From assembly GCF_000186345.1 (NCBI RefSeq), contig NC_014957.1, positions 1 to 56,340 of the forward strand: DNA of 56,340 nt, written 5' to 3'. The notes under the pieces were generated by a model. It ran no database searches. It saw only the letters and a program-made list of their open reading frames with translations, and was not told the origin of the DNA. This stretch comes from Isosphaera pallida ATCC 43644 (GTDB taxonomy: Bacteria; Planctomycetota; Planctomycetia; Isosphaerales; Isosphaeraceae). Shown here piece by piece: positions 1-56,340 of the stretch (position 1 is its first letter; each line of letters starts with the position of its first letter). The translations under genes and the position numbers were made by a program.

Positions 1-61
1 AGTGGGGAGTGAGGAGTGAGGAGTGGGGAGTGGGGAGTGAGGAGTGGGGAGTGAGGAGTGA
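1..61. repeat. G-rich heptamer repeat, left end
   Basis: Uninterrupted 7-bp units AGTGGGG and AGTGAGG run from the first base to about position 61. The right end of the window finishes with the same units in the same phase, so the two blocks are one minisatellite cut by the chosen start of a circular sequence. GGGG runs every 7 bp could allow G-quadruplexes on this strand. Confidence 0.9.
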
Positions 62-200
62 GAGGTGTGGGGAGTGGGTTGGGGAATCCAGGACGTGAAT
101 CTTGACGCGATGGTTGGGGCCGGTGATGTTTGTTAATGGGCGGTCCTCGCGGGGGGACGAGACGAGTTGAACGGGGTGGGCCAAACGTAGGGAAACCCAG

Positions 201-3200
201 GTGGACCGGCACCATACCCAGCGCTACGCGAGTTCGTGGGCGCGCGCGTGGTGGGAGATGTGTCGTGACCTGGAAGAACAGGTTCGACGTCGGTTCCAAC
301 GCGACCCCTCGGCGCGGGTCATCGGGACGCAGCTTTTAGATTGGAGCGTTCGGCCCGGGCGTGGCGTCGGTTCGGTCGCGGTGGCCACTGCGTTGCGCGA
401 GGCCGGGAACGACCAAGAGCGTCCCGAATGGCCCGAGTGGGTGCAGGCGGAGCTCCTGGCCCATTTGCTGCGGGTCGAACACGAGTTGCGGCAAGGCCGG
501 CATGACCCCGAGCGTGACGGGGGCGGCGGCGTCCACCTCTCGCAGCCCCCCCTACCCTTCGACCAGCGCGAGGGGCCGGGACTGTCCTTCGTGGAGGCAA
601 TCCAGCGGTTTCCCGGAGCGTTTTGGGTTCCGGCTTGGAATCGCCTCTTCCCCGACGTGATGGGTTGGATCGACCGAGATCCGCCGCTTCCGGAGTTCCT
701 GCAAGCCGACCCTCCCGGCCCCGGCCCTATCCAACGCGCTTGGGAGGAGTTCGAGAGGCGGGCCGAGGCATTCCTGGTCGATGCCGAGGACCGGATCGAC
801 CACGGCGCGCGGGTCACCCCCGACGACCTGGAGCGGGCCGGCCGGGCCGGGCTGATCAACCCAGGCTGCCGGGCCGACCGGCTGCGTCTGCTGCTGCGTC
901 TGCTCCGCTTTGAGCGCAACGCCCGCCTCGGTAGCAACGGTGAGGGCCCGCTCCACGAGGCGGAGCTGCGCCGGCGTTTTCCTGGCGTCGAGGGCGTCGC
1001 GCTGAGTTTGAACCTGTTCCGGGCCGATCTCGCCCCGCCCTACCGCCTGATCCCTTCTCAGAGAGGCCCGGGACCCGGGCCCGACCGCGACGGACGCGGC
1101 GGCATGGCCCGGGTGATCCGGGCCGAGTGGTGGAGTGGTTGGCCGGGACCGCCGCCGGATGGCCGGATCGACCCCGAGGTGCCCTTGGCGCTCAAAGTGG
1201 CCGAGCCGGGCGACTTCGAGAACCAGATCGAGACCTACGAGGGACCGGCCTTGACCATCTTGGGCAACGCAGTGGCGACCCCCAAGCTGGATCAAGGGTG
1301 GTGGTGGGTCGATCCGGATCGGCCCAGTGGGCGGCCCTTTCTCGTTCTGCCCTGGATCGAAGGGCTCGATCTGGCCGAACTGATCGCCGCCCACCCCCGC
1401 GGCCTCAACCCCGAGACCGCCCGCAAGATCTTCTTCTCCGCCGCCGCCCAGGTGGCCCGCGCCCATAAATTCGGGGTGATCCACCGCGACATCAAACCCC
1501 AGAACATTCGGATCCGCACCCACGCCACCCCCGAGCAGGCCCACGAGCAGCTGCCCGAGGAACGCGACGGCATCCTCGAAGAAGCGGTGATGGTGATGGA
1601 TTTCGGGGTGGCCAGCCACCCGGGCCGTCGTCTGCTCCACGCCGAGACCCGCGCCTTTGGCACCCCCAACTATGTGGCCCCCGAACAACTCGATCCTCAC
1701 CAGACCCCCGGCCCCCAGGCCGACGTGTTCAGCCTGGGGGTCACCCTTCACGAGATGTTGACCGGCCAATCCCCCTTCGCCCCGCTCCAAGCCTCCCACC
1801 CCCGCGGGACCGCGGCGAGCCTCGGCGAGGTGTACCGCTGGATCCGCGGGCGGCGGGTCATCCCCTTGAGCCAGGTGCGGCCGGATCTACCCCGGGGCTT
1901 GGAGACGGTGCTGCAAGTCTGCCTGCAACCCGACCCCCGGGACCGTTACGCCAGCGTCGCCGAACTGCTCGCTGACCTCAACCGGGCGATGAACGGCCAA
2001 CGGGTCCGGGCCCGTCCGCCGGGACGATTGACCCGCTGGGCGCGCCGGGTTCAGGAACGACCCGGCCGCGCCCTGGCCGTCCTGGGCGCGGCCGCAGCCC
2101 TGATCCTGGCCCTAGGAGGGGCACTCGTGGCCTTCGCCCGCGCTGAGGCCAACGAACAGGCCCGCCGCAACGCCGTCCGCGCCGACCGCGCGGCCCGCTA
2201 CACCCTGGAACGCATCCTCCAGATCAGCCTCGACGGCACCTCCACGGACCGCGCCGAGCGGCTACTGGTGTTGTTCCAGTCGCTGGCCGCCAACCCCGAG
2301 GTGCCCGAGGAAATCCAGGCGTGGGCCCACTCGCACCACGCCCGCCTGGAACTGGAGCGGGGCGACTCCGCCGCCGCCGCGGCGCTCTTCGAGCAAGCCC
2401 TGGCGCTGCGGCGTCGTCTGGCCCAACGCAACCCCGAGGTGCGGGTCGATCTCGCCGAAACCCTCCACGACCTGGCCGAACGCCGTCAGGCCGCCCAGCG
2501 TTACCACGAGGCCGAGACCCTCTACCGCGACGCCCTCCAGATCCGCCGCGACCTGGTGCGCGAGGACCCCGACGACCCCGCGCGCCGCTCCGACCTGGCC
2601 CGCTCGCTCGGCTACCTGGGCGACCTGATGGTGCTGAGAGAACGCTGGCAGGAGGCCCAAGCCTGCTATCACGCCTCGCTGGAGATCCGTGAGGCCCTGC
2701 GACGCGCTAAGCCCGACGACCCGGCCCTCGCCTTCCAACTGGCCCGCGCCTATCGCAACTTCGCCCGCCTGGACCTGATCGGCCCCCCTGACCTCCACGC
2801 CGTCGAAGCCGCCTCGCACCGCGCCACGCGGCTCACCCGCGCCACGCAGCGTTACGAACGCTCTTGGACCCTGCTGCAAACCGAACTCGACCGCGGCTCC
2901 CTCGACGCGATCCTCCAACGCGGCCTCAACCCGGTCCAGTCGGTCTCCGAAGCCCGTGACGCCCTCAACTCCGCCCTGTTTTTGCGGGAGGCGGCCGTGT
3001 CACTCAACGGACGGGGCGACGCCCGCCGTCAGCTGGGTCAACGCCACGCCGCCGCCGCCGACCACCAAACCGCCCTGGACCTGCTCGACCGGATCGACCC
3101 GGCCCGGTTCACCGCCCGCGACCAGCTGGAACGGCTCCGTAGCCTGGTCGGTCTGGCCTCAGCCCAAGACGACCCCCACGCCCGCGCTGCCACGGCCCGC

Positions 3201-3446
3201 CACGCCCTCGTCCTCGCCGACGACCTGCTCGCCGGAGTCCACCAACCGGACTGGACCCAGCTCGACACCGCTCAACGCGCTGGCCATCTGCTCCGGCTCC
3301 GCGCCCTCGCCCTCAGCGACCCCCGCCCCGCCCTCCTGGAAACCGCCCGCCGCGAGTTCCAACGCGCTGCCCCCCCCTATGACCCCGAATGGCGGATCCA
3401 ACGCCCATTCTGGGACGCCCTCCCCCTCCCTCCCACCGAACCTTGA
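201..3446 (+). CDS. Large Ser/Thr protein kinase with TPR-like C-terminus
   Basis: Hanks-type Ser/Thr kinase of 1081 residues, expected at the cytoplasmic membrane. The catalytic core carries HRDIKPQN (H428-R429-D430), the metal-binding DFG at D467 and an APEQ motif after an FGTPNYV activation segment; the beta-3 lysine is in LALKVAE. A hydrophobic segment (about 624-646, rich in Ala/Leu) separates the kinase from a C-terminal half of TPR-like helical pairs (ALFEQALALR, AETLYRDALQIR). The long N-terminal region before the kinase (about 1-280) is not recognised. The start is a GTG with AGGG 9 bases upstream. The architecture of kinase, one membrane helix and TPRs is typical of planctomycetes. 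Substrate unknown. It reads toward pckA across 2.5 kb of non-coding DNA, so an operon is unlikely. Confidence 0.9.
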   Translation: MDRHHTQRYASSWARAWWEMCRDLEEQVRRRFQRDPSARVIGTQLLDWSVRPGRGVGSVAVATALREAGNDQERPEWPEWVQAELLAHLLRVEHELRQGRHDPERDGGGGVHLSQPPLPFDQREGPGLSFVEAIQRFPGAFWVPAWNRLFPDVMGWIDRDPPLPEFLQADPPGPGPIQRAWEEFERRAEAFLVDAEDRIDHGARVTPDDLERAGRAGLINPGCRADRLRLLLRLLRFERNARLGSNGEGPLHEAELRRRFPGVEGVALSLNLFRADLAPPYRLIPSQRGPGPGPDRDGRGGMARVIRAEWWSGWPGPPPDGRIDPEVPLALKVAEPGDFENQIETYEGPALTILGNAVATPKLDQGWWWVDPDRPSGRPFLVLPWIEGLDLAELIAAHPRGLNPETARKIFFSAAAQVARAHKFGVIHRDIKPQNIRIRTHATPEQAHEQLPEERDGILEEAVMVMDFGVASHPGRRLLHAETRAFGTPNYVAPEQLDPHQTPGPQADVFSLGVTLHEMLTGQSPFAPLQASHPRGTAASLGEVYRWIRGRRVIPLSQVRPDLPRGLETVLQVCLQPDPRDRYASVAELLADLNRAMNGQRVRARPPGRLTRWARRVQERPGRALAVLGAAAALILALGGALVAFARAEANEQARRNAVRADRAARYTLERILQISLDGTSTDRAERLLVLFQSLAANPEVPEEIQAWAHSHHARLELERGDSAAAAALFEQALALRRRLAQRNPEVRVDLAETLHDLAERRQAAQRYHEAETLYRDALQIRRDLVREDPDDPARRSDLARSLGYLGDLMVLRERWQEAQACYHASLEIREALRRAKPDDPALAFQLARAYRNFARLDLIGPPDLHAVEAASHRATRLTRATQRYERSWTLLQTELDRGSLDAILQRGLNPVQSVSEARDALNSALFLREAAVSLNGRGDARRQLGQRHAAAADHQTALDLLDRIDPARFTARDQLERLRSLVGLASAQDDPHARAATARHALVLADDLLAGVHQPDWTQLDTAQRAGHLLRLRALALSDPRPALLETARREFQRAAPPYDPEWRIQRPFWDALPLPPTEP

Positions 3447-5974
3447 CCCTTGAAGCGACCCATCGGATTTTTTTTGGATCGACCACCGAACCACCCACCA
3501 ACCCCCGTCGTACCCAAGGATGGAACAACCGCGAGCCTGAAGCAAGCCCAAGCCCCTGGCCACGGCTTCTTCCTCAGCGGCTTCCAAGGTCAACCACAAG
3601 GTGATCGCCCACGCCCTCGCTCACGGCGTCGCGGTTGAGGCGGTCCCTTCCCCAATCGGTTCCTCGCCCCCTCGAACCAGCTTCAACGACTCCTCCATGC
3701 CTTCCCCCACGCCTTTGAGGCGCACGCGCATGCGATGCGACCCGAACAAGGGGTCGGTCCCGCTTGGGTCGGTTGGTCGAGCCGGTGTCAACCACACACA
3801 ACATGACATGATACCATGATCGAGGACGGGGAAGACCGTGGGGCCGTTGGATTGGGTTGAAGAACGCCCATGATAGAGGAGCATGTTGGATTCGATTTGG
3901 TTGGCATCCATCACGAAATCACCTGGTCATGTCCCCTGAGATCGATTGGCTTTTGCAAGGTTGTGACTTCGAGTTAGATCAGTTGGTGGAAGTGCGAGTT
4001 GATTGTGTTTGTGTTCGTGTTCCGTGGAAGTCGCTCGCGTGATTGACCGCCGCGCCCGTCCTGTCTGCATGGGTTGAGAACCGCCTCCCCGCGCCCCCTC
4101 TTCTCGGAGTGATGACTGATCTGATCTGACGGGGAGGCGGTGGGAAGGGACGCAAGGCCAACGGGATGGGGATCGCTCATCCTCTCTCCTCTCCATGTCC
4201 GTTGGCGTGGGAAAAGGACGCGGCGTTGCGGCCAATCGGCGCCGTGAAGTGAGTGTTTGACCCCGCGGGGCGATCGAATGGGATGGGAGAGGGAGAAGGA
4301 AGGGAGTTCCTCGGGCCATCGAGTGAAGGTGACGTGATGTTGTGAAAGGAAGGGAAGTAGAGTAAGGATGGCGGCGCGGCGTGGTGCCGCGTCCCTCCGG
4401 CGACCCTGATCTCCTGCCCGGTCCCATCGATCGCCAGTGGTGCGAGGCCACCCTGGCCAATCCTCCGCCCGCCTCCTCAGACACGACCGCGGGCGGCACG
4501 CCTTGAGGCGCGAATCGAATCTCGCCTGAATCTCCCAAGATCACTGTCTTTGTCGAAGTGAGCCCACGTCTCGGTCACCGTTCGGTCACCATTCACCGTT
4601 TTCGAGGGATGGTGGAGGACGTGGACAGCGTGGCAAGCTGTCGAAGCCCCGGCCACTGCGACCCCAGCGGCCGGGCCGGGCGCGAGTGCTGCGGTTTCCC
4701 CGGACGTGGAAGAAACCGGTTCGTTCCCGGACCAGGATCGAATCGAGTGACGGACGCTCTCGAACCCCGGCTCCCCAATGCCACTGCGCGGAGCGGAATG
4801 CCTTCGATCCAAGGTCGTCCCGGTCCCTCAGCTTGTTTCTGTGGTTGCTCCCAAATGGGATGAGATGACGATGAAGGGGGCAGCGCGCCAAGGACGCGGT
4901 CGGCGCGACCGGCGTGCCTCCCCCGCGACCCGGTCGCGTCGCGTTGCGTCGCGTGCGAATGGAGTGGAAAGGAAAGGGGAAGCGGATGGTTCCGTTCCAA
5001 CCCATTCCATTCCGTTCCAACCCGCCACATGGCCAACCGCGACCCCTCGCCCGATCGACCGAGTGATCCGACCTTCGCTCAGCGTCCCCCTCGGTTCGTC
5101 CAGAAAAGCAACTCGCGCCTGGTGAGATGATGTGATGTGATGGCAAGTCGTCTGCAACCCTGCTTTTCGGCCTAACCGAACCGAGTTGATGAACCACGCC
5201 TTCCGCCCTGTACGGCGTGATGCCTCGCTGTTGGTCCCAAGGGTCCCTGAGTCCGACAGCGGGGCGATGGTCTCATTCGATAATGCGTGTCTTCATCTTC
5301 GTTGATTTTTTTTGATGATCATAAGCAAGTTCGTAGGCGTTTCCTTGGATTCGATCGGTCCTGCGGGTTGGGGGCGGATGGAAGGTGAGGGAAACGGAGC
5401 GGGGCGAACTTGCTTGTCACCCGGTCATCTCCCTTTCCCGCATTCGCCCAAGATAAGGTCATGTCATTGCGTTCCGCTCATGGTCTTCCCCACCGCTCGT
5501 CTCGTCTGGTCTGGTCTGGTCTTGAGGTGGGTTGGGGAGGAGAGGTGAGGGACGGACGACCCGCTTGGGCGGCCCCGGCCGGGCGTGGCGGGAAACGGCG
5601 TAAGCGGGGTGTTCGATGACCTTTCGGTCAGAACGATCCCGGACCCACCGCACGCTCACCCGTTCGGGAGAGGTCCCCCCCTTCCCCTGACGCCGAAAGG
5701 TCTGATCGGGACCGATTATTGTGATCCAAATCGAACCCCCATCGGGGTCGCCCGGCCACGGACGGTCGAGCGACCCCGAACGTGTTGAGTCCGCCCACAC
5801 TCCGTGGAATCGCCGTCACGCTGGCCACGCTCTTGATTCGTCCAAGGGCAAGCTGTCAGACTGGGGGCCACCTCAGCTTCGAGCGTCTCCCGTGGGCGCG
5901 ATCCGGTTTGGGAAATGGCTTCAACGTGTATCCTGAATGCTCTGTCCCTCAAGACGTGACGAGGACCTGCTATC
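3447..5974. other. Gene-free 2.5-kb interval with short repeats
   Basis: No reading frame here has the strong third-position GC bias or the motifs of the surrounding genes; those of about 200 residues on the minus strand (3927-4544, 4586-5197) read as Ser/Arg/Pro-rich nonsense. Visible structure is limited to short direct repeats: GTCGC units at 4928-4960, ATTCC/GTTCC units near 4992-5027, GATGT units near 5123-5145 and GTCTG units at 5497-5523. The 3' part must hold the pckA promoter, but I could not pick one with confidence. Confidence 0.6.
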
Positions 5975-7552
5975 ATGGATCTTTCCGACTACGAATTGAA
6001 GGTGGCTCAGGTGGTGCGCAACGCCACCCCCGCCCGGTTGTATGAAATGGCGATCAGGGATGGCGATGCGGTCATCGCCACCTCCGGAGCACTGGCGACC
6101 CGCTCGGGCGACAAGACCGGACGAAGCCCCAAGGACAAGCGGATCGTGCGCCACCCCGATTCGGAACGGGATATCTGGTGGGGCGACGTCAATATCGAGA
6201 TTGACGAAAAAACCTTCCTTATCAATCGCCAACGGGCGGTGGACTACCTCAACACCCGTTCCAAGCTCTACGTGGTGGATGGCTTCGCCGGAGCCGACCC
6301 CCACTACCGACTCAAAATTCGGGTGATCTGCACCAATGCCTATCACGCGCTGTTCATGCACAACATGCTGATACGGCCCACGGCCCAGGAGCTGGCCCAC
6401 TTCGGCAGCCCTGACTTTGTGATCTACAACGCTGGGGCGTTCCCGGCCAACCGTTTGACCACCCACATGACCTCGCCGACTAGCGTGGACCTGTCCTTTG
6501 AGCGCAAGGAACTGGTGATTTTGGGCACCCAGTACGCCGGGGAGATGAAAAAAGGGGTCTTCACGGTGATGAACTACCTGATGCCCAAAATCGGGGTGCT
6601 ATCGATGCACTGCTCGGCCAACGAGGGACAAGCCGGGGACGTGACCCTGTTTTTCGGCCTGTCGGGGACCGGCAAAACCACCCTCTCGGCCGATCCACAT
6701 CGGGCGTTGATCGGCGACGACGAGCATTGCTGGACCGATCGGGGGATTTTCAACATTGAAGGCGGGTGCTACGCCAAGGTGATCCACCTCTCTCCCGAGA
6801 CCGAGCCGGAGATCTACCAGGCTATCCGCTATGGGGCGGTGCTGGAGAACGTGGTGTACGACGAATCGACCCATGAGGTCAACTACGACGACGCGACCAT
6901 CACCGAGAACACCCGCGCGGCCTACCCGATCGACTTCATCCCCCGGGCGAAACTCTCGGGGATCGGCGACCACCCCCGTCACCTCATCTTCCTGACCTGC
7001 GACGCCTTCGGAGTGCTGCCGCCGGTGGCTCGGCTGGCCCCTGAGCAGGCGATGTATCATTTCATCTCCGGCTACACCGCCAAGGTCGCCGGAACCGAGG
7101 TGGGCGTGACCACCCCCACGGCCACCTTCTCGGCCTGCTTCGGGGCGGCCTTCCTCGTCTGGCACCCCTTCAAGTACGCCGAACTGCTGGCCCAGAGGAT
7201 CAAAGCCCACGGCACGCAAGCCTGGCTCGTCAACACCGGTTGGTCTGGCGGCGGCCCGGGCGTGGGCTCGCGGATGAAAATCGCCACCACCCGCGCCATC
7301 ATCGACGCGATCCACACCGGCACGCTCGATCGCGCCCCCACCCAACACGACCCGCGGCTCAACCTGGACGTGCCGACCGTCTGCCCCGGCGTCCCCGAGG
7401 AGGCCCTGATTCCCCGCCGCAGCTGGGCCGACCCCGCCGCCTACGACCAGGCCGCCGACCACCTCGCCCGGCTCTTCGCCACCAACTTCGCCAAGTACGC
7501 CGACGGGTGCTCCCCCGAAGTCCGCGCGGCTGGTCCCAAGGTCAGCGGCTAA
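5975..7552 (+). CDS. pckA: Phosphoenolpyruvate carboxykinase (ATP)
   Basis: Converts oxaloacetate plus ATP to phosphoenolpyruvate, CO2 and ADP, the first committed step of gluconeogenesis, in the cytosol. The protein has 525 residues, the usual length for the ATP-dependent family. Visible hallmarks are RSPKDKRIV near the N-terminus, the P-loop FFGLSGTGKTTLSAD, the metal-binding stretch LIGDDEHCW, and the C-terminal block VNTGWSGG with GSRMKI. The ATG has GAGGA about 11 bases upstream. All key residues are present, so it should be active. A central-metabolism gene on a plasmid is unusual; with aspA at 12.5-14.3 kb it could feed PEP into sugar synthesis for the polysaccharide genes, which is inference. 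I see no transposon or degraded flank to explain how it arrived. Confidence 0.97.
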   Translation: MDLSDYELKVAQVVRNATPARLYEMAIRDGDAVIATSGALATRSGDKTGRSPKDKRIVRHPDSERDIWWGDVNIEIDEKTFLINRQRAVDYLNTRSKLYVVDGFAGADPHYRLKIRVICTNAYHALFMHNMLIRPTAQELAHFGSPDFVIYNAGAFPANRLTTHMTSPTSVDLSFERKELVILGTQYAGEMKKGVFTVMNYLMPKIGVLSMHCSANEGQAGDVTLFFGLSGTGKTTLSADPHRALIGDDEHCWTDRGIFNIEGGCYAKVIHLSPETEPEIYQAIRYGAVLENVVYDESTHEVNYDDATITENTRAAYPIDFIPRAKLSGIGDHPRHLIFLTCDAFGVLPPVARLAPEQAMYHFISGYTAKVAGTEVGVTTPTATFSACFGAAFLVWHPFKYAELLAQRIKAHGTQAWLVNTGWSGGGPGVGSRMKIATTRAIIDAIHTGTLDRAPTQHDPRLNLDVPTVCPGVPEEALIPRRSWADPAAYDQAADHLARLFATNFAKYADGCSPEVRAAGPKVSG

Positions 7553-7910
7553 GCAACCCCCGCGCTGCGCCCCCGCGCGACCCGACCACTGGGCCAACCC
7601 CGTCCTCACGATTCTCGTCTTGACACATCTCGACAAGTTTTGAGATCATCCCGCATCCTGCGACCAGCCTCCGAGGCCGCGGGGTAGGAAGCGGGGAATC
7701 ACGTGGGGCGTGGTGTCCGAACCCGTTGTGTTGTTCCAAAGTGGTCCGCAACGCGGCGCGGTCGGGTCATGGCGGTGGTCGTGGCACCGGTCCTCTGCAG
7801 GAGCGGGCCTGCGGGGAACGGGGGGCCGCCCACCCAGGGGGAATGCCCCCCGGACCCCTGCCTTGCGCCGCGCTGCCGTGTACCGAGCCAATGATGGAGT
7901 CGGCCCCCCG

Positions 7911-10900
7911 ATGTCCAACCCACCGGCTAGCTCGTCCTCGTCCTCGTTCACATTCCCGAACGGGTTAGAATCCCCCCGTCCCCACGCGCCGGCGTCTGGC
8001 TTGAGCAGGCAGGATTGCGAACGCGACCTGGAGCAGCGGTTGGCCCGTTTCGAGCGGATGCTGCGGCAGCGGAACGCGGAGACCGACCCGGCCGACCTCC
8101 GGCTGGAACGGGCCGACGGCGACGACGGGGGGAGTGGGGCCGGACCAGGTGAGGCTGACGCGCCCACCGATCCCGCCGGCGACCTGGTGGTGCTGTTCGA
8201 CCCAGTTGCCGACCTAGATGACTTGGCCAGCTATCTGCCCGAGGGGCCGCCGGCACATCGCCTGGAGGTGCTATGCGAGTTGATCCGCTCCCATCTGGAG
8301 TGGTGCCATGAACATCTGCCGGTCTCGTTGTGTCCCCAGGTCGAGGCCGACTATCTGGCGAGGTTCCCCGAACTGGCCGACAAGCCGGGGTTAGTAGCGG
8401 CGGTTCGCTTCGAGGAGCAGCGGCAGCGGCTCAGGAGGGGGGAACCCCCCACGCCGCCCCCACGCATGCCGACCGCCCCTGACCCCAACCTCACCCCCAA
8501 CCCCCACCCTACCGCGGCGGCGGCCGGGGCGGCGGGGTTGCCCTGGTGCCTGACTCCCGGTGATTCACCGGGTGATCGCTCCTCGCGTTCGGTGGGCGAT
8601 GTGGCGACCGCCTACCTGCTACACCTGCGCCGTCAGAGCCAGCGGGACCGCGAGCCGCGGCCCACCCCGGACGCCGCGGGGTTGGCCCGCGGCGAACCGC
8701 CCCGCACGGTGGCGGTGGGGGAGGCGATGCAGCGCAACCTGCTCGACAGCCGCTCGGGGGGTCTGGACCCTCGGGACCGCGATGCCTTGGCGCTGTTCGA
8801 GCGGTTGGACCGCGAAGCACCTCACCTGGCCCGACGAATCGCCGAGGCGGCCGCGGCGCTGGACCGCCTTCGTCCCGGCACCCAGCTGATCCGGGGGTTC
8901 CACCTGTTAGAGCAGATTGGCCGCGGCGCGTTTGGGCGGGTCTTCCTCGCCCGCCAGAACCGCCACGACCTGGCGTTCCGTCATGTGGTCCTCAAGGTGG
9001 TCGCCTCAGAATGCGAGCGGGGGGAAGCCTCAGCGCTGGCGCGGTTGCACCACACCCATATCGTGCCGATCCACTCGGTGCACACCGCCGGTCCGCTGCT
9101 GGTAATCTGCATGCAGTATTTGGGGCGTCACACCCTGGACATGGTCATCGCGGCGCGGCACCGTGCGCCGGGTCGTTCGCGGAAGAACCCGGCTTGGAGT
9201 GGCACAGCGGCGGGGGCGGCGGGGTTGGACCCGCCGACGCCATGTTGGGCCGACCCCTCGACCAGCTGGGCAGGCGGGGGGGGTTCGCGGGGCGAGCCGG
9301 GCCGCTCTTCCTGGTGGCGGCGCAAACCGGGGGGCTCGACCGCAGCCTTAGGCACCGGCTCCGACTCCAGCTCCAGCCTGGGCGGGTCGAGCCTGAACCT
9401 GAGTTCCTCGGAACGGCGGCGGCTGAAGGCGGAGCGGCGGTTGCGGACCATCGCCCGGCTGGCCCACCGGCTCAGCGACCTCGACCAAGCCTGCTGGTTC
9501 GCCCTCAAGCTGGTCCGCGCCCTGAAGTTCGCCCACAACCGGGGGATCCAGCACGGCGACCTCAAGCCCGCCAATATCCTGGTCTCCAACCACGGCGAAC
9601 CGCTGCTGCTGGACTTCAACCTCTCGCGGCGGTTGCGAGCCGCGGTGGGCCTGGAGATGGACCGTCTGGGCGGCACCCTGCCCTACATGGCCCCCGAGGC
9701 GCTGGAGGCCCTGGCCGCCCGCCACCCGTTGCCGCCTGACCCCCGCCTGGATCTCTACTCGTTGGGGATCGTGCTTTATGAACTCTTCACCGGACGCCCA
9801 CCTTACGACACCCCCGATGGGCCGCCCGCGGAGGTGGTCGCGCGGATGATCCGCGAGCGCCGCGCCACCCGACCCCGCGCCCGCATCCACAACCCCGAGA
9901 TCAGCCCGGGCTTGGAGGCGATCCTGCTGCGCTGCCTGGAACCGCGGCCCGAGGACCGCTACCAAACCGCCGGTCAGCTGGCGATCGATCTCAAACGCCA
10001 CCTCAAACACTGGCCGCTCAGATACGCGGTCAATCCCTCCAAACGCGAAACCCTCGGCAAAGCCATCCGCCGCCGCCCCCTGGTCTTCGCCTCGATTGTG
10101 GGCATCCTGCTTTTCATTCCGCTGGTGTCTGCCTATGTGCAAAAGCGGATTGACTATGTGGTGGCGGAGGGCAACCGCAACGTCCTGGAGCAGATTTCGG
10201 CCACGTTGGTGGTGGCCGATCGGTTCGACCGGATCGAGCAGGAGGCGTCGCAGCTGGATCAGGCGGTCCGAGGCGGCTTGGTGCGGGTGCTGAGGGTGGG
10301 CGAGCCCGCCCGCTCCCTGGCCGCCCGCGACCTGGCCAACCGCCTGGGCGGCGAAGCCCTCCGCCTGGCCCGCGAGCTTCTGGAGTTCGAGCGGCACCGC
10401 GACGACTTCCAATCCCACCACCTGCTGCTAAGACTGCTGGAGTCCGAACACCCCGCAGCCGTGGCACCCACGCCCGCGCCTGCGCCTGCCACGGCCGGCG
10501 TCCCAACCGCCGGAGACCCCGCTCCGAACCCGCCCGCGCCCGCGCCCCCCTCGATCGTGGAGCGGCTCCGCAGCTCAGCGCTCCATCCGGCCCACCGCGG
10601 GCGTTGCGAGCGGCTGCGGATCGTCCTGGCCCGCGCGCTGACCCGACTGGCTCTGGTGGCCGACCACGCCGCGAGCAGCCCCCCGCCCTCCTTGGCCGAA
10701 TCCCCCTCCCGCGCCGAGGAAACCCACCCCGCCGAGCTCGCCCGGACCGCCGACGAGGCGCTGGACTTGGCCCACGAGTTGTTCGCCCCCCACCAGCCGG
10801 CCGCGGCGCAGTTGGCCCAGCGGTTGATCCCCCTGCTCGACCAGACCCGTCACCGTCACTCCGGCTCCCGCGGTCAGGTCCAGCGGGAGGCCCCAGCGCC

Positions 10901-12407
10901 GTTGGCCATGGCGTTTGGGCGGCCCGGCCTGTTTTGGGAGACCCCCAACCTCGCGGTGCGCGACCAGCTGGAACTCGACCCCGTCCTCGCCCGCGCCGTG
11001 ACCGAGGACCCCCGCCTGGATCATCTGTTGGTGCTGCACGCTGGCCTCCAAGGCCGCCTGGGCGAGGAGATGGTTCGGATCCGCGCCCAGGCCGCCGCGG
11101 AAGCGACCCGCGCCGCGCTGGACCCCGACCCGGTGCCCCACCTGGTAAGCGTGCTCTGCGACCGCGCCGCGGGCGACTTCCCCCGCGCCCGCGCCCGCTG
11201 GGAGACCATCCAGACCCGTCTGCTCAAGCCGCTGCAGCCGGAGCGGTTCGCCGTTGTCGCAAGCCTCGGCCCGCAAGAGGAGCGGGCGTGGCCGCCGGGA
11301 CTGGAGGACCTGGTGTGGCTCCAAGCCGATCTCCACCGCCGCGCGGCCGACCCGGTCCAAGCCTGCGCAACCTACCGGATGCTGCAACGGCTGAGGCCCA
11401 ACGACCCGGCGGTTCACCTCGGCCTGGCCGAGTCGCTGGTAGCGCTGCTCGAGACGCCCCGGCCCGACCGTGCGCTGAGGGCCTGGGCCCGGTTGCGGTT
11501 GCCGGACCTGCACCCCGTCCCTTCCCCGCCTGGCGGAGCCGGGGTCGGCCCGGAACGGTTGGTGGGTTCCAGCCCCGTTCAGGTCGAACCCAGCCTGGTT
11601 GACCTAGCACAGGTCACCCTCGCCGAAGCCCGCCGCGAACTCGCCCTGGTCCAGGACGCTCGTGACAGCGAGCGGCCCCGCCTCATCCTCGTCCGCGACC
11701 GTCTGGAGCGGTTTGAGCGTGCCTTGAACCGCGACCCCCACCTCTTCACCGTCGCGCTCACCACCGACTCCGACCTCCCCCCCGGCTTGACGGCGATGGA
11801 GGCCCAACCCGGCGGCGGCCCAGCCGGCTGGCCCAAACCCAACGCCGGTCAGGATAACTCCGATCTGCATGCCATTGTGCGCATGGCTCTTCACCTGCCG
11901 ATCCACTTTGGCGCAGGGGACGACCGCGATCCCTGGGAGGGACCACCCCTGAACCTTGCGCAAATCGACGACCTGCTGGCCGCCCTGGAACGCTCGCGCC
12001 AGCTTGACGCCGAACACCTCGACCTCCGCCCCCTGGCCCAGGCGTTGGCCCGCCGGATTCCCCATGCCCCGCCCTCCCCCGCCGCCGCCGCGGGGGGAGA
12101 TCCCGCCACGCCCCCGCCGCCGGAGCCGCTGGTGCTTCAAGCCCGTGCCTACCGCCTGATCACTTCCGACGCCGCGACCCTGCACCGCTTCCGCGACCGC
12201 CTCGAACACTCGCCCGACGAAATCCACGCGCTGGATCTGCTCATCGAGCTGACCCTCTCGGTCAACGTCAACGGTCCCCAGACCGACCCGCTGCGGCTCC
12301 AAGCCGTTCTGCCCCGGCTGCGTGCCTGGGCCCGCCGCCTCAGCCAACTGGCCCCCTCCCACCCCCGCCTCAACCAGGTTCGGCCCCTGATTGAGGCCGA
12401 CTTCTAG
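7911..12407 (+). CDS. Giant Ser/Thr protein kinase with atypical DFN motif
   Basis: Membrane-linked Hanks-type kinase of 1498 residues from the ATG at 7911; the frame stays open to a GTG at 7710, but that 67-residue extension is Arg/Gly-rich and neither start has a clear ribosome site. The Gly loop is GRGAFGRVF (about 337) and the beta-3 lysine is in VVLKVV (about 362). An insert of about 100 residues rich in Gly and Ser interrupts the N-lobe/C-lobe region before the catalytic loop HGDLKPANI (H548) and the motif LLDFNLS (D568). HRD is therefore HGD and DFG is DFN, with Lys and Asn of the loop kept. GGTLPYMAPEAL follows. One hydrophobic helix lies at about 723-746; the remaining 750 residues are Ala/Leu/Arg-rich, probably helical repeats. 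Activity is plausible but not certain because of the DFN change. Confidence 0.85.
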   Translation: MSNPPASSSSSSFTFPNGLESPRPHAPASGLSRQDCERDLEQRLARFERMLRQRNAETDPADLRLERADGDDGGSGAGPGEADAPTDPAGDLVVLFDPVADLDDLASYLPEGPPAHRLEVLCELIRSHLEWCHEHLPVSLCPQVEADYLARFPELADKPGLVAAVRFEEQRQRLRRGEPPTPPPRMPTAPDPNLTPNPHPTAAAAGAAGLPWCLTPGDSPGDRSSRSVGDVATAYLLHLRRQSQRDREPRPTPDAAGLARGEPPRTVAVGEAMQRNLLDSRSGGLDPRDRDALALFERLDREAPHLARRIAEAAAALDRLRPGTQLIRGFHLLEQIGRGAFGRVFLARQNRHDLAFRHVVLKVVASECERGEASALARLHHTHIVPIHSVHTAGPLLVICMQYLGRHTLDMVIAARHRAPGRSRKNPAWSGTAAGAAGLDPPTPCWADPSTSWAGGGGSRGEPGRSSWWRRKPGGSTAALGTGSDSSSSLGGSSLNLSSSERRRLKAERRLRTIARLAHRLSDLDQACWFALKLVRALKFAHNRGIQHGDLKPANILVSNHGEPLLLDFNLSRRLRAAVGLEMDRLGGTLPYMAPEALEALAARHPLPPDPRLDLYSLGIVLYELFTGRPPYDTPDGPPAEVVARMIRERRATRPRARIHNPEISPGLEAILLRCLEPRPEDRYQTAGQLAIDLKRHLKHWPLRYAVNPSKRETLGKAIRRRPLVFASIVGILLFIPLVSAYVQKRIDYVVAEGNRNVLEQISATLVVADRFDRIEQEASQLDQAVRGGLVRVLRVGEPARSLAARDLANRLGGEALRLARELLEFERHRDDFQSHHLLLRLLESEHPAAVAPTPAPAPATAGVPTAGDPAPNPPAPAPPSIVERLRSSALHPAHRGRCERLRIVLARALTRLALVADHAASSPPPSLAESPSRAEETHPAELARTADEALDLAHELFAPHQPAAAQLAQRLIPLLDQTRHRHSGSRGQVQREAPAPLAMAFGRPGLFWETPNLAVRDQLELDPVLARAVTEDPRLDHLLVLHAGLQGRLGEEMVRIRAQAAAEATRAALDPDPVPHLVSVLCDRAAGDFPRARARWETIQTRLLKPLQPERFAVVASLGPQEERAWPPGLEDLVWLQADLHRRAADPVQACATYRMLQRLRPNDPAVHLGLAESLVALLETPRPDRALRAWARLRLPDLHPVPSPPGGAGVGPERLVGSSPVQVEPSLVDLAQVTLAEARRELALVQDARDSERPRLILVRDRLERFERALNRDPHLFTVALTTDSDLPPGLTAMEAQPGGGPAGWPKPNAGQDNSDLHAIVRMALHLPIHFGAGDDRDPWEGPPLNLAQIDDLLAALERSRQLDAEHLDLRPLAQALARRIPHAPPSPAAAAGGDPATPPPPEPLVLQARAYRLITSDAATLHRFRDRLEHSPDEIHALDLLIELTLSVNVNGPQTDPLRLQAVLPRLRAWARRLSQLAPSHPRLNQVRPLIEADF

Positions 12408-12440
12408 GATCGATCTCGGATGCGGGGACCGGACGGTCTT

Positions 12441-12462
12441 GGGGGCCGCGGCCGCGGCCCCC
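12441..12462. terminator. Perfect 22-bp GC palindrome between convergent genes
   Basis: The sequence GGGGGCCGCGG followed directly by its exact reverse complement sits between the stop of the kinase gene and the stop of aspA. It lacks a T tract, but its position and strength suggest a bidirectional transcription barrier. Confidence 0.5.
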
Positions 12463-12524
12463 GACACGCTTTGCCCCGCCCAAACAGGGGTCCCGCTTGC
12501 TCGGCGGCCAGGAACCAGTCCGCC

Positions 12525-14267
12525 CTAGAACGAGGAGGTGAACACGACCCGCGAAGAGACCACGGTTTGGGGATGAAGCAGCTCCGCCAGACGCTCGCGG
12601 CTGGTCCAGCCTTTTTCCAGCACCAGGTCCGAGATGCGTCGTCCCGTTTCGCGGGCCTCGCGGGCCAACAGGGTGGCCTTTTCGTAACCAATCTCGGGCA
12701 CCAGGATGGTCGCCAGGGCCAGCGAGTTTTCCACAAAGTCGCGCAGACGCTCCACGTTGGCCGTGATCCCCTCCACGCAGTTGACCGTCAGGGTGCGGCA
12801 GGCATTGCGCAAGTGGGTGATCGAGCGAAACAACGAATAGGCGATGATCGGCTCGAAGGCGTTGAGCTGAAGTTGGCCCCCCTCCGAGGCGAACGACACA
12901 GTTACGTCGTTGCCGATCACGGCGAAGGCCACCTGGTTGACCACCTCGGGGATAATCGGATTGACCTTGCCGGGCATGATCGAACTGCCCGCGGCCCGGT
13001 CGGGCAGGTTGATCTCGTTGAGGCCGGCGTAGGGACCAGAGGACAGCAGCCGCAGGTCATTGCAAATCTTCGAAAGCTTACAGGCAAACCGCTTCAAGAC
13101 CCCCGAGAGTTGCACAAAGGAGCCCGTGTCCTGGGTGGCCTCAACGAGGTTGGAGGCGGTCACAAGGTTCAGGCCGGTCAGTTCGGAAAGATGGTCGCGC
13201 ACCAGCGGTGCATAGCCGGGAGGCGCAGTGATCCGCGTGCCAATGGCCGTGGCCCCCAAATTGATCTCCCGAATCAGGTCGATCGCCTCGCGGATCCGCA
13301 TGGCGTCCTCCTCGACCATCAACGCAAAGGCCGAAAACTCCTGGCCCAGCGTCATCGGCACGGCGTCCTGCAACTGGGTCCGCCCCAGCTTAATGACCTC
13401 GCGGAACTCGACCGCCTTGCGGGCAAACGCCTCCTTCAACCCCGCCATCGCCTCCAACAACCCCCCCAACGCAAAGGTCAACCCCACCTTGAGCGCTGTG
13501 GGATAGACATCGTTGGTGGACTGGGATAAGTTGACATGTTCAAGAGGGTGGAGGAACTGGTAAGCGCCTTTGGGCTTGCCCAGGTGTTCGAGGCCGCGGT
13601 TGGCGATCACCTCGTTGGCGTTCATGTTAGTCGAGGTGCCCGCGCCACCCTGGATCACGTCCACCACGAACTGCTCGTGCCACATCCCCCGGCGGATCTC
13701 CTCGCACGTTTGGACAATCGCGCGGGTGGGTTGGCGTCCGAGTTTGCCAAGTTCGTGGTTGGTGATCGCCGCGGCCTGTTTGACGCAAGCCAACGCCCGG
13801 ATCAGGTCCGGGTAGGAGGAGATTGGCACGCCGGTGATGGGGTAGTTTTCGAGCGCCCGCAAGGTGTGGATGCCCCAATAGGCATCGGCGGGCACCTCGC
13901 GTTCCCCCAATAAATCGTGTTCTCGGCGGGTGGGACCGGCGAACCAGGCGGGTTGACGCTCCAGGGGCAGGCCTTCCCCCTCCCCTCGGCTCAACAACGT
14001 GGTGATCCGGGCCGAGCCCGTTGGCGTGGCGAGTCCCGGTCGGGTCGCTGGGACGGCCGCCGGCGGCGTCCCCGGGGCCGACGACACGGGCAGCCCGGCC
14101 GGTCCAACCCCAGCAACCGGCGCATCCGGAGTAGCCGGGGTCCGCGACCCGCTGTCGCCAGGGGCCCCCGGTCTCGACGGTGACTTCGACGGGGTGCTGG
14201 ACTTGGGTGGGGTGTTGGACTTGGGTTGGGCCGACCCCCCGGTCGAAGCCCTGGCTTTGGAGGGCAT
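12525..14267 (-). CDS. aspA: Aspartate ammonia-lyase with long N-terminal extension
   Basis: Reversible deamination of L-aspartate to fumarate and ammonia, in the cytosol. The aspartase/fumarase signature GSSIMPGKVNP is at about residues 425-435, and GGAGTSTNMNANEV, HVNLSQSTND and GRTQLQDAVPMTLGQEF are all present. Aspartase is preferred over class II fumarase because of the RREHDLLGEREVPADAYWG opening and the overall likeness to bacterial AspA; the two families are close. The conserved core begins only at about residue 113. The first 110 residues are Pro/Ser/Ala-rich, with PPKSSTPSKSPSRPG, and make the protein 580 residues against a usual 470 or so. The ATG has AAGGA 11 bases upstream, but a later start cannot be excluded. 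Fumarate from this enzyme could reach oxaloacetate and then PckA. Confidence 0.9.
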   Translation of the reverse strand: MPSKARASTGGSAQPKSNTPPKSSTPSKSPSRPGAPGDSGSRTPATPDAPVAGVGPAGLPVSSAPGTPPAAVPATRPGLATPTGSARITTLLSRGEGEGLPLERQPAWFAGPTRREHDLLGEREVPADAYWGIHTLRALENYPITGVPISSYPDLIRALACVKQAAAITNHELGKLGRQPTRAIVQTCEEIRRGMWHEQFVVDVIQGGAGTSTNMNANEVIANRGLEHLGKPKGAYQFLHPLEHVNLSQSTNDVYPTALKVGLTFALGGLLEAMAGLKEAFARKAVEFREVIKLGRTQLQDAVPMTLGQEFSAFALMVEEDAMRIREAIDLIREINLGATAIGTRITAPPGYAPLVRDHLSELTGLNLVTASNLVEATQDTGSFVQLSGVLKRFACKLSKICNDLRLLSSGPYAGLNEINLPDRAAGSSIMPGKVNPIIPEVVNQVAFAVIGNDVTVSFASEGGQLQLNAFEPIIAYSLFRSITHLRNACRTLTVNCVEGITANVERLRDFVENSLALATILVPEIGYEKATLLAREARETGRRISDLVLEKGWTSRERLAELLHPQTVVSSRVVFTSSF

Positions 14268-15288
14268 GAATCTTGCAGTCCTTCAAACGCAGGTCCCCGC
14301 CGGCCGTAGCTACGTCGCAAACTGGCCGCGGGCGGGCATCCACCCCACGACCGCGTCGGCTCGCGCCCGTGTCGCCGAACCAAACAGGTGGGGACGGATC
14401 ACCCCGTGGGAGAGAACCCCGTCTGGTCGCTGGACCCGCGCCTTAGACTAGCACGCCCTCCCGACCCGTGAAAGATGAAAGCCCACAGCACGTGCCCAAC
14501 CCGCCGGCCGCCTCCGTCCTGCAGACCAGAAGCGTTCCCATTCGAAACGAACTCAGGAACGGCGTCCAGCCTCACTCGTCCCTGAGTGGCGACTGGACGC
14601 ATCGTCCCGGATGAATAAAAGCATGAGGAGGTGCTGACCATTCAACCCCAAAGGTTGAATGCATCAACCGCGACCACACGCCTTGGTGGCTCAATCCTTG
14701 AGCCGGAGAGCATCCTTGCACCGGCGCGGATCGCGGAAGGAGGTCGCCACATGGCTCCCAACCGCGTCCACCTGGTGGCGAACCACGCAGAGACCAGTCG
14801 GAGTCCACGATGGATCCTCTCCACGACCAGTCGAGCATCCTGCCCGGGCCGGTTCCGTGTACGACATCATCGACATCAATGAGAGCGAAAATGGAAGAGA
14901 GAAGAAGGTCAGCGGAGAGGGAACGTCAGGAAGACGTGCCCCCCACCTGCCGCGGGAGGAGGGAATCGGGTGATTCCCCAGCAAGGTCCGCCATCGGAGA
15001 CGCTCACTCGATGCGGCGGTAACCGGGAAGGGTAGGAGCCGGGAGGGTCGCGTTGGCCTGGGGGGCCGTCGCTTGGTTCCCCGCTCACTAGGGGGATCGC
15101 CCTGACCGGCCCTCATCCGCCAAAGAATCCCCAAAATTCGCCAAATCAGACCGCCTCGCTCCCCCAACCCCCGGCATGGTGACAAGATGGGGACTCCAGG
15201 GTAACAAGGTCATGGCGCTTGGCGTCGGAGGCGCGGTTGGGGCAAGGTTGAGAAGAGGAATCGCGCGGCGGGCGTGGTTCCGTTCACC
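14268..15288. other. Intergenic 1 kb with one strong hairpin
   Basis: I find no convincing gene. The clearest structure is a perfect 9-bp inverted repeat, CATTCAACC at 14639-14647 and GGTTGAATG at 14653-14661, with a 5-base loop, about 370 bp upstream of aspA. The aspA promoter should lie in the part nearest 14268. Confidence 0.5.
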
Positions 15289-16104
15289 TCACCACAGCGG
15301 CCGGCGCCACGCGGCGGGTGGGGCCAAGCCACCCCAAGGCGGTGGGACGGGGGGAGCTGCATGGTACCGTCGCGGCACCGTGGGCCGGACCACCCGAGGC
15401 GGTGCCGTGGTCGCCTCCAACTCAAATGGTGGGGCGGGATGGTGACCACGACCCTGGTGGTGGATCGGGAACGCAAGGGGGGCCGGGAAAGCCCGACTTC
15501 GGGACTCGGTTCGTGCCTCCACCGCACCCCCGCCCGGTCCCACCGCATCGTCGCGGCGGGCCACGGCGAACCCGTCGCCCCGCCAACCCTCCAGGTCGCG
15601 CTGGACCGCACCTCCTAACCTCAGCGCTCCGCCGCCGCCGGGATGGCCGCCCGGCACGACCCCGCCTCCCAGGTTGACTTGGCCCCGCCCCGTGGGATCA
15701 ACCCCCAGCTGGAAGTTGCCACCAATCAGGGTGCCGTCCGTCTCGCGGACCACATACGTTTGGGAGAACGCCACCGAGCCATCCCGCCCGACCCCAAACG
15801 CCCCCGCCGCACTGAGCGCTGAGCCGTCAGGATGGACCCGGGTGTTGACCCGGGAGTGACCCAGCTGGCCCTCGTGGCTGGCCGTTCCCTCCGCAACAAT
15901 CGGCCCCCCTGCCCCCGTGGCGATCCCCGCCGTGGTTGTCGCCCCCACCCGGTCAGGTTGCCCCCACGCCGTGGAAACCATCCCTACGCTGATCCCCGCC
16001 AAAACCAGCAGCGCTGGGAGAATCCGGCCGCCGCCACCGACCCGCTTCCAACCCGTCGCGGCGTTTCGGTCCCGGAACCATTGGTGCTTGTTGCGTGTCC
16101 TCAT
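15289..16104 (-). CDS. Predicted exported protein, unknown function
   Basis: A 271-residue protein starting at the ATG at 16104, which has GAGGA about 8 bases upstream; the open frame extends 24 residues further but that part is unlikely to be translated. The N-terminus is basic (MRTRNKHQW, GWKR) and is followed by a hydrophobic run (ILPALLVLAGISVGMV) and a likely signal peptidase site after TAWG, so export is expected. The mature part is Gly/Ala/Thr-rich with short strand-like segments (GSVAFSQTYVVRETDG, GNFQLGVDPTG) and ends in a Pro/Arg-rich tail. It resembles the exported protein at 21431-22258 in style only. No domain recognised; function unknown. Confidence 0.6.
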   Translation of the reverse strand: MRTRNKHQWFRDRNAATGWKRVGGGGRILPALLVLAGISVGMVSTAWGQPDRVGATTTAGIATGAGGPIVAEGTASHEGQLGHSRVNTRVHPDGSALSAAGAFGVGRDGSVAFSQTYVVRETDGTLIGGNFQLGVDPTGRGQVNLGGGVVPGGHPGGGGALRLGGAVQRDLEGWRGDGFAVARRDDAVGPGGGAVEARTESRSRAFPAPLAFPIHHQGRGHHPAPPFELEATTAPPRVVRPTVPRRYHAAPPVPPPWGGLAPPAAWRRPLW

Positions 16105-16407
16105 GAGTCCATCCTCGTTCTTCATCCACGGAACCAAGGCCAGAGGTTCACGCGGAGATCGTCGCCACATCCCCAAACCCAGAGGCGCTGTCGCGTCATG
16201 GAGGGCGTTCCGATGGGGACCCGCAGTTGGACGCGCCGCCTTCGCTCCGCTCTACCGCAACCCGCCAGACGATCCGTCACCCCCATCTTCCCCCTTCCCT
16301 GCCCTCTGACGCGCTGGTTCGAGCGCCCCTTCTCCCCTCCCCTTCTCGTCCCTGCAACCTGGAACAACCCCGCTTGAACGAAACACCTTGGTCGAACGAG
16401 CAAGGTT

Positions 16408-17052
16408 GTAAGAGCGTGTTCGTCACAGTCTGGATCATCACGTCTCAGACAACCCTGCTTGATTGTTCTTCCCTGTTTGAACAAGGCAGGACGATCAACC
16501 TGGTACAACCCTGCTTGAACGAAACATCTTGATCAACCTAGCAAATTTGTAAGAGCGTGCTTATCACACCTCAGACAACCCTGCTTGATTGTTCTTCCCT
16601 GTTTGAACAAGGCAGGACGATCAACCTGGTACAACCCTGCTTGAACGAAACATCTTGATCAACCTAGCAAATTTGTAAGAGCGTGCTTATCACACCTCAG
16701 ACAACCCTGCTTGATTGTTCTTCCCTGTTTGAACAAGGCAGGACGATCAACCTGGTACAACCCTGCTTGAACGAAACATCTTGATCAACCTAGCAAATTT
16801 GTAAGAGCGTGCTTATCACACCTCAGACAACCCTGCTTGATTGTTCTTCCCTGTTTGAACAAGGCAGGACGATCAACCTGGTACAACCCTGCTTGAACGA
16901 AACATCTTGATCAACCTAGCAAATTTGTAAGAGCGTGCTTATCACACCTCAGACAACCCTGCTTGATTGTTCTTCCCTGTTTGAACAAGGCAGGACGATC
17001 AATCTGGTACAACCCCGCTTGAACGAAACACCTTGGTCGAACGAGCAAGGTT
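16408..17052. repeat. 126-bp tandem repeat array
   Basis: Units begin GTAAGAGCGTG at 16408, 16549, 16675, 16801, 16927 and 17053. The three units from 16549, 16675 and 16801 appear identical; the fourth (16927) diverges in its second half, and the first (16408) is 141 bp long. Sequence after the array (from 17053) matches the first unit, as expected if the centre expanded by tandem duplication. Each unit contains CCTGCTTGATTGTTC facing GAACAAGGCAGG (an imperfect hairpin with GTTC-N10-GAAC at its centre) and a GCTTGAACGAAAC motif. The array is non-coding. Confidence 0.9.
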
Positions 17053-17334
17053 GTAAGAGCGTGTTCGTCACAGTCTGGATCATCGTAACAGATTGTTAAT
17101 CCCTGTTTGAACCTTTCATGATGTCCAAGAAAGGACAATAGAACTATGTCGTCCTCGCGACCATGTTTTGTTACGAAGGAATGAGCTTGATCATTCGAGT
17201 TCTTACGATCAAGCTTGATCGTTCAAGCAAGATCGCTTAAGAGTGAACGAAAGCCGTCGAATATCTCGTACTGATCATTCAAGCCTGAATGTTTTGCTTA
17301 GGTCATACGGAGTGCCTTTCGGGTTGGTAAGAAC

Positions 17335-18014
17335 GTTCTGGTTGGAATGCGATCGCAGTTTCATTCCAGCTGGAACGATTCCGTTTGAGCGCCTCACCGC
17401 GTGCCACGGCGTGAGGTGGCATCCATGAACCGGATTGGTTAACGATTCGCGTTGGCCACGTGGAAGCCGAGCAGGGCAGGGGGGGTGGAAGAAGACGAGG
17501 ATGTTCGGGCCCGAATGATCGTGTCATGAAGTTCGCGCGGGTTTGTCTGAGTGATGGGCAGAATCTTGCCGTGAGATCATTCCAGCTCGAATGTCCGCTC
17601 GGGTTGGTCGCGGAGGTTGAACCAATCCCGTAGGAAGGTCAGGGCAATCATCTCCAAGTGGTGACGTTTTGGCATGATCGTTCGCGCCTGAATGGAGTTG
17701 CTATCAAGGACGCGAGCTGTCGTGGTGGGGCCGTATGTGACCGCGTGGTTGTTCCTGCGTGAATGTCCGCGTTTGGACAATCGATTGCGAACGATCACCC
17801 GCAAGAGAAGCCGAGCTGAGGAGGAAAGGTGGATTAATGGTGGCGGGGACGCCCTTGCTGGATCATCCCATATTGAATATTCGAGCTGGAAGATCAGGTT
17901 GATGACATTCAAGCTGGGATGTTCTCTGGGACGTCGTCCGATTCGATCGTCCGGGGAGGAAGTGTTGGGGAGGATGCGGGCGGAGGAATCGAGCAAGAAG
18001 GTTCTGGCAGGAAC
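17335..18014. repeat. Cluster of RTTC-N6-GAAY palindromes
   Basis: Eight exact matches to RTTC-N6-GAAY start at 17277 (just left of this span), 17335, 17363, 17503, 17579, 17680, 17751 and 18001; near matches start at 17879 (GAAG) and 17907 (GGAT). The centres are often themselves palindromic (CAGCTG, GGGCCC) and several copies are flanked by GATC. The stretch has no convincing gene and lies upstream of the nucleotide-sugar dehydrogenase. It looks like an array of binding sites for a dimeric protein; what binds is unknown. Confidence 0.7.
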
Positions 18015-18158
18015 AATCCTGCGAGGACACTCGACACGGAATGTCAGGGTGGGGATCTGGTTTCAAGACCATTGCATCAAGAACAATCGCGCGACCGGGA
18101 CCCTGGAAGGCGATTCGATCGTCCGGGGAGGAAACGCTGGGGAGGATGCGGGCGGGGG
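17939..18158. repeat. Pair of 48-bp direct repeats
   Basis: The block starting CGATTCGATCGTCCGGGGAG at 17939 recurs at 18111; both continue with GGAA, a short variable stretch and GGGGAGGATGCGGGCGG. About 48 bp are shared with a few differences. They lie between the palindrome cluster and the dehydrogenase start. Confidence 0.75.
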
Positions 18159-18347
18159 CGAGTCGTTTGGGGGAGGGGAGGTCTGCGTGGGTTGCGGCTG
18201 AGCCGACATGATGGGGTCTGCATGATGGGGTCTGGTGGTGGGGGCGTTTTGGCGCGGAACGACCTAGGCGAGGGTGGTTGGGGGTTAGAATGTGGGAGGC
18301 GCGAGGGTGGAGGATCCGGGTTGGAACCAGACGACGGGACCGGCGCG

Positions 18348-19706
18348 ATGGGTGGGGGATGGGATCAGGCAGGTTGGGCGGAACGGGTGGCCCAGGAGTG
18401 GGCCAGCCGCGTGGAGGCTCGCCAGACGCGGGTTGCGGTGTTGGGGTTGGGGTATGTCGGGCTGCCGTTGGTGGAGTTATTCGCGCGGGCGGGCTTTCCG
18501 GTGTTGGGGTTCGACGTGGATGCCCACAAGGTCGCACTGCTGAACCAGGGTCGTAGCTACATTGGCCATGTGGGATCGGACCGGATTCGGGCGTTGCGCC
18601 AGACCGGACGTTTTGAGGCGACCACCGAGCCAGCGCGGCTGGCGGAGGCTGACGCCTTGTTGATCTGCGTGCCGACTCCGCTGGGCGAGCACCGCGAGCC
18701 GGACCTGACCGCGGTGGTGGCCACCGGGCGGACCATTGCCGCGGCCCTTCGCCCGGGGATGCTGGTGGTGTTGGAGAGTACGACCTATCCGGGAACCACG
18801 CGCGAGGTGCTGCGGCCGGTGCTGGAGACCTCGGGGTTGCGGGCTGGGGTGGAGTTCTTCTTGGCCTACTCGCCGGAGCGGGAGGATCCCGGCAACCCCA
18901 AGCACTCCGCCGGCTTGATTCCCAAGGTGGTTGGCGGGTTCGACGACCACTCCGCCCGCGCCGCCCAGGCGCTTTACGCTGCGGTGGTTCCCCAAGTGGT
19001 GCCGGTCTCCTCGTGCGAGGTGGCCGAGGCGTGCAAACTCCTGGAAAACACCTATCGGGCCGTCAACATCGCGCTGGTGAATGAACTGAAGGTGTTGTTA
19101 ACAGCGATGGGGCTGGACGTGTGGGAGGTCATCGACGCGGCCAAAACCAAACCCTTTGGCTTCCAGGCGTTTTATCCTGGTCCGGGTCTGGGGGGGCACT
19201 GCATTCCAATCGACCCGTTTTATCTCTCCTGGATCTCCCGGCGTTACGAGCGGACCACCCGGTTCATCGAGTTGGCCGGTGAAATCAACACCGCGATGCC
19301 CGATTATGTACTGGAGCGGCTCGGCAGCGCGTTGAACGACCGCGGCAAGCCATTCAAGGGGTCGCGGGTGCTGGTGTTGGGGGCGGCTTACAAGAAGGAC
19401 GTGGACGACCCGCGTGAGTCGCCTTCGTTCGTGCTGATGGAGAAGCTGCGGGCCCGGGGGGCGTTGGTCTCCTACAACGATCCCCACATTCCCACGTTGC
19501 CGCCGATGCGCAAGCATTCGATCCAGCTGGAGAGCGTCGAACTGACCGCCGAGCGGCTGAGCCAAGCCGACGCCGTCTTGATCTGTACCGACCACTCGGC
19601 CTATGACTGGGCCTTCATCGCCCAGCACGCGCCGCTGCTGATCGACACGCGGGGCGCGACCCGCCATCTTCCCGCCGAGCTGCGGGCGCGGGTCGTGAGT
19701 GCCTAG
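18348..19706 (+). CDS. Nucleotide-sugar dehydrogenase (WbpA/WecC type)
   Basis: NAD-dependent four-electron oxidation of a UDP-sugar, probably UDP-GlcNAc or a relative, to the uronic acid, giving a precursor for polysaccharide. The protein has 452 residues, the family length. The Rossmann motif GLGYVGLP is at residues 33-40, the catalytic cysteine is C285 in GGHCIPIDPFYLSW, and the C-terminal NAD-domain motif LGAAYKKDVDDPRESP is present. WbpA/WecC-type is preferred over UDP-glucose dehydrogenase because of this C-terminal motif and the CVPTPLGEHREPDLT stretch. The ATG at 18348 fits the start of the conserved domain; the frame is open 143 residues upstream, through the repeats, but that part is Gly/Arg-rich and not domain-like. 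It would act with the epimerases at 38601 and 54984. Confidence 0.92.
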   Translation: MGGGWDQAGWAERVAQEWASRVEARQTRVAVLGLGYVGLPLVELFARAGFPVLGFDVDAHKVALLNQGRSYIGHVGSDRIRALRQTGRFEATTEPARLAEADALLICVPTPLGEHREPDLTAVVATGRTIAAALRPGMLVVLESTTYPGTTREVLRPVLETSGLRAGVEFFLAYSPEREDPGNPKHSAGLIPKVVGGFDDHSARAAQALYAAVVPQVVPVSSCEVAEACKLLENTYRAVNIALVNELKVLLTAMGLDVWEVIDAAKTKPFGFQAFYPGPGLGGHCIPIDPFYLSWISRRYERTTRFIELAGEINTAMPDYVLERLGSALNDRGKPFKGSRVLVLGAAYKKDVDDPRESPSFVLMEKLRARGALVSYNDPHIPTLPPMRKHSIQLESVELTAERLSQADAVLICTDHSAYDWAFIAQHAPLLIDTRGATRHLPAELRARVVSA

Positions 19707-19838
19707 GCGGTGGCCGTGCCGGTCCTGGGGCGGGTCGTTCCCTGTCTCTGGGCCGTGGCGGGCGCGACGAACCGCTCCGGGCGGCCTTGGGAGGGAGTTT
19801 TTTTCTGGTCTGGTTGGGATGGGCCGGCTCGGGGGGAC

Positions 19839-21035
19839 TTAGGGGCGGGGGCGGAGGTCGCGCCAGAGGCTCAAGAGGTGGTGGGGATCGAACCGCGGTT
19901 CTTGACCCCGCAGGCGGGCCTGGGCGGTGGCGCGGGCCAGCATCGAGCGGTTGTGGCGAAGCTGTTCCAGCACCGCGGCGATCGCCGCCGGATCGCCCGG
20001 AGCCACCCAAAAGGCGCACGAGTCGTCCAGGTGGTCCCGGGCCGCACCTAACGGGGTGGTGAGGACCGGGCGTCCCAACCGCAAGGCTTCGACGAAACTC
20101 AAGCCATATCCTTCGGGTCCGAGGTTGGGTTGGACCAGCAGATCGGCGAGGGCCAGGAGGTGAGGGATGTCCTGACGGGGTCCCAAGAAGCGGACCTGCC
20201 CGCGGTCCAGCAGGCCGTGGGAGCGGGCCAGGCGTTCGAGGCGTTGGGCCTCGCGGTGCTCCTGGGGACGGTGGGGGGCACCGGCCCACCAGAACCGTAC
20301 CGTCGGAGCGTGCAAGGGGGGGTCGGGAGCCTCTAGGCGGGCCAGCGCCTCGATCACCGTGCCCAACCCTTTGATGGGGTCAGGCCGGCACGCGGCCAAA
20401 AGGATCAGGTCGGAGGGGGCGGCCCCCCACTCGCGGCGTCTCTCCGCGCGGGCGTCGGGGTCGTCGCGGAGCGCCAGGGCCGCCGGCGGCAGGGGAACGG
20501 TGGGGGGCGGCAAGAGCGCGATCGGCACCCCCGCCCCCCAAAGATGCCGGGCCGCCTCGGCGGTGACCCGCGAGTTGGCCGCGATCCAACTCGGACGGAC
20601 CCGCCGCGCCCGGCGCTCGACCCAGTGACGCTCGTTGGGCACGTCGTGCAGCGCCAAAATCAGCTCGACCCTCGGATGCTTGGCCAAGACCGGCCCCAGG
20701 GTGGCCAACATCCACGCCCCATGTGCCACCACCTTCAAGGGGGCCGACGCCGACGCCACCGCCGACGCCGATGCCGATGCCGGTGTGGACCTGGGCACGA
20801 CGGCCTCCAGACGCCGCGTTAAGTCGCGCCGCGCCCGACCTAGAGTCCAAGGCCGCGACCAACGCGGTGTCGGCGCGATCCGTTCCAGGTGAATCCCTTC
20901 CAGGCTCCGCAGCCGTTGAGCCAGCGGCCCCTCATGGGTCAACCAGAACCGATCCGCCACCTTCTGACGCGCGAGCAAGGTCAAAAGACCCTCTACTCCG
21001 CCATCGAGGTTGCCGGAATGCAGATGAATCACCAT
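19839..21035 (-). CDS. GT4-like glycosyltransferase
   Basis: Probable retaining GT-B glycosyltransferase of 398 residues that adds a sugar to the growing polysaccharide repeat. The C-terminal nucleotide-binding half shows LAACRPDPIKGLGTVIEAL, the segment RFLGPRQDIPHLLALADLLV and the EX7E motif in PEGYGLSFVEALRLGRPVL. The N-terminal acceptor half contains HLHSGNLDGGVE and ALHDVPNERHWVERRARRVRP. I start it at the ATG at 21035, directly before the conserved strand MVIHLHSG; the frame is open to an ATG at 21230, but that 65-residue leader is Pro-rich and unlike the family. Neither start has a good ribosome site. Convergent with the dehydrogenase. Donor and acceptor cannot be told from sequence. 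Confidence 0.85.
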   Translation of the reverse strand: MVIHLHSGNLDGGVEGLLTLLARQKVADRFWLTHEGPLAQRLRSLEGIHLERIAPTPRWSRPWTLGRARRDLTRRLEAVVPRSTPASASASAVASASAPLKVVAHGAWMLATLGPVLAKHPRVELILALHDVPNERHWVERRARRVRPSWIAANSRVTAEAARHLWGAGVPIALLPPPTVPLPPAALALRDDPDARAERRREWGAAPSDLILLAACRPDPIKGLGTVIEALARLEAPDPPLHAPTVRFWWAGAPHRPQEHREAQRLERLARSHGLLDRGQVRFLGPRQDIPHLLALADLLVQPNLGPEGYGLSFVEALRLGRPVLTTPLGAARDHLDDSCAFWVAPGDPAAIAAVLEQLRHNRSMLARATAQARLRGQEPRFDPHHLLSLWRDLRPRP

Positions 21036-21430
21036 GTCGAGGTTATGTCTTGGATTGGGTCGGGGGAGAGGGGTGGGGGGGGGAGAGGCTGGGTGTGGCG
21101 AGGCCTCTGGAGCCAACGGTGGCCCGCCTGCCGCCCAGGCCGTGGGGAACGCCGACACCACGTTGTCATCACCATCGGCTCGGTTGGAATACGCCGTGGG
21201 ACCCCGATTGGTTCGTCTTTGACGGTTCAAGCTGGCGTCCGACCCAAGCTAGCGTCCTTCACCAACGCCGCAGGAGGGGAGGGGACAACTGACGGAACCA
21301 CTTGGACCTTGCGGAAGACCGGTGGTGAGCAGGGGGGAGTCGGACCTGTCGCGGCCAGCGCGTCGGATCCTCATCCCAACGTGTTTAATTCCAGGTTTCT
21401 GTTCGGACACAAGAACTTAGGGAACCTACA
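21036..21430. other. Divergent intergenic region
   Basis: Separates two divergent genes (glycosyltransferase leftward, exported protein rightward) and should contain both promoters. If the glycosyltransferase really starts at 21230, only 200 bp is non-coding. I see no strong promoter consensus; the part nearest 21431 is AT-richer (GTTTAATTCC near 21381). Confidence 0.4.
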
Positions 21431-22258
21431 ATGAACAGGCGACTGGATCGGTGGAATCGGACGGGGTCATTGGGAATGCGGGCTTGGGGATGGGCGGTGG
21501 CCGTGGCTGGGGCGTGGCTGGGGACGGCTGGGGCGTGGTCGCAAACGGTGGTCAGCGCCTCGGCGACGGCCAGCCAGGGCGGGGTCGCCTCCGCGTCGGC
21601 CAGCGGCTCGCGGGGCGCGGTGGTTGGGGCGCACGCGCACGCGGGGTTCGGCGGGGTGGCCGACGCGGAGGCTCAGGGGCAGGGGCGGGTTGTGGTGACC
21701 TCCACGGCCGCGGCGTTGGAGGGGCAGGCGACCAGTCGGATTCGCGGCGATGGGCGGTTGGGCGGCCGGGTGGTGGGCCACTCCAACGCCTTGACGGTCG
21801 GCGGCGAGGCGCGCTCGCGGGTTGATCTGGCCGCGCGGGGACCGGAGGCGTTGGTGATTGGCCAGGGCACCGCCGCCAGCGAGTTGGGTGTGGCGTCCAC
21901 TCAGGTGGTGGGGCGGGCGCGGGGCAACGCCCTGACCGAGGTTCACGGCACCGCGTTGGGCCGTCCCGGCGGCTTGGCTCAAACCCAGGTCCGAGGCACA
22001 GCCGTTGGCTTGCGCAGCGGGGCGGCTCACCTGTCCTTGGAAGGGATTGCCGACGCGCGGGACGGCTTGGCTCAAACCCACGTCGCGGGCCGCAGCGTTG
22101 GGGTCCGCGGCGGCTTCGCGCGGGTCTCGGGCCAAGGCGTGGCGGTCCAACCCGGCTGGCGACGGCCCGCGGCCGTCCGGGTGGACGCCTTCGGTCGTGC
22201 TGACCAGCTCGGCCATGTGGATGTTCGTGTGCAGGGCATCGATTATCCTGATTGGTAA
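21431..22258 (+). CDS. Exported repeat protein, possible beta-solenoid
   Basis: A 275-residue protein with an N-terminal signal peptide: basic start, hydrophobic AWGWAVAVAGAWLGTAGAW and a likely cut after AWS before QTV. The mature part is nearly all Ala, Gly, Ser, Thr, Val and Arg with a rough 16-20 residue period: LAQTQVRGTAVGLRSGAA, LSLEGIADARDG, LAQTHVAGRSVGVRGG, FARVSGQGVAV. Alternating small and beta-branched residues with Gly at turns suggest a beta-solenoid or beta-helix lying outside the cell. No known domain recognised. It begins 395 bp from the divergent glycosyltransferase, and a strong hairpin follows its stop. A role as a matrix or surface protein for the polysaccharide is inference. 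Confidence 0.7.
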   Translation: MNRRLDRWNRTGSLGMRAWGWAVAVAGAWLGTAGAWSQTVVSASATASQGGVASASASGSRGAVVGAHAHAGFGGVADAEAQGQGRVVVTSTAAALEGQATSRIRGDGRLGGRVVGHSNALTVGGEARSRVDLAARGPEALVIGQGTAASELGVASTQVVGRARGNALTEVHGTALGRPGGLAQTQVRGTAVGLRSGAAHLSLEGIADARDGLAQTHVAGRSVGVRGGFARVSGQGVAVQPGWRRPAAVRVDAFGRADQLGHVDVRVQGIDYPDW

Positions 22259-22307
22259 CCCGCGACCTCAACGGTCGGCTCGCCACCTCAGCCCTTTGCC
22301 TCCACGT

Positions 22308-22338
22308 CCCTGGGGTGACGCCGCGTGTCACCCCAGGG
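22308..22338. terminator. 12-bp stem hairpin between convergent genes
   Basis: CCCTGGGGTGAC at 22308-22319 pairs perfectly with GTCACCCCAGGG at 22327-22338 over a 7-base loop. It sits between the stops of the exported protein and the HAL2-like phosphatase. No T tract, but the stem and its place suggest a bidirectional terminator. Confidence 0.65.
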
Positions 22339-22417
22339 GCGGTGAGTTTGATTGGCTCGTGGGATGGAGCTGGCGAGGAAGTCGGGCGGGACGGCCGCGG
22401 AGGGCAGGGGCCGCGGC

Positions 22418-23560
22418 TCACGGCGTGGCGGCCTCGGTGGCCTCGGTGGCCTCGCTGGGGTCCCCGGCGTCGGGCATCCCTTTCAGGTCGCTGACGGCGG
22501 AGCGGGCCACGACCCCGCGGTTGCGGCTCAGGACGCGGCCCTGGCCAAAATCCAACGGCTGGTGGTCCAGGTCGTGGACCACTCCGCCGGCCTCCTGAAC
22601 TAGGATCGCCCCAGCGGCGTGATCCCAGATCGCTTCCCGGTAGTCGGCACGCGAAGGGATGCGCAGGTAGACATCGGCTTCGCCCCGCGCCACCAAGCCG
22701 TACTTAGCTTGCGAATCCAGCCGCAGCGCAGCGGCGGCGATCCCGCGGGCGGTTCGCCAGCGTTGGGTGTGGGTTTGGTTGGTGTGGCCGGTCTCGAACG
22801 ACTCGCACACCACCCACTGCGAGGGCGTCGCGCGTTGCGAGACCTGGATCGCCTCGAAGCCGTCCAGGTCGTCGAACGACCGCGCTGGGTCCCACGGTGC
22901 CAGTGGGCCGCACCAAGCGCCTTGGTTGCGGACGGCCCAAAACAGGCAGCCCTCCGCGTCGGCCGCCTCGGTGAACCGGACGCGGTTGAGGCGGGGACAG
23001 CCCAACACGCCAACCAACGGCGCGCTGAGGGCGGGCGCAGCCCGCCGTTCGATCAGCGCCAAGGCCACGGCGTACTGACCGCCCCTTAAGAACCCTTTGG
23101 TGCCGTCGATCGGGTCGAGGGTCCAGAACTGTCCGACCGCGGGCGGCTCGCCGGCCCCCCGATCGATCCAATCCAGAACCCGCTGGGCGTCGATCGCCTG
23201 GGGGTCCCATCGAGCGGTCCCGTCCGGTCGCTGGGCCAGACCGGCCAGAGCCGCGCGAACCGTCTCCACCACCACACGCAGCAACCGGTCGTCCCCCCGC
23301 GCCGCCCGCCCGCGGAGCTCATCGGCCCCCTCCTCGGCCACCAGGGGAAGTGTGGGCGTGTCCGCCTCGAGAATCGCCGAGACGACCGCCTGGCAGGCGT
23401 AGTCGGCCACCGTCACGGGCGTGTCGTCCTGCTTGGCCACCGCGCCACCAGAGGACTCGAGACGCTGGCCGGCCAGACGGCACGCCCGCGACCCCGCCCG
23501 CACCGCGCTGAGGGCCACCCGCGCGATCCCCAACCCCTCGTTGTGCTTCCGCTCCACCAC
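22418..23560 (-). CDS. HAL2/CysQ-like 3'(2'),5'-bisphosphate nucleotidase
   Basis: Inositol-monophosphatase superfamily, about 380 residues. Expected to hydrolyse 3'-phosphoadenosine 5'-phosphate (PAP) to AMP, or a related substrate, using Mg. Motifs: TPVTVADYACQ near the N-terminus, metal-binding glutamates in LVAEEGADEL, WTLDPIDGTKGFLRGGQY (the DXIDGT signature) and WDHAAGAILVQEAGG near the C-terminus. The wording around DPIDGTKGF is that of the HAL2 branch rather than inositol phosphatases. The start is a GTG at 23560 or 23557, preceded by GGAGGGAGGA; the open frame runs far upstream through low-complexity DNA with no domain. PAP is the by-product of sulfotransferases, so a link to sulfated polysaccharide is possible; no sulfotransferase is visible here. 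Confidence 0.88.
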   Translation of the reverse strand: MVERKHNEGLGIARVALSAVRAGSRACRLAGQRLESSGGAVAKQDDTPVTVADYACQAVVSAILEADTPTLPLVAEEGADELRGRAARGDDRLLRVVVETVRAALAGLAQRPDGTARWDPQAIDAQRVLDWIDRGAGEPPAVGQFWTLDPIDGTKGFLRGGQYAVALALIERRAAPALSAPLVGVLGCPRLNRVRFTEAADAEGCLFWAVRNQGAWCGPLAPWDPARSFDDLDGFEAIQVSQRATPSQWVVCESFETGHTNQTHTQRWRTARGIAAAALRLDSQAKYGLVARGEADVYLRIPSRADYREAIWDHAAGAILVQEAGGVVHDLDHQPLDFGQGRVLSRNRGVVARSAVSDLKGMPDAGDPSEATEATEAATP

Positions 23561-24102
23561 CCATCCTCCCTCCGGGTTGTCGTGTCCACTCCCACCCAAG
23601 CGTAGCCGAGCGCGGGGCGAATCATCCGCTTGGGTTGCCGCTTGGGCTGGCCCACGTCGCGCCTTGTTCGCCTGGGATGGGTTCGGGTTGGACCGTCCCA
23701 CGGCACCGCAGGCCAGCCAAGCGGAGCAGGCCGCCCCTGATGCTACCGCGCGGCGTGGTTGGACGCGCCCAGGTCGCGCCACCCGATCCCATCCCATCCC
23801 ATTCCATCCCATTCGATCGGACCGGACCGGACCGGATCGGACCGGACCGGACCGGACCGGATGGATTTGGTGTCGGACAGCGCCGCGTCCGGGCGTAACA
23901 ATCATGACGAGCCGGGCCGTGGTGTTCCCTAGGCGTCGGGTTGCCGAGGGCGCAGCGCCACGGTTCAATCTTGTTCGAGTGTCCAGGGTGGTTTCGCTCT
24001 GGGGGGTGGGCGCGTGGGGCGCGCGGATGGTGGTGGTCCCCATGTCAGGCGGTGATGTAACGTAACGTGATATGATGTGATGTTATGTTGAGTTGATCGA
24101 CG
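23561..24102. other. Divergent intergenic region with pentamer microsatellites
   Basis: Between the leftward phosphatase and the rightward glycosyltransferase. It holds CATCC/CATTC units at about 23786-23815 and then CGGAC units (with a few CGGAT) at about 23818-23862. Nearer the glycosyltransferase start are GTAAC and GATGT-type short repeats (24056-24090). No gene is visible. Confidence 0.7.
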
Positions 24103-25335
24103 GTGATCTGGCATTTGGGCAAATACTATCCCCCGGCGCCCGGCGGCATTGAGACCCACGTTCGCACCTTGGCCCAGGCCCAGGCGGCTCTGGGGGAGGA
24201 GGTGGGGGTGGTCTGCGTGCGTCACGACGGCGGCGCGACCAACCGGGAGGAATGGGATGGACCGGTTCGAGTGGTGCGTTTGGGCCGTTGGACCCAGATT
24301 GCCAAGCTCGACGTGTGCCCCCAGGTGGTCTCGACTCTGCGACGCCTCACGGCAGCGGCGCGCATCCTGCACCTTCAAACCCCCAACCCCCTGATGGTCC
24401 TGGCGCTTCGGATGGTCCAACCCCGATGCCCCTGGGTGATCACGCATCAAAGCGACGTGCTCGTACAGAAGCTGCGGGCGCGGTTGCTGGAGCCATTCGA
24501 CGCATGGGTTTACGACCGGGCCTTGCGGGTGCTGGCCACCTCGCCGCCTTATGTCAACGGATCGCCCAAGCTGCGGCGTGCCCGCGCGGCGGGGCAGCTG
24601 GGGATTTTGCCCAACGGGATCGACCTCGAGCCTCTGATCCACCCCTCGGCGGCGGACCTCGACCACGCCCACGCCCTCCGCCAGCGTTGGGCCGACCGGG
24701 GACCAATCTGGCTGGGCTGCGGACGGTTCATCTACTACAAAGGGTTTCTCAACGCAGTCCGCGCCTTGGCGCAAACCCCGGGCACCCTGATCTTGGTGGG
24801 GGATGGTCCCGACCGACCGGCCATCGAGGCGGAGGCCCGCCGTCTGGGGGTGCGCGACCGTTTGGTGTTGCCCGGCGCAATGGATTATCGCGCCATTACC
24901 CCTTACTATTTAGCATGCGACGCCTTTTGGTTCCCCTCGATCGCGCGGACCGAGGCCTTCGGGATCGCTCAGGTCGAGGCGCTGGCTGCCGGCAAGCCGG
25001 TGATCAACACGGCGATCCCCGATTCCGGGGTCGCCTGGGTGAGTCCCCATGAGCAAACGGGTCTCACCGTCCCCCCCCACGACCCAGCCGCCTTGGCCGC
25101 TGCGGCCCGTCGTCTGCTGGAGGAACCCGGTTTGGCACAACGCCTCGGCCAGGCCGCCCGCCAACGCGCTTTGAGCGAGTTCGATCACCGCGTCATGGCC
25201 CGGCGCGCTTTGGAGTTCTACCACCCATCCGCGCCCTCCCAAGCCCCAACCGGCCCCGCCCCCCAACCCCCGTTGCCCACACCCCGGCACGACCCACCAG
25301 ACGCGACCCCACCAGGGAACGCCTCCGCCTCCTGA
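24103..25335 (+). CDS. GT4 family glycosyltransferase
   Basis: Probable retaining glycosyltransferase of 410 residues for polysaccharide assembly on the cytoplasmic face of the membrane. It opens with HLGKYYPPAPGGIETHVRTLA, the Gly-rich acceptor loop common in GT4 enzymes. The donor half has LGCGRFIYYKGF, LVGDGPDRPAIEAEA and the EX7E motif in TEAFGIAQVEALAAGKPVI. The start is a GTG, fixed by a TGA three codons upstream. The last 40 residues are Pro/Ala-rich and beyond the domain. Divergent from the phosphatase gene and convergent with the exported protein downstream. The sugar is unknown; the domain call is firm. Confidence 0.93.
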   Translation: MIWHLGKYYPPAPGGIETHVRTLAQAQAALGEEVGVVCVRHDGGATNREEWDGPVRVVRLGRWTQIAKLDVCPQVVSTLRRLTAAARILHLQTPNPLMVLALRMVQPRCPWVITHQSDVLVQKLRARLLEPFDAWVYDRALRVLATSPPYVNGSPKLRRARAAGQLGILPNGIDLEPLIHPSAADLDHAHALRQRWADRGPIWLGCGRFIYYKGFLNAVRALAQTPGTLILVGDGPDRPAIEAEARRLGVRDRLVLPGAMDYRAITPYYLACDAFWFPSIARTEAFGIAQVEALAAGKPVINTAIPDSGVAWVSPHEQTGLTVPPHDPAALAAAARRLLEEPGLAQRLGQAARQRALSEFDHRVMARRALEFYHPSAPSQAPTGPAPQPPLPTPRHDPPDATPPGNASAS

Positions 25336-25420
25336 ACGGCCGCGCCACGCCGGGCGTCGAAGCGACGGGACAGGGCAGGGGGGAGAGACGACGCCTCCAC
25401 AAGACAGGTGGGGGAGACCC

Positions 25421-26614
25421 TCAGCGATTGGCCGCCGCAAGGGCGCGGAGGATCGCCAAGCGGGCGTCCCGGGGCACTCCATCCCGAATCAATACCTGTT
25501 CAATCGCTTGGGCAGAACCTTCAGCGCGGACGTGGCGGAGTTGGCCTTGGGCGTCGCGGTAGCAGGCCTCCAGCTGGATCTGACCGTTGACCGAGGCGAC
25601 CGCCATACCTTCTACCCCGGGGCGGTTCGCGGCCGTGGTGGTCGCCGCGGCCGCCTGTGCCGTGGTCGTGACCTGGCTTGACGCCTCCGCGCGCGACCGG
25701 GCCGTGACTGGGACGCCCAACCGTTCGGCCAAGGCGGACGCCTTGGCCGCCGCCAAGTCGTCCGGGGAGGCAACGGGGGGAACCTGGGCGTCGTCCGCCT
25801 CGGCGTCGCTTGGCTCCTCGTCCCAACCCTGGTCGAAGTCCCAGTCCGAATCGAACTCGTCCTCGAACTCGAACTCCAGGTCAGGGTCGTGGTGGGCATC
25901 CAGATCGTCCTCCCTGTTGGGACCCAACGGGCTGATCAAGGAATCGACCATGCCGACGATCAGGGGAGGCAGTCCCTGGCGCTGGAGGAGTGCGGCGCGG
26001 GTGATCGGGTCCAGGCCGAGGTCGAGTCGCAAGCTGAACTCGCGGATCGGCAACCGCTGCATTCCGCGGCGGAGCGAGTGGGGGTGGCGGGGCTGGTCGA
26101 ATTGGTCGGCTGGCTTTTCCCACCCCGGACGCGAACCCTGCCAGCCCCGAACCGCCACGTGGTCGTCGTAGCGGGTGAGGAACACCGTCAGCTGCGCCTC
26201 GTGGTAGATCAGCGAGGCCAGCGGGTGGGCCGCGACAGCCGGAGCGGCCAACGGGACGGAGCCAGGGACCCCGGCCAAGGGAGAGCCGGTCGTCGGGGGG
26301 GGGTCGGTCGGGACCAACGCCCGCGCCGGCGGGTTGAACCGGGCCGTCAGGTCGGCGAGTTCGGCCTGGATGCGGGACCGGGCCTGGGCAACCTCCTGAT
26401 CGATCCCACGGCCCGAACCGCTGGCCAACCCGGGCGGTTGCGCGTCAACAGCCACGCCCCAAGGCCCCCACCCCCACCCCCACAGGGTCAAGGTGGTCGC
26501 GCCCCACGCCCCCAGCCAAGCCGCGCAACGGCCAGCCCGGCGACGCCCCCACTGCCAATCCCGGAAGAACGAACCAGCAACCGTCGCGGCGGGATGATGC
26601 CTCATTGGATTCAT
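25421..26614 (-). CDS. Predicted exported protein with acidic stretch
   Basis: A 397-residue protein from the ATG at 26614. The N-terminus is basic (MRHHPA, WGRRRAGRC) followed by a Trp/Gly/Leu-rich hydrophobic run (LTLWGWGWGPWGVAV) and a likely signal cleavage after VDA before QPPG. The mature part has a helical segment (IDQEVAQARSRIQAELADL), an Ala/Pro linker, a strongly acidic stretch at about 235-275 (EFEFEDEFDSDWDFD) and an Ala-rich C-terminus ending LRALAAANR. No known domain recognised. The frame is open 114 residues further upstream, but that part is Arg/Pro-rich. It lies among polysaccharide genes; its function is unknown. Confidence 0.6.
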   Translation of the reverse strand: MNPMRHHPAATVAGSFFRDWQWGRRRAGRCAAWLGAWGATTLTLWGWGWGPWGVAVDAQPPGLASGSGRGIDQEVAQARSRIQAELADLTARFNPPARALVPTDPPPTTGSPLAGVPGSVPLAAPAVAAHPLASLIYHEAQLTVFLTRYDDHVAVRGWQGSRPGWEKPADQFDQPRHPHSLRRGMQRLPIREFSLRLDLGLDPITRAALLQRQGLPPLIVGMVDSLISPLGPNREDDLDAHHDPDLEFEFEDEFDSDWDFDQGWDEEPSDAEADDAQVPPVASPDDLAAAKASALAERLGVPVTARSRAEASSQVTTTAQAAAATTTAANRPGVEGMAVASVNGQIQLEACYRDAQGQLRHVRAEGSAQAIEQVLIRDGVPRDARLAILRALAAANR

Positions 26615-27247
26615 GGTCGCAGCCTTTCTTCGCGCCACGGAGGTCAGGGGAAGCCCCCCCCCAAAAAAACCACCTTCTTCCGCCGAGGCGTGGGGAGAGG
26701 GGAGGGGGGGGAAAGGGGAGGGGAGAGGGGACAGGGGGTCGTCAACGAATCGGGTCGGGTCGGGTCGAGTCGGGTCGAGTTGGATCGGCTCGCCTCGGCT
26801 CGCGTCCCGCCGCGCCTTCTTCCGCAACCGGAGGGCCGCGGCGTCACCCACCCGCGGCGGGTTCGATCGGTCTGGACCAGGCTGGCCGCGCGGTTGCGCG
26901 GTTGGGCGGTTGGTGGGCCGCTGGAGACGCCATGTTTGGACGAATCTGGCCCTCATTGACCAAAGCGGATTCCGTGGTGTAGGATGGAGGCAACAAGGCA
27001 GGGTTGCTCTGTTTCAACGGTTCACGCTCAGGGAGGGCGTGGCGCGAACCGTACCAAACCGAGCCGTTTCCTCCCGTGCCCAGGTCGTCGATTCTGGGGC
27101 GGTTTGGGTTGGACTCGGGCGGACTTGGGCCGTTTCGGTCGGCCAGGGTTTTGGTCGCGGTGGTGGCGACCCGCGCGACCGATCCGGGTGATGGCAGACC
27201 AACCCGGGCCACCGGGTTTGCGCCATTGGGACGAGGTGTCGCCCCCC
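26615..27247. other. Divergent intergenic region upstream of epsI
   Basis: Contains a purine-rich block (GGGGAGAGGGG types, 26695-26735) and GTCGG/GTCGA pentamer units at about 26750-26780. Promoters for the leftward exported protein and the rightward EpsI operon should be here. The right part is open in the EpsI frame, so the EpsI start could be earlier (ATG at 27191). Confidence 0.5.
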
Positions 27248-28126
27248 ATGACCAACCGTTTTGGTACTGGCTTGGCCACGGCCCGTGGCGTGCGTCTGGC
27301 TTTGGTGGTGGTTTTGCTGCTGGGTTCGGGTGCCTGGCGGTGGATCAAAGCCCGCCAGGTCGAGGACCGAGTCCAGGCCGAACGCCTCTGCCCGATCCGC
27401 TTGGCCGACCTGCCGCTTCAGGTGGGCAACTGGACCGGGCGGGACGCCCAGCTCGACCCCATCATTAGTCGCAACTCCGGCGCCACCGATCAGCTGTATC
27501 GCCGCTACGTGGATGAGCGCACCGGAGTCGAATTGGAAATCGTGATCCTGTACGGTCCGGCCCGCGAGATGTACGCCCACGATCCCCAGTTTTGCTACCC
27601 GCTGGCCGGCTATCAGCCGGTGGGACGTTCCACGGTGCGGGTCGTGGCCATCCCTGCTGGGGACGCGGACCCGGTGTCGGCCCCCTCCCGAGTTGGCATC
27701 GCACTGGAGGCTGGCCGCGCCTCGGCCACGCCGCCGGCCAACGTCCTGGCTGCGCCCTTCACCGCCTCGGTCTACACCCGAGTCGGCCGCGGCGAAACCC
27801 AGGAGGTGTATTGCGGGTGGCGGCTGCGTGGCGAGTTCGCCGCCTCGCCCGGCATGTACAAGACGGTCGAGCGTCTGGGCGGGATGTTCAAGATTCAGCT
27901 GGCCCGCCTGATCCGCCCCGGCGAACTGACCGGCAACCAACTGCCCTCCGGTGCCGCCGACCCCGGCCATCCCATCGAGCAGTTCCTCGGCGAGTTCCTG
28001 CCCCATCTCCAACGCGCCTTGGACCAAGCTGGCTCGTCCCCACGCCCCCGTTCTGGTTCGGCTTTGAGTTCAAGCTCCCCCGCGGGCCTGGCCCCGCCGG
28101 CGGCTTCGGTCTCCCCCACCCCGTGA
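27248..28126 (+). CDS. EpsI-like exosortase-associated protein
   Basis: A 292-residue member of the EpsI family, which accompanies exosortases in polysaccharide clusters; the biochemical role is not settled. One N-terminal membrane segment (RLALVVVLLLGSGAW) is followed by a periplasmic domain with the family pattern LPLQVGNWTGRD, LVELEIVILYGPAR-like strands and DPQFCYPLAGYQPVG. Two conserved features, the CYP motif and YKTVERLGGMFKIQLARL near the end, fit the family. A Ser/Pro-rich tail follows. The ATG at 27248 has GAGG about 12 bases upstream and places the membrane helix near the N-terminus; an ATG at 27191 is the alternative. It is the first gene of a tight run with the copolymerase and exosortase. 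Confidence 0.82.
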   Translation: MTNRFGTGLATARGVRLALVVVLLLGSGAWRWIKARQVEDRVQAERLCPIRLADLPLQVGNWTGRDAQLDPIISRNSGATDQLYRRYVDERTGVELEIVILYGPAREMYAHDPQFCYPLAGYQPVGRSTVRVVAIPAGDADPVSAPSRVGIALEAGRASATPPANVLAAPFTASVYTRVGRGETQEVYCGWRLRGEFAASPGMYKTVERLGGMFKIQLARLIRPGELTGNQLPSGAADPGHPIEQFLGEFLPHLQRALDQAGSSPRPRSGSALSSSSPAGLAPPAASVSPTP

Positions 28127-28147
28127 CGCGACGTGAACCCCCGGTTT

Positions 28148-30937
28148 ATGGACAACGCCTCCCCGCACGCTCTGCCCACTCCGGCTCCAACCCCGGCGCT
28201 GCTCCCCTGGTCGCCCGCCCCAGTCACGCCGTTGGCGGCCGTTGGGCCGCCGGCGGGATGGGGGGCCTTCTTGGAGTCCGATCACGCGGGCCGGGCCGGG
28301 GTCTTCAACCCTCGTTCCATCCTGCGGTCGATTCGCCGCCACCTCCTGGCCGTGCTGCTGCTTTGGCTGGTCGGGGCCGCGGTCTTAGGCGGGGCCGCTT
28401 ACGTCCTGGTCCGACCCACCTTCGAGGTGGCCGCCGTGGTCGAAGTCGCGCCGCCGGCCCCCGGGGTCTTCGTCACCTCCAACTCCGGCCTGGATCAGGA
28501 AATGTACATCCAAAACCAGGTCGCCTTGGCCTCCAATACCCGGGTCTTTACCGCCGCGCTGGCCAAACGCAACGACCTGGCCAGCCTCCCCTCATTGCGC
28601 GACGCGGACGACTTCGTGGAGCGGTTGCGCAAGCTCATCAAGGTGATCCGCGACCCCAAAAACAGCCTCATCTCCATTGGCATGACCAGCGCCGATCCAG
28701 CTGAGGCCGCCGAGATCGTCAACGCCGTGGTGGACGCCTACCTCCAAAATGCTGAGCAATGGGTCGATCAAGAAACCCGGCGCGCCATTGACCGCTACAA
28801 GGAGATGATCCGGGCGCGCGAGCTGGAAGTGCAGGCCCGCCGCAAGGAGATCGAGGCGATCGCCGCCCAGCTTCAAGGCGGGGCGGACCTCGAATTGGTC
28901 AAGGATCAAAATAAACTCTCCATCGAACAAATCCGCCGGCTCACCGATCAAAAATTCCTCATCGAACTGGAGCTACGCAAGGCCGAAACCTATCTCAAGG
29001 CGTTGGAGCGGCGGCGCGACGAGCAGGCCCAGGCCCGCCCCTCCAACGACACCGGGTCGATCGCCGGGGACGCCCTGGGTGGGGCAGGCAACCCCGATGC
29101 CGGCTGGGGCTCCGAGTCGGAGGTGGGCGAGATTGCGGATGAGGTGTTGATGCATCCGATGGTCGCGCGGCTCTCGGCCGAGTTGGAGCGGGCCCGCGAA
29201 CGTTACGAGCGGGCGGCCCGCCGCGCTCGCGACCCCCGCAACGACCCGGCCACCCGGTTGGCCCGCCAGATGATGGAGGACTTGGCCGACCAATACCGCC
29301 GCCAGGTTCAACTCGTAGGCAGCCGGTTGGCCAAACTCGGCGGACTGCGCAACGAGCCGGGCGACGACCTGGACCGCGACCTGTTCCGCGCCCAGGTGGC
29401 GGTCAACCAACTCCAAACCAGTTTGGACCTCTTCGAGACCAAACTTTCCGAGGTGAAGATCGACTCCGAGAACACCGGCGACAACAAGACCAAACTCTAC
29501 TTTGCGCAACTGGAATACGAGCAGGCCAAACGCGAGGCCGACGCGATCCGCAACCAACTCAATCAACTGACCTTCAAGGCCGAAAGCCCGCTCCCCATCA
29601 ACGTGCGTAGCTACGCCTCGGAGGTGGGCAACCCCCGCACCAACCACCGCAGCCGGGTGCTGGCGGCCGTGCCGTTGCTCTGGGGGGTGGTGGTGGTGGC
29701 CGGCTTCGTGCTTTGGGACGCGCGGGCCGGACGGGTCGCCGACCCCGAGGAGTTGGCCGAGCGCACCGGCCTGGAGGTGCTGGGCGTGGTGCCGAAGGTG
29801 CCCGGCCTAGGTCAAGGCACCGCCCCGTTAGGGCTGCCCGACGCCGAGCATCTGACCCCCCGTCTGCGGCGTCGTCTCGACGAGTTCGCCCAAAGCCTGG
29901 ACCATCTGCGGGTGGTGTTGTGTCAGAGCCAGCGGCTGGGCCAGCCTGGAGGCTCCGCCTGGTGGTCGGGGGGGGGCGGTGACCCCGCGGCCTTGGTCGG
30001 CGGGTGGCCCGCTAGCAAGCGATGCGTGCTGATCACCTCGGCGGTCTCGGGCGAGGGCAAAACCACCGTCGCGGCCCACCTGGCAGCGCGTTGCGCCTCG
30101 GCAGGCCTGCGAACCCTGGTGATCGACGCCGACCTGCGGCGGCCGTCCTTAACCGCGCTGCTGGGATTCAGCGACGCGCCGGGGTTAACCGATCTGCTGG
30201 CACCGGAGACCACGGGCGACCCGAGGGCCGCCCAGGCCCAGACCGTGGCCGGCGGGGAACCGCCGCCGCCTCTTGCGATTGCCATCGAAGACTGTCTGCG
30301 GGTGGTCGAGCCGTTGGGTCCAGGGATGGGGGGCTACGTCGTGTTGCCCTCGGGTCCTCATCGTGGCGATCCGGGACGCCTGGTCCAACAGCCCCGCCTC
30401 GGCGAGATCCTGGCCCGTCTGCGCGACCGCTTCGACATCGTGCTGGTCGATGCGCCGCCGCTTTTGCCAGTGCCCGACGCCTTGGTCGTGGCACGCTGGA
30501 CCCAAGGCGTGCTGCTGGCAGTGCGTCACGAAGCCTCCCGCCACCCCCAGGTCGAACGGGCCCGTCGCAAGCTCGACGCGGTGCGGGTGCCGATCCTGGG
30601 GGCCGTCGTCAACGCCGTGGTCCGCAATCGCGACGCCGAATCCAGCGCCGGCTTCCACTACGGCGGCTATGGGTATGGCTATGGCTATGGGTATGGCTAT
30701 GGCTATGGCTCGAGCAACGACAACGCGGAGGATGTCAAGGTCAAGAGCCACGGTGACACCGCGGCGGTGGCCAACAGCAGCGCCAGCGGCAACGCCAACG
30801 CCAACGGCAGCGGCCCAGACTCAGACCCAGACTCAGACTCAGGAAAGGCCCCAGCGGCCCCGACAGCATCACCGTGGTTGGCCGCGTCGGGGGATTCCGC
30901 CCAGGCCGATGGTGACTTGGGAGGCCGGGCCTCATGA
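28148..30937 (+). CDS. Wzc-like polysaccharide copolymerase / tyrosine kinase
   Basis: Inner-membrane protein of about 930 residues that should set polysaccharide chain length and couple it to tyrosine autophosphorylation. Order: a Wzz-type N-terminal membrane helix (HLLAVLLLWLVGAAVLGGAAYVL), a long periplasmic coiled-coil region, a second helix (VLAAVPLLWGVVVVAGFVL), then a BY-kinase domain with Walker A SGEGKTTVA (about 635), Walker A' VIDADLRRPS and Walker B DIVLVDAPPL. The C-terminal tyrosine cluster is eight Tyr separated by Gly (30663-30711), followed by an Asp/Ser-rich tail. I use the ATG at 28148; a GTG at 28133 is equally possible. The stop overlaps the exosortase ATG by 4 bases, so translation is probably coupled. 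Confidence 0.93.
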   Translation: MDNASPHALPTPAPTPALLPWSPAPVTPLAAVGPPAGWGAFLESDHAGRAGVFNPRSILRSIRRHLLAVLLLWLVGAAVLGGAAYVLVRPTFEVAAVVEVAPPAPGVFVTSNSGLDQEMYIQNQVALASNTRVFTAALAKRNDLASLPSLRDADDFVERLRKLIKVIRDPKNSLISIGMTSADPAEAAEIVNAVVDAYLQNAEQWVDQETRRAIDRYKEMIRARELEVQARRKEIEAIAAQLQGGADLELVKDQNKLSIEQIRRLTDQKFLIELELRKAETYLKALERRRDEQAQARPSNDTGSIAGDALGGAGNPDAGWGSESEVGEIADEVLMHPMVARLSAELERARERYERAARRARDPRNDPATRLARQMMEDLADQYRRQVQLVGSRLAKLGGLRNEPGDDLDRDLFRAQVAVNQLQTSLDLFETKLSEVKIDSENTGDNKTKLYFAQLEYEQAKREADAIRNQLNQLTFKAESPLPINVRSYASEVGNPRTNHRSRVLAAVPLLWGVVVVAGFVLWDARAGRVADPEELAERTGLEVLGVVPKVPGLGQGTAPLGLPDAEHLTPRLRRRLDEFAQSLDHLRVVLCQSQRLGQPGGSAWWSGGGGDPAALVGGWPASKRCVLITSAVSGEGKTTVAAHLAARCASAGLRTLVIDADLRRPSLTALLGFSDAPGLTDLLAPETTGDPRAAQAQTVAGGEPPPPLAIAIEDCLRVVEPLGPGMGGYVVLPSGPHRGDPGRLVQQPRLGEILARLRDRFDIVLVDAPPLLPVPDALVVARWTQGVLLAVRHEASRHPQVERARRKLDAVRVPILGAVVNAVVRNRDAESSAGFHYGGYGYGYGYGYGYGYGSSNDNAEDVKVKSHGDTAAVANSSASGNANANGSGPDSDPDSDSGKAPAAPTASPWLAASGDSAQADGDLGGRAS

Positions 30938-31998
30938 GCGTCGGTTCCCGCGGCCACGCTTCCGACTGGCGACGGCCCTCCCCTGCCGCGGTGACGACCT
31001 CCTCCGCTTCCCATGAGCGGTGCGACCCGGCCGACCCGGCTCCGCCAACCGCACCGGCCCGGCTCGACGCGGCCGCGTTCCAGGCGGGGTTGACCATCGC
31101 CGTGGTTGCGGTGTCGTTTGGGCCCAACTTGGTCAACCTGGCGTGGTACAAGTGGTTGACCGAACCCAACTACAGTCATGGATGGCTGGTGCCGCCCATC
31201 GCTGGGCTGATCCTGTGGAAGCGGGCCGCCTGGCTGAGACCCGCGCCGCCTACCGACTTGCTTTCCGGTTCGAGTCGAGGGCGGCGGGGCCGCCGGGCGT
31301 GGGCGTCCTGGTTCCCCTGGGGTTGCCTGGTTGGCCTGCTGGCCGCCCTGGCGTTCCGGGCCTGGCTTTATGAACGCAACGAGGAATGGCTGGAGACCTT
31401 CGGACTGATTCCCACCCTGGGCCTGGCGCTTGGAACGGTGGGCGGCCTGGCCTGGCTGCGCTGGAGCTGGCCGGCCTTGCTGTTTTTGATCTTCATGGTG
31501 CCGCTGCCGGGACGGGCGGATGCGTTCCTCGCCGGTCCCTTGCAGACCCTGGCGGCCATTGGTGCGGGCTTCCTGCTGCAACTCGCCGGCTTGCCCGCCC
31601 TGGTCGAAGGCAACACCCTGGTGGTGGCCGGGCAACGTTTGGAGGTGGCACGCGCCTGCAACGGTCTGTCGATGCTGATCTCGCTGAGCTGTTTGGTGAC
31701 CGCCTATGTGCTGCTGACCAACGACCCGCCCTGGAAAAAGCTGCTGCTCTTGGCCTCGGCGGTCCCGATCGCCTTGGTCAGCAACATCTTGAGGATCACC
31801 GCCACCGCGGTTTGCTACGAGATTTGGACCCCGGAGATCGTGGACGACTACGCCCATGACTTCGCCGGATACGCCATGATGCCCGTCGGCTTCGCCCTGG
31901 TGCTGCTCCAGTCGGGGTTGATCGACCTGGTGTTCCAGGGCCAGAGCGAGCCGTCCCCCCGCGGCCATCCGCCGCCGACCGCCCGCCCCTCCGCCTGA
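30934..31998 (+). CDS. Exosortase (transmembrane peptidase/transpeptidase)
   Basis: Polytopic membrane protein of 354 residues of the exosortase/archaeosortase family, thought to cleave and transfer C-terminal sorting signals of exported proteins. The proposed catalytic residues are all present: C242 in ARACNGLSM, R287 in SNILRITAT and H308 in DDYAHDFAGYAMMP. About eight hydrophobic segments are visible, with a long cytoplasmic Pro/Ala-rich N-terminus (1-50) and the NYSHGWLVPPI motif near the first helix pair. The ATG overlaps the preceding stop. No protein in the window ends in a recognisable sorting signal (short motif, helix, Arg cluster), so the substrates are probably chromosomal. It may be one of the planctomycete subtypes; I cannot assign it. 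Confidence 0.93.
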   Translation: MSVGSRGHASDWRRPSPAAVTTSSASHERCDPADPAPPTAPARLDAAAFQAGLTIAVVAVSFGPNLVNLAWYKWLTEPNYSHGWLVPPIAGLILWKRAAWLRPAPPTDLLSGSSRGRRGRRAWASWFPWGCLVGLLAALAFRAWLYERNEEWLETFGLIPTLGLALGTVGGLAWLRWSWPALLFLIFMVPLPGRADAFLAGPLQTLAAIGAGFLLQLAGLPALVEGNTLVVAGQRLEVARACNGLSMLISLSCLVTAYVLLTNDPPWKKLLLLASAVPIALVSNILRITATAVCYEIWTPEIVDDYAHDFAGYAMMPVGFALVLLQSGLIDLVFQGQSEPSPRGHPPPTARPSA

Positions 31999-32240
31999 AC
32001 CATGCGTCCCGATTGCCCGCCCCTCTCAGGGCATGGCATTGGCCCCGGCCCGGCTCACCGCCGGCTCACCGCCCGGCCGAGGACTCCTTTGAAGTCGAAG
32101 TTGAAGTCGAAGCAGATGGATCGCCCCGCCTTGGCACGGATCGTCTTGGCGTCTCCCGAATCGAACCTCTCCCGGTCTGATCGGAAGCGACCGACTCCCT
32201 TGACCCCCCCCGACCCGATCCCGGCCAGGCGCCCTCACCC

Positions 32241-35200
32241 ATGACCACGCCCACTCCGCTCCACGACCCCCACGGCACGCCGTCGAGACCAAGCCCGCCG
32301 CCCTCGTCTCCACCCGCGCCGCCCACGCCCCACGGCCGGACCCCGACTGCCCCACGGCTCAACCTCAGAGGGTTGTTCCTCGTCTCGGGGCTGTTTCTGG
32401 TCATTGGGCTTGGGGGGCTAGCGCTCCACCTTCACCAATTGAGCCGGGGACCGGCCGCCTGGCTGGCCGAGGCCCAACGGCTGGCGATGGCCGGGCGGCT
32501 CGACCTGGCCCTGGGCTTTCTGGAGCGGGTCTTGGAACAGCAGCCCCGCCACCCCGAGGCGCTGGCCCGCCGCGCCGAATGGCGCTTGAGCCTCGTCCGC
32601 GGCCCGGCCGACCTCCGCGCGGCTCGTGACGACCACGAGGAGGCGATCCTGGCGGCCCCCGATGCCCCCGACCGCCAGGCGCTGCGCCGCCGCGCGGTGG
32701 AACTCGACCTGTTAGTGGGCCAGACCGCCGCGGCGCTCAACCACGCCCGCGACCTGATCGCTCGGGGAGCCCACGACGCCCAGGCTTACCGCCTGCTCGG
32801 CGAGGCGCTGGAGGCCTCCGCCAAAGTCCGCACCGCCGCCGACGCCGCCTTGATCGAAGCCCGCGATGCCTACCGCACCGCGCTGGACCGCGACGACCGC
32901 GACCTCGCAGCGCTGGAGAAGCTGGCCGATCTCGAAGCCCTGGTCTTCCGCGACACCGACGCGGCCGACGCGCTGATGGCCCGCGCGTTGGAGGTCGCCG
33001 CGCGTCTGGCCAAGAAGGGAGGTTCGGTCTCCTCCGCCCCCGGCGTGGAGCAGGGGCCAAGGACCAGCGTGGAGGCTCCTGGGTTGGAGGACCCTGCCGC
33101 GTTTCGGTCCTCGCCAGCCGCTCCGCTGGCCACGATCGCCCCGAGGGACCCCGCGTCGTTTGTCTCTGACCCCGCCGCCCGCGGCTTCGCCACGGGACCG
33201 GAGATTGCCGCGCGGTTGATCCGCCAACGCCACTACCAAAAACGCGGCCGCGGCGACCTGGCCGCTCTTGAACTCGACGAGGCAATCAAGCTCGACCCCG
33301 CCAATGCCTTGATCCGCCGCGCTGCGGCCGAACTGGCCTTGGACCGCGGCGACCCCGAGGCGGCCCGCCGCCACTTGGACGCCATCCCGCCCCAGGACCG
33401 CTCCAGCCCCGACCACGCCCTAATTGAGGGACGGGTCCTCGAGGCTCAGGGCCGCATCGAAGAGGCGCTGGCATGTTGGCGTCAAGGGATGTCCCTAGCC
33501 AAAGGGGGCGATCCGGCCTTGGCGTTCCAGACGGCCTTGACCCTGCTGCGCCAGGGACGGTTGGCCGAGGCCGAACCAGCGATCGCCGCCCATCGCCGCC
33601 TCACCTGGGACGACCGCGCTCGCCAACCCTCCGACTCGGCCCGCTTTCTCCAAGCCCTGGCCGATCTGAAAACCCGCCGCTCCGCCCGCGCTGCGGAGGC
33701 GTTGGAGGTGCTGGCGGTCAAGGCCTCGCCGGCGTTGAAGTTTCAGGCCACCCTCGCTCTGGGGCAAGCCTATGAGCAACTCGCCCGCCGGGACGACGCG
33801 GTGGAGGCTTACGCCAAGGCGGCCGATCTCGAACCCGGGCGGGTCGAACCGTGGTTAGCCCAGGCCCGTCTTCTGGGACCGGTCGAGCCAGTCCGAGCGC
33901 TCAACCTCCTCGAAACGGCGCTCGGACGCTTGCCCGGCGACGAGCGGTTGTTGGAAGCGCTGGCCGAGCGGGTCGCCACCCTGCGGCGTCGCCGCCTCGA
34001 CGACCCCGAGGTGCGCAACGCCGTCGAGCGGGCCGCGGCCGTCGCCGCCCAGGGGGCCGGCTCCTCCGACCGTCCCGGCTTGGCGCTGATCCGCGCCGAA
34101 CGCGCCTGGACCGAGAACCAGCCCGACCGGGCCGCTCAACTGCTCGACGAGGCGCTGCAACGTCATCCCGATGATCCGCGGTTGGTTCTGGCCCGCGTCG
34201 AAACCGACCTCAGGCAGGGACGCGCGGGACCCGCGCTGGAACGCCTCGAGCAGGCCGCCCACCGCGGGGTCCCCTTCGAGCCGGTCGAGCTGCGCTGCGC
34301 CCGCGCGGTGTGCCTGTCGCGGGCCGGACGCCCCGAAGCGGCCAAAGCCGCGCTCACAAGCGACCTGGAGGATCTCACCACGGGTCAGCAAGCCCGGGTC
34401 TGGAAAGTCCTGGTTGAACTGGCCGATCAGGAATGGAACGACCCGGCTACCGCCCGCTGGGCGGTCCAATCCTGGCGCGACGCGGCCCCCGACGACTTCG
34501 ACGCCCACGCCCGCGCCTTGGACCTGGCGTTGGCCACTGGCGACCTCGCGGCAGCCCAGGACGCCACCGCGCAGCTCGAACGGCTCGACGGCACCGGTCT
34601 GTACCAGGGTCTCAACGCGGTCTGGCCCGCGTTGATCGCGTTGCAACGCGCCGCCACGGCGGAGGCTGACTCCGACCTGCGCCGCCGGGTCGAACCCACC
34701 CTAAGGGCGGCGGTGGACCAACTGCGTGACCTCTCCCAGGCGCACCCCGAGCAGGCGATCCCGGCGATGCTCACGGCCCGCATCCTGCGTTGGCTCAACG
34801 ACCTGGAGGGAGCGATCGAGGCGGCCCGCACCGCCGTCGAGCGCGACGGTGCCCCCGCCTCGGTGGCCTTCCTGGCCGAACTGCTGGCGCGGGGCGGCCA
34901 CGTGGCTGCGCTGGACGCCTTGGCTCAACGCCACCCCAACCAGACGCTGCTGATCCGCCGCCTCCAGGCCGAAGCCCTCGCCGCGGCGGGCCAGGCCGAC
35001 CCGGCCCGCCGTCTGGCGGCCCAGCTGGTTGAGGCCGACCCCTCCAACCCCGCGCTGCGTCTGTGGCAGGCCAAGCTCGAACGCGACGCCCTCCACCAGC
35101 CCGACAACGCCGAGGCAATCCTGCTCGACTTGATCGCCCGCCGTCCCGGCGACACCGGCCCGTGGTTGGCCTTGCTCGATTTCAAGACCAAGCAGCACCA

Positions 35201-37145
35201 AGCCCAGGCCAAAACCAACCCCGACGCCCCCCCCGCTCACGAGGCCCTAGCAGCGCTCCGCACCCGGGCCCTCACCGAAGCCAAGCCGGATTCCCCCGCG
35301 CTTTGGAAAGCTCAGGTGGCCGCCGTGCTAGGCGATCGCGCCGCGGCGATTGACGCCTACTACGACGCGGTCCGCGCCCGCCCCAACGACCCGGCCACCA
35401 TCGACGAGGCCTCCCGCTTCTTCGAGTCCACCGGACGCCTCGACCTGGCCGAACGGGCCCTCAAGCTGCTGGTCCGCGACTTCGGAACGCCCCCCGCCAA
35501 TCCCTCCACCGCCCCCAACCCCGCCGCGTCTGCGTCCGCCTCTGCGTCTGCGTCCGCGTCCGCCGCCAATCCCCTAGCGGTGCCAGGTCCCACCGTTGCC
35601 GTCGCCGCCGACGCCAGCGCCACGCCACCACGGTGGGCGGTGCGACGCCTGGCCCGCCTGCTGGCGTCCCGCCCGGTGGACGGGCTGGCTCAGGCCACCG
35701 CAAGGCGTCTGGTCGATGCTCTGGCCAGTCAGTCCAACACCCCGGCCGATCGTTTGGTCCGGGCCGAGGTTTACGCGGCCTCGGGCGACCCCCGCCACCG
35801 CCTCCAGGCCGATGCATGGCTCGCGGACCTGGTTCGTGACCGCCCCGGCGATCTCGACGCCCACGCCCTGTTGGCCCGTCTGCGGGAACAACGCGGTGAC
35901 TACGCCGGCGCGCTGCCCCACGCCGAGGCGCTGGCCCGCGCGGGTCGTCCCGACGCCCTGGCCTATTACGCCGGCCTGCTGATTCGCGCGGGTCAACTCG
36001 ACCAGGCCCGCGCCGCGCTCGATCAGTTGTTGGAACGTCACCCCTCCGACCCCCGCACCCTGGAACTCCATGCCCGCTGGCTCCACGCCCAGGGACGGGT
36101 CGAGCCCGCCATCGAGGTGGTGGCCGAGGGGTTCCAAACCGCCCTCCAGCGTGCCACGCTGGCCCCCGCCGCCGTGGACCTGACCCCCACCAACGCGGCG
36201 TCCCCTTCTCAAGCCCCCCCGCCTGTCCTGGCCTCGACCGCCTCGCCGGAGTCGGCCCGTCGTCTCGACGAGGCGGCCGCGATGGTCGCGCTGATGGCCC
36301 GGATCGGCCCGCCCCAGCAGGCCGTTGAACTGGCTCGCCGCCTGGTCGCCGCCTGGCCCTCCCCCGCGGCCGCAGCGCGGGTTGGGCTGACCCTAGGTTC
36401 GATCGGTCGGGCCGACGAGGCGCTCCGCTTGATCCGTGCCACCACCCCGCCCCCCGGCTCCGAAACCGGTGACACCCCCGCGGCCCGCGCGGCCGCCAAC
36501 GACCTGGGCGACCTGGCCAAAGTCGCGCTGGCGCTGGGAGCCGCCCCCAATGGGCCGCCCGAGGCATTCGACCTGGCCGAAACCTTGCTCAACCGCGCCT
36601 TGGCGGCAATTCCCGATCCCGCTCGCGCTGCTCCAGCCGATTGGATTCAAGCCCGCGCCTTCCTCAACCACCGCCGGGGACGCCACATTCAGGAGGTCAA
36701 TGACTACGGCGACCTGCTGCGACGCACCCCGCCACCCCGCGACCTGCGGTTCCTCAATAACCTGGCGTGGACCCTCTGCGAACTGCTCAAGCGACCCCAC
36801 GACGCCTTGCCCTATATCGACGCGGCAATCGATCGCGTCGGTTGGAATGAAAATCTGCGCGACACCCGGGGCGTTATCCTCACCCGCCTGGGCCGTTACG
36901 ACGAGGCCGCCGCCTATCTGGGCGAGACGATCGAGGCGTTAGGGTCCAGCGCCTCGGCCCCACTTCACTATCACCACGCCCGCGCATTGCTGCTGGCAGG
37001 CCAGACCGAGGCCGCCCGCGCCGCCTTCGCCCGCGCCCGCGCCGCCGGTCTCGACCCAGAGGCGACGCTGCTTCAGCCCGAAGAGCGCGACGAGTACCGC
37101 CAACTGGCTCCACGCCTGGACCCCCCAACCCAAACCCAAGGATAA
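32241..37145 (+). CDS. Giant TPR-repeat protein, membrane-anchored
   Basis: 1634 residues. A Pro-rich cytoplasmic N-terminus (1-45) is followed by one membrane helix (GLFLVSGLFLVIGLGGLALHL) and then almost continuous TPR-like helical pairs, for example LDLALGFLERVLEQQPRHPEALARRAEWRL, cited here only by its two halves' pattern of small and aromatic positions. Two low-complexity linkers break the repeats: Pro/Ala-rich near 255-310 and an (SA)n stretch near 1095-1115 coded by GCGTCTGC-like units. In exosortase-linked polysaccharide clusters, large TPR proteins are common and are thought to scaffold periplasmic assembly or export. It lies 242 bp after the exosortase, in the same direction. No catalytic domain seen. 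Confidence 0.88.
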   Translation: MTTPTPLHDPHGTPSRPSPPPSSPPAPPTPHGRTPTAPRLNLRGLFLVSGLFLVIGLGGLALHLHQLSRGPAAWLAEAQRLAMAGRLDLALGFLERVLEQQPRHPEALARRAEWRLSLVRGPADLRAARDDHEEAILAAPDAPDRQALRRRAVELDLLVGQTAAALNHARDLIARGAHDAQAYRLLGEALEASAKVRTAADAALIEARDAYRTALDRDDRDLAALEKLADLEALVFRDTDAADALMARALEVAARLAKKGGSVSSAPGVEQGPRTSVEAPGLEDPAAFRSSPAAPLATIAPRDPASFVSDPAARGFATGPEIAARLIRQRHYQKRGRGDLAALELDEAIKLDPANALIRRAAAELALDRGDPEAARRHLDAIPPQDRSSPDHALIEGRVLEAQGRIEEALACWRQGMSLAKGGDPALAFQTALTLLRQGRLAEAEPAIAAHRRLTWDDRARQPSDSARFLQALADLKTRRSARAAEALEVLAVKASPALKFQATLALGQAYEQLARRDDAVEAYAKAADLEPGRVEPWLAQARLLGPVEPVRALNLLETALGRLPGDERLLEALAERVATLRRRRLDDPEVRNAVERAAAVAAQGAGSSDRPGLALIRAERAWTENQPDRAAQLLDEALQRHPDDPRLVLARVETDLRQGRAGPALERLEQAAHRGVPFEPVELRCARAVCLSRAGRPEAAKAALTSDLEDLTTGQQARVWKVLVELADQEWNDPATARWAVQSWRDAAPDDFDAHARALDLALATGDLAAAQDATAQLERLDGTGLYQGLNAVWPALIALQRAATAEADSDLRRRVEPTLRAAVDQLRDLSQAHPEQAIPAMLTARILRWLNDLEGAIEAARTAVERDGAPASVAFLAELLARGGHVAALDALAQRHPNQTLLIRRLQAEALAAAGQADPARRLAAQLVEADPSNPALRLWQAKLERDALHQPDNAEAILLDLIARRPGDTGPWLALLDFKTKQHQAQAKTNPDAPPAHEALAALRTRALTEAKPDSPALWKAQVAAVLGDRAAAIDAYYDAVRARPNDPATIDEASRFFESTGRLDLAERALKLLVRDFGTPPANPSTAPNPAASASASASASASAANPLAVPGPTVAVAADASATPPRWAVRRLARLLASRPVDGLAQATARRLVDALASQSNTPADRLVRAEVYAASGDPRHRLQADAWLADLVRDRPGDLDAHALLARLREQRGDYAGALPHAEALARAGRPDALAYYAGLLIRAGQLDQARAALDQLLERHPSDPRTLELHARWLHAQGRVEPAIEVVAEGFQTALQRATLAPAAVDLTPTNAASPSQAPPPVLASTASPESARRLDEAAAMVALMARIGPPQQAVELARRLVAAWPSPAAAARVGLTLGSIGRADEALRLIRATTPPPGSETGDTPAARAAANDLGDLAKVALALGAAPNGPPEAFDLAETLLNRALAAIPDPARAAPADWIQARAFLNHRRGRHIQEVNDYGDLLRRTPPPRDLRFLNNLAWTLCELLKRPHDALPYIDAAIDRVGWNENLRDTRGVILTRLGRYDEAAAYLGETIEALGSSASAPLHYHHARALLLAGQTEAARAAFARARAAGLDPEATLLQPEERDEYRQLAPRLDPPTQTQG

Positions 37146-37177
37146 GGACACGGATTGGGAACGCACGCCACGCGGGC

Positions 37178-37229
37178 ACCTCCCCCGCAGTCGCCGCCGC
37201 GACTAAAGGCCACAGCCGGGGTGGGAGGT
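37178..37229. terminator. Nested hairpin between convergent genes
   Basis: ACCTCCC (37178-37184) can pair with GGGAGGT (37223-37229), enclosing a second hairpin AGTCGC-CGCC-GCGACT (37189-37204). It sits between the stops of the TPR gene and the ECF sigma gene. No T tract, so this is a tentative bidirectional terminator. Confidence 0.35.
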
Positions 37230-37259
37230 CGAGCGTGAACGCGGGTGGGGGTGAACCGA

Positions 37260-37904
37260 TCAGGGGTTGAGCAGCCGTCGCAGGTCGTCGCGGATGTTCT
37301 GCAGCGCCCGCTCGATGGAACGCTTGGCACGCCCGGTGCGGGCGGAGATGTCGTCGATGCCGTGACCGTCGATGCGAAGCTCGACAAACTTGCGGTGATC
37401 CTCATGGAGCCCGTCGAGGAAGTCGTCCAACAGGATGCGCAGCAGGCGGTCGTCCTCCTCGATGGAGGCCAGGTCGATTGGTTCGGCGTCGAGCGACTGG
37501 TCGCGGCGACGGTCGCGGCAATCGCGGTGATGGTGGCGGGCGGCATCGCGGACCTTGTTCAGGGCGATGCCCGCCAAGAGACTCCACAGCTCCAGACCGT
37601 CGGGGATGCAGTAGTGCCCCTCGCTGGCGCGACGGAAGAAGCTGCCGAAGACATCCTGCACCAGGTCAGCCGACTCGAAGACCGGACGCAGATCCCCCGG
37701 GGTGCGTCGCCGGGCAAAGGCCTGAAGCCGTCGGGCGTAGCGTTCGTACAACATTTGAGCCGCCCATTCGTCTCCGCGTCGGAAGTCCGAGAGCAGCTGA
37801 GCATCCCGTGGCGGTTCCACCGATGGACCGGACGACGCGGGCACCTGTGGGGTGGTGGTCAACGGGGAAGGCGGAGACGATGGAGTGATGGGCGACCCAA
37901 TCAT
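37260..37904 (-). CDS. ECF-type RNA polymerase sigma factor
   Basis: A 214-residue sigma-70-family factor of the extracytoplasmic-function type, expected to direct RNA polymerase to a specific promoter set. Region 2 spans about residues 35-115: LLSDFRRGDEWAAQMLYERY, the core-binding stretch SADLVQDVFGSFFRR, and WSLLAGIALNKVRDAARHH. Region 4 is the C-terminal helix-turn-helix: RKFVELRIDGHGIDDISAR followed by TGRAKRSIERALQNIRDDL. The first 30 residues are Pro/Ser-rich. The ATG has AAGGGA about 10 bases upstream. No anti-sigma gene is adjacent; planctomycete ECF factors are often controlled by kinases instead. Convergent with the TPR gene. Targets unknown. Confidence 0.92.
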   Translation of the reverse strand: MIGSPITPSSPPSPLTTTPQVPASSGPSVEPPRDAQLLSDFRRGDEWAAQMLYERYARRLQAFARRRTPGDLRPVFESADLVQDVFGSFFRRASEGHYCIPDGLELWSLLAGIALNKVRDAARHHHRDCRDRRRDQSLDAEPIDLASIEEDDRLLRILLDDFLDGLHEDHRKFVELRIDGHGIDDISARTGRAKRSIERALQNIRDDLRRLLNP

Positions 37905-38600
37905 AGGCGATCAATCCCTTCAGGGCGGGGATGCCGTGACGAAGCGTCTCTCTCACCAAGGACGTCACACCGGACCACGCGATGCGATAACGACGCGCGT
38001 CCGGGCGAGGACCCACCCGAGACGAGATTCCCAAATCGAAGACGTTCGTCAGATGGGACGAGTAGAGAGAGGCGGTGGGGACCGTCGATCCCGGTTGATT
38101 CCTGTTCGTCACACACCCCCAGTACACGTTCGCACGACGCGAAGGAGCAGGTTCAACGCGGCCGGGGCGGCGAGGTATGACGGGCCGCGGTGGGGTTTGC
38201 GCTTCCTTCGTCGTCAGCAGGGGGATCAGTTGGTCCGGCAAGTTGGCTTGGTTTTGCAAACCCTTGCCACACCGTTTCCGAGCGTCGGCTCTTGGTTATC
38301 GGAAACCCCGTGGGCCTTGTCAACCACTTCCCATCCACCCCTTACAAGGCGATCGTTCCTAACGTCTTACCGGGACGTGGATTTCGTTCTCCGTTTTTTG
38401 CCTCGATCGGTTCCAATTTTCCGGGTCACGCCTGGGGGCTGGTGGGTTCGGGTCGGCCCCCTGGGGCCGGCTGCCCAACCCAAGGTCTGGTGAGGACGCC
38501 CCCCAACCGGTTATGATCACGGCTCGGGAGAGTCCCCACCCGCCGCGTTGCGGCGCGGCGTCTTCGGCAACTCGGGCGCACTACGACCACGACCACGACC
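37905..38600. other. Divergent intergenic region, 0.7 kb
   Basis: Lies between the leftward ECF sigma gene and the rightward epimerase and should hold both promoters. A CACGAC hexamer repeat (38585-38600) abuts the epimerase start and continues as CACGAT into its coding sequence. The frame at 38190-38516 on the plus strand is open but lacks the GC bias of real genes here. Confidence 0.45.
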
Positions 38601-39566
38601 ATGACCACGATCACCATCGCCACCCCCACGGCGCCGCGTCGCGCGTTGGTGACCGGCGGGGCGGGCTTCATTGGCTCGCATTTGGTCGAGGCGTTGCTGG
38701 CGAGGGGATGGCAGGTTCGGGTCCTGGACAACTTCTCCAGCGGCCAGCTCGCCAACCTCAAGCCGTGGCTGGACCGCATCGAGTTGCTGGAGGGGGACGC
38801 GGCCGATCCGGTCCTGGCGGCGCGGGCGTGCCGGGAGGTCGAGGTGGTCTTCCACCAGGCGGCGATCCCCAGCGTGCCCAAGTCGGTGTTGGACCCCATC
38901 GCCACCCACCACGCCGGCCCCACGGCGACCTTGACGATGCTCCAGGCCGCCCGCGCTGCTGGGGCGCGGCGGTTCATCTTTGCCGCCAGCAGCTCGGCCT
39001 ACGGCGATACCCCCACCTTGCCCAAGCACGAGGCTATGCTTCCACAACCGTTGAGTCCCTACGCCGCCAGCAAGCTCGCCGGCGAACACTATGTGGCCGC
39101 CTTCGCCCGCTCGATGGGGTTGGATGGGGTCTCATTGCGTTATTTCAACATCTTTGGACCCCGCCAGGACCCCTCCAGCCCTTACAGTGGGGTGATCTCG
39201 CGGTTCCACCTGGTCATGAGCCACGGCGCCCCCCCCACCATCTACGGCGACGGCACCCAAACCCGCGACTTCACTGCCGTGGCCAACGCGGTTCACGCCA
39301 ACCTGCTGGCCGCCGACCACCCCCAGGCTCTGCGGGGCGCGGTGCTCAATGTCGGCACTGGTCAACGTACCTCGCTGCTGGACCTAGTGGCCGCCCTCAA
39401 CCGCCTCCTCCAGCTCGATCCGCCGCTCCAACCCCGCTACGAGCCGCCCCGACCCGGCGACATCGCCCACTCCCTCGCCTCACTTGAGCTGGTCCATGCC
39501 ACCCTCGGCTACCAACCCCTCGTCTCCTTCGAGGACGGACTCCGCGCGTTGGTGCAATCCTCGTGA
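38601..39566 (+). CDS. NAD-dependent sugar epimerase (WbpP/GalE-like SDR)
   Basis: Extended short-chain dehydrogenase of 321 residues, most like UDP-hexose or UDP-HexNAc 4-epimerases of the WbpP/GalE group. The NAD-binding motif TGGAGFIGSHL is at about residues 18-28, the catalytic serine lies in AASSSAYGD and the YXXXK pair in YAASKLAGEHY. RYFNIFGPRQDP and the nucleotide-sugar region IYGDGTQTRDFT are typical. It probably makes an epimerised UDP-sugar for the polysaccharide, alongside the dehydrogenase at 18348. The ATG at 38601 fits the domain; the first residues TTITIATPT come from a hexamer repeat that crosses the start. Substrate cannot be fixed from sequence. Confidence 0.92.
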   Translation: MTTITIATPTAPRRALVTGGAGFIGSHLVEALLARGWQVRVLDNFSSGQLANLKPWLDRIELLEGDAADPVLAARACREVEVVFHQAAIPSVPKSVLDPIATHHAGPTATLTMLQAARAAGARRFIFAASSSAYGDTPTLPKHEAMLPQPLSPYAASKLAGEHYVAAFARSMGLDGVSLRYFNIFGPRQDPSSPYSGVISRFHLVMSHGAPPTIYGDGTQTRDFTAVANAVHANLLAADHPQALRGAVLNVGTGQRTSLLDLVAALNRLLQLDPPLQPRYEPPRPGDIAHSLASLELVHATLGYQPLVSFEDGLRALVQSS

Positions 39567-39647
39567 TCTCCAAAGGAACTCACCTCTGGTTGGTCGTCGG
39601 GATGATCCTCTTGGGAACCGATCCTCCCAGCATATTCTTAGGCCAAC

Positions 39648-40319
39648 CTAGGCAAAAAGCCGATTGATTTGATCAAACTCACGGGCGTTGAGGTCACGAA
39701 GCGTAGCAGCAATGTCGCGCACCGCGCGGTCCACCTTGCTCTCCGAGAAATCCATCGCTCTAGCGATGGCCTGATTGGTATACCCATGTGACTTGAGCAG
39801 GGCGATCAGGGGATATTCTGGTCGCTTGCGGGCCAGATGATCCATCCAGAATTCAACGCGGTCCACGGCGGCAGCTTTCACGGCTGGGTCGAGGTCGCGG
39901 GCCAGAATCGCCGGCCCCTCGCCGCCGTTTTGGTCGGCCATCGCGTCGCGCGAGAGGATTGCGACTTGACCGCCCCGCTTGGTAGCGCGTTCCTTGCGGA
40001 GGGCGTCCACGGCCGCCTGCTGGGTCAGTTTCTTGAGTTGAGCGTGCAGCTCGGCGTGATTGGCAATCGGCAGCTGCCCCTCCTTCACGCGGCGGGCAAA
40101 CTGAAACAGGGCGTCTTGGGCAATATCCTCGCCATCGACAAAACCAATGCGACCGCGACGATCAAGCAGCCGGTTGGCGTACCGTCCCAGGAGGCCGGAG
40201 AAGGTTTTGCTGACCCACTCGAACGCCCGGGTTCGACCTTCAAGAAGGTGCTTGAACATCAGGGTGAAGCGATGGGTATAGGAACCACTGGTCAAGCTGG
40301 TGGCGCGGGACGTGTTCAT
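39648..40319 (-). CDS. ECF-like sigma factor, divergent
   Basis: A 223-residue protein with the layout of a small sigma-70-family factor. Region 2: FKHLLEGRTRAFEWVSK, then the polymerase-binding stretch FVDGEDIAQDALFQFARRV and LKKLTQQAAVDALRKERA. Region 4: YPLIALLKSHGYTNQAIA with a recognition-helix-like segment AMDFSESKVDRAVRDI. Region 4 resembles a loose helix-turn-helix rather than the classic form, so the protein may be a planctomycete-specific sigma type. The ATG at 40319 has GAGGATC about 9 bases upstream; the frame extends 84 residues further, but that part is Arg/Pro-rich. Convergent with the epimerase. Targets unknown. Confidence 0.8.
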   Translation of the reverse strand: MNTSRATSLTSGSYTHRFTLMFKHLLEGRTRAFEWVSKTFSGLLGRYANRLLDRRGRIGFVDGEDIAQDALFQFARRVKEGQLPIANHAELHAQLKKLTQQAAVDALRKERATKRGGQVAILSRDAMADQNGGEGPAILARDLDPAVKAAAVDRVEFWMDHLARKRPEYPLIALLKSHGYTNQAIARAMDFSESKVDRAVRDIAATLRDLNAREFDQINRLFA

Positions 40320-40782
40320 CGCCGTGATCCTCGTGGCTGGGTTTGAGGGACGACCGCGTGGCATCCAAACCGGGGGGGACTGTCTCATCTCTTGTCGTCT
40401 TCCGTCAACGACACGACCAAGCGTCACCATCGATCCCCGCCAACCCACGGTGTCCACCACCGCGGCGACGCTTGGATCATTCGGTGGACGTCGCGGCAGG
40501 ACAAGAGGCCTGGTTTGTCGCACGTTCCCGCCTTCGCCACGACGCAGGATTGGGTAGGAGGGGGAGGACAAGTGGGAGTGGGGCCGGGATCGCTGGAGGG
40601 TCCGTCCCAGCAGGGGGGGGGAATTGCGCCCGCCGGGTTGCCCCCTGTTACCGTCGCGCCAGATGGGTCAAGATGGGCCCGCCCACGCCTTGGCGTGACG
40701 TTCGGGTGCGATGACAACGGCGGGCAACGACGTGCGCAGGGGATTTGATTGAATTTCCCTCAAGGGGGAGGAGGCAACGACG
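40320..40782. other. Divergent intergenic region, 0.46 kb
   Basis: Between the leftward sigma gene and the rightward polymerase gene. No gene seen. It ends in a strong purine-rich ribosome site (GGGGGAGGAGG) for the TTG start at 40783. Confidence 0.5.
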
Positions 40783-42342
40783 TTGGGAGGGGAGGCATCC
40801 GTCCAAGCGGGAGAGTGCGGGCAAGGCAGGGCGACACCGCGCGGGGTTCCCCCGGGTTGGGGTTGGCCGCCCGGACCCAAGCCGCCCGAGCCTGGTTGGG
40901 GCGGCCTGGAGGCGTTCGTCCTGCTCCAATTCCTGATTCCTGCCGTGGTCTTTTGGCCGGGTGCCGGTGCTGGCGCGTTGCGGATGGCTTCCCGCGCGGC
41001 GGTCTTTGGCCTGGGCCTGGTGGTCTGGGTGGCGGTGGCGTGGGCCGCCTCCGGTGCGGTGGCCCGCCGCCGCTTGAGTTGGCGGGCCCGTTGGCAGCCG
41101 AGCAGCCCGTTTCCGGCCCGCCACTGGTTGCTGGCCAGCTTGGTTTGGCAACTTGTCATGGTGCTGCACCCCACCACCAACTCGCTGGCCTCCGCGCTGG
41201 CGTCGGTGACCCTGGCCGCCTCGGTCGCCGCCCCGGCCTTCTTCGTGGGACTCGTTGAGGTCACCCCCGCGCGTCTGAAGCGGCTGGTGCTTCTCGTCTT
41301 CGTCACCCAGGCGTTCCACGCTGGCCTCGGGGTCGCCCAGGTGGCCCGGCCCGAGCTCTTCCTGCCCCCCTCGCTCAAACACCCGGAGAACCCCCGTGAC
41401 TTGATTGCCAAGGCCTATGCCTATGTCGATGGCTCGGGCCGGCTGGTGGTCCGGCCCCCCGGCCTCAGCGACCAACCCGGCGCTGCGTCGGCCACCGGGG
41501 CTTCGGCCGGTCTGCTGGGAATGGCCCTGGCGGTGGCTCCGGGGGTCGCGTGGGGGTGGCGTCTGGTTGGTCTTTCGGGGGCAGCCTTGGGCCTGCTGGC
41601 CATTTCGTTTTCAATGGTCCGCGCGGCGCTGGCGGTGGAGCTATTCTGCCTGGCGGCGTTGGTGGGCCTTTGGATTCTCCAGCGCCGAATCCGTCAACTC
41701 GTGGCCTTCGGCGGCGTGGCTGGGTTCGCGGCCCTCGGCGTCCTCACGGTGGTTTTGGCCAGTCCCGCCCGCGGTGCGATTCTGGAGCGGTTCGGCTCGT
41801 TGGTTCGGGACGATCCCTCCAAGCTCTATCAGGAACACCGGGGACGGTTCTTGACCCACACCTTTGAAACGATGTTGGTGGAGATGCCGTTGGGCGGCGG
41901 TCTTGGACGCTGGGGCATGATCCACGTCTACTTCGGCAACCCCAACAGCCTCTCGGGGTCCGAACAATACTGGGTCGAAATCCAGTGGTCCGCCTGGGCG
42001 CTGGATGGCGGCTGGCCGCTGGTGATTCTCATGACGGCCGCCCTCGGAGCAGCCGTCCGCTCCACCTGGCGGGCGGCCCACGACCCCCTGCTGGAGGACC
42101 CGGCGCGTTACTGGTCGGGAGTGATTCTGGCCTGGAACCTCTCGGTGTTGGCGTTGACCTTGAGCTACGTGCCGTTCGTCTCGCCAATGGGGGCCCACTT
42201 CTGGCTTTTAGCCGCCAGCTGCGCCCGTTGCGGACGCACCTGGCCGCCGGTTCCCCCACCCACCTTCCCCCCTCTCGCGGCCAACAGCACAGCGGGGGTC
42301 GCCACCGCGCCGGTCACGGCCGCCCCACCCCAGAACCAGTGA
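40783..42342 (+). CDS. O-antigen ligase/polymerase-like membrane protein
   Basis: A 519-residue inner-membrane protein with about ten hydrophobic segments, most like Wzy/WaaL-type O-antigen polymerases or ligases that join lipid-linked repeat units in the periplasm. Segments include AFVLLQFLIPAVVFW, FGLGLVVWVAVAWAASG, GWRLVGLSGAALGLLAISFS and VAGFAALGVLTVVLAS. A large periplasmic loop lies between about 365 and 405 (THTFETMLVEMPLGGGLGRW), and the RXXL-like stretch after the loop fits the family. The start is TTG, supported by GGAGGAGG with 8-base spacing; no ATG or GTG precedes the first helix in frame. It supplies the polymerase step of the Wzx/Wzy set. Polymerase and ligase cannot be separated by sequence alone. 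Confidence 0.82.
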   Translation: MGGEASVQAGECGQGRATPRGVPPGWGWPPGPKPPEPGWGGLEAFVLLQFLIPAVVFWPGAGAGALRMASRAAVFGLGLVVWVAVAWAASGAVARRRLSWRARWQPSSPFPARHWLLASLVWQLVMVLHPTTNSLASALASVTLAASVAAPAFFVGLVEVTPARLKRLVLLVFVTQAFHAGLGVAQVARPELFLPPSLKHPENPRDLIAKAYAYVDGSGRLVVRPPGLSDQPGAASATGASAGLLGMALAVAPGVAWGWRLVGLSGAALGLLAISFSMVRAALAVELFCLAALVGLWILQRRIRQLVAFGGVAGFAALGVLTVVLASPARGAILERFGSLVRDDPSKLYQEHRGRFLTHTFETMLVEMPLGGGLGRWGMIHVYFGNPNSLSGSEQYWVEIQWSAWALDGGWPLVILMTAALGAAVRSTWRAAHDPLLEDPARYWSGVILAWNLSVLALTLSYVPFVSPMGAHFWLLAASCARCGRTWPPVPPPTFPPLAANSTAGVATAPVTAAPPQNQ

Positions 42343-42786
42343 CCAATGGTTCCCGTCGATCACCACCAACGATGAGGGAGGATCCCCCGTTGCTCGGTGG
42401 CCGCAGCCAGGACGCGGCGCGTTGGTGCCAGCGCGACAGAATCCCCCTTATCAGACCCAAACCCGATTCGCCACCACGATCCCCTCGCTCCCCCCACCCC
42501 CCAACCGTCCCCCCCAAAACGGTCAAGGTGTGAAAGGACGTTCACGCCACATGGACCGATTGGCCGAGCCGGGTCACCCCACTCTCTACGCTCTCCAACC
42601 CTCCCAATCATTCCCACCCGCGCGTTTGACCACGATCTTCGGGGGAGGAATGGGGGTCGGTTTCCCCTGACGCCGACAGGTCGCGGTGGTTCCGGGGCGC
42701 GGATGGCCCGCCAGAGGCCCGAGAATGCTCCAGGAGGCGTTGTTACGACCAGGACGGGGAAAACCCTCTACGCGGTTGCAACGCAC
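42343..42786. other. Convergent intergenic region, 0.44 kb
   Basis: Between the stops of the polymerase and repA genes. I see no gene, no strong hairpin and no repeat of note. Confidence 0.5.
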
Positions 42787-44322
42787 TCAGGAGCCGTCGA
42801 GGAGCCTCAGCAGGTGGCTCTCCAGGATCAGCTTGAGGGTCGGCGCGGCGCGGTGGGGGTCGTTCTGGAGCCGCCGGTAACGCCTCAGCAGACCAGGCTC
42901 GGCCTGACGCAGCGCCTCGTGTTGGACCCGCTCCTGCTCGGCGGGACTCAACGCATTCCAGTAGCGGTCAAGCCGCTCCCGCTCGGCGCGGTCGCGGGCC
43001 TCGCGCTCTTCGATCGCCTTGCGACGGGCCTCCTCCAGGGCCCGTCGCTGCTGAAGCGCCTCCCGCTCCCGACGCTCGCGGTCAGCCCGCGACTCAAAGC
43101 CCCGAGGCGGCGCGTAGTTTTGCCGAATCGAGGCCACCAGGTAGCCCGAGGGACTCTTCGAGACCCGCTTATCCCCCCGCTCCACCAGCCAATCGAAAAC
43201 CTCAAGCTTGGCGTCAAGCTGATCGGGGGGATGATGCAACGCCAGCTCGGCCGCCACCGCCGGCGAGACCCCGCGATCAATCAACGCCTGCTCCTGGGCC
43301 GTTGTCTTGGGACCCACCGCCAGCAAGTCAGCCTCCACCGGCTTGGTCTCCCCCTCCTCCAGCTTCAAGTCCGACCGCCGCTTCAGCGTGATCGTCCAGC
43401 GATTAGGACCCACCTTGGCATAACGCGACGCCCGGTCCATCGGCTCCAAAAACCCCATCTGCTCCAGCTCCTCAAGCGCGGGTTGCAGCTTCTCCTTGAG
43501 CTTGCCATTGTCCTTGTAGTTACGATTGATCCCAACATGCTCACACGCAAATGTTCTCAAATCCAACGTCAAGACCGGCGAATGATGGAAATGCTTTCCA
43601 AGAAAACGGTACATCTGTTGAGACGTGGGATGCCGCAGCTTCAGCAAGATTCGCAGGTCGATGGTGCGCACAAAGCCGGCCTCCAAGCTCTGGAAGAAGA
43701 CCTCGTTCCAAGCGATGTTGGACAGCGACCGGCCCTCCACGCCGTCGTGCAGCTCGAAGTCGTCGATGATGCCAAAGCCCTTGGAGGAATAGGTTTGCTG
43801 GCGGCGTTCCCACCAGGCGTTTTCATACAGCACGAACACGTTGGCCCAGCGCTTCAGCGACAGCTCCAAGCGGGCGTAGGATTGGCCCGAGTTGGGCCAA
43901 CCCAGCACCCTGATGAGCTCCCAACGAGTAAACCATACCCGACGATGGGTGAAATTATTCGAACGCTTTGTTAAGTAAATCAGTCCCAGCAACACCAGGT
44001 TGTCTTGCGCCGAGGGCAGCCCAAACTGCTCCGAGCCCGTCACGGTCACTTTGCGGGTGACTGTGGTGGCGGTCTGCTCGTCACGTACTGGAACCTCCCG
44101 GGTGATCATCGAGACCCCCTTGCGGTCGGTGAGCAGCGTGATGGGCAGCTCCGCCAAGTTCATCTCATCCTTGCCCAGAAGCTCCTCGTCGCCCTCGGTC
44201 CGTGGTTCCTCCCCGCGATCATCCGTCTCCACCCCTTGAGGCACCCTCGACAACCCCTCAGGCCTCATGGTGGGGATCCCTTCACGCTCCTCGGACCCTT
44301 CCCGACCGTCTTGCCATCCCAT
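42787..44322 (-). CDS. repA: Plasmid replication initiator (RepA/RPA family)
   Basis: A 511-residue protein resembling the replication initiator protein A family of iteron plasmids, which binds origin iterons and opens the duplex. The conserved region spans about residues 58-290: LPITLLTDRKGVSM, SAQDNLVLLGLIYLTKRSNN, and winged-helix-like VWFTRWELIRVLGWPNSG followed by YARLELSLKRWANVFVLYEN. SQQMYRFLGKHFHHSP and LKEKLQPALEELEQMGFLEP form a second winged-helix-like part. The C-terminal 100 residues hold an Arg/Glu-rich coiled coil (ALEEARRKAIEEREARDR). The ATG has AAAGG about 12 bases upstream. The iteron array starts 135 bp upstream of the gene, as expected for an autoregulated initiator. Confidence 0.9.
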   Translation of the reverse strand: MGWQDGREGSEEREGIPTMRPEGLSRVPQGVETDDRGEEPRTEGDEELLGKDEMNLAELPITLLTDRKGVSMITREVPVRDEQTATTVTRKVTVTGSEQFGLPSAQDNLVLLGLIYLTKRSNNFTHRRVWFTRWELIRVLGWPNSGQSYARLELSLKRWANVFVLYENAWWERRQQTYSSKGFGIIDDFELHDGVEGRSLSNIAWNEVFFQSLEAGFVRTIDLRILLKLRHPTSQQMYRFLGKHFHHSPVLTLDLRTFACEHVGINRNYKDNGKLKEKLQPALEELEQMGFLEPMDRASRYAKVGPNRWTITLKRRSDLKLEEGETKPVEADLLAVGPKTTAQEQALIDRGVSPAVAAELALHHPPDQLDAKLEVFDWLVERGDKRVSKSPSGYLVASIRQNYAPPRGFESRADRERREREALQQRRALEEARRKAIEEREARDRAERERLDRYWNALSPAEQERVQHEALRQAEPGLLRRYRRLQNDPHRAAPTLKLILESHLLRLLDGS

Positions 44323-44334
44323 TTCTGGAGCCTT

Positions 44335-44418
44335 TCAAAAAAAACAACAACACCACCGCCTTGTTTTGTTTTGTTGTTGTTCGTTTAGCAAGGTTAAAAG
44401 GTTAATACTGTTAACGGC
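44335..44418. other. AT-rich stretch, candidate DNA-unwinding element
   Basis: Runs of A, then TTTTG units (44360-44383), then GGTTAAAAGGTTAATACTG form one of the most AT-rich stretches in a GC-rich plasmid. It lies between the repA start and the iterons, where an iteron origin normally melts. No DnaA box is obvious. Confidence 0.6.
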
Positions 44419-44457
44419 GGCGTAAACCTAAGCCACACAACGACTTACGGAAAATTT

Positions 44458-44720
44458 CCTCCCCGGAATATCGAAAAACCCTCCCCGGAACATCGAAAGA
44501 TCCTCCCCGGAATATCGAAAGTCCTCCCCGGAATATCGAAAAACCCTCCCCGGAATATCGAAAGATCCTCCCCGGAATATCGAATGTCCTCCCCGGAATA
44601 TCGAAGAATCCTCCCCGGAATATCGAAGAATCCTCCCCGGAACATCGAAAACGGCGCGGAAATCCTCCCCAGGATATCGAAAACGGCGCGGAAATCCTCC
44701 CCGGAACATCGAAAACGAAG
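44458..44720. repeat. Origin iterons, 11 copies
   Basis: Eleven direct copies of CCTCCCCGGAAYATCGAA start at 44458, 44480, 44502, 44523, 44545, 44567, 44588, 44610, 44632, 44664 and 44696. The first nine starts are spaced 21-22 bp and the last two intervals are 32 bp, because GGCGCGGAAAT is inserted. Only one copy (44664) differs at the CCGGAA core (CCAGGA). This is very probably the replication origin bound by the adjacent RepA. Confidence 0.93.
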
Positions 44721-44900
44721 GAATTCGTGGACCCCCCTCGGACACGGTCTTGGCATGGGGATTGCATGCGGGGTTTTCGCGTGGGTCGGGAGGGGTCACC
44801 AGACAGGTTGGCGCGGGGGGGCCACAACGAGTCGGAAGCCCCTGTTGGGAGGGGCCGGCGAGTCGGTTGGAGTTCCGCCGTCACCCGGCGGTGTGAGGAC

Positions 44901-45080
44901 ATGAGCATTGACCCGCAAGTGGGTTTGAGGATCGCGCCGCAGCGATCGACCGCCATGACGGCGAACTTGGCCGGGTTGATGGCCAAAGACGGCGTGCGCG
45001 TGGCCGTGGGTCCACACGGTGTGGACGGGACGCCGCCCCCCCTGACCACCCCCCCTGACCCCGACGCGACCCGGTTCTAG
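44901..45080 (+). CDS. Candidate small protein, 59 residues
   Basis: Begins MSIDPQVGLRIAPQ, continues with a helix-like TAMTANLAGLMAKDGVRVAVG and ends in a Pro-rich tail. Third codon positions are mostly G or C, as in the real genes here. GAGGA precedes the ATG, but only one base away, which is too close for a good ribosome site. It lies between the origin and the TPR gene, in the direction of the latter. No family recognised. It may equally be a chance frame. Confidence 0.4.
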   Translation: MSIDPQVGLRIAPQRSTAMTANLAGLMAKDGVRVAVGPHGVDGTPPPLTTPPDPDATRF

Positions 45081-45211
45081 GCTGGGGTGGGGCGGGGGCC
45101 AACCCACGCAGCGCCTCTCGAATCCACCTGCTCTCACGGCCCGAGGGTTCCCCCGCCGTCGTGGGCCAACGTTGGGTTTTGCTCCACCCCCGCGGGAGTG
45201 ACTGCAACACC

Positions 45212-46651
45212 ATGCCCTGGACGCCTCGCCAACTCGTCGCTCCAGCTGGGCTGGGCCGCCACGGCTTCTCCGGGGCCTCCCGCACGCGGGCCAGCCACGC
45301 CATGACCGGGCGCAGCCTGGCGACCGCCTCGCTCCTGGGGGCCCTCGCCGCGTTGTCCTGGTGGGCGGTGGAGCTGGCCAACCTAGAATCGGCCGCCTGG
45401 AAGGCTCGAACCGCCGCCTGGCCCACCCGCGCGGGGACACCGCCCCGCTCCAGCTTGCCCCCCGACGGGTCCAAGGAGGACTTTCCCCCGTCCTCGCCGG
45501 CCGCGGCCACCGTCTTGACGCCGCCCCAGGTCGATGGGTCCCGTGATTCCACCCCAAACCCCCTTCCCCCCCGTCCGCCGGGCGAGGAGGCCGCAGCGCC
45601 CCAGCCCGCCCAAGACGAACACCCCTTCCCCCCCCAGACCGACCCAACCGAGTCCCCCAGCGCCGGGGACGACGCCGCCCCCCGCCTTGATCCCCCCACC
45701 CCTGCCACGTCCGAGACGGCCACACCCACCCCCTCATCCCCCCCGCCCCCTGCCCTTGTTCCACCCTCCACCTCTTCGCTGTCGCATTCCACCTCATGGC
45801 CGTCCCTATCTTCATCTCCATCTCCATCCTCGTCCTCCGACCCTCTGCCTGGCTCCGACAACCCGTGTCCCCCGCTTCATGCTCCATATCATGGGAATAC
45901 ACCGGAATCTCCTTCAACGTTTTCACGTCCTCCAAGTTCAACACCTTTGGCCGTCGATCGTTCCAAATCGCAACGCCCTTCTCCCGCATTGCAACAGGAG
46001 GCGGGGTTGGACGCCGAGTCCGCCGAGTTCCCCCCTGCGCTGCCGGGGTTGGACGTGGCCGCGTTGGGGGAGGCAGAAAAGCGGACGCGCGACATGGTGT
46101 TCGAGATCGACGCGGCCCGCCGCTCCGCCCGCCGCCTCGGTCAACAGGGACGCTGGGACGAAGCGTGGACCGTCATGCGTCGGCTGGTGAGCGTGGAGGA
46201 GTTGCAACCCCCGGCGGAGCCTTCCCGTCTACTGGCACGTCCGCTTCCGCCTTCCTTGCCGGCCGCCGGCCCGTCAACCCCCGCCAGCTCCCAAGTCGCC
46301 GCCGGGTCCAATCCCGCTCCCACCCCCGCTCTTCCCCACGAGCTGCTGGTGGGAATCTGGCATGACCTCGGCGTGATCGCCGGGCGACTCGGACGTTGGG
46401 ACGAGTCCCGAGGCTGGTTCGAACAGGCCTGCCGCTACCAGCCACGCTCGGCCGCGCTGCGTTACGACCTGGCCCTGATCGAGCGGGCCGCCGGCCGGTT
46501 CGACGCTGCGCGTGCACACGTCCACGACGCCCTGAATCTGCTCATGCGTCCTGACCTGACCGAACCCCGCGATCCCAACCAACGCCGCAGGCTACAAACC
46601 GCGCTCGAACGCCTGCGCGACCAGCTCCCACCCCCCTCCCGCCCTCCCTGA
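45212..46651 (+). CDS. TPR protein with membrane anchor and disordered linker
   Basis: About 479 residues from the ATG at 45212; a GTG at 45161 and an ATG at 45302 are alternatives. One hydrophobic helix (SLATASLLGALAALSWWAVEL) near the N-terminus is followed by some 230 residues of Pro/Ser/Thr-rich, probably disordered linker. The C-terminal 170 residues hold TPR-like helices: TRDMVFEIDAARRSARRLGQ with GRWDEAWTVMRRLV, then LLVGIWHDLGVIAGRLGRWD, ESRGWFEQACRYQPRSAALR and AAGRFDAARAHVHDALNLL. The middle of the linker (about 45780-45970) is less GC-rich and its codon use is atypical, so that part may have drifted. No enzyme domain; a partner-binding role is likely. Confidence 0.72.
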   Translation: MPWTPRQLVAPAGLGRHGFSGASRTRASHAMTGRSLATASLLGALAALSWWAVELANLESAAWKARTAAWPTRAGTPPRSSLPPDGSKEDFPPSSPAAATVLTPPQVDGSRDSTPNPLPPRPPGEEAAAPQPAQDEHPFPPQTDPTESPSAGDDAAPRLDPPTPATSETATPTPSSPPPPALVPPSTSSLSHSTSWPSLSSSPSPSSSSDPLPGSDNPCPPLHAPYHGNTPESPSTFSRPPSSTPLAVDRSKSQRPSPALQQEAGLDAESAEFPPALPGLDVAALGEAEKRTRDMVFEIDAARRSARRLGQQGRWDEAWTVMRRLVSVEELQPPAEPSRLLARPLPPSLPAAGPSTPASSQVAAGSNPAPTPALPHELLVGIWHDLGVIAGRLGRWDESRGWFEQACRYQPRSAALRYDLALIERAAGRFDAARAHVHDALNLLMRPDLTEPRDPNQRRRLQTALERLRDQLPPPSRPP

Positions 46652-47066
46652 TCCAGCGCAACCCCCCATTTTCAACCGCCACCCGCTTGACCTCAGCCGA
46701 GGCGCGGTTTAAGTTAAGCTTGGACCTTTGACAATCCGGCATGTTCCTGCAAGACCCTCCCCACAAGCGAGGGGACAGCGTGATGCTGAACAAGGTTCGG
46801 TTTGTCTCACGGCTGGCATTGCGAGCGGTTCCGACGACATCCCAGCTGTCTTGAATGAATCGGTCGCAACCTTCAGACTCCCAAGCGGTTGCGTCAACGA
46901 TCCCCGAGTGGAGCCACCAGCAACCTCTCGCGTTTCGCAATTTCCTCTCCCGCTGAGAGTTGCGTCGTCGCCTTCGCTCGGACGGTTGACGTTGAGTCCT
47001 CAGCGTGACGGACCGCTCGCAAATTGATCCGGGGGATGTGATCCGATAAGGAGTTAGGACGACTCC
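46652..47066. other. CRISPR leader region
   Basis: Gene-free DNA directly left of the first repeat. The array's degenerate repeats are at the far right end, so new spacers should be added here and transcription should run rightward from it. I could not pick a promoter; the best -35-like element, TTGACA at 46728, has no matching -10. Confidence 0.55.
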
Positions 47067-49232
47067 GTTCCGCACCCCTCCGGGGGTGCGGCACCATTGA
47101 AACGCTTTGAGCTTGGCTTCACGCCGCCCTCCCGCGGCGGTTCCGCACCCCTCCGGGGGTGCGGCACCATTGAAACAAGATCGCGTTTTGCGATCCTTGA
47201 CGTCCTCTCCAGCGTTCCGCACCCCTCCGGGGGTGCGGCACCATTGAAACGAGAGGACGCGGTTGGACGTTGACACGATCAGCCATGTTCCGCACCCCTC
47301 CGGGGGTGCGGCACCATTGAAACGACGCGGTTGTTGAGGAAAACGCGCGCTGAGGGGAAGTTCCGCACCCCTCCGGGGGTGCGGCACCATTGAAACAGGG
47401 GTGAGGCGTTGCCGCCGCCGCCCAATAAGGATGTTCCGCACCCCTCCGGGGGTGCGGCACCATTGAAACTAGTAAGGAATCGCAAGAAGTTCCTTGAGTT
47501 CATCGGTTCCGCACCCCTCCGGGGGTGCGGCACCATTGAAACTGACCTCATCGCAAACACGAGAATTGTTCCACGACGTTCCGCACCCCTCCGGGGGTGC
47601 GGCACCATTGAAACCAGGGTGACTAGAGAGCGCCCCCTCAGCGAAAGGGAGGTTCCGCACCCCTCCGGGGGTGCGGCACCATTGAAACCGGGAGAGGTAC
47701 CCCGAACTGGCGGACGCGCCAGTGTTCCGCACCCCTCCGGGGGTGCGGCACCATTGAAACTCCGAAGGCGGAAATAAAAATACACCAGCAGGTTCCGTTC
47801 CGCACCCCTCCGGGGGTGCGGCACCATTGAAACCCCCTCCGATGGGAGCCCGTGCTCCTCCAGCACGGACGCGTTCCGCACCCCTCCGGGGGTGCGGCAC
47901 CATTGAAACGCGAGCCCGCATCCTCGACCATATCGGCGAAGATGCGTTCCGCACCCCTCCGGGGGTGCGGCACCATTGAAACGTTGAGTATCGCAGCGGA
48001 TGCGATGTCCAGATTTTTAGTTCCGCACCCCTCCGGGGGTGCGGCACCATTGAAACTCGAAGTCGGGCCAGCGACTCTTCTTAGGGATCCGCCTGTTCCG
48101 CACCCCTCCGGGGGTGCGGCACCATTGAAACTGGGTGGTGATTCACTGGGCAATGACCGATCAATTCTGTTCCGCACCCCTCCGGGGGTGCGGCACCATT
48201 GAAACGTCCACATTGATGAAGTCCGCCACCTCTTGGGCGGGTTCCGCACCCCTCCGGGGGTGCGGCACCATTGAAACCCGCGGGGCGCCGCCTCTAAAAA
48301 CTCGATGGCGTAGTTCCGCACCCCTCCGGGGGTGCGGCACCATTGAAACCATCCTTGTAGCTCGCAGGACCAGACGCCGTATCGTTCCGCACCCCTCCGG
48401 GGGTGCGGCACCATTGAAACAACTCAATCGCATAGTACCTGTTGCACAGGGCGGCCGTTCCGCACCCCTCCGGGGGTGCGGCACCATTGAAACATCCTCA
48501 TGCGGATGTCGAAATGGCTTCGGGTTCCACCGGTTCCGCACCCCTCCGGGGGTGCGGCACCATTGAAACCGTGTGCGATCCTCGCGTTCCTGCCCACATT
48601 TCCAAGTTCCGCACCCCTCCGGGGGTGCGGCACCATTGAAACGCCCGATTCCATCGCCGACGGACAACAACAGGAGCGTGTTCCGCACCCCTCCGGGGGT
48701 GCGGCACCATTGAAACGGGGTAGCGTCCCCGAAGCCACTCAACGGCGCCGGGGTTCCGCACCCCTCCGGGGGTGCGGCACCATTGAAACGCTCCGGCCGC
48801 GTCCATCTCCGCGGCATCGTATTCGTTCCGCACCCCTCCGGGGGTGCGGCACCATTGAAACTGCCGCAGGTCGAACATGCTACGCAACGGCTCAAGGGGT
48901 TCCGCACCCCTCCGGGGGTGCGGCACCATTGAAACTGGTTAGAGCACGTGTCGCCCGTCCACCATCACTGGCGTTCCGCACCCCTCCGGGGGTGCGGCAC
49001 CATTGAAACGAAGAACGCGCGCTGCATCGGAGGATCATCTCTTCATGGTTCCGCACCCCTCCGGGGGTGCGGCACCATTGAAACGGCGGTCGAGAAGTTT
49101 CGGCTGCCGTCGGCCCGATCGGTTCCGCACTCCTCCGGGGGTGCGGCACCATTGAAACGGGGTATGGCGGCCCTCGCTTTCCTCGCGTGAGCCTGGTTCC
49201 GCACCCCTCCGGGGGTGCGGAACCATTGAAGC
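47067..49232 (+). CRISPR. CRISPR array: 30 repeats, 29 spacers, no cas genes
   Basis: Repeats of 37 bp begin GTTCCGCACCCC, have a TCCG loop and GGGGTGCGG, and end CACCATTGAAAC. Starts run from 47067 to 49196 at steps of 71-76 bp, leaving spacers of 34-39 bp. Within the repeat CCGCACCCC and GGGGTGCGG form a perfect 9-bp stem with a 4-base loop. The ATTGAAAC end is that of type I and III systems, giving the usual 8-base crRNA 5' handle after Cas6-type cutting. Repeats 1-28 are identical; repeat 29 (49122) has one change and repeat 30 (49196) has two, marking the old end on the right. No cas gene is in the window, so processing must come from elsewhere. Confidence 0.98.
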
Positions 49233-49367
49233 AAGTTCGCCCTCAAGTTTTGGATATCCACCCTGCTGATTTTCCTCGCGTTGGGGTTGCTTGGGTGGGT
49301 GGTCACCTTGGTAATGCTAAGGTTGTTGGTTTCGCTGCTTCAAGAGGTGTCTAGGTTGAGCGGGTGA
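49230..49367 (+). pseudogene. Possible C-terminal remnant of a membrane protein
   Basis: From the last CRISPR repeat onward a frame reads SKFALKFWISTLLIFLALG, LLGWVVTLVMLRLLVSLL and QEVSRLSG before TGA at 49365. It has the hydrophobic run of a membrane helix, but no ATG, GTG or TTG before the helix, and a TGA inside the repeat closes the frame just upstream. It looks like the tail of a gene cut by the array end. It could be chance. Confidence 0.3.
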
Positions 49368-49537
49368 GCAGGTCTGTAGGGGAGTCTCAGGTTGGAAGCC
49401 AATGGGTGAGCGATAGCGCTCCCCCTGGCGTCGTGTTGAGGTTCGTCCTCACCCTACGCTTCGGAGGCCCTTGTCCCTCTTGTGACTCCCCTCTCCCTCT
49501 TCCACACACACCCCACACCCCACACCCCACTCCCCTA

Positions 49538-50179
49538 TCAGGCGAGGAGTTCGGTACGCAGGATTTTCACCTGCATGGGGGCGGTGAAACGGAGGCGGGC
49601 CTGGCGGCCGCGCAGCCAAACCACTTCGAGCGTGACCTGTTCGCCCAGGTGAATCGTTTGGCCGGGTCGTCGTCCGATGACGAGGTGGCCGACGTGCTCG
49701 GCTAGTTCGGGCGGGGGCGGCGGGCTAGGCGCGTCGAGGATCTCGCCGCGGCGGATTCTCACGGCGCGGGGTCCGCACAGGTGGATCCGCACGTCTTGAC
49801 TGGTGAGTTTGCGAATGTCGATCCGGACCTCGATGGGGGGGTCGGCGGTTGGTGGCACGGCCTGGCGTGAGGCGGCATGGGGCGGGGTGGGGGTGGGGTT
49901 AGAAACCCAGCGCCTGGGGAGGAGCACCACCAACCCTTCCCCTTCCGAGCGGGTCACCACCAAGCGGCCGGATCGTTCGGCTGGGGCTGGGTCAGGTTGG
50001 GTGGGGGGCGGGGGCGGGTTGGGTTGAGGGGACGAACCGGGACGGACCAGACGGCTGGATTGGTCCAGCGGGTCACGCCGGCAACGCCTGCGTGCCAAGG
50101 GGGCCGCGGGACGGGTTCGCTCTCCCAGTGAACCACCACTGGGAAGAATCCATTCAAGGGGCGATGACGCTTCATGCAT
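49538..50179 (-). CDS. Tandem CsrA-domain protein
   Basis: Two CsrA-like RNA-binding domains in one 213-residue chain. Domain 1 (about 71-148) opens RLVVTRSEGEGLVVL, is interrupted by a Pro-rich insert (93-114), and continues IEVRIDIRKLTSQDVRIHL and GPRAVRIRRGEIL. Domain 2 (164-212) reads HLVIGRRPGQTIHLGEQV, TLEVVWLRGRQARLRF and APMQVKILRTELL. These align with the CsrA pattern LxLTRK-GE-I, a central strand, then AP-V-V-R-EI. The RNA-contacting Arg of CsrA (R44) corresponds to R144 and R208. CsrA is normally a 60-70-residue homodimer that binds GGA in mRNA; this chain could fold as an internal dimer. The first 70 residues are Arg/Pro-rich. The start at 50179 is uncertain; GGAA lies 12 bases upstream. 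Confidence 0.8.
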   Translation of the reverse strand: MHEASSPLEWILPSGGSLGERTRPAAPLARRRCRRDPLDQSSRLVRPGSSPQPNPPPPPTQPDPAPAERSGRLVVTRSEGEGLVVLLPRRWVSNPTPTPPHAASRQAVPPTADPPIEVRIDIRKLTSQDVRIHLCGPRAVRIRRGEILDAPSPPPPPELAEHVGHLVIGRRPGQTIHLGEQVTLEVVWLRGRQARLRFTAPMQVKILRTELLA

Positions 50180-50683
50180 CGACGCCGTTCCTTATGCAAA
50201 GGGTGTCGAAATCAACGAAGCAACGTCTTGATTGGGGGACGGTCGGGCAAACTCAACGATTGGTGCGGGTCAAGACCAATCCCGTTCCACTATCGCGGGC
50301 CCGCGCCACTCCAAACGACTAGAGGGGGAGGAAGGCCGTGACGCGGTTGGAAGGAAACTCTCAGGCCACGACAAACCACCGCGATCGTTAGTCAACGCCC
50401 GTGGTGAGTTGAGTCCAATCGAATAAGCGGGGTGGAACCAATCCAAGATGCGGAGATCCATCGCCTCTTGAATTCCACCAAAGTGTACTGTCGAGGGTGA
50501 AATTACGACATCGTGGCTGGTTTGTCAAACAAAAATCTCCGGAAACGATAGATTTTCGGATCAGGGACGAACGAGCGGCTTGGGGGTGATGGTTGAGCGG
50601 GTTTGGAACCGGACATGGCTGGGGATTTGGGGGGGCTTGATGGGTTTGAGTTGAGATTTGAGCGCGGTGGGGAGTGGAACAGG
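50180..50683. other. Leader region of the CsrA-like gene
   Basis: About 0.5 kb between the flippase stop and the CsrA-like start. It holds the promoter-like sequence at 50500-50528 on the minus strand and a GC-poorer stretch near it. A 63-residue frame on the minus strand (50461 to 50270) has AGAGG close to its ATG but no recognisable features, so I do not call it a gene. Confidence 0.5.
50500..50528 (-). promoter_or_regulatory. Sigma-70-like promoter upstream of the CsrA-like gene
   Basis: Read on the minus strand, TTGACA (50528-50523) is followed after 17 bases by TAATTT (50505-50500). This is the closest match to the housekeeping consensus I found in the window. It points at the CsrA-like gene and would give an untranslated leader of about 315 bases. 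Confidence 0.55.
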
Positions 50684-52267
50684 TCAGCGGTGGGGACGGG
50701 GCAGAATGTGTCGCAGGCGTTGCCGCCAGGCGTGACGTTCGGCGTTGGGGATGGCCAGGGTCCAGGCCAGGAGGAGGGCGGTCACCGCGGTGGCGGCCAT
50801 CATGAGGGTCAGCGCGATCCAACCGGGCTGGGGGTTCAGGGTGCGCAACGCCTGGCCGAGGGTGGCGAGGGGGACGACGAGGAGCAGGGGCTGGAGAAGC
50901 GCGGCGGCGAGCGGTCTGAGGGGGACGTGGAAGGTTTGGGTCAGCAGTCGGGCCATCCAGGGGAGTTGGACGAGGAAGAGGCCCAAGAAGGTGCCCCAGA
51001 GGGGTCCGACCACCCCTAGGCGTTGGGCCAGGAACAGGCTGAGGGCGATGTTGAGCGCTGCGCCCAGGAGGGCGGGTCCCAGGGTGGGGGTAGGCCGTCC
51101 GGTGCCGGCGAAGCACCAGCCCCATAAGCTCCACAGTCCCACGCCCCAGGCGTTGGCGCAGCTGAGCGAGGCGGCGAGGGTTCCGGCGTAGAGCTGTCCT
51201 TGGGGGTCAGTCATCCAAAGCGCCACGAACTCGCGTCCCCAACAGGCGATGGGGACCAAAGCCGCAACGGCCAGGATGGTGGTTAGGCGGGTCAATTCCA
51301 GGAGGCGGGCCACGAAGACGTCGCGGCGGCCCTGATGCTCCAACTGGGCCAAGCCGGCCCAACTGGCCGACGCCACCGCCTGCAACTGCGCCTGGGCCAG
51401 CAGGGGCAGCCGGGTGGTGAAGAAAAACAGCGGCACCGCGCCGCTGCCCAAGACCGCCGAGACCACCAGGATGTCGGTGGTCAAGGACAACCGCCCGGCG
51501 ATGGTCAGCAACGCGGTGGGCAGGCTGAGGGTTCTCAAGGCGCGTCCCAGTTCGCGGCGGGTGGCGGGGGGGTCGTCCGCGGGGGGGCAGACCGGCTCGG
51601 CACGCGCGCGGATCTCGCGTCGCAGCAACCAGGCCGCATCGATCGAGACGGCCGCGGCGAAGCCGAGCATCCCCAGCGCGGTGGCGGCGGTCTGACCGGC
51701 CACGCCGTAACCCCGCGCGGCAAACGCCACCATCAGCCCCACGATCACGACCGCTTGAAGGGTCAGATAGAGGCTCACCCGCCACCCCAACTGGCGGGCG
51801 TCCAACAGGGTGCGGCACGGCGAGGCGCACAGCGAAGGCAGCGCGGCCAGCAAAAACAGCCAGGCCCAGAACCGCTCGTGGACCAGGTCCGGTCCGACCG
51901 GCACCAAGTGGTCCATCAGTGGCAGCAGCACGATGCCGGCGAGGCCGCAGAGGATCACCACCCCGACATAGGCACGCACCCCCAGCCCCACCACCATCGC
52001 CAACTGGCGGGGATCGTCGCGGGCCAATGCCCGGGCAAACATGGGAGCCAACGCGCCGGAGAGGCCAAACTCAAGAATGACCAAATTGCTTTGCCAGTCG
52101 GTCAGCGCCTTGGCCGCGCCAAAGCGTTCGTCGCCCAGCAACGGATAGAGAACCCGGTTGCTCCACAAACCCAACAGGATCGTCACCACGGTGAAGCCCA
52201 GGGTCGCGGCGTAGGCCCGCACCGCCTGGGTGGAACGATTCGGAGTCACGGGCCGTGCGCCGCTCAT
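50684..52267 (-). CDS. Wzx-like polysaccharide flippase
   Basis: A 527-residue polytopic membrane protein of the MOP (multidrug/oligosaccharide-lipid/polysaccharide) exporter superfamily, expected to flip lipid-linked sugar units across the inner membrane. About 12-14 hydrophobic segments are visible, including AATLGFTVVTILLGLW, LVILEFGLSGALAPMFARAL, VVGLGVRAYVGVVILCGLAG and ALLGAALNIALSLFLAQRLGV. The N-terminal half and the second half repeat the pattern, as in the family. The ATG at 52267 begins just before the first helix; the frame continues 50 residues upstream through the CGGAA repeats, which I treat as untranslated. No clear ribosome site. It supplies the flippase step for the polysaccharide genes, 10 kb from the polymerase. 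Confidence 0.88.
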   Translation of the reverse strand: MSGARPVTPNRSTQAVRAYAATLGFTVVTILLGLWSNRVLYPLLGDERFGAAKALTDWQSNLVILEFGLSGALAPMFARALARDDPRQLAMVVGLGVRAYVGVVILCGLAGIVLLPLMDHLVPVGPDLVHERFWAWLFLLAALPSLCASPCRTLLDARQLGWRVSLYLTLQAVVIVGLMVAFAARGYGVAGQTAATALGMLGFAAAVSIDAAWLLRREIRARAEPVCPPADDPPATRRELGRALRTLSLPTALLTIAGRLSLTTDILVVSAVLGSGAVPLFFFTTRLPLLAQAQLQAVASASWAGLAQLEHQGRRDVFVARLLELTRLTTILAVAALVPIACWGREFVALWMTDPQGQLYAGTLAASLSCANAWGVGLWSLWGWCFAGTGRPTPTLGPALLGAALNIALSLFLAQRLGVVGPLWGTFLGLFLVQLPWMARLLTQTFHVPLRPLAAALLQPLLLVVPLATLGQALRTLNPQPGWIALTLMMAATAVTALLLAWTLAIPNAERHAWRQRLRHILPRPHR

Positions 52268-52290
52268 CTCAGGGGGTTGGGGTGAAACCA

Positions 52291-52315
52291 CGGAACGGAA
52301 CGGAACGGAACGGAA
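52291..52315. repeat. CGGAA pentamer microsatellite
   Basis: Five perfect CGGAA units lie 24 bp upstream of the flippase ATG, within its likely leader. Length changes here could alter expression. Confidence 0.85.
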
Positions 52316-52320
52316 CCGAG

Positions 52321-52344
52321 GGGCCGCCGCATTCGAGGCGGCCC
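52321..52344 (-). terminator. Hairpin downstream of the partition genes
   Basis: GGGCCGCC (52321-52328) and GGCGGCCC (52337-52344) form a perfect 8-bp stem with an 8-base loop. On the minus strand it follows the stop of the small partition gene by about 100 bp and precedes the flippase, so it may end the par transcript. Confidence 0.4.
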
Positions 52345-52441
52345 GCGAGAACAACGGGCAGACCGGCTTGGGCGGACCAACCGCGCTGAAACACCCCCCA
52401 AGCCCGACGTTGGCCAAGGAGGTGCGGTGGCCGTTCCCGGC

Positions 52442-53098
52442 TCAGCCGGTTCGGCAAGCCCGTTCGATGACCCGGGTGAGTTTGGCCTCGAAGGCGGCAA
52501 TGGCGCGGCGGTCGTTGTTGGGACGGGCCAACCGGGCCTCTTGGAGTTCCTGGTACAGCTGCGGCTCGATGGTGATCAGAAACTCCAAACAGGCCCGGAC
52601 TAGGTGCGACAGGCTCAAATGACTTGGAGTTTCGCCACGGTCCCGCCCCCTCAGGGAGGGCGGCGTCACCAAGGCGCGGGAGAGCCGCAGGGCAAACTCC
52701 TTGTAGCGCTGTTCATCCTCGGGCGTCATCAAGCATCGAAGCGTCCGAGTCAAACGTTCCTCGGTGCCCGCGTCCCAACTTGCCCCCGCCAGCGGGTCCG
52801 GGGCGGCGTGGGCCGGCGAAGGGGAGGCGGCGGTCACGGCGGGGGCGGTCAATGGACTTGGACTCATCGCGCGGTCCTCGGGCGGGGCGTTCAGGCGGTC
52901 GGGTTCGCGGTGGCGTTCAGGTCGCGGTTCAACGGCGGCCGCCTCAGACTGGGGGGCCTCGGCCGCCTCGGCCGCCAGCGGCGTCGGCAGGGACGGGGAC
53001 GCCACGCCGCCGGTGGGGACCGGACGAACCAACCCCCCCAACAGCTTCTCTTGAATCGGGTTGAAAACCTTCTCGTCTTTCGATGCGAACTTGGCCAT
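52442..53098 (-). CDS. Probable ParB-like centromere-binding protein
   Basis: A 218-residue protein directly downstream of parA, in the place where plasmid partition loci carry the centromere-binding partner. It starts at the ATG at 53098, supported by GGGGAGG at 8-base spacing, with MAKFASKDEKVFNPIQEKL. The middle (30-130) is Ala/Pro-rich and low in complexity. The C-terminal 85 residues are helical and conserved-looking: ERLTRTLRCLMTPEDEQRYK, EFALRLSRALV, LSLSHLVRACLEFLITIEPQ and FEAKLTRVIERACR; the second half could be a ribbon-helix-helix-like or HTH DNA-binding part, but I cannot name the family. Function is inferred from position. A CTCAC/CTCAT microsatellite lies between it and parA. 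Confidence 0.65.
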   Translation of the reverse strand: MAKFASKDEKVFNPIQEKLLGGLVRPVPTGGVASPSLPTPLAAEAAEAPQSEAAAVEPRPERHREPDRLNAPPEDRAMSPSPLTAPAVTAASPSPAHAAPDPLAGASWDAGTEERLTRTLRCLMTPEDEQRYKEFALRLSRALVTPPSLRGRDRGETPSHLSLSHLVRACLEFLITIEPQLYQELQEARLARPNNDRRAIAAFEAKLTRVIERACRTG

Positions 53099-53180
53099 GA
53101 GACGGCCTCCCCGCCCGTCCGGGCCGAGTGGATGGTCAGGAGGGACGCGGGCCAACCACGCGCCGACGCGACCCGATGCA

Positions 53181-53230
53181 CCTCACCTCACCTCATCTCA
53201 CCTCATCTCACCTCACCTCATCTCATCTCA
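53181..53230. repeat. CTCAC/CTCAT pentamer microsatellite
   Basis: Ten pentamers run between the parB-like start and the end of parA. The parA stop codon (53223-53225) and its last codon lie inside the repeat, so unit gain or loss would alter the ParA C-terminus or the spacing to the next gene. Confidence 0.85.
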
Positions 53231-54251
53231 CCCCCGCCCCGTCTCGTCCAACCTCGCCCATGCGCGGGCGAAGCGCGCCGAGGGCGGCCAACCGCCGCTC
53301 CAACTCGTCGGCCACCGCCCGGAACTGCTTGCTGACCTTGTGGTGGGGGTCGAGGCTGAGGATGGTTCGCCCCAGCTTTTGCGCGGTGGGAACAATCGTC
53401 GAGCGGCTGATGGCGGTGGCGAATGGTTTCATGTGGTCGGGCAAGCCGCCGAAGGTGGTTTGGAGGTACTCCACCAGTTCCCGCCCCAAACGGGTGGGCC
53501 GCGGTTCCGCATTGGAAAGCACCACCCCCAGCAGGGTCAACCCCGGGTTGCCGTGCTGGCGAGCCGCGGCGATGTCCCCCAGGGCCGTGTTCAAGCCCTG
53601 CAAGGCGAAGGCTTCCGGCATCGCGGTCAACAGAAAATAGTCGGCCGCTTTGTAAGCGGCGATCGTCGGCGACGTCAGGTTCGGCGCGGTATCCAGAAAG
53701 ATCAGGTCGTAACGCGGGCGAATCCGTTCCAAGGCCCGCTTGAGAGCGCTGGGGAGGTCGGCGAAGCGGCCCTCCCGCTCCAAAAGCGCCTGATCGATCC
53801 CTTCCAGATTGCGCCGCGCCGCGATGAGCTCCAGACCCTGGGGCAGTTCGACCCCGTCGAGATCGCCGGCTTTGAGGATGACCTCCTCGGGCGGCTCGCT
53901 CCCCACCAAGACCTCGAAGCTGCCCAGCAAGGGAAGGTTGTCACCAATTCCCACATGTTGAGACGCACCGCGGTTAACGTCGAGATCCCACACCAAACAG
54001 CGTCGCCCTTGCTCGGCGAGGGCCGCGGCGAGATTGACCGTGATCGTCGTTTTGGCCACGCCCCCCTTTTGATTGCCCACCGCAATCACCACGCCGTCGC
54101 GGGGCGGGTCTTGGTTGTGGTCCACCTCGTGGCCGTGGCGCGGTTGATCTGCGGCGGTGACTGAGGGCGGGTGCGGGTCAGGACGTTGGCCCACGTCAGG
54201 GGCCGACGCTCTGGACGAGGCGCTGGAACGGCTCATGGCTGTGGACGGCAT
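53223..54251 (-). CDS. parA: ParA-family partition ATPase
   Basis: Deviant-Walker ATPase of 342 residues that segregates plasmid copies by moving over the nucleoid with its centromere-binding partner. The first 50 residues are a Ser/Pro/His-rich tail. The deviant Walker A KGGVAKTT is at 62-69, preceded by VVIAVGNQ; Walker A' is LVWDLDVNRGASQHV, where the usual DLDPQGN reads DLDVNRG; Walker B is YDLIFLDTAPNL. The ATG at 54251 has GGGAGGTGA at 7-base spacing, the best ribosome site in the window; the longer open frame upstream crosses a GTGGC/GTGGT microsatellite and is not coding. It leads the par locus: iterons at 54.4-54.7 kb, parA, then the parB-like gene. Confidence 0.95.
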   Translation of the reverse strand: MPSTAMSRSSASSRASAPDVGQRPDPHPPSVTAADQPRHGHEVDHNQDPPRDGVVIAVGNQKGGVAKTTITVNLAAALAEQGRRCLVWDLDVNRGASQHVGIGDNLPLLGSFEVLVGSEPPEEVILKAGDLDGVELPQGLELIAARRNLEGIDQALLEREGRFADLPSALKRALERIRPRYDLIFLDTAPNLTSPTIAAYKAADYFLLTAMPEAFALQGLNTALGDIAAARQHGNPGLTLLGVVLSNAEPRPTRLGRELVEYLQTTFGGLPDHMKPFATAISRSTIVPTAQKLGRTILSLDPHHKVSKQFRAVADELERRLAALGALRPRMGEVGRDGAGVR

Positions 54252-54285
54252 TCCGTCACCTCCCGTAGGCTCAGGCGCGGGCCCG

Positions 54286-54340
54286 TGTGGCGTGGTGTGG
54301 CGTGGTGTGGCGTGGTGTGGTGTGGTGTGGTGTGGTGGTG
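54286..54340. repeat. GTGGC/GTGGT pentamer microsatellite
   Basis: About eleven pentamers lie 35 bp upstream of the parA start, between it and the 61-bp iterons, in the parA leader. Confidence 0.85.
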
Positions 54341-54442
54341 ACGCGCTCCACCCGCCCCGTTCGGGTGTTCTCTTCGACCCATCCCCCACTGCTTCTTCAC
54401 CCTGAATCGTCTCGAACATGACCGTTCGAATCCCCAAGCCAT

Positions 54443-54712
54443 AACGATCACGCGAGTTCATCATAACACGGTCAAAACGGCTTGAACATACTAGCCAGGT
54501 TATGACAATCACGCGGGTTCATCCGCGTGTGGTCAAAACGGCTTGAACATGCTGTCCAGGGTGTGACAATCACGCGGGTTCATCCGCGTGTGGTCAAAAC
54601 GGCTTGAACATGCTGTCCAGGGTGTGACAATCACGCAGGTTCATCCACGCGTGGTCAAAACGGCTTGAACATGCTGTCCAGGCTATGACAATCACGCGGG
54701 TTCATCCGCAAT
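54443..54712. repeat. 61-bp iterons, candidate partition centromere
   Basis: Four copies of GTCAAAACGGCTTGAACAT start at 54471, 54532, 54593 and 54654, exactly 61 bp apart. Each is followed by a CCAGG-TGACAATCACGCGGG-type stretch holding the inverted repeat CACGCGG-GTTCAT-CCGCGTG; a fifth inverted-repeat half lies left of the first copy near 54447. The block is 200 bp upstream of parA, the usual place of a plasmid centromere bound by the ParB partner. Confidence 0.85.
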
Positions 54713-54983
54713 GCCAACGGTAGCGTCTGAACTGAACCGCGACGGCTTGCCGCGATGCGGTGTGGGCCCGACTCCGGCGAAAAAGGCCAGGGGGTGTGTT
54801 ACAATAGCGAACTCAGGTGATTCGGCTTGACTTGATGCGGTTTGGCAACGTCGCTCTCGATCGAGTTCAGCCGGGGCCGCCGCGATGTGGTGGTTCGTCC
54901 GTTGCGATCGTGGGCGGGCGGACGCTTGGCCGGACACTTGCCGTTGTCCTTTCTCAACCACTGATCTTGCGTGATTTGTCCCG
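54713..54983. other. Divergent region between par locus and epimerase
   Basis: No gene. A TTACAAT hexamer-like -10 near 54799 could serve the rightward epimerase, with no good -35 at the right distance. Confidence 0.4.
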
Positions 54984-56165
54984 ATGACGATGACCCGCCC
55001 TGCCGCCCCGCTCAATGGTCTGCTCGCCGCGTCGCCAAGTGTTGAGGGAGGGGGAGCGGTGGAGCAGGTCGTGCCGGCCCGAAAAATCTTGATCACTGGC
55101 GCGGCTGGGTTTATCGGCTGCCACGCGGCCGCCCGGTTCGCCGCGGCCGGTTGGCGAGTCGTGGCGTTGGACAACCTCAGCCGTCCGGGCGGCGCGCTGA
55201 ATTGGGAGTGGCTCAAGACCCAGGGGGTGACCGACTTCGTGCGGTTAGACGTGCGCGATGCTCAGGGGTTGCTCGATGTGGTGAGCCGCCACAGCGACCT
55301 CGACGCGGTGCTGCACCTGGCCGGCCAGGTGGCCGTGACTCAGAGCGTCCGCGACCCCCGCGCTGACTTCGAACATAACGCGCTCGGGACGCTCAACGTG
55401 CTGGAGGCGGTTCGGTTAGGGGCCGGCGGTCGTCCCGCGGTGCTTTACGCCTCGACCAACAAGATTTACGGGGCGCTCGAGGAGGTGGCGGTAGCGCGTT
55501 CGCCCGACGGCAAGCGGTATCGGGCGGTCGATCGGCCCCAAGGCATCGACGAGTCCCAACCGCTGCGGTTCCACAGTCCCTACGGCTGCTCCAAGGGGGC
55601 GGGGGACCAGTATGTGCGGGACTATGCCAAGATTTATGGCATGAACACCGTCTCGATGGTGCAGTCGTGCATTTATGGCACTCGTCAGATGGGGGTGGAG
55701 GATCAAGGCTGGGTGGCTCACTTTGTGATCGCTGCCCAATTAGGCCGTCCCTTGACGATCTATGGCGACGGCCTGCAGGTGCGCGACCTGCTTTGGGTGG
55801 ACGATCTGGTGGACTGTTACGCCCGCGCCGTGGACCGCGCCGGTTGGGAGGGGGTCAGGGGCCAGGGGTTCAACATCGGCGGCGGGCCGGAGCGCTCCTT
55901 GAGTCTCTTGGAACTGGTGGAGCGGCTGGAGGCTCGGCTGGGCCGTCGCTTGGCGTTGCGATTCGAACCCTGGAGGCCCGGCGATCAAAAGGTGTTCATC
56001 GCCGATACCCAGGCCGCTCGCCGCTACCTCGAATGGCAACCCAACGTGAGTGTCGAGGAGGGACTTGAGCGGCTCTGGTCCTGGGTGGCGGCCCATCTGG
56101 AGAGCCTGCGCGACTTCCACGCCGGAGGACTCCAGGTCGCCCCCTCGCTGAGCCTGAGCCGTTGA
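54984..56165 (+). CDS. SDR epimerase, CDP-tyvelose/paratose 2-epimerase-like
   Basis: Extended short-chain dehydrogenase of 393 residues. After a 30-residue leader come the NAD motif ITGAAGFIGCHAAARF, LDNLSRPGGALNWEWLK, the active-site region ASTNKIYGALEEV and YGCSKGAGDQYVRDYAKIYG, which carries the Tyr and Lys of the catalytic triad. NLSRPGGALNWEWL, YGCSKGAGDQYV and SCIYGTRQMGVEDQGWVAHF are the wording of the CDP-paratose 2-epimerase (tyvelose epimerase) group, so a 2-epimerisation of a nucleotide sugar is the best guess. Genes for the rest of a CDP-dideoxysugar pathway are not visible, so the substrate may differ. It is followed by the terminal heptamer repeat. Confidence 0.88.
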   Translation: MTMTRPAAPLNGLLAASPSVEGGGAVEQVVPARKILITGAAGFIGCHAAARFAAAGWRVVALDNLSRPGGALNWEWLKTQGVTDFVRLDVRDAQGLLDVVSRHSDLDAVLHLAGQVAVTQSVRDPRADFEHNALGTLNVLEAVRLGAGGRPAVLYASTNKIYGALEEVAVARSPDGKRYRAVDRPQGIDESQPLRFHSPYGCSKGAGDQYVRDYAKIYGMNTVSMVQSCIYGTRQMGVEDQGWVAHFVIAAQLGRPLTIYGDGLQVRDLLWVDDLVDCYARAVDRAGWEGVRGQGFNIGGGPERSLSLLELVERLEARLGRRLALRFEPWRPGDQKVFIADTQAARRYLEWQPNVSVEEGLERLWSWVAAHLESLRDFHAGGLQVAPSLSLSR

Positions 56166-56166
56166 A

Positions 56167-56340
56167 AAGGGGAGTGGGGAGTGAGGAGTGGGGAGTGGGG
56201 AGTGGGGAGTGAGGAGTGGGGAGTGGGGAGTGGGGAGTGGGGAGTGAGGAGTGGGGAGTGGGGAGTGAGGAGTGGGGAGTGGGGAGTGGGGAGTGGGGAG
56301 TGGGGAGTGGGGAGTGAGGAGTGGGGAGTGGGGAGTGGGG
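56167..56340. repeat. G-rich heptamer repeat, right end
   Basis: About 25 units of AGTGGGG and AGTGAGG follow the epimerase stop to the end of the window, in phase with the block at 1-61. Together about 235 bp of minisatellite. Exact copy number may be uncertain, since such repeats are hard to assemble. Confidence 0.92.

Follow-up and report, generated by a model that had tools for sequence, protein, structure and literature searches.

Introduction

Can two units of a dimeric RNA-binding protein be paired privately in a cell that contains many paralogues of it? This question is posed by P0001, a protein encoded on the plasmid of Isosphaera pallida that carries two CsrA units in a single chain. 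Known members of the CsrA family are described as short homodimers of 65–75 amino acids on average, and their fold, their RNA sites and the traffic of csrA genes on plasmids and phages have been reviewed (PMC7366521). According to the same review, no heterodimer formed by CsrA paralogues had been shown up to 2020 (PMC7366521). In a symmetric homodimer any mutation hits both RNA-binding sites, so that the contribution of each is hard to test; in a natural chain of unlike units each site can be changed alone. If our reading is true, P0001 represents such a chain, in which the pairing of unlike units is fixed genetically. Plasmid-borne CsrA proteins with a single domain are already well known, e.g. 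RsmQ of the Pseudomonas plasmid pQBR103, which is described to bind GGA and ANGGA, to change host translation and to affect mainly the host proteome, and for which mixed pairs with the host proteins RsmA and RsmE were subsequently reported from a two-hybrid assay (PMC9928087). Like P0001, RsmQ is a plasmid-borne CsrA homolog; however, it is an Rsm protein of the ordinary type for which RNA binding has been shown (PMC9928087), whereas P0001 is known from its sequence and a structural model.

The tandem csrA gene and its replicon

The window, which is the whole stretch of DNA that was analysed (56,340 bp), comprises the entire second replicon of I. pallida, the genome of which has 5,529,304 bp. 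For strain IS1B a chromosome of 5,472,964 bp and a plasmid of 56,340 bp have been published (PMC3072084), and the gene is therefore indeed located on a plasmid, as the sequence-only reading had proposed. The open reading frame of P0001, identified by translation and Pfam, lies with all its parts on the minus strand (49538..50179), starts with ATG and encodes 213 amino acids. An AAGGA, which is Shine-Dalgarno-like and at the same time an ANGGA motif, is found 14 to 10 nt 5' of the start codon (50189..50193, minus strand). The G+C content of the three codon positions is 0.75/0.58/0.72, with positions 1 and 3 exceeding position 2; this is, in a less sharp form, the pattern common to the large family-matched genes of the plasmid. 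The reading frame is thus confirmed as real, with a codon-position G+C compatible with coding sequence. The gene is flanked on one side by a CRISPR array and on the other, at a distance of about 500 bp upstream, by a gene that looks flippase-like by eye and is without a match to any Pfam or NCBIfam family.

P0001 contains two diverged CsrA units

The complete protein matches the Pfam CsrA family (PF02599) with an E-value of 3.1e-15 and 56.3 bits in two separate stretches, which bears out the proposed presence of two CsrA units in a single chain. The chain begins with a Pro/Arg-rich extension (residues 1-70, 49970..50179), which is probably disordered, as judged from its composition; a Pfam search up to an E-value of 10 reported CsrA only. 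It is followed by the N-terminal unit (residues 71-150, 49730..49969; defined by profiles and model), a Pro-rich linker (residues 151-163, 49691..49729; sequence and model), which stands at the place of the C-terminal helix of CsrA, and the C-terminal unit (residues 164-213, 49541..49690; profiles, model and superposition). In the HMM alignment, residues 73-85 of the N unit correspond to strands 1 and 2 and residues 117-149 to strands 3-5, and the C unit is aligned without interruption over residues 166-211. The Pro-rich insert inside the first unit, which the earlier reading had noticed, comprises the 27 residues 89-115 (49835..49915; alignment and low pLDDT) and is placed between strands 2 and 3.

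A profile search of each half had been suggested as a check, and its outcome differs between the halves. Alone, the C unit reaches 45.3 bits (E 8.4e-12) and is clearly above the PF02599 gathering score of 27 bits, whereas the N unit alone stays below it with 19.2 bits (E 0.0012) and a match that is limited to profile positions 17-49. With a second CsrA HMM, built from the available CsrA frames with P0001 left out and controlled with 2000 shuffles, the N unit scored 18.6 bits, which none of the 2000 shuffles equalled (best shuffle 13.9). When the insert was removed for scoring, it reached 24.7 bits over profile positions 2-49 (best shuffle 13.3), and the C unit reached 47.1 bits (best shuffle 9.0). 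As the N unit exceeds all shuffles and the C unit is clear, the profiles assign both units to CsrA, with a very divergent N unit. The two units share 30% identity, so that the strong difference between them that had been noted is real, and the identity between the C unit and any of the CsrA domains compared does not exceed 44%. P0001 also remains below the cut-offs of the NCBIfam csrA equivalogs (TIGR00202, 36.2 versus 70.1 bits; NF002469, 43.3 versus 73 bits), which describe a short single-domain protein from which P0001 departs with 213 amino acids and two units.

Both units retain the conserved arginine at the end of strand 5, which is R44 in CsrA: in the alignments it corresponds to R144 in the N unit (codon 49748..49750) and to R208 in the C unit (codon 49556..49558), in agreement with the claim of one RNA-contacting arginine per unit. 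The C-terminus of the protein is only five residues past R208. The equivalents of R6 are R77 and R170 and those of E46 are E146 and E210, in what we take to be the numbering of E. coli CsrA, and an Arg-Glu pair is hence present in both halves (R77/E146 and R170/E210). Together with R131, the N unit thus retains R77, R131, R144, and E146. It has a serine (S78) at the position of CsrA R7, and the C unit has a glycine (G169) at the position of T5.

The predicted fold and its relation to known CsrA structures

Residues 66-213 were modelled as one chain with AlphaFold2 from an alignment of 44 sequences, in which the C unit is covered by all 43 other rows and the N unit by the query and P0002 only, the second tandem CsrA protein described below. 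The model has a mean pLDDT of 73.7 and a pTM of 0.65 and shows ten strands in two sets. Insert and linker are of low confidence, and the N unit has only a short strand 5 (142-144). At the Pro-rich insert, where pLDDT is low, no helix of at least four residues is formed, and the C-terminus contains a helical turn of 4 residues only instead of a C-terminal helix. The C unit could be superposed on the CsrA chains 1vpz, 2bti, and 5z38 with 0.7-0.9 Å (50-52 residues aligned); for the N unit, superposition on RsmE (2mfc) gave 2.2 Å over 56 residues. The RsmN chains 4krw, 4k59, and 4kji align from model residue 4 or 6 to residue 146 or 147 and therefore across both units, with 60 of 67 residues and 3.4 Å for 4krw. 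Since RsmN is an un-swapped form, a single RsmN chain lying over both halves is what would be expected of an intertwined single-chain dimer. The CsrA-family rows have Z-scores of 4.2-5.5, which unrelated beta folds equal or exceed, the top row among the PDB chains being an unrelated protein (Z 8.7), and no Foldseek match for the model reached E <= 0.001, with RsmF/RsmN at E 0.53 and 0.62 only. Structure prediction, which had been proposed to see whether the halves pair, thus yields a model compatible with a CsrA dimer, albeit at low Z, and gives support, not proof, for the predicted intertwining of both halves as one built-in dimer.

With CsrA, RsmA and RsmE (PF02599), P0001 shares the profile match, the R44 and R6/E46 positions and units of five strands, which are predicted in P0001; it differs in having two unlike units per chain, neither of which is followed by a C-terminal helix. 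RsmN/RsmF of Pseudomonas aeruginosa (4krw, 4k59) also has, according to its structural description, an insert between strands 2 and 3, the conserved arginine and the Arg-Glu pair, and it lacks the C-terminal helix as well (PMC3791407). However, RsmN/RsmF is a homodimer of 71 amino acids with a helical insert of 16 residues, whereas the 27-residue insert of P0001 is Pro-rich and present in the first unit only. The Arg-Glu pair is described as an inter-subunit salt bridge in the swapped dimer of RsmA and as an intra-subunit one in RsmN (PMC3791407).

A proposed single-chain pseudo-dimer with two unlike RNA-binding sites

In the swapped CsrA dimer, each RNA site is formed by strand 1 of one subunit and strand 5 of the other, and in the swapped dimer of RsmE both bound RNAs are touched by each subunit. 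We consider it rather likely, though far from certain, that P0001 is a covalent CsrA pseudo-dimer with two putative, non-equivalent GGA-binding sites. The two units of one chain would intertwine like the subunits of a normal CsrA homodimer, joined by the 13-residue Pro-rich linker where the first unit would otherwise have its C-terminal helix. Site I would then consist of strand 1 of the N unit (T76, R77, S78) and R208 of the C unit, and site II of strand 1 of the C unit (G169, R170, R171) and R144 of the N unit. Because each subunit of a swapped dimer touches both RNAs, the sites in P0001 would be fixed and unlike each other, and the built-in pair probably creates two different RNA-binding sites, which may be asymmetric in their specificity, as the earlier reading had suggested for the two halves. 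By analogy to RsmQ, P0001 would probably recognise motifs of the ANGGA type close to ribosome-binding sites, with repression of translation as its main effect.

Alternatively, the N unit might be a decayed copy of CsrA that acts as a structural partner and lends its strands to the C unit, leaving one functional RNA site. The score of the N unit alone, which is below the cut-off, the serine at the R7 position, the long insert and the short strand 5 all point in this direction. We nevertheless regard it as a doubtful explanation, as R77, R131, R144, and E146 are retained and as, with composite sites like those of the swapped dimer, neither unit would be inert in both. Still less probable appears a pairing between chains, in which two tandem proteins would form a dimer that has four sites, or in which longer, RNA-bridging chains would arise. 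The strand swap in CsrA dimers and the seemingly long and flexible linker and insert would suit such an assembly, and so would the model, for which AlphaFold2 was given one chain only; against it stand the within-chain packing that is predicted with a pTM of 0.65 and the alignment of RsmN over both halves.

The same genome contains six chromosomal CsrA genes and a fliW. As the mixed pairs of RsmQ with host Rsm proteins illustrate, free subunits can mix in a way that a fusion would avoid, and the covalent link in the proposed pseudo-dimer would prevent P0001 from mixing with the six chromosomal paralogues. That these paralogues capture the halves in mixed dimers, through which P0001 would tune or poison the Csr system of the host, is very improbable despite the precedent of RsmQ (PMC9928087) and the six host genes, because free subunits should lose out to a partner in the same chain and the C unit is so distant from the CsrA domains compared (at most 44% identity). 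From the absent C-terminal helix and extension we further infer that P0001 would be blind to FliW. The chromosomal fliW lies about 370 bp from a csrA gene on the same strand (G000:C2:635163-636045), and I. pallida is described as gliding (PMC3072084).

Distribution of tandem CsrA proteins

A PF02599 match is present in all 45 Isosphaeraceae genomes, and the 44 genomes other than I. pallida contain 421 matches up to E 0.05, out of which 367 are above the cut-off (hand count). Only two of the 45 genomes, I. pallida and the metagenome-assembled genome BP9.bin39 (G007), harbor a tandem CsrA, in a census that is near complete, in which pairs were picked by eye, second units weaker than E 0.05 are missed and several genomes are incomplete. 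Tandem CsrA is thus rare within the family. The second protein, P0002 (contig L121), is a chain of 181 amino acids in a frame of 186. Like P0001 it has two CsrA units per chain and comes from the same bacterial family, but its units are canonical with 57% mutual identity, it has no insert, and its neighbours are different. As a whole, P0002 exceeds the csrA equivalog cut-off (112.2 versus 70.1 bits), whereas P0001 is below. Its own model, made from two sequences, has a pLDDT of 64.6 and a pTM of 0.51, and the fold search with it was ambiguous, with CsrA chains at a Z-score of about 4 only and mixed with unrelated folds. The gene following that of P0002 encodes a protein of 263 amino acids (L121:912-1703, plus strand).

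In a class-wide search with a profile of the tandem pair, which would miss divergent cases, 2 of 397 genomes were positive, again I. pallida and BP9.bin39 only. A search of the phylum with P0002 gave a match in 44 of 392 sampled genomes, and the 30 loci scanned contained no new tandem frame; as this search missed the I. pallida protein itself, divergent cases escape it. Among 186 scanned records (185 loci and the window), frames with two CsrA units were copies of P0001 or P0002 only. The loci L012, L014, and L015 were considered as further candidates, and the frames read there contain one CsrA each. For P0001, searches of the plasmid collection, the viral contigs and the genome-contig collection gave no match, and the viral contigs also contain no relative of P0002. 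With P0002 as the query, CsrA matches were obtained in 187 of 72,556 plasmid records and in 79 of 50,697 phage records; the four of the 187 plasmid matches that were examined are all single-domain genes. In two further genomes, two csrA genes are adjacent and point in the same direction in separate frames (G009:C5:1493575-1493990 and G026:C1:6575311-6575727), possibly reflecting a stage before fusion.

No shared neighbours were seen for the genes of P0001 and P0002, and with two such proteins only, no argument can be built on a conserved architecture. In a tree of 76 rows two origins are needed and the units of P0002 are sisters at 98/94, whereas a tree of 33 rows allows one origin at 77/86; both are based on only 54 columns with very long branches, and they differ as to a common origin of the two proteins. 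CsrA-CsrA architectures may also sit unremarked in domain databases. The earlier reading knew of no description of this form, and no tandem CsrA is described in the titles and abstracts of the literature matches listed, which leave most subscription journals outside their coverage.

Candidate targets and leader motifs

ANGGA occurs in 10 of the 22 plasmid leaders, against a mean of 4.63 in shuffles, 6 of 1000 of which were as high. As the Shine-Dalgarno sequence contains the motif, the start codons were guessed and mononucleotide shuffling provides only a weak control, this excess is not used as evidence. The leaders with a match extend beyond the polysaccharide genes. Autoregulation via a GGA hairpin at the own start was considered for a TGCAT/ATGCA inverted repeat around the AAGGA and rejected, as each of its five pairs has a pairing probability of 0.0 after rounding. 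In the fold prediction the two Gs of this GGA are mostly paired elsewhere, and the leader of the tandem gene does not fold markedly better than its shuffles, 20 of 200 of which did as well (z -1.26).

The polysaccharide genes mentioned in the sequence-only reading were recovered by family profiles, together with exosortase-related ones. Positions 17919-37145 of the window encode a nucleotide sugar dehydrogenase, two glycosyltransferases, an EpsI-like protein, a tyrosine autokinase and a PrsT-like TPR protein, with the EpsI, autokinase and PrsT models below their NCBIfam cut-offs; by gene content this region looks like an exosortase-linked exopolysaccharide cluster. Control of matrix polysaccharide by RsmA has been reported (PMC2984543), and that P0001 might likewise control matrix genes, as the sequence-only reading had proposed, is a guess. 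Taken to its full extent, P0001 would be a single-chain heterodimeric CsrA with sites for different motifs, which could read a two-part leader code, one site anchoring and the other discriminating, and it would be insulated from the six CsrA proteins and FliW, on a plasmid with polysaccharide genes and the sole ATP-type PEP carboxykinase gene found. We regard this complete picture as speculative and rather unlikely to hold in all its parts.

Other features of the plasmid

The CRISPR array (window 47056-49246) has 30 repeats spaced 71-76 nt, and its end is separated by about 290 bp from the 3' end of the tandem csrA gene; its last repeat, within 49185-49246, is degenerate. No cas family was found over its cut-off among the window proteins scanned, which were a part of the open reading frames, and a TPR protein in the window has a weak match, far below the cut-off, to a CRISPR PrimPol model. 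An enzyme of the aspartate ammonia-lyase/fumarase type is encoded at 12525-14267 (minus strand) and has, as called, about 110 extra N-terminal residues. It is just under the cut-off of the aspA equivalog (667.3 versus 681.2) and over that of the subfamily model NF008909, and the chromosome contains a second fumarase-C-type match. Finally, the plasmid carries pckA for an ATP-type PEP carboxykinase (5975-7552, plus strand; 771.8 bits), the sole PF01293 match in the genome, so that this central gene of gluconeogenesis appears, as far as the ATP-type family is concerned, to be encoded on the plasmid only.
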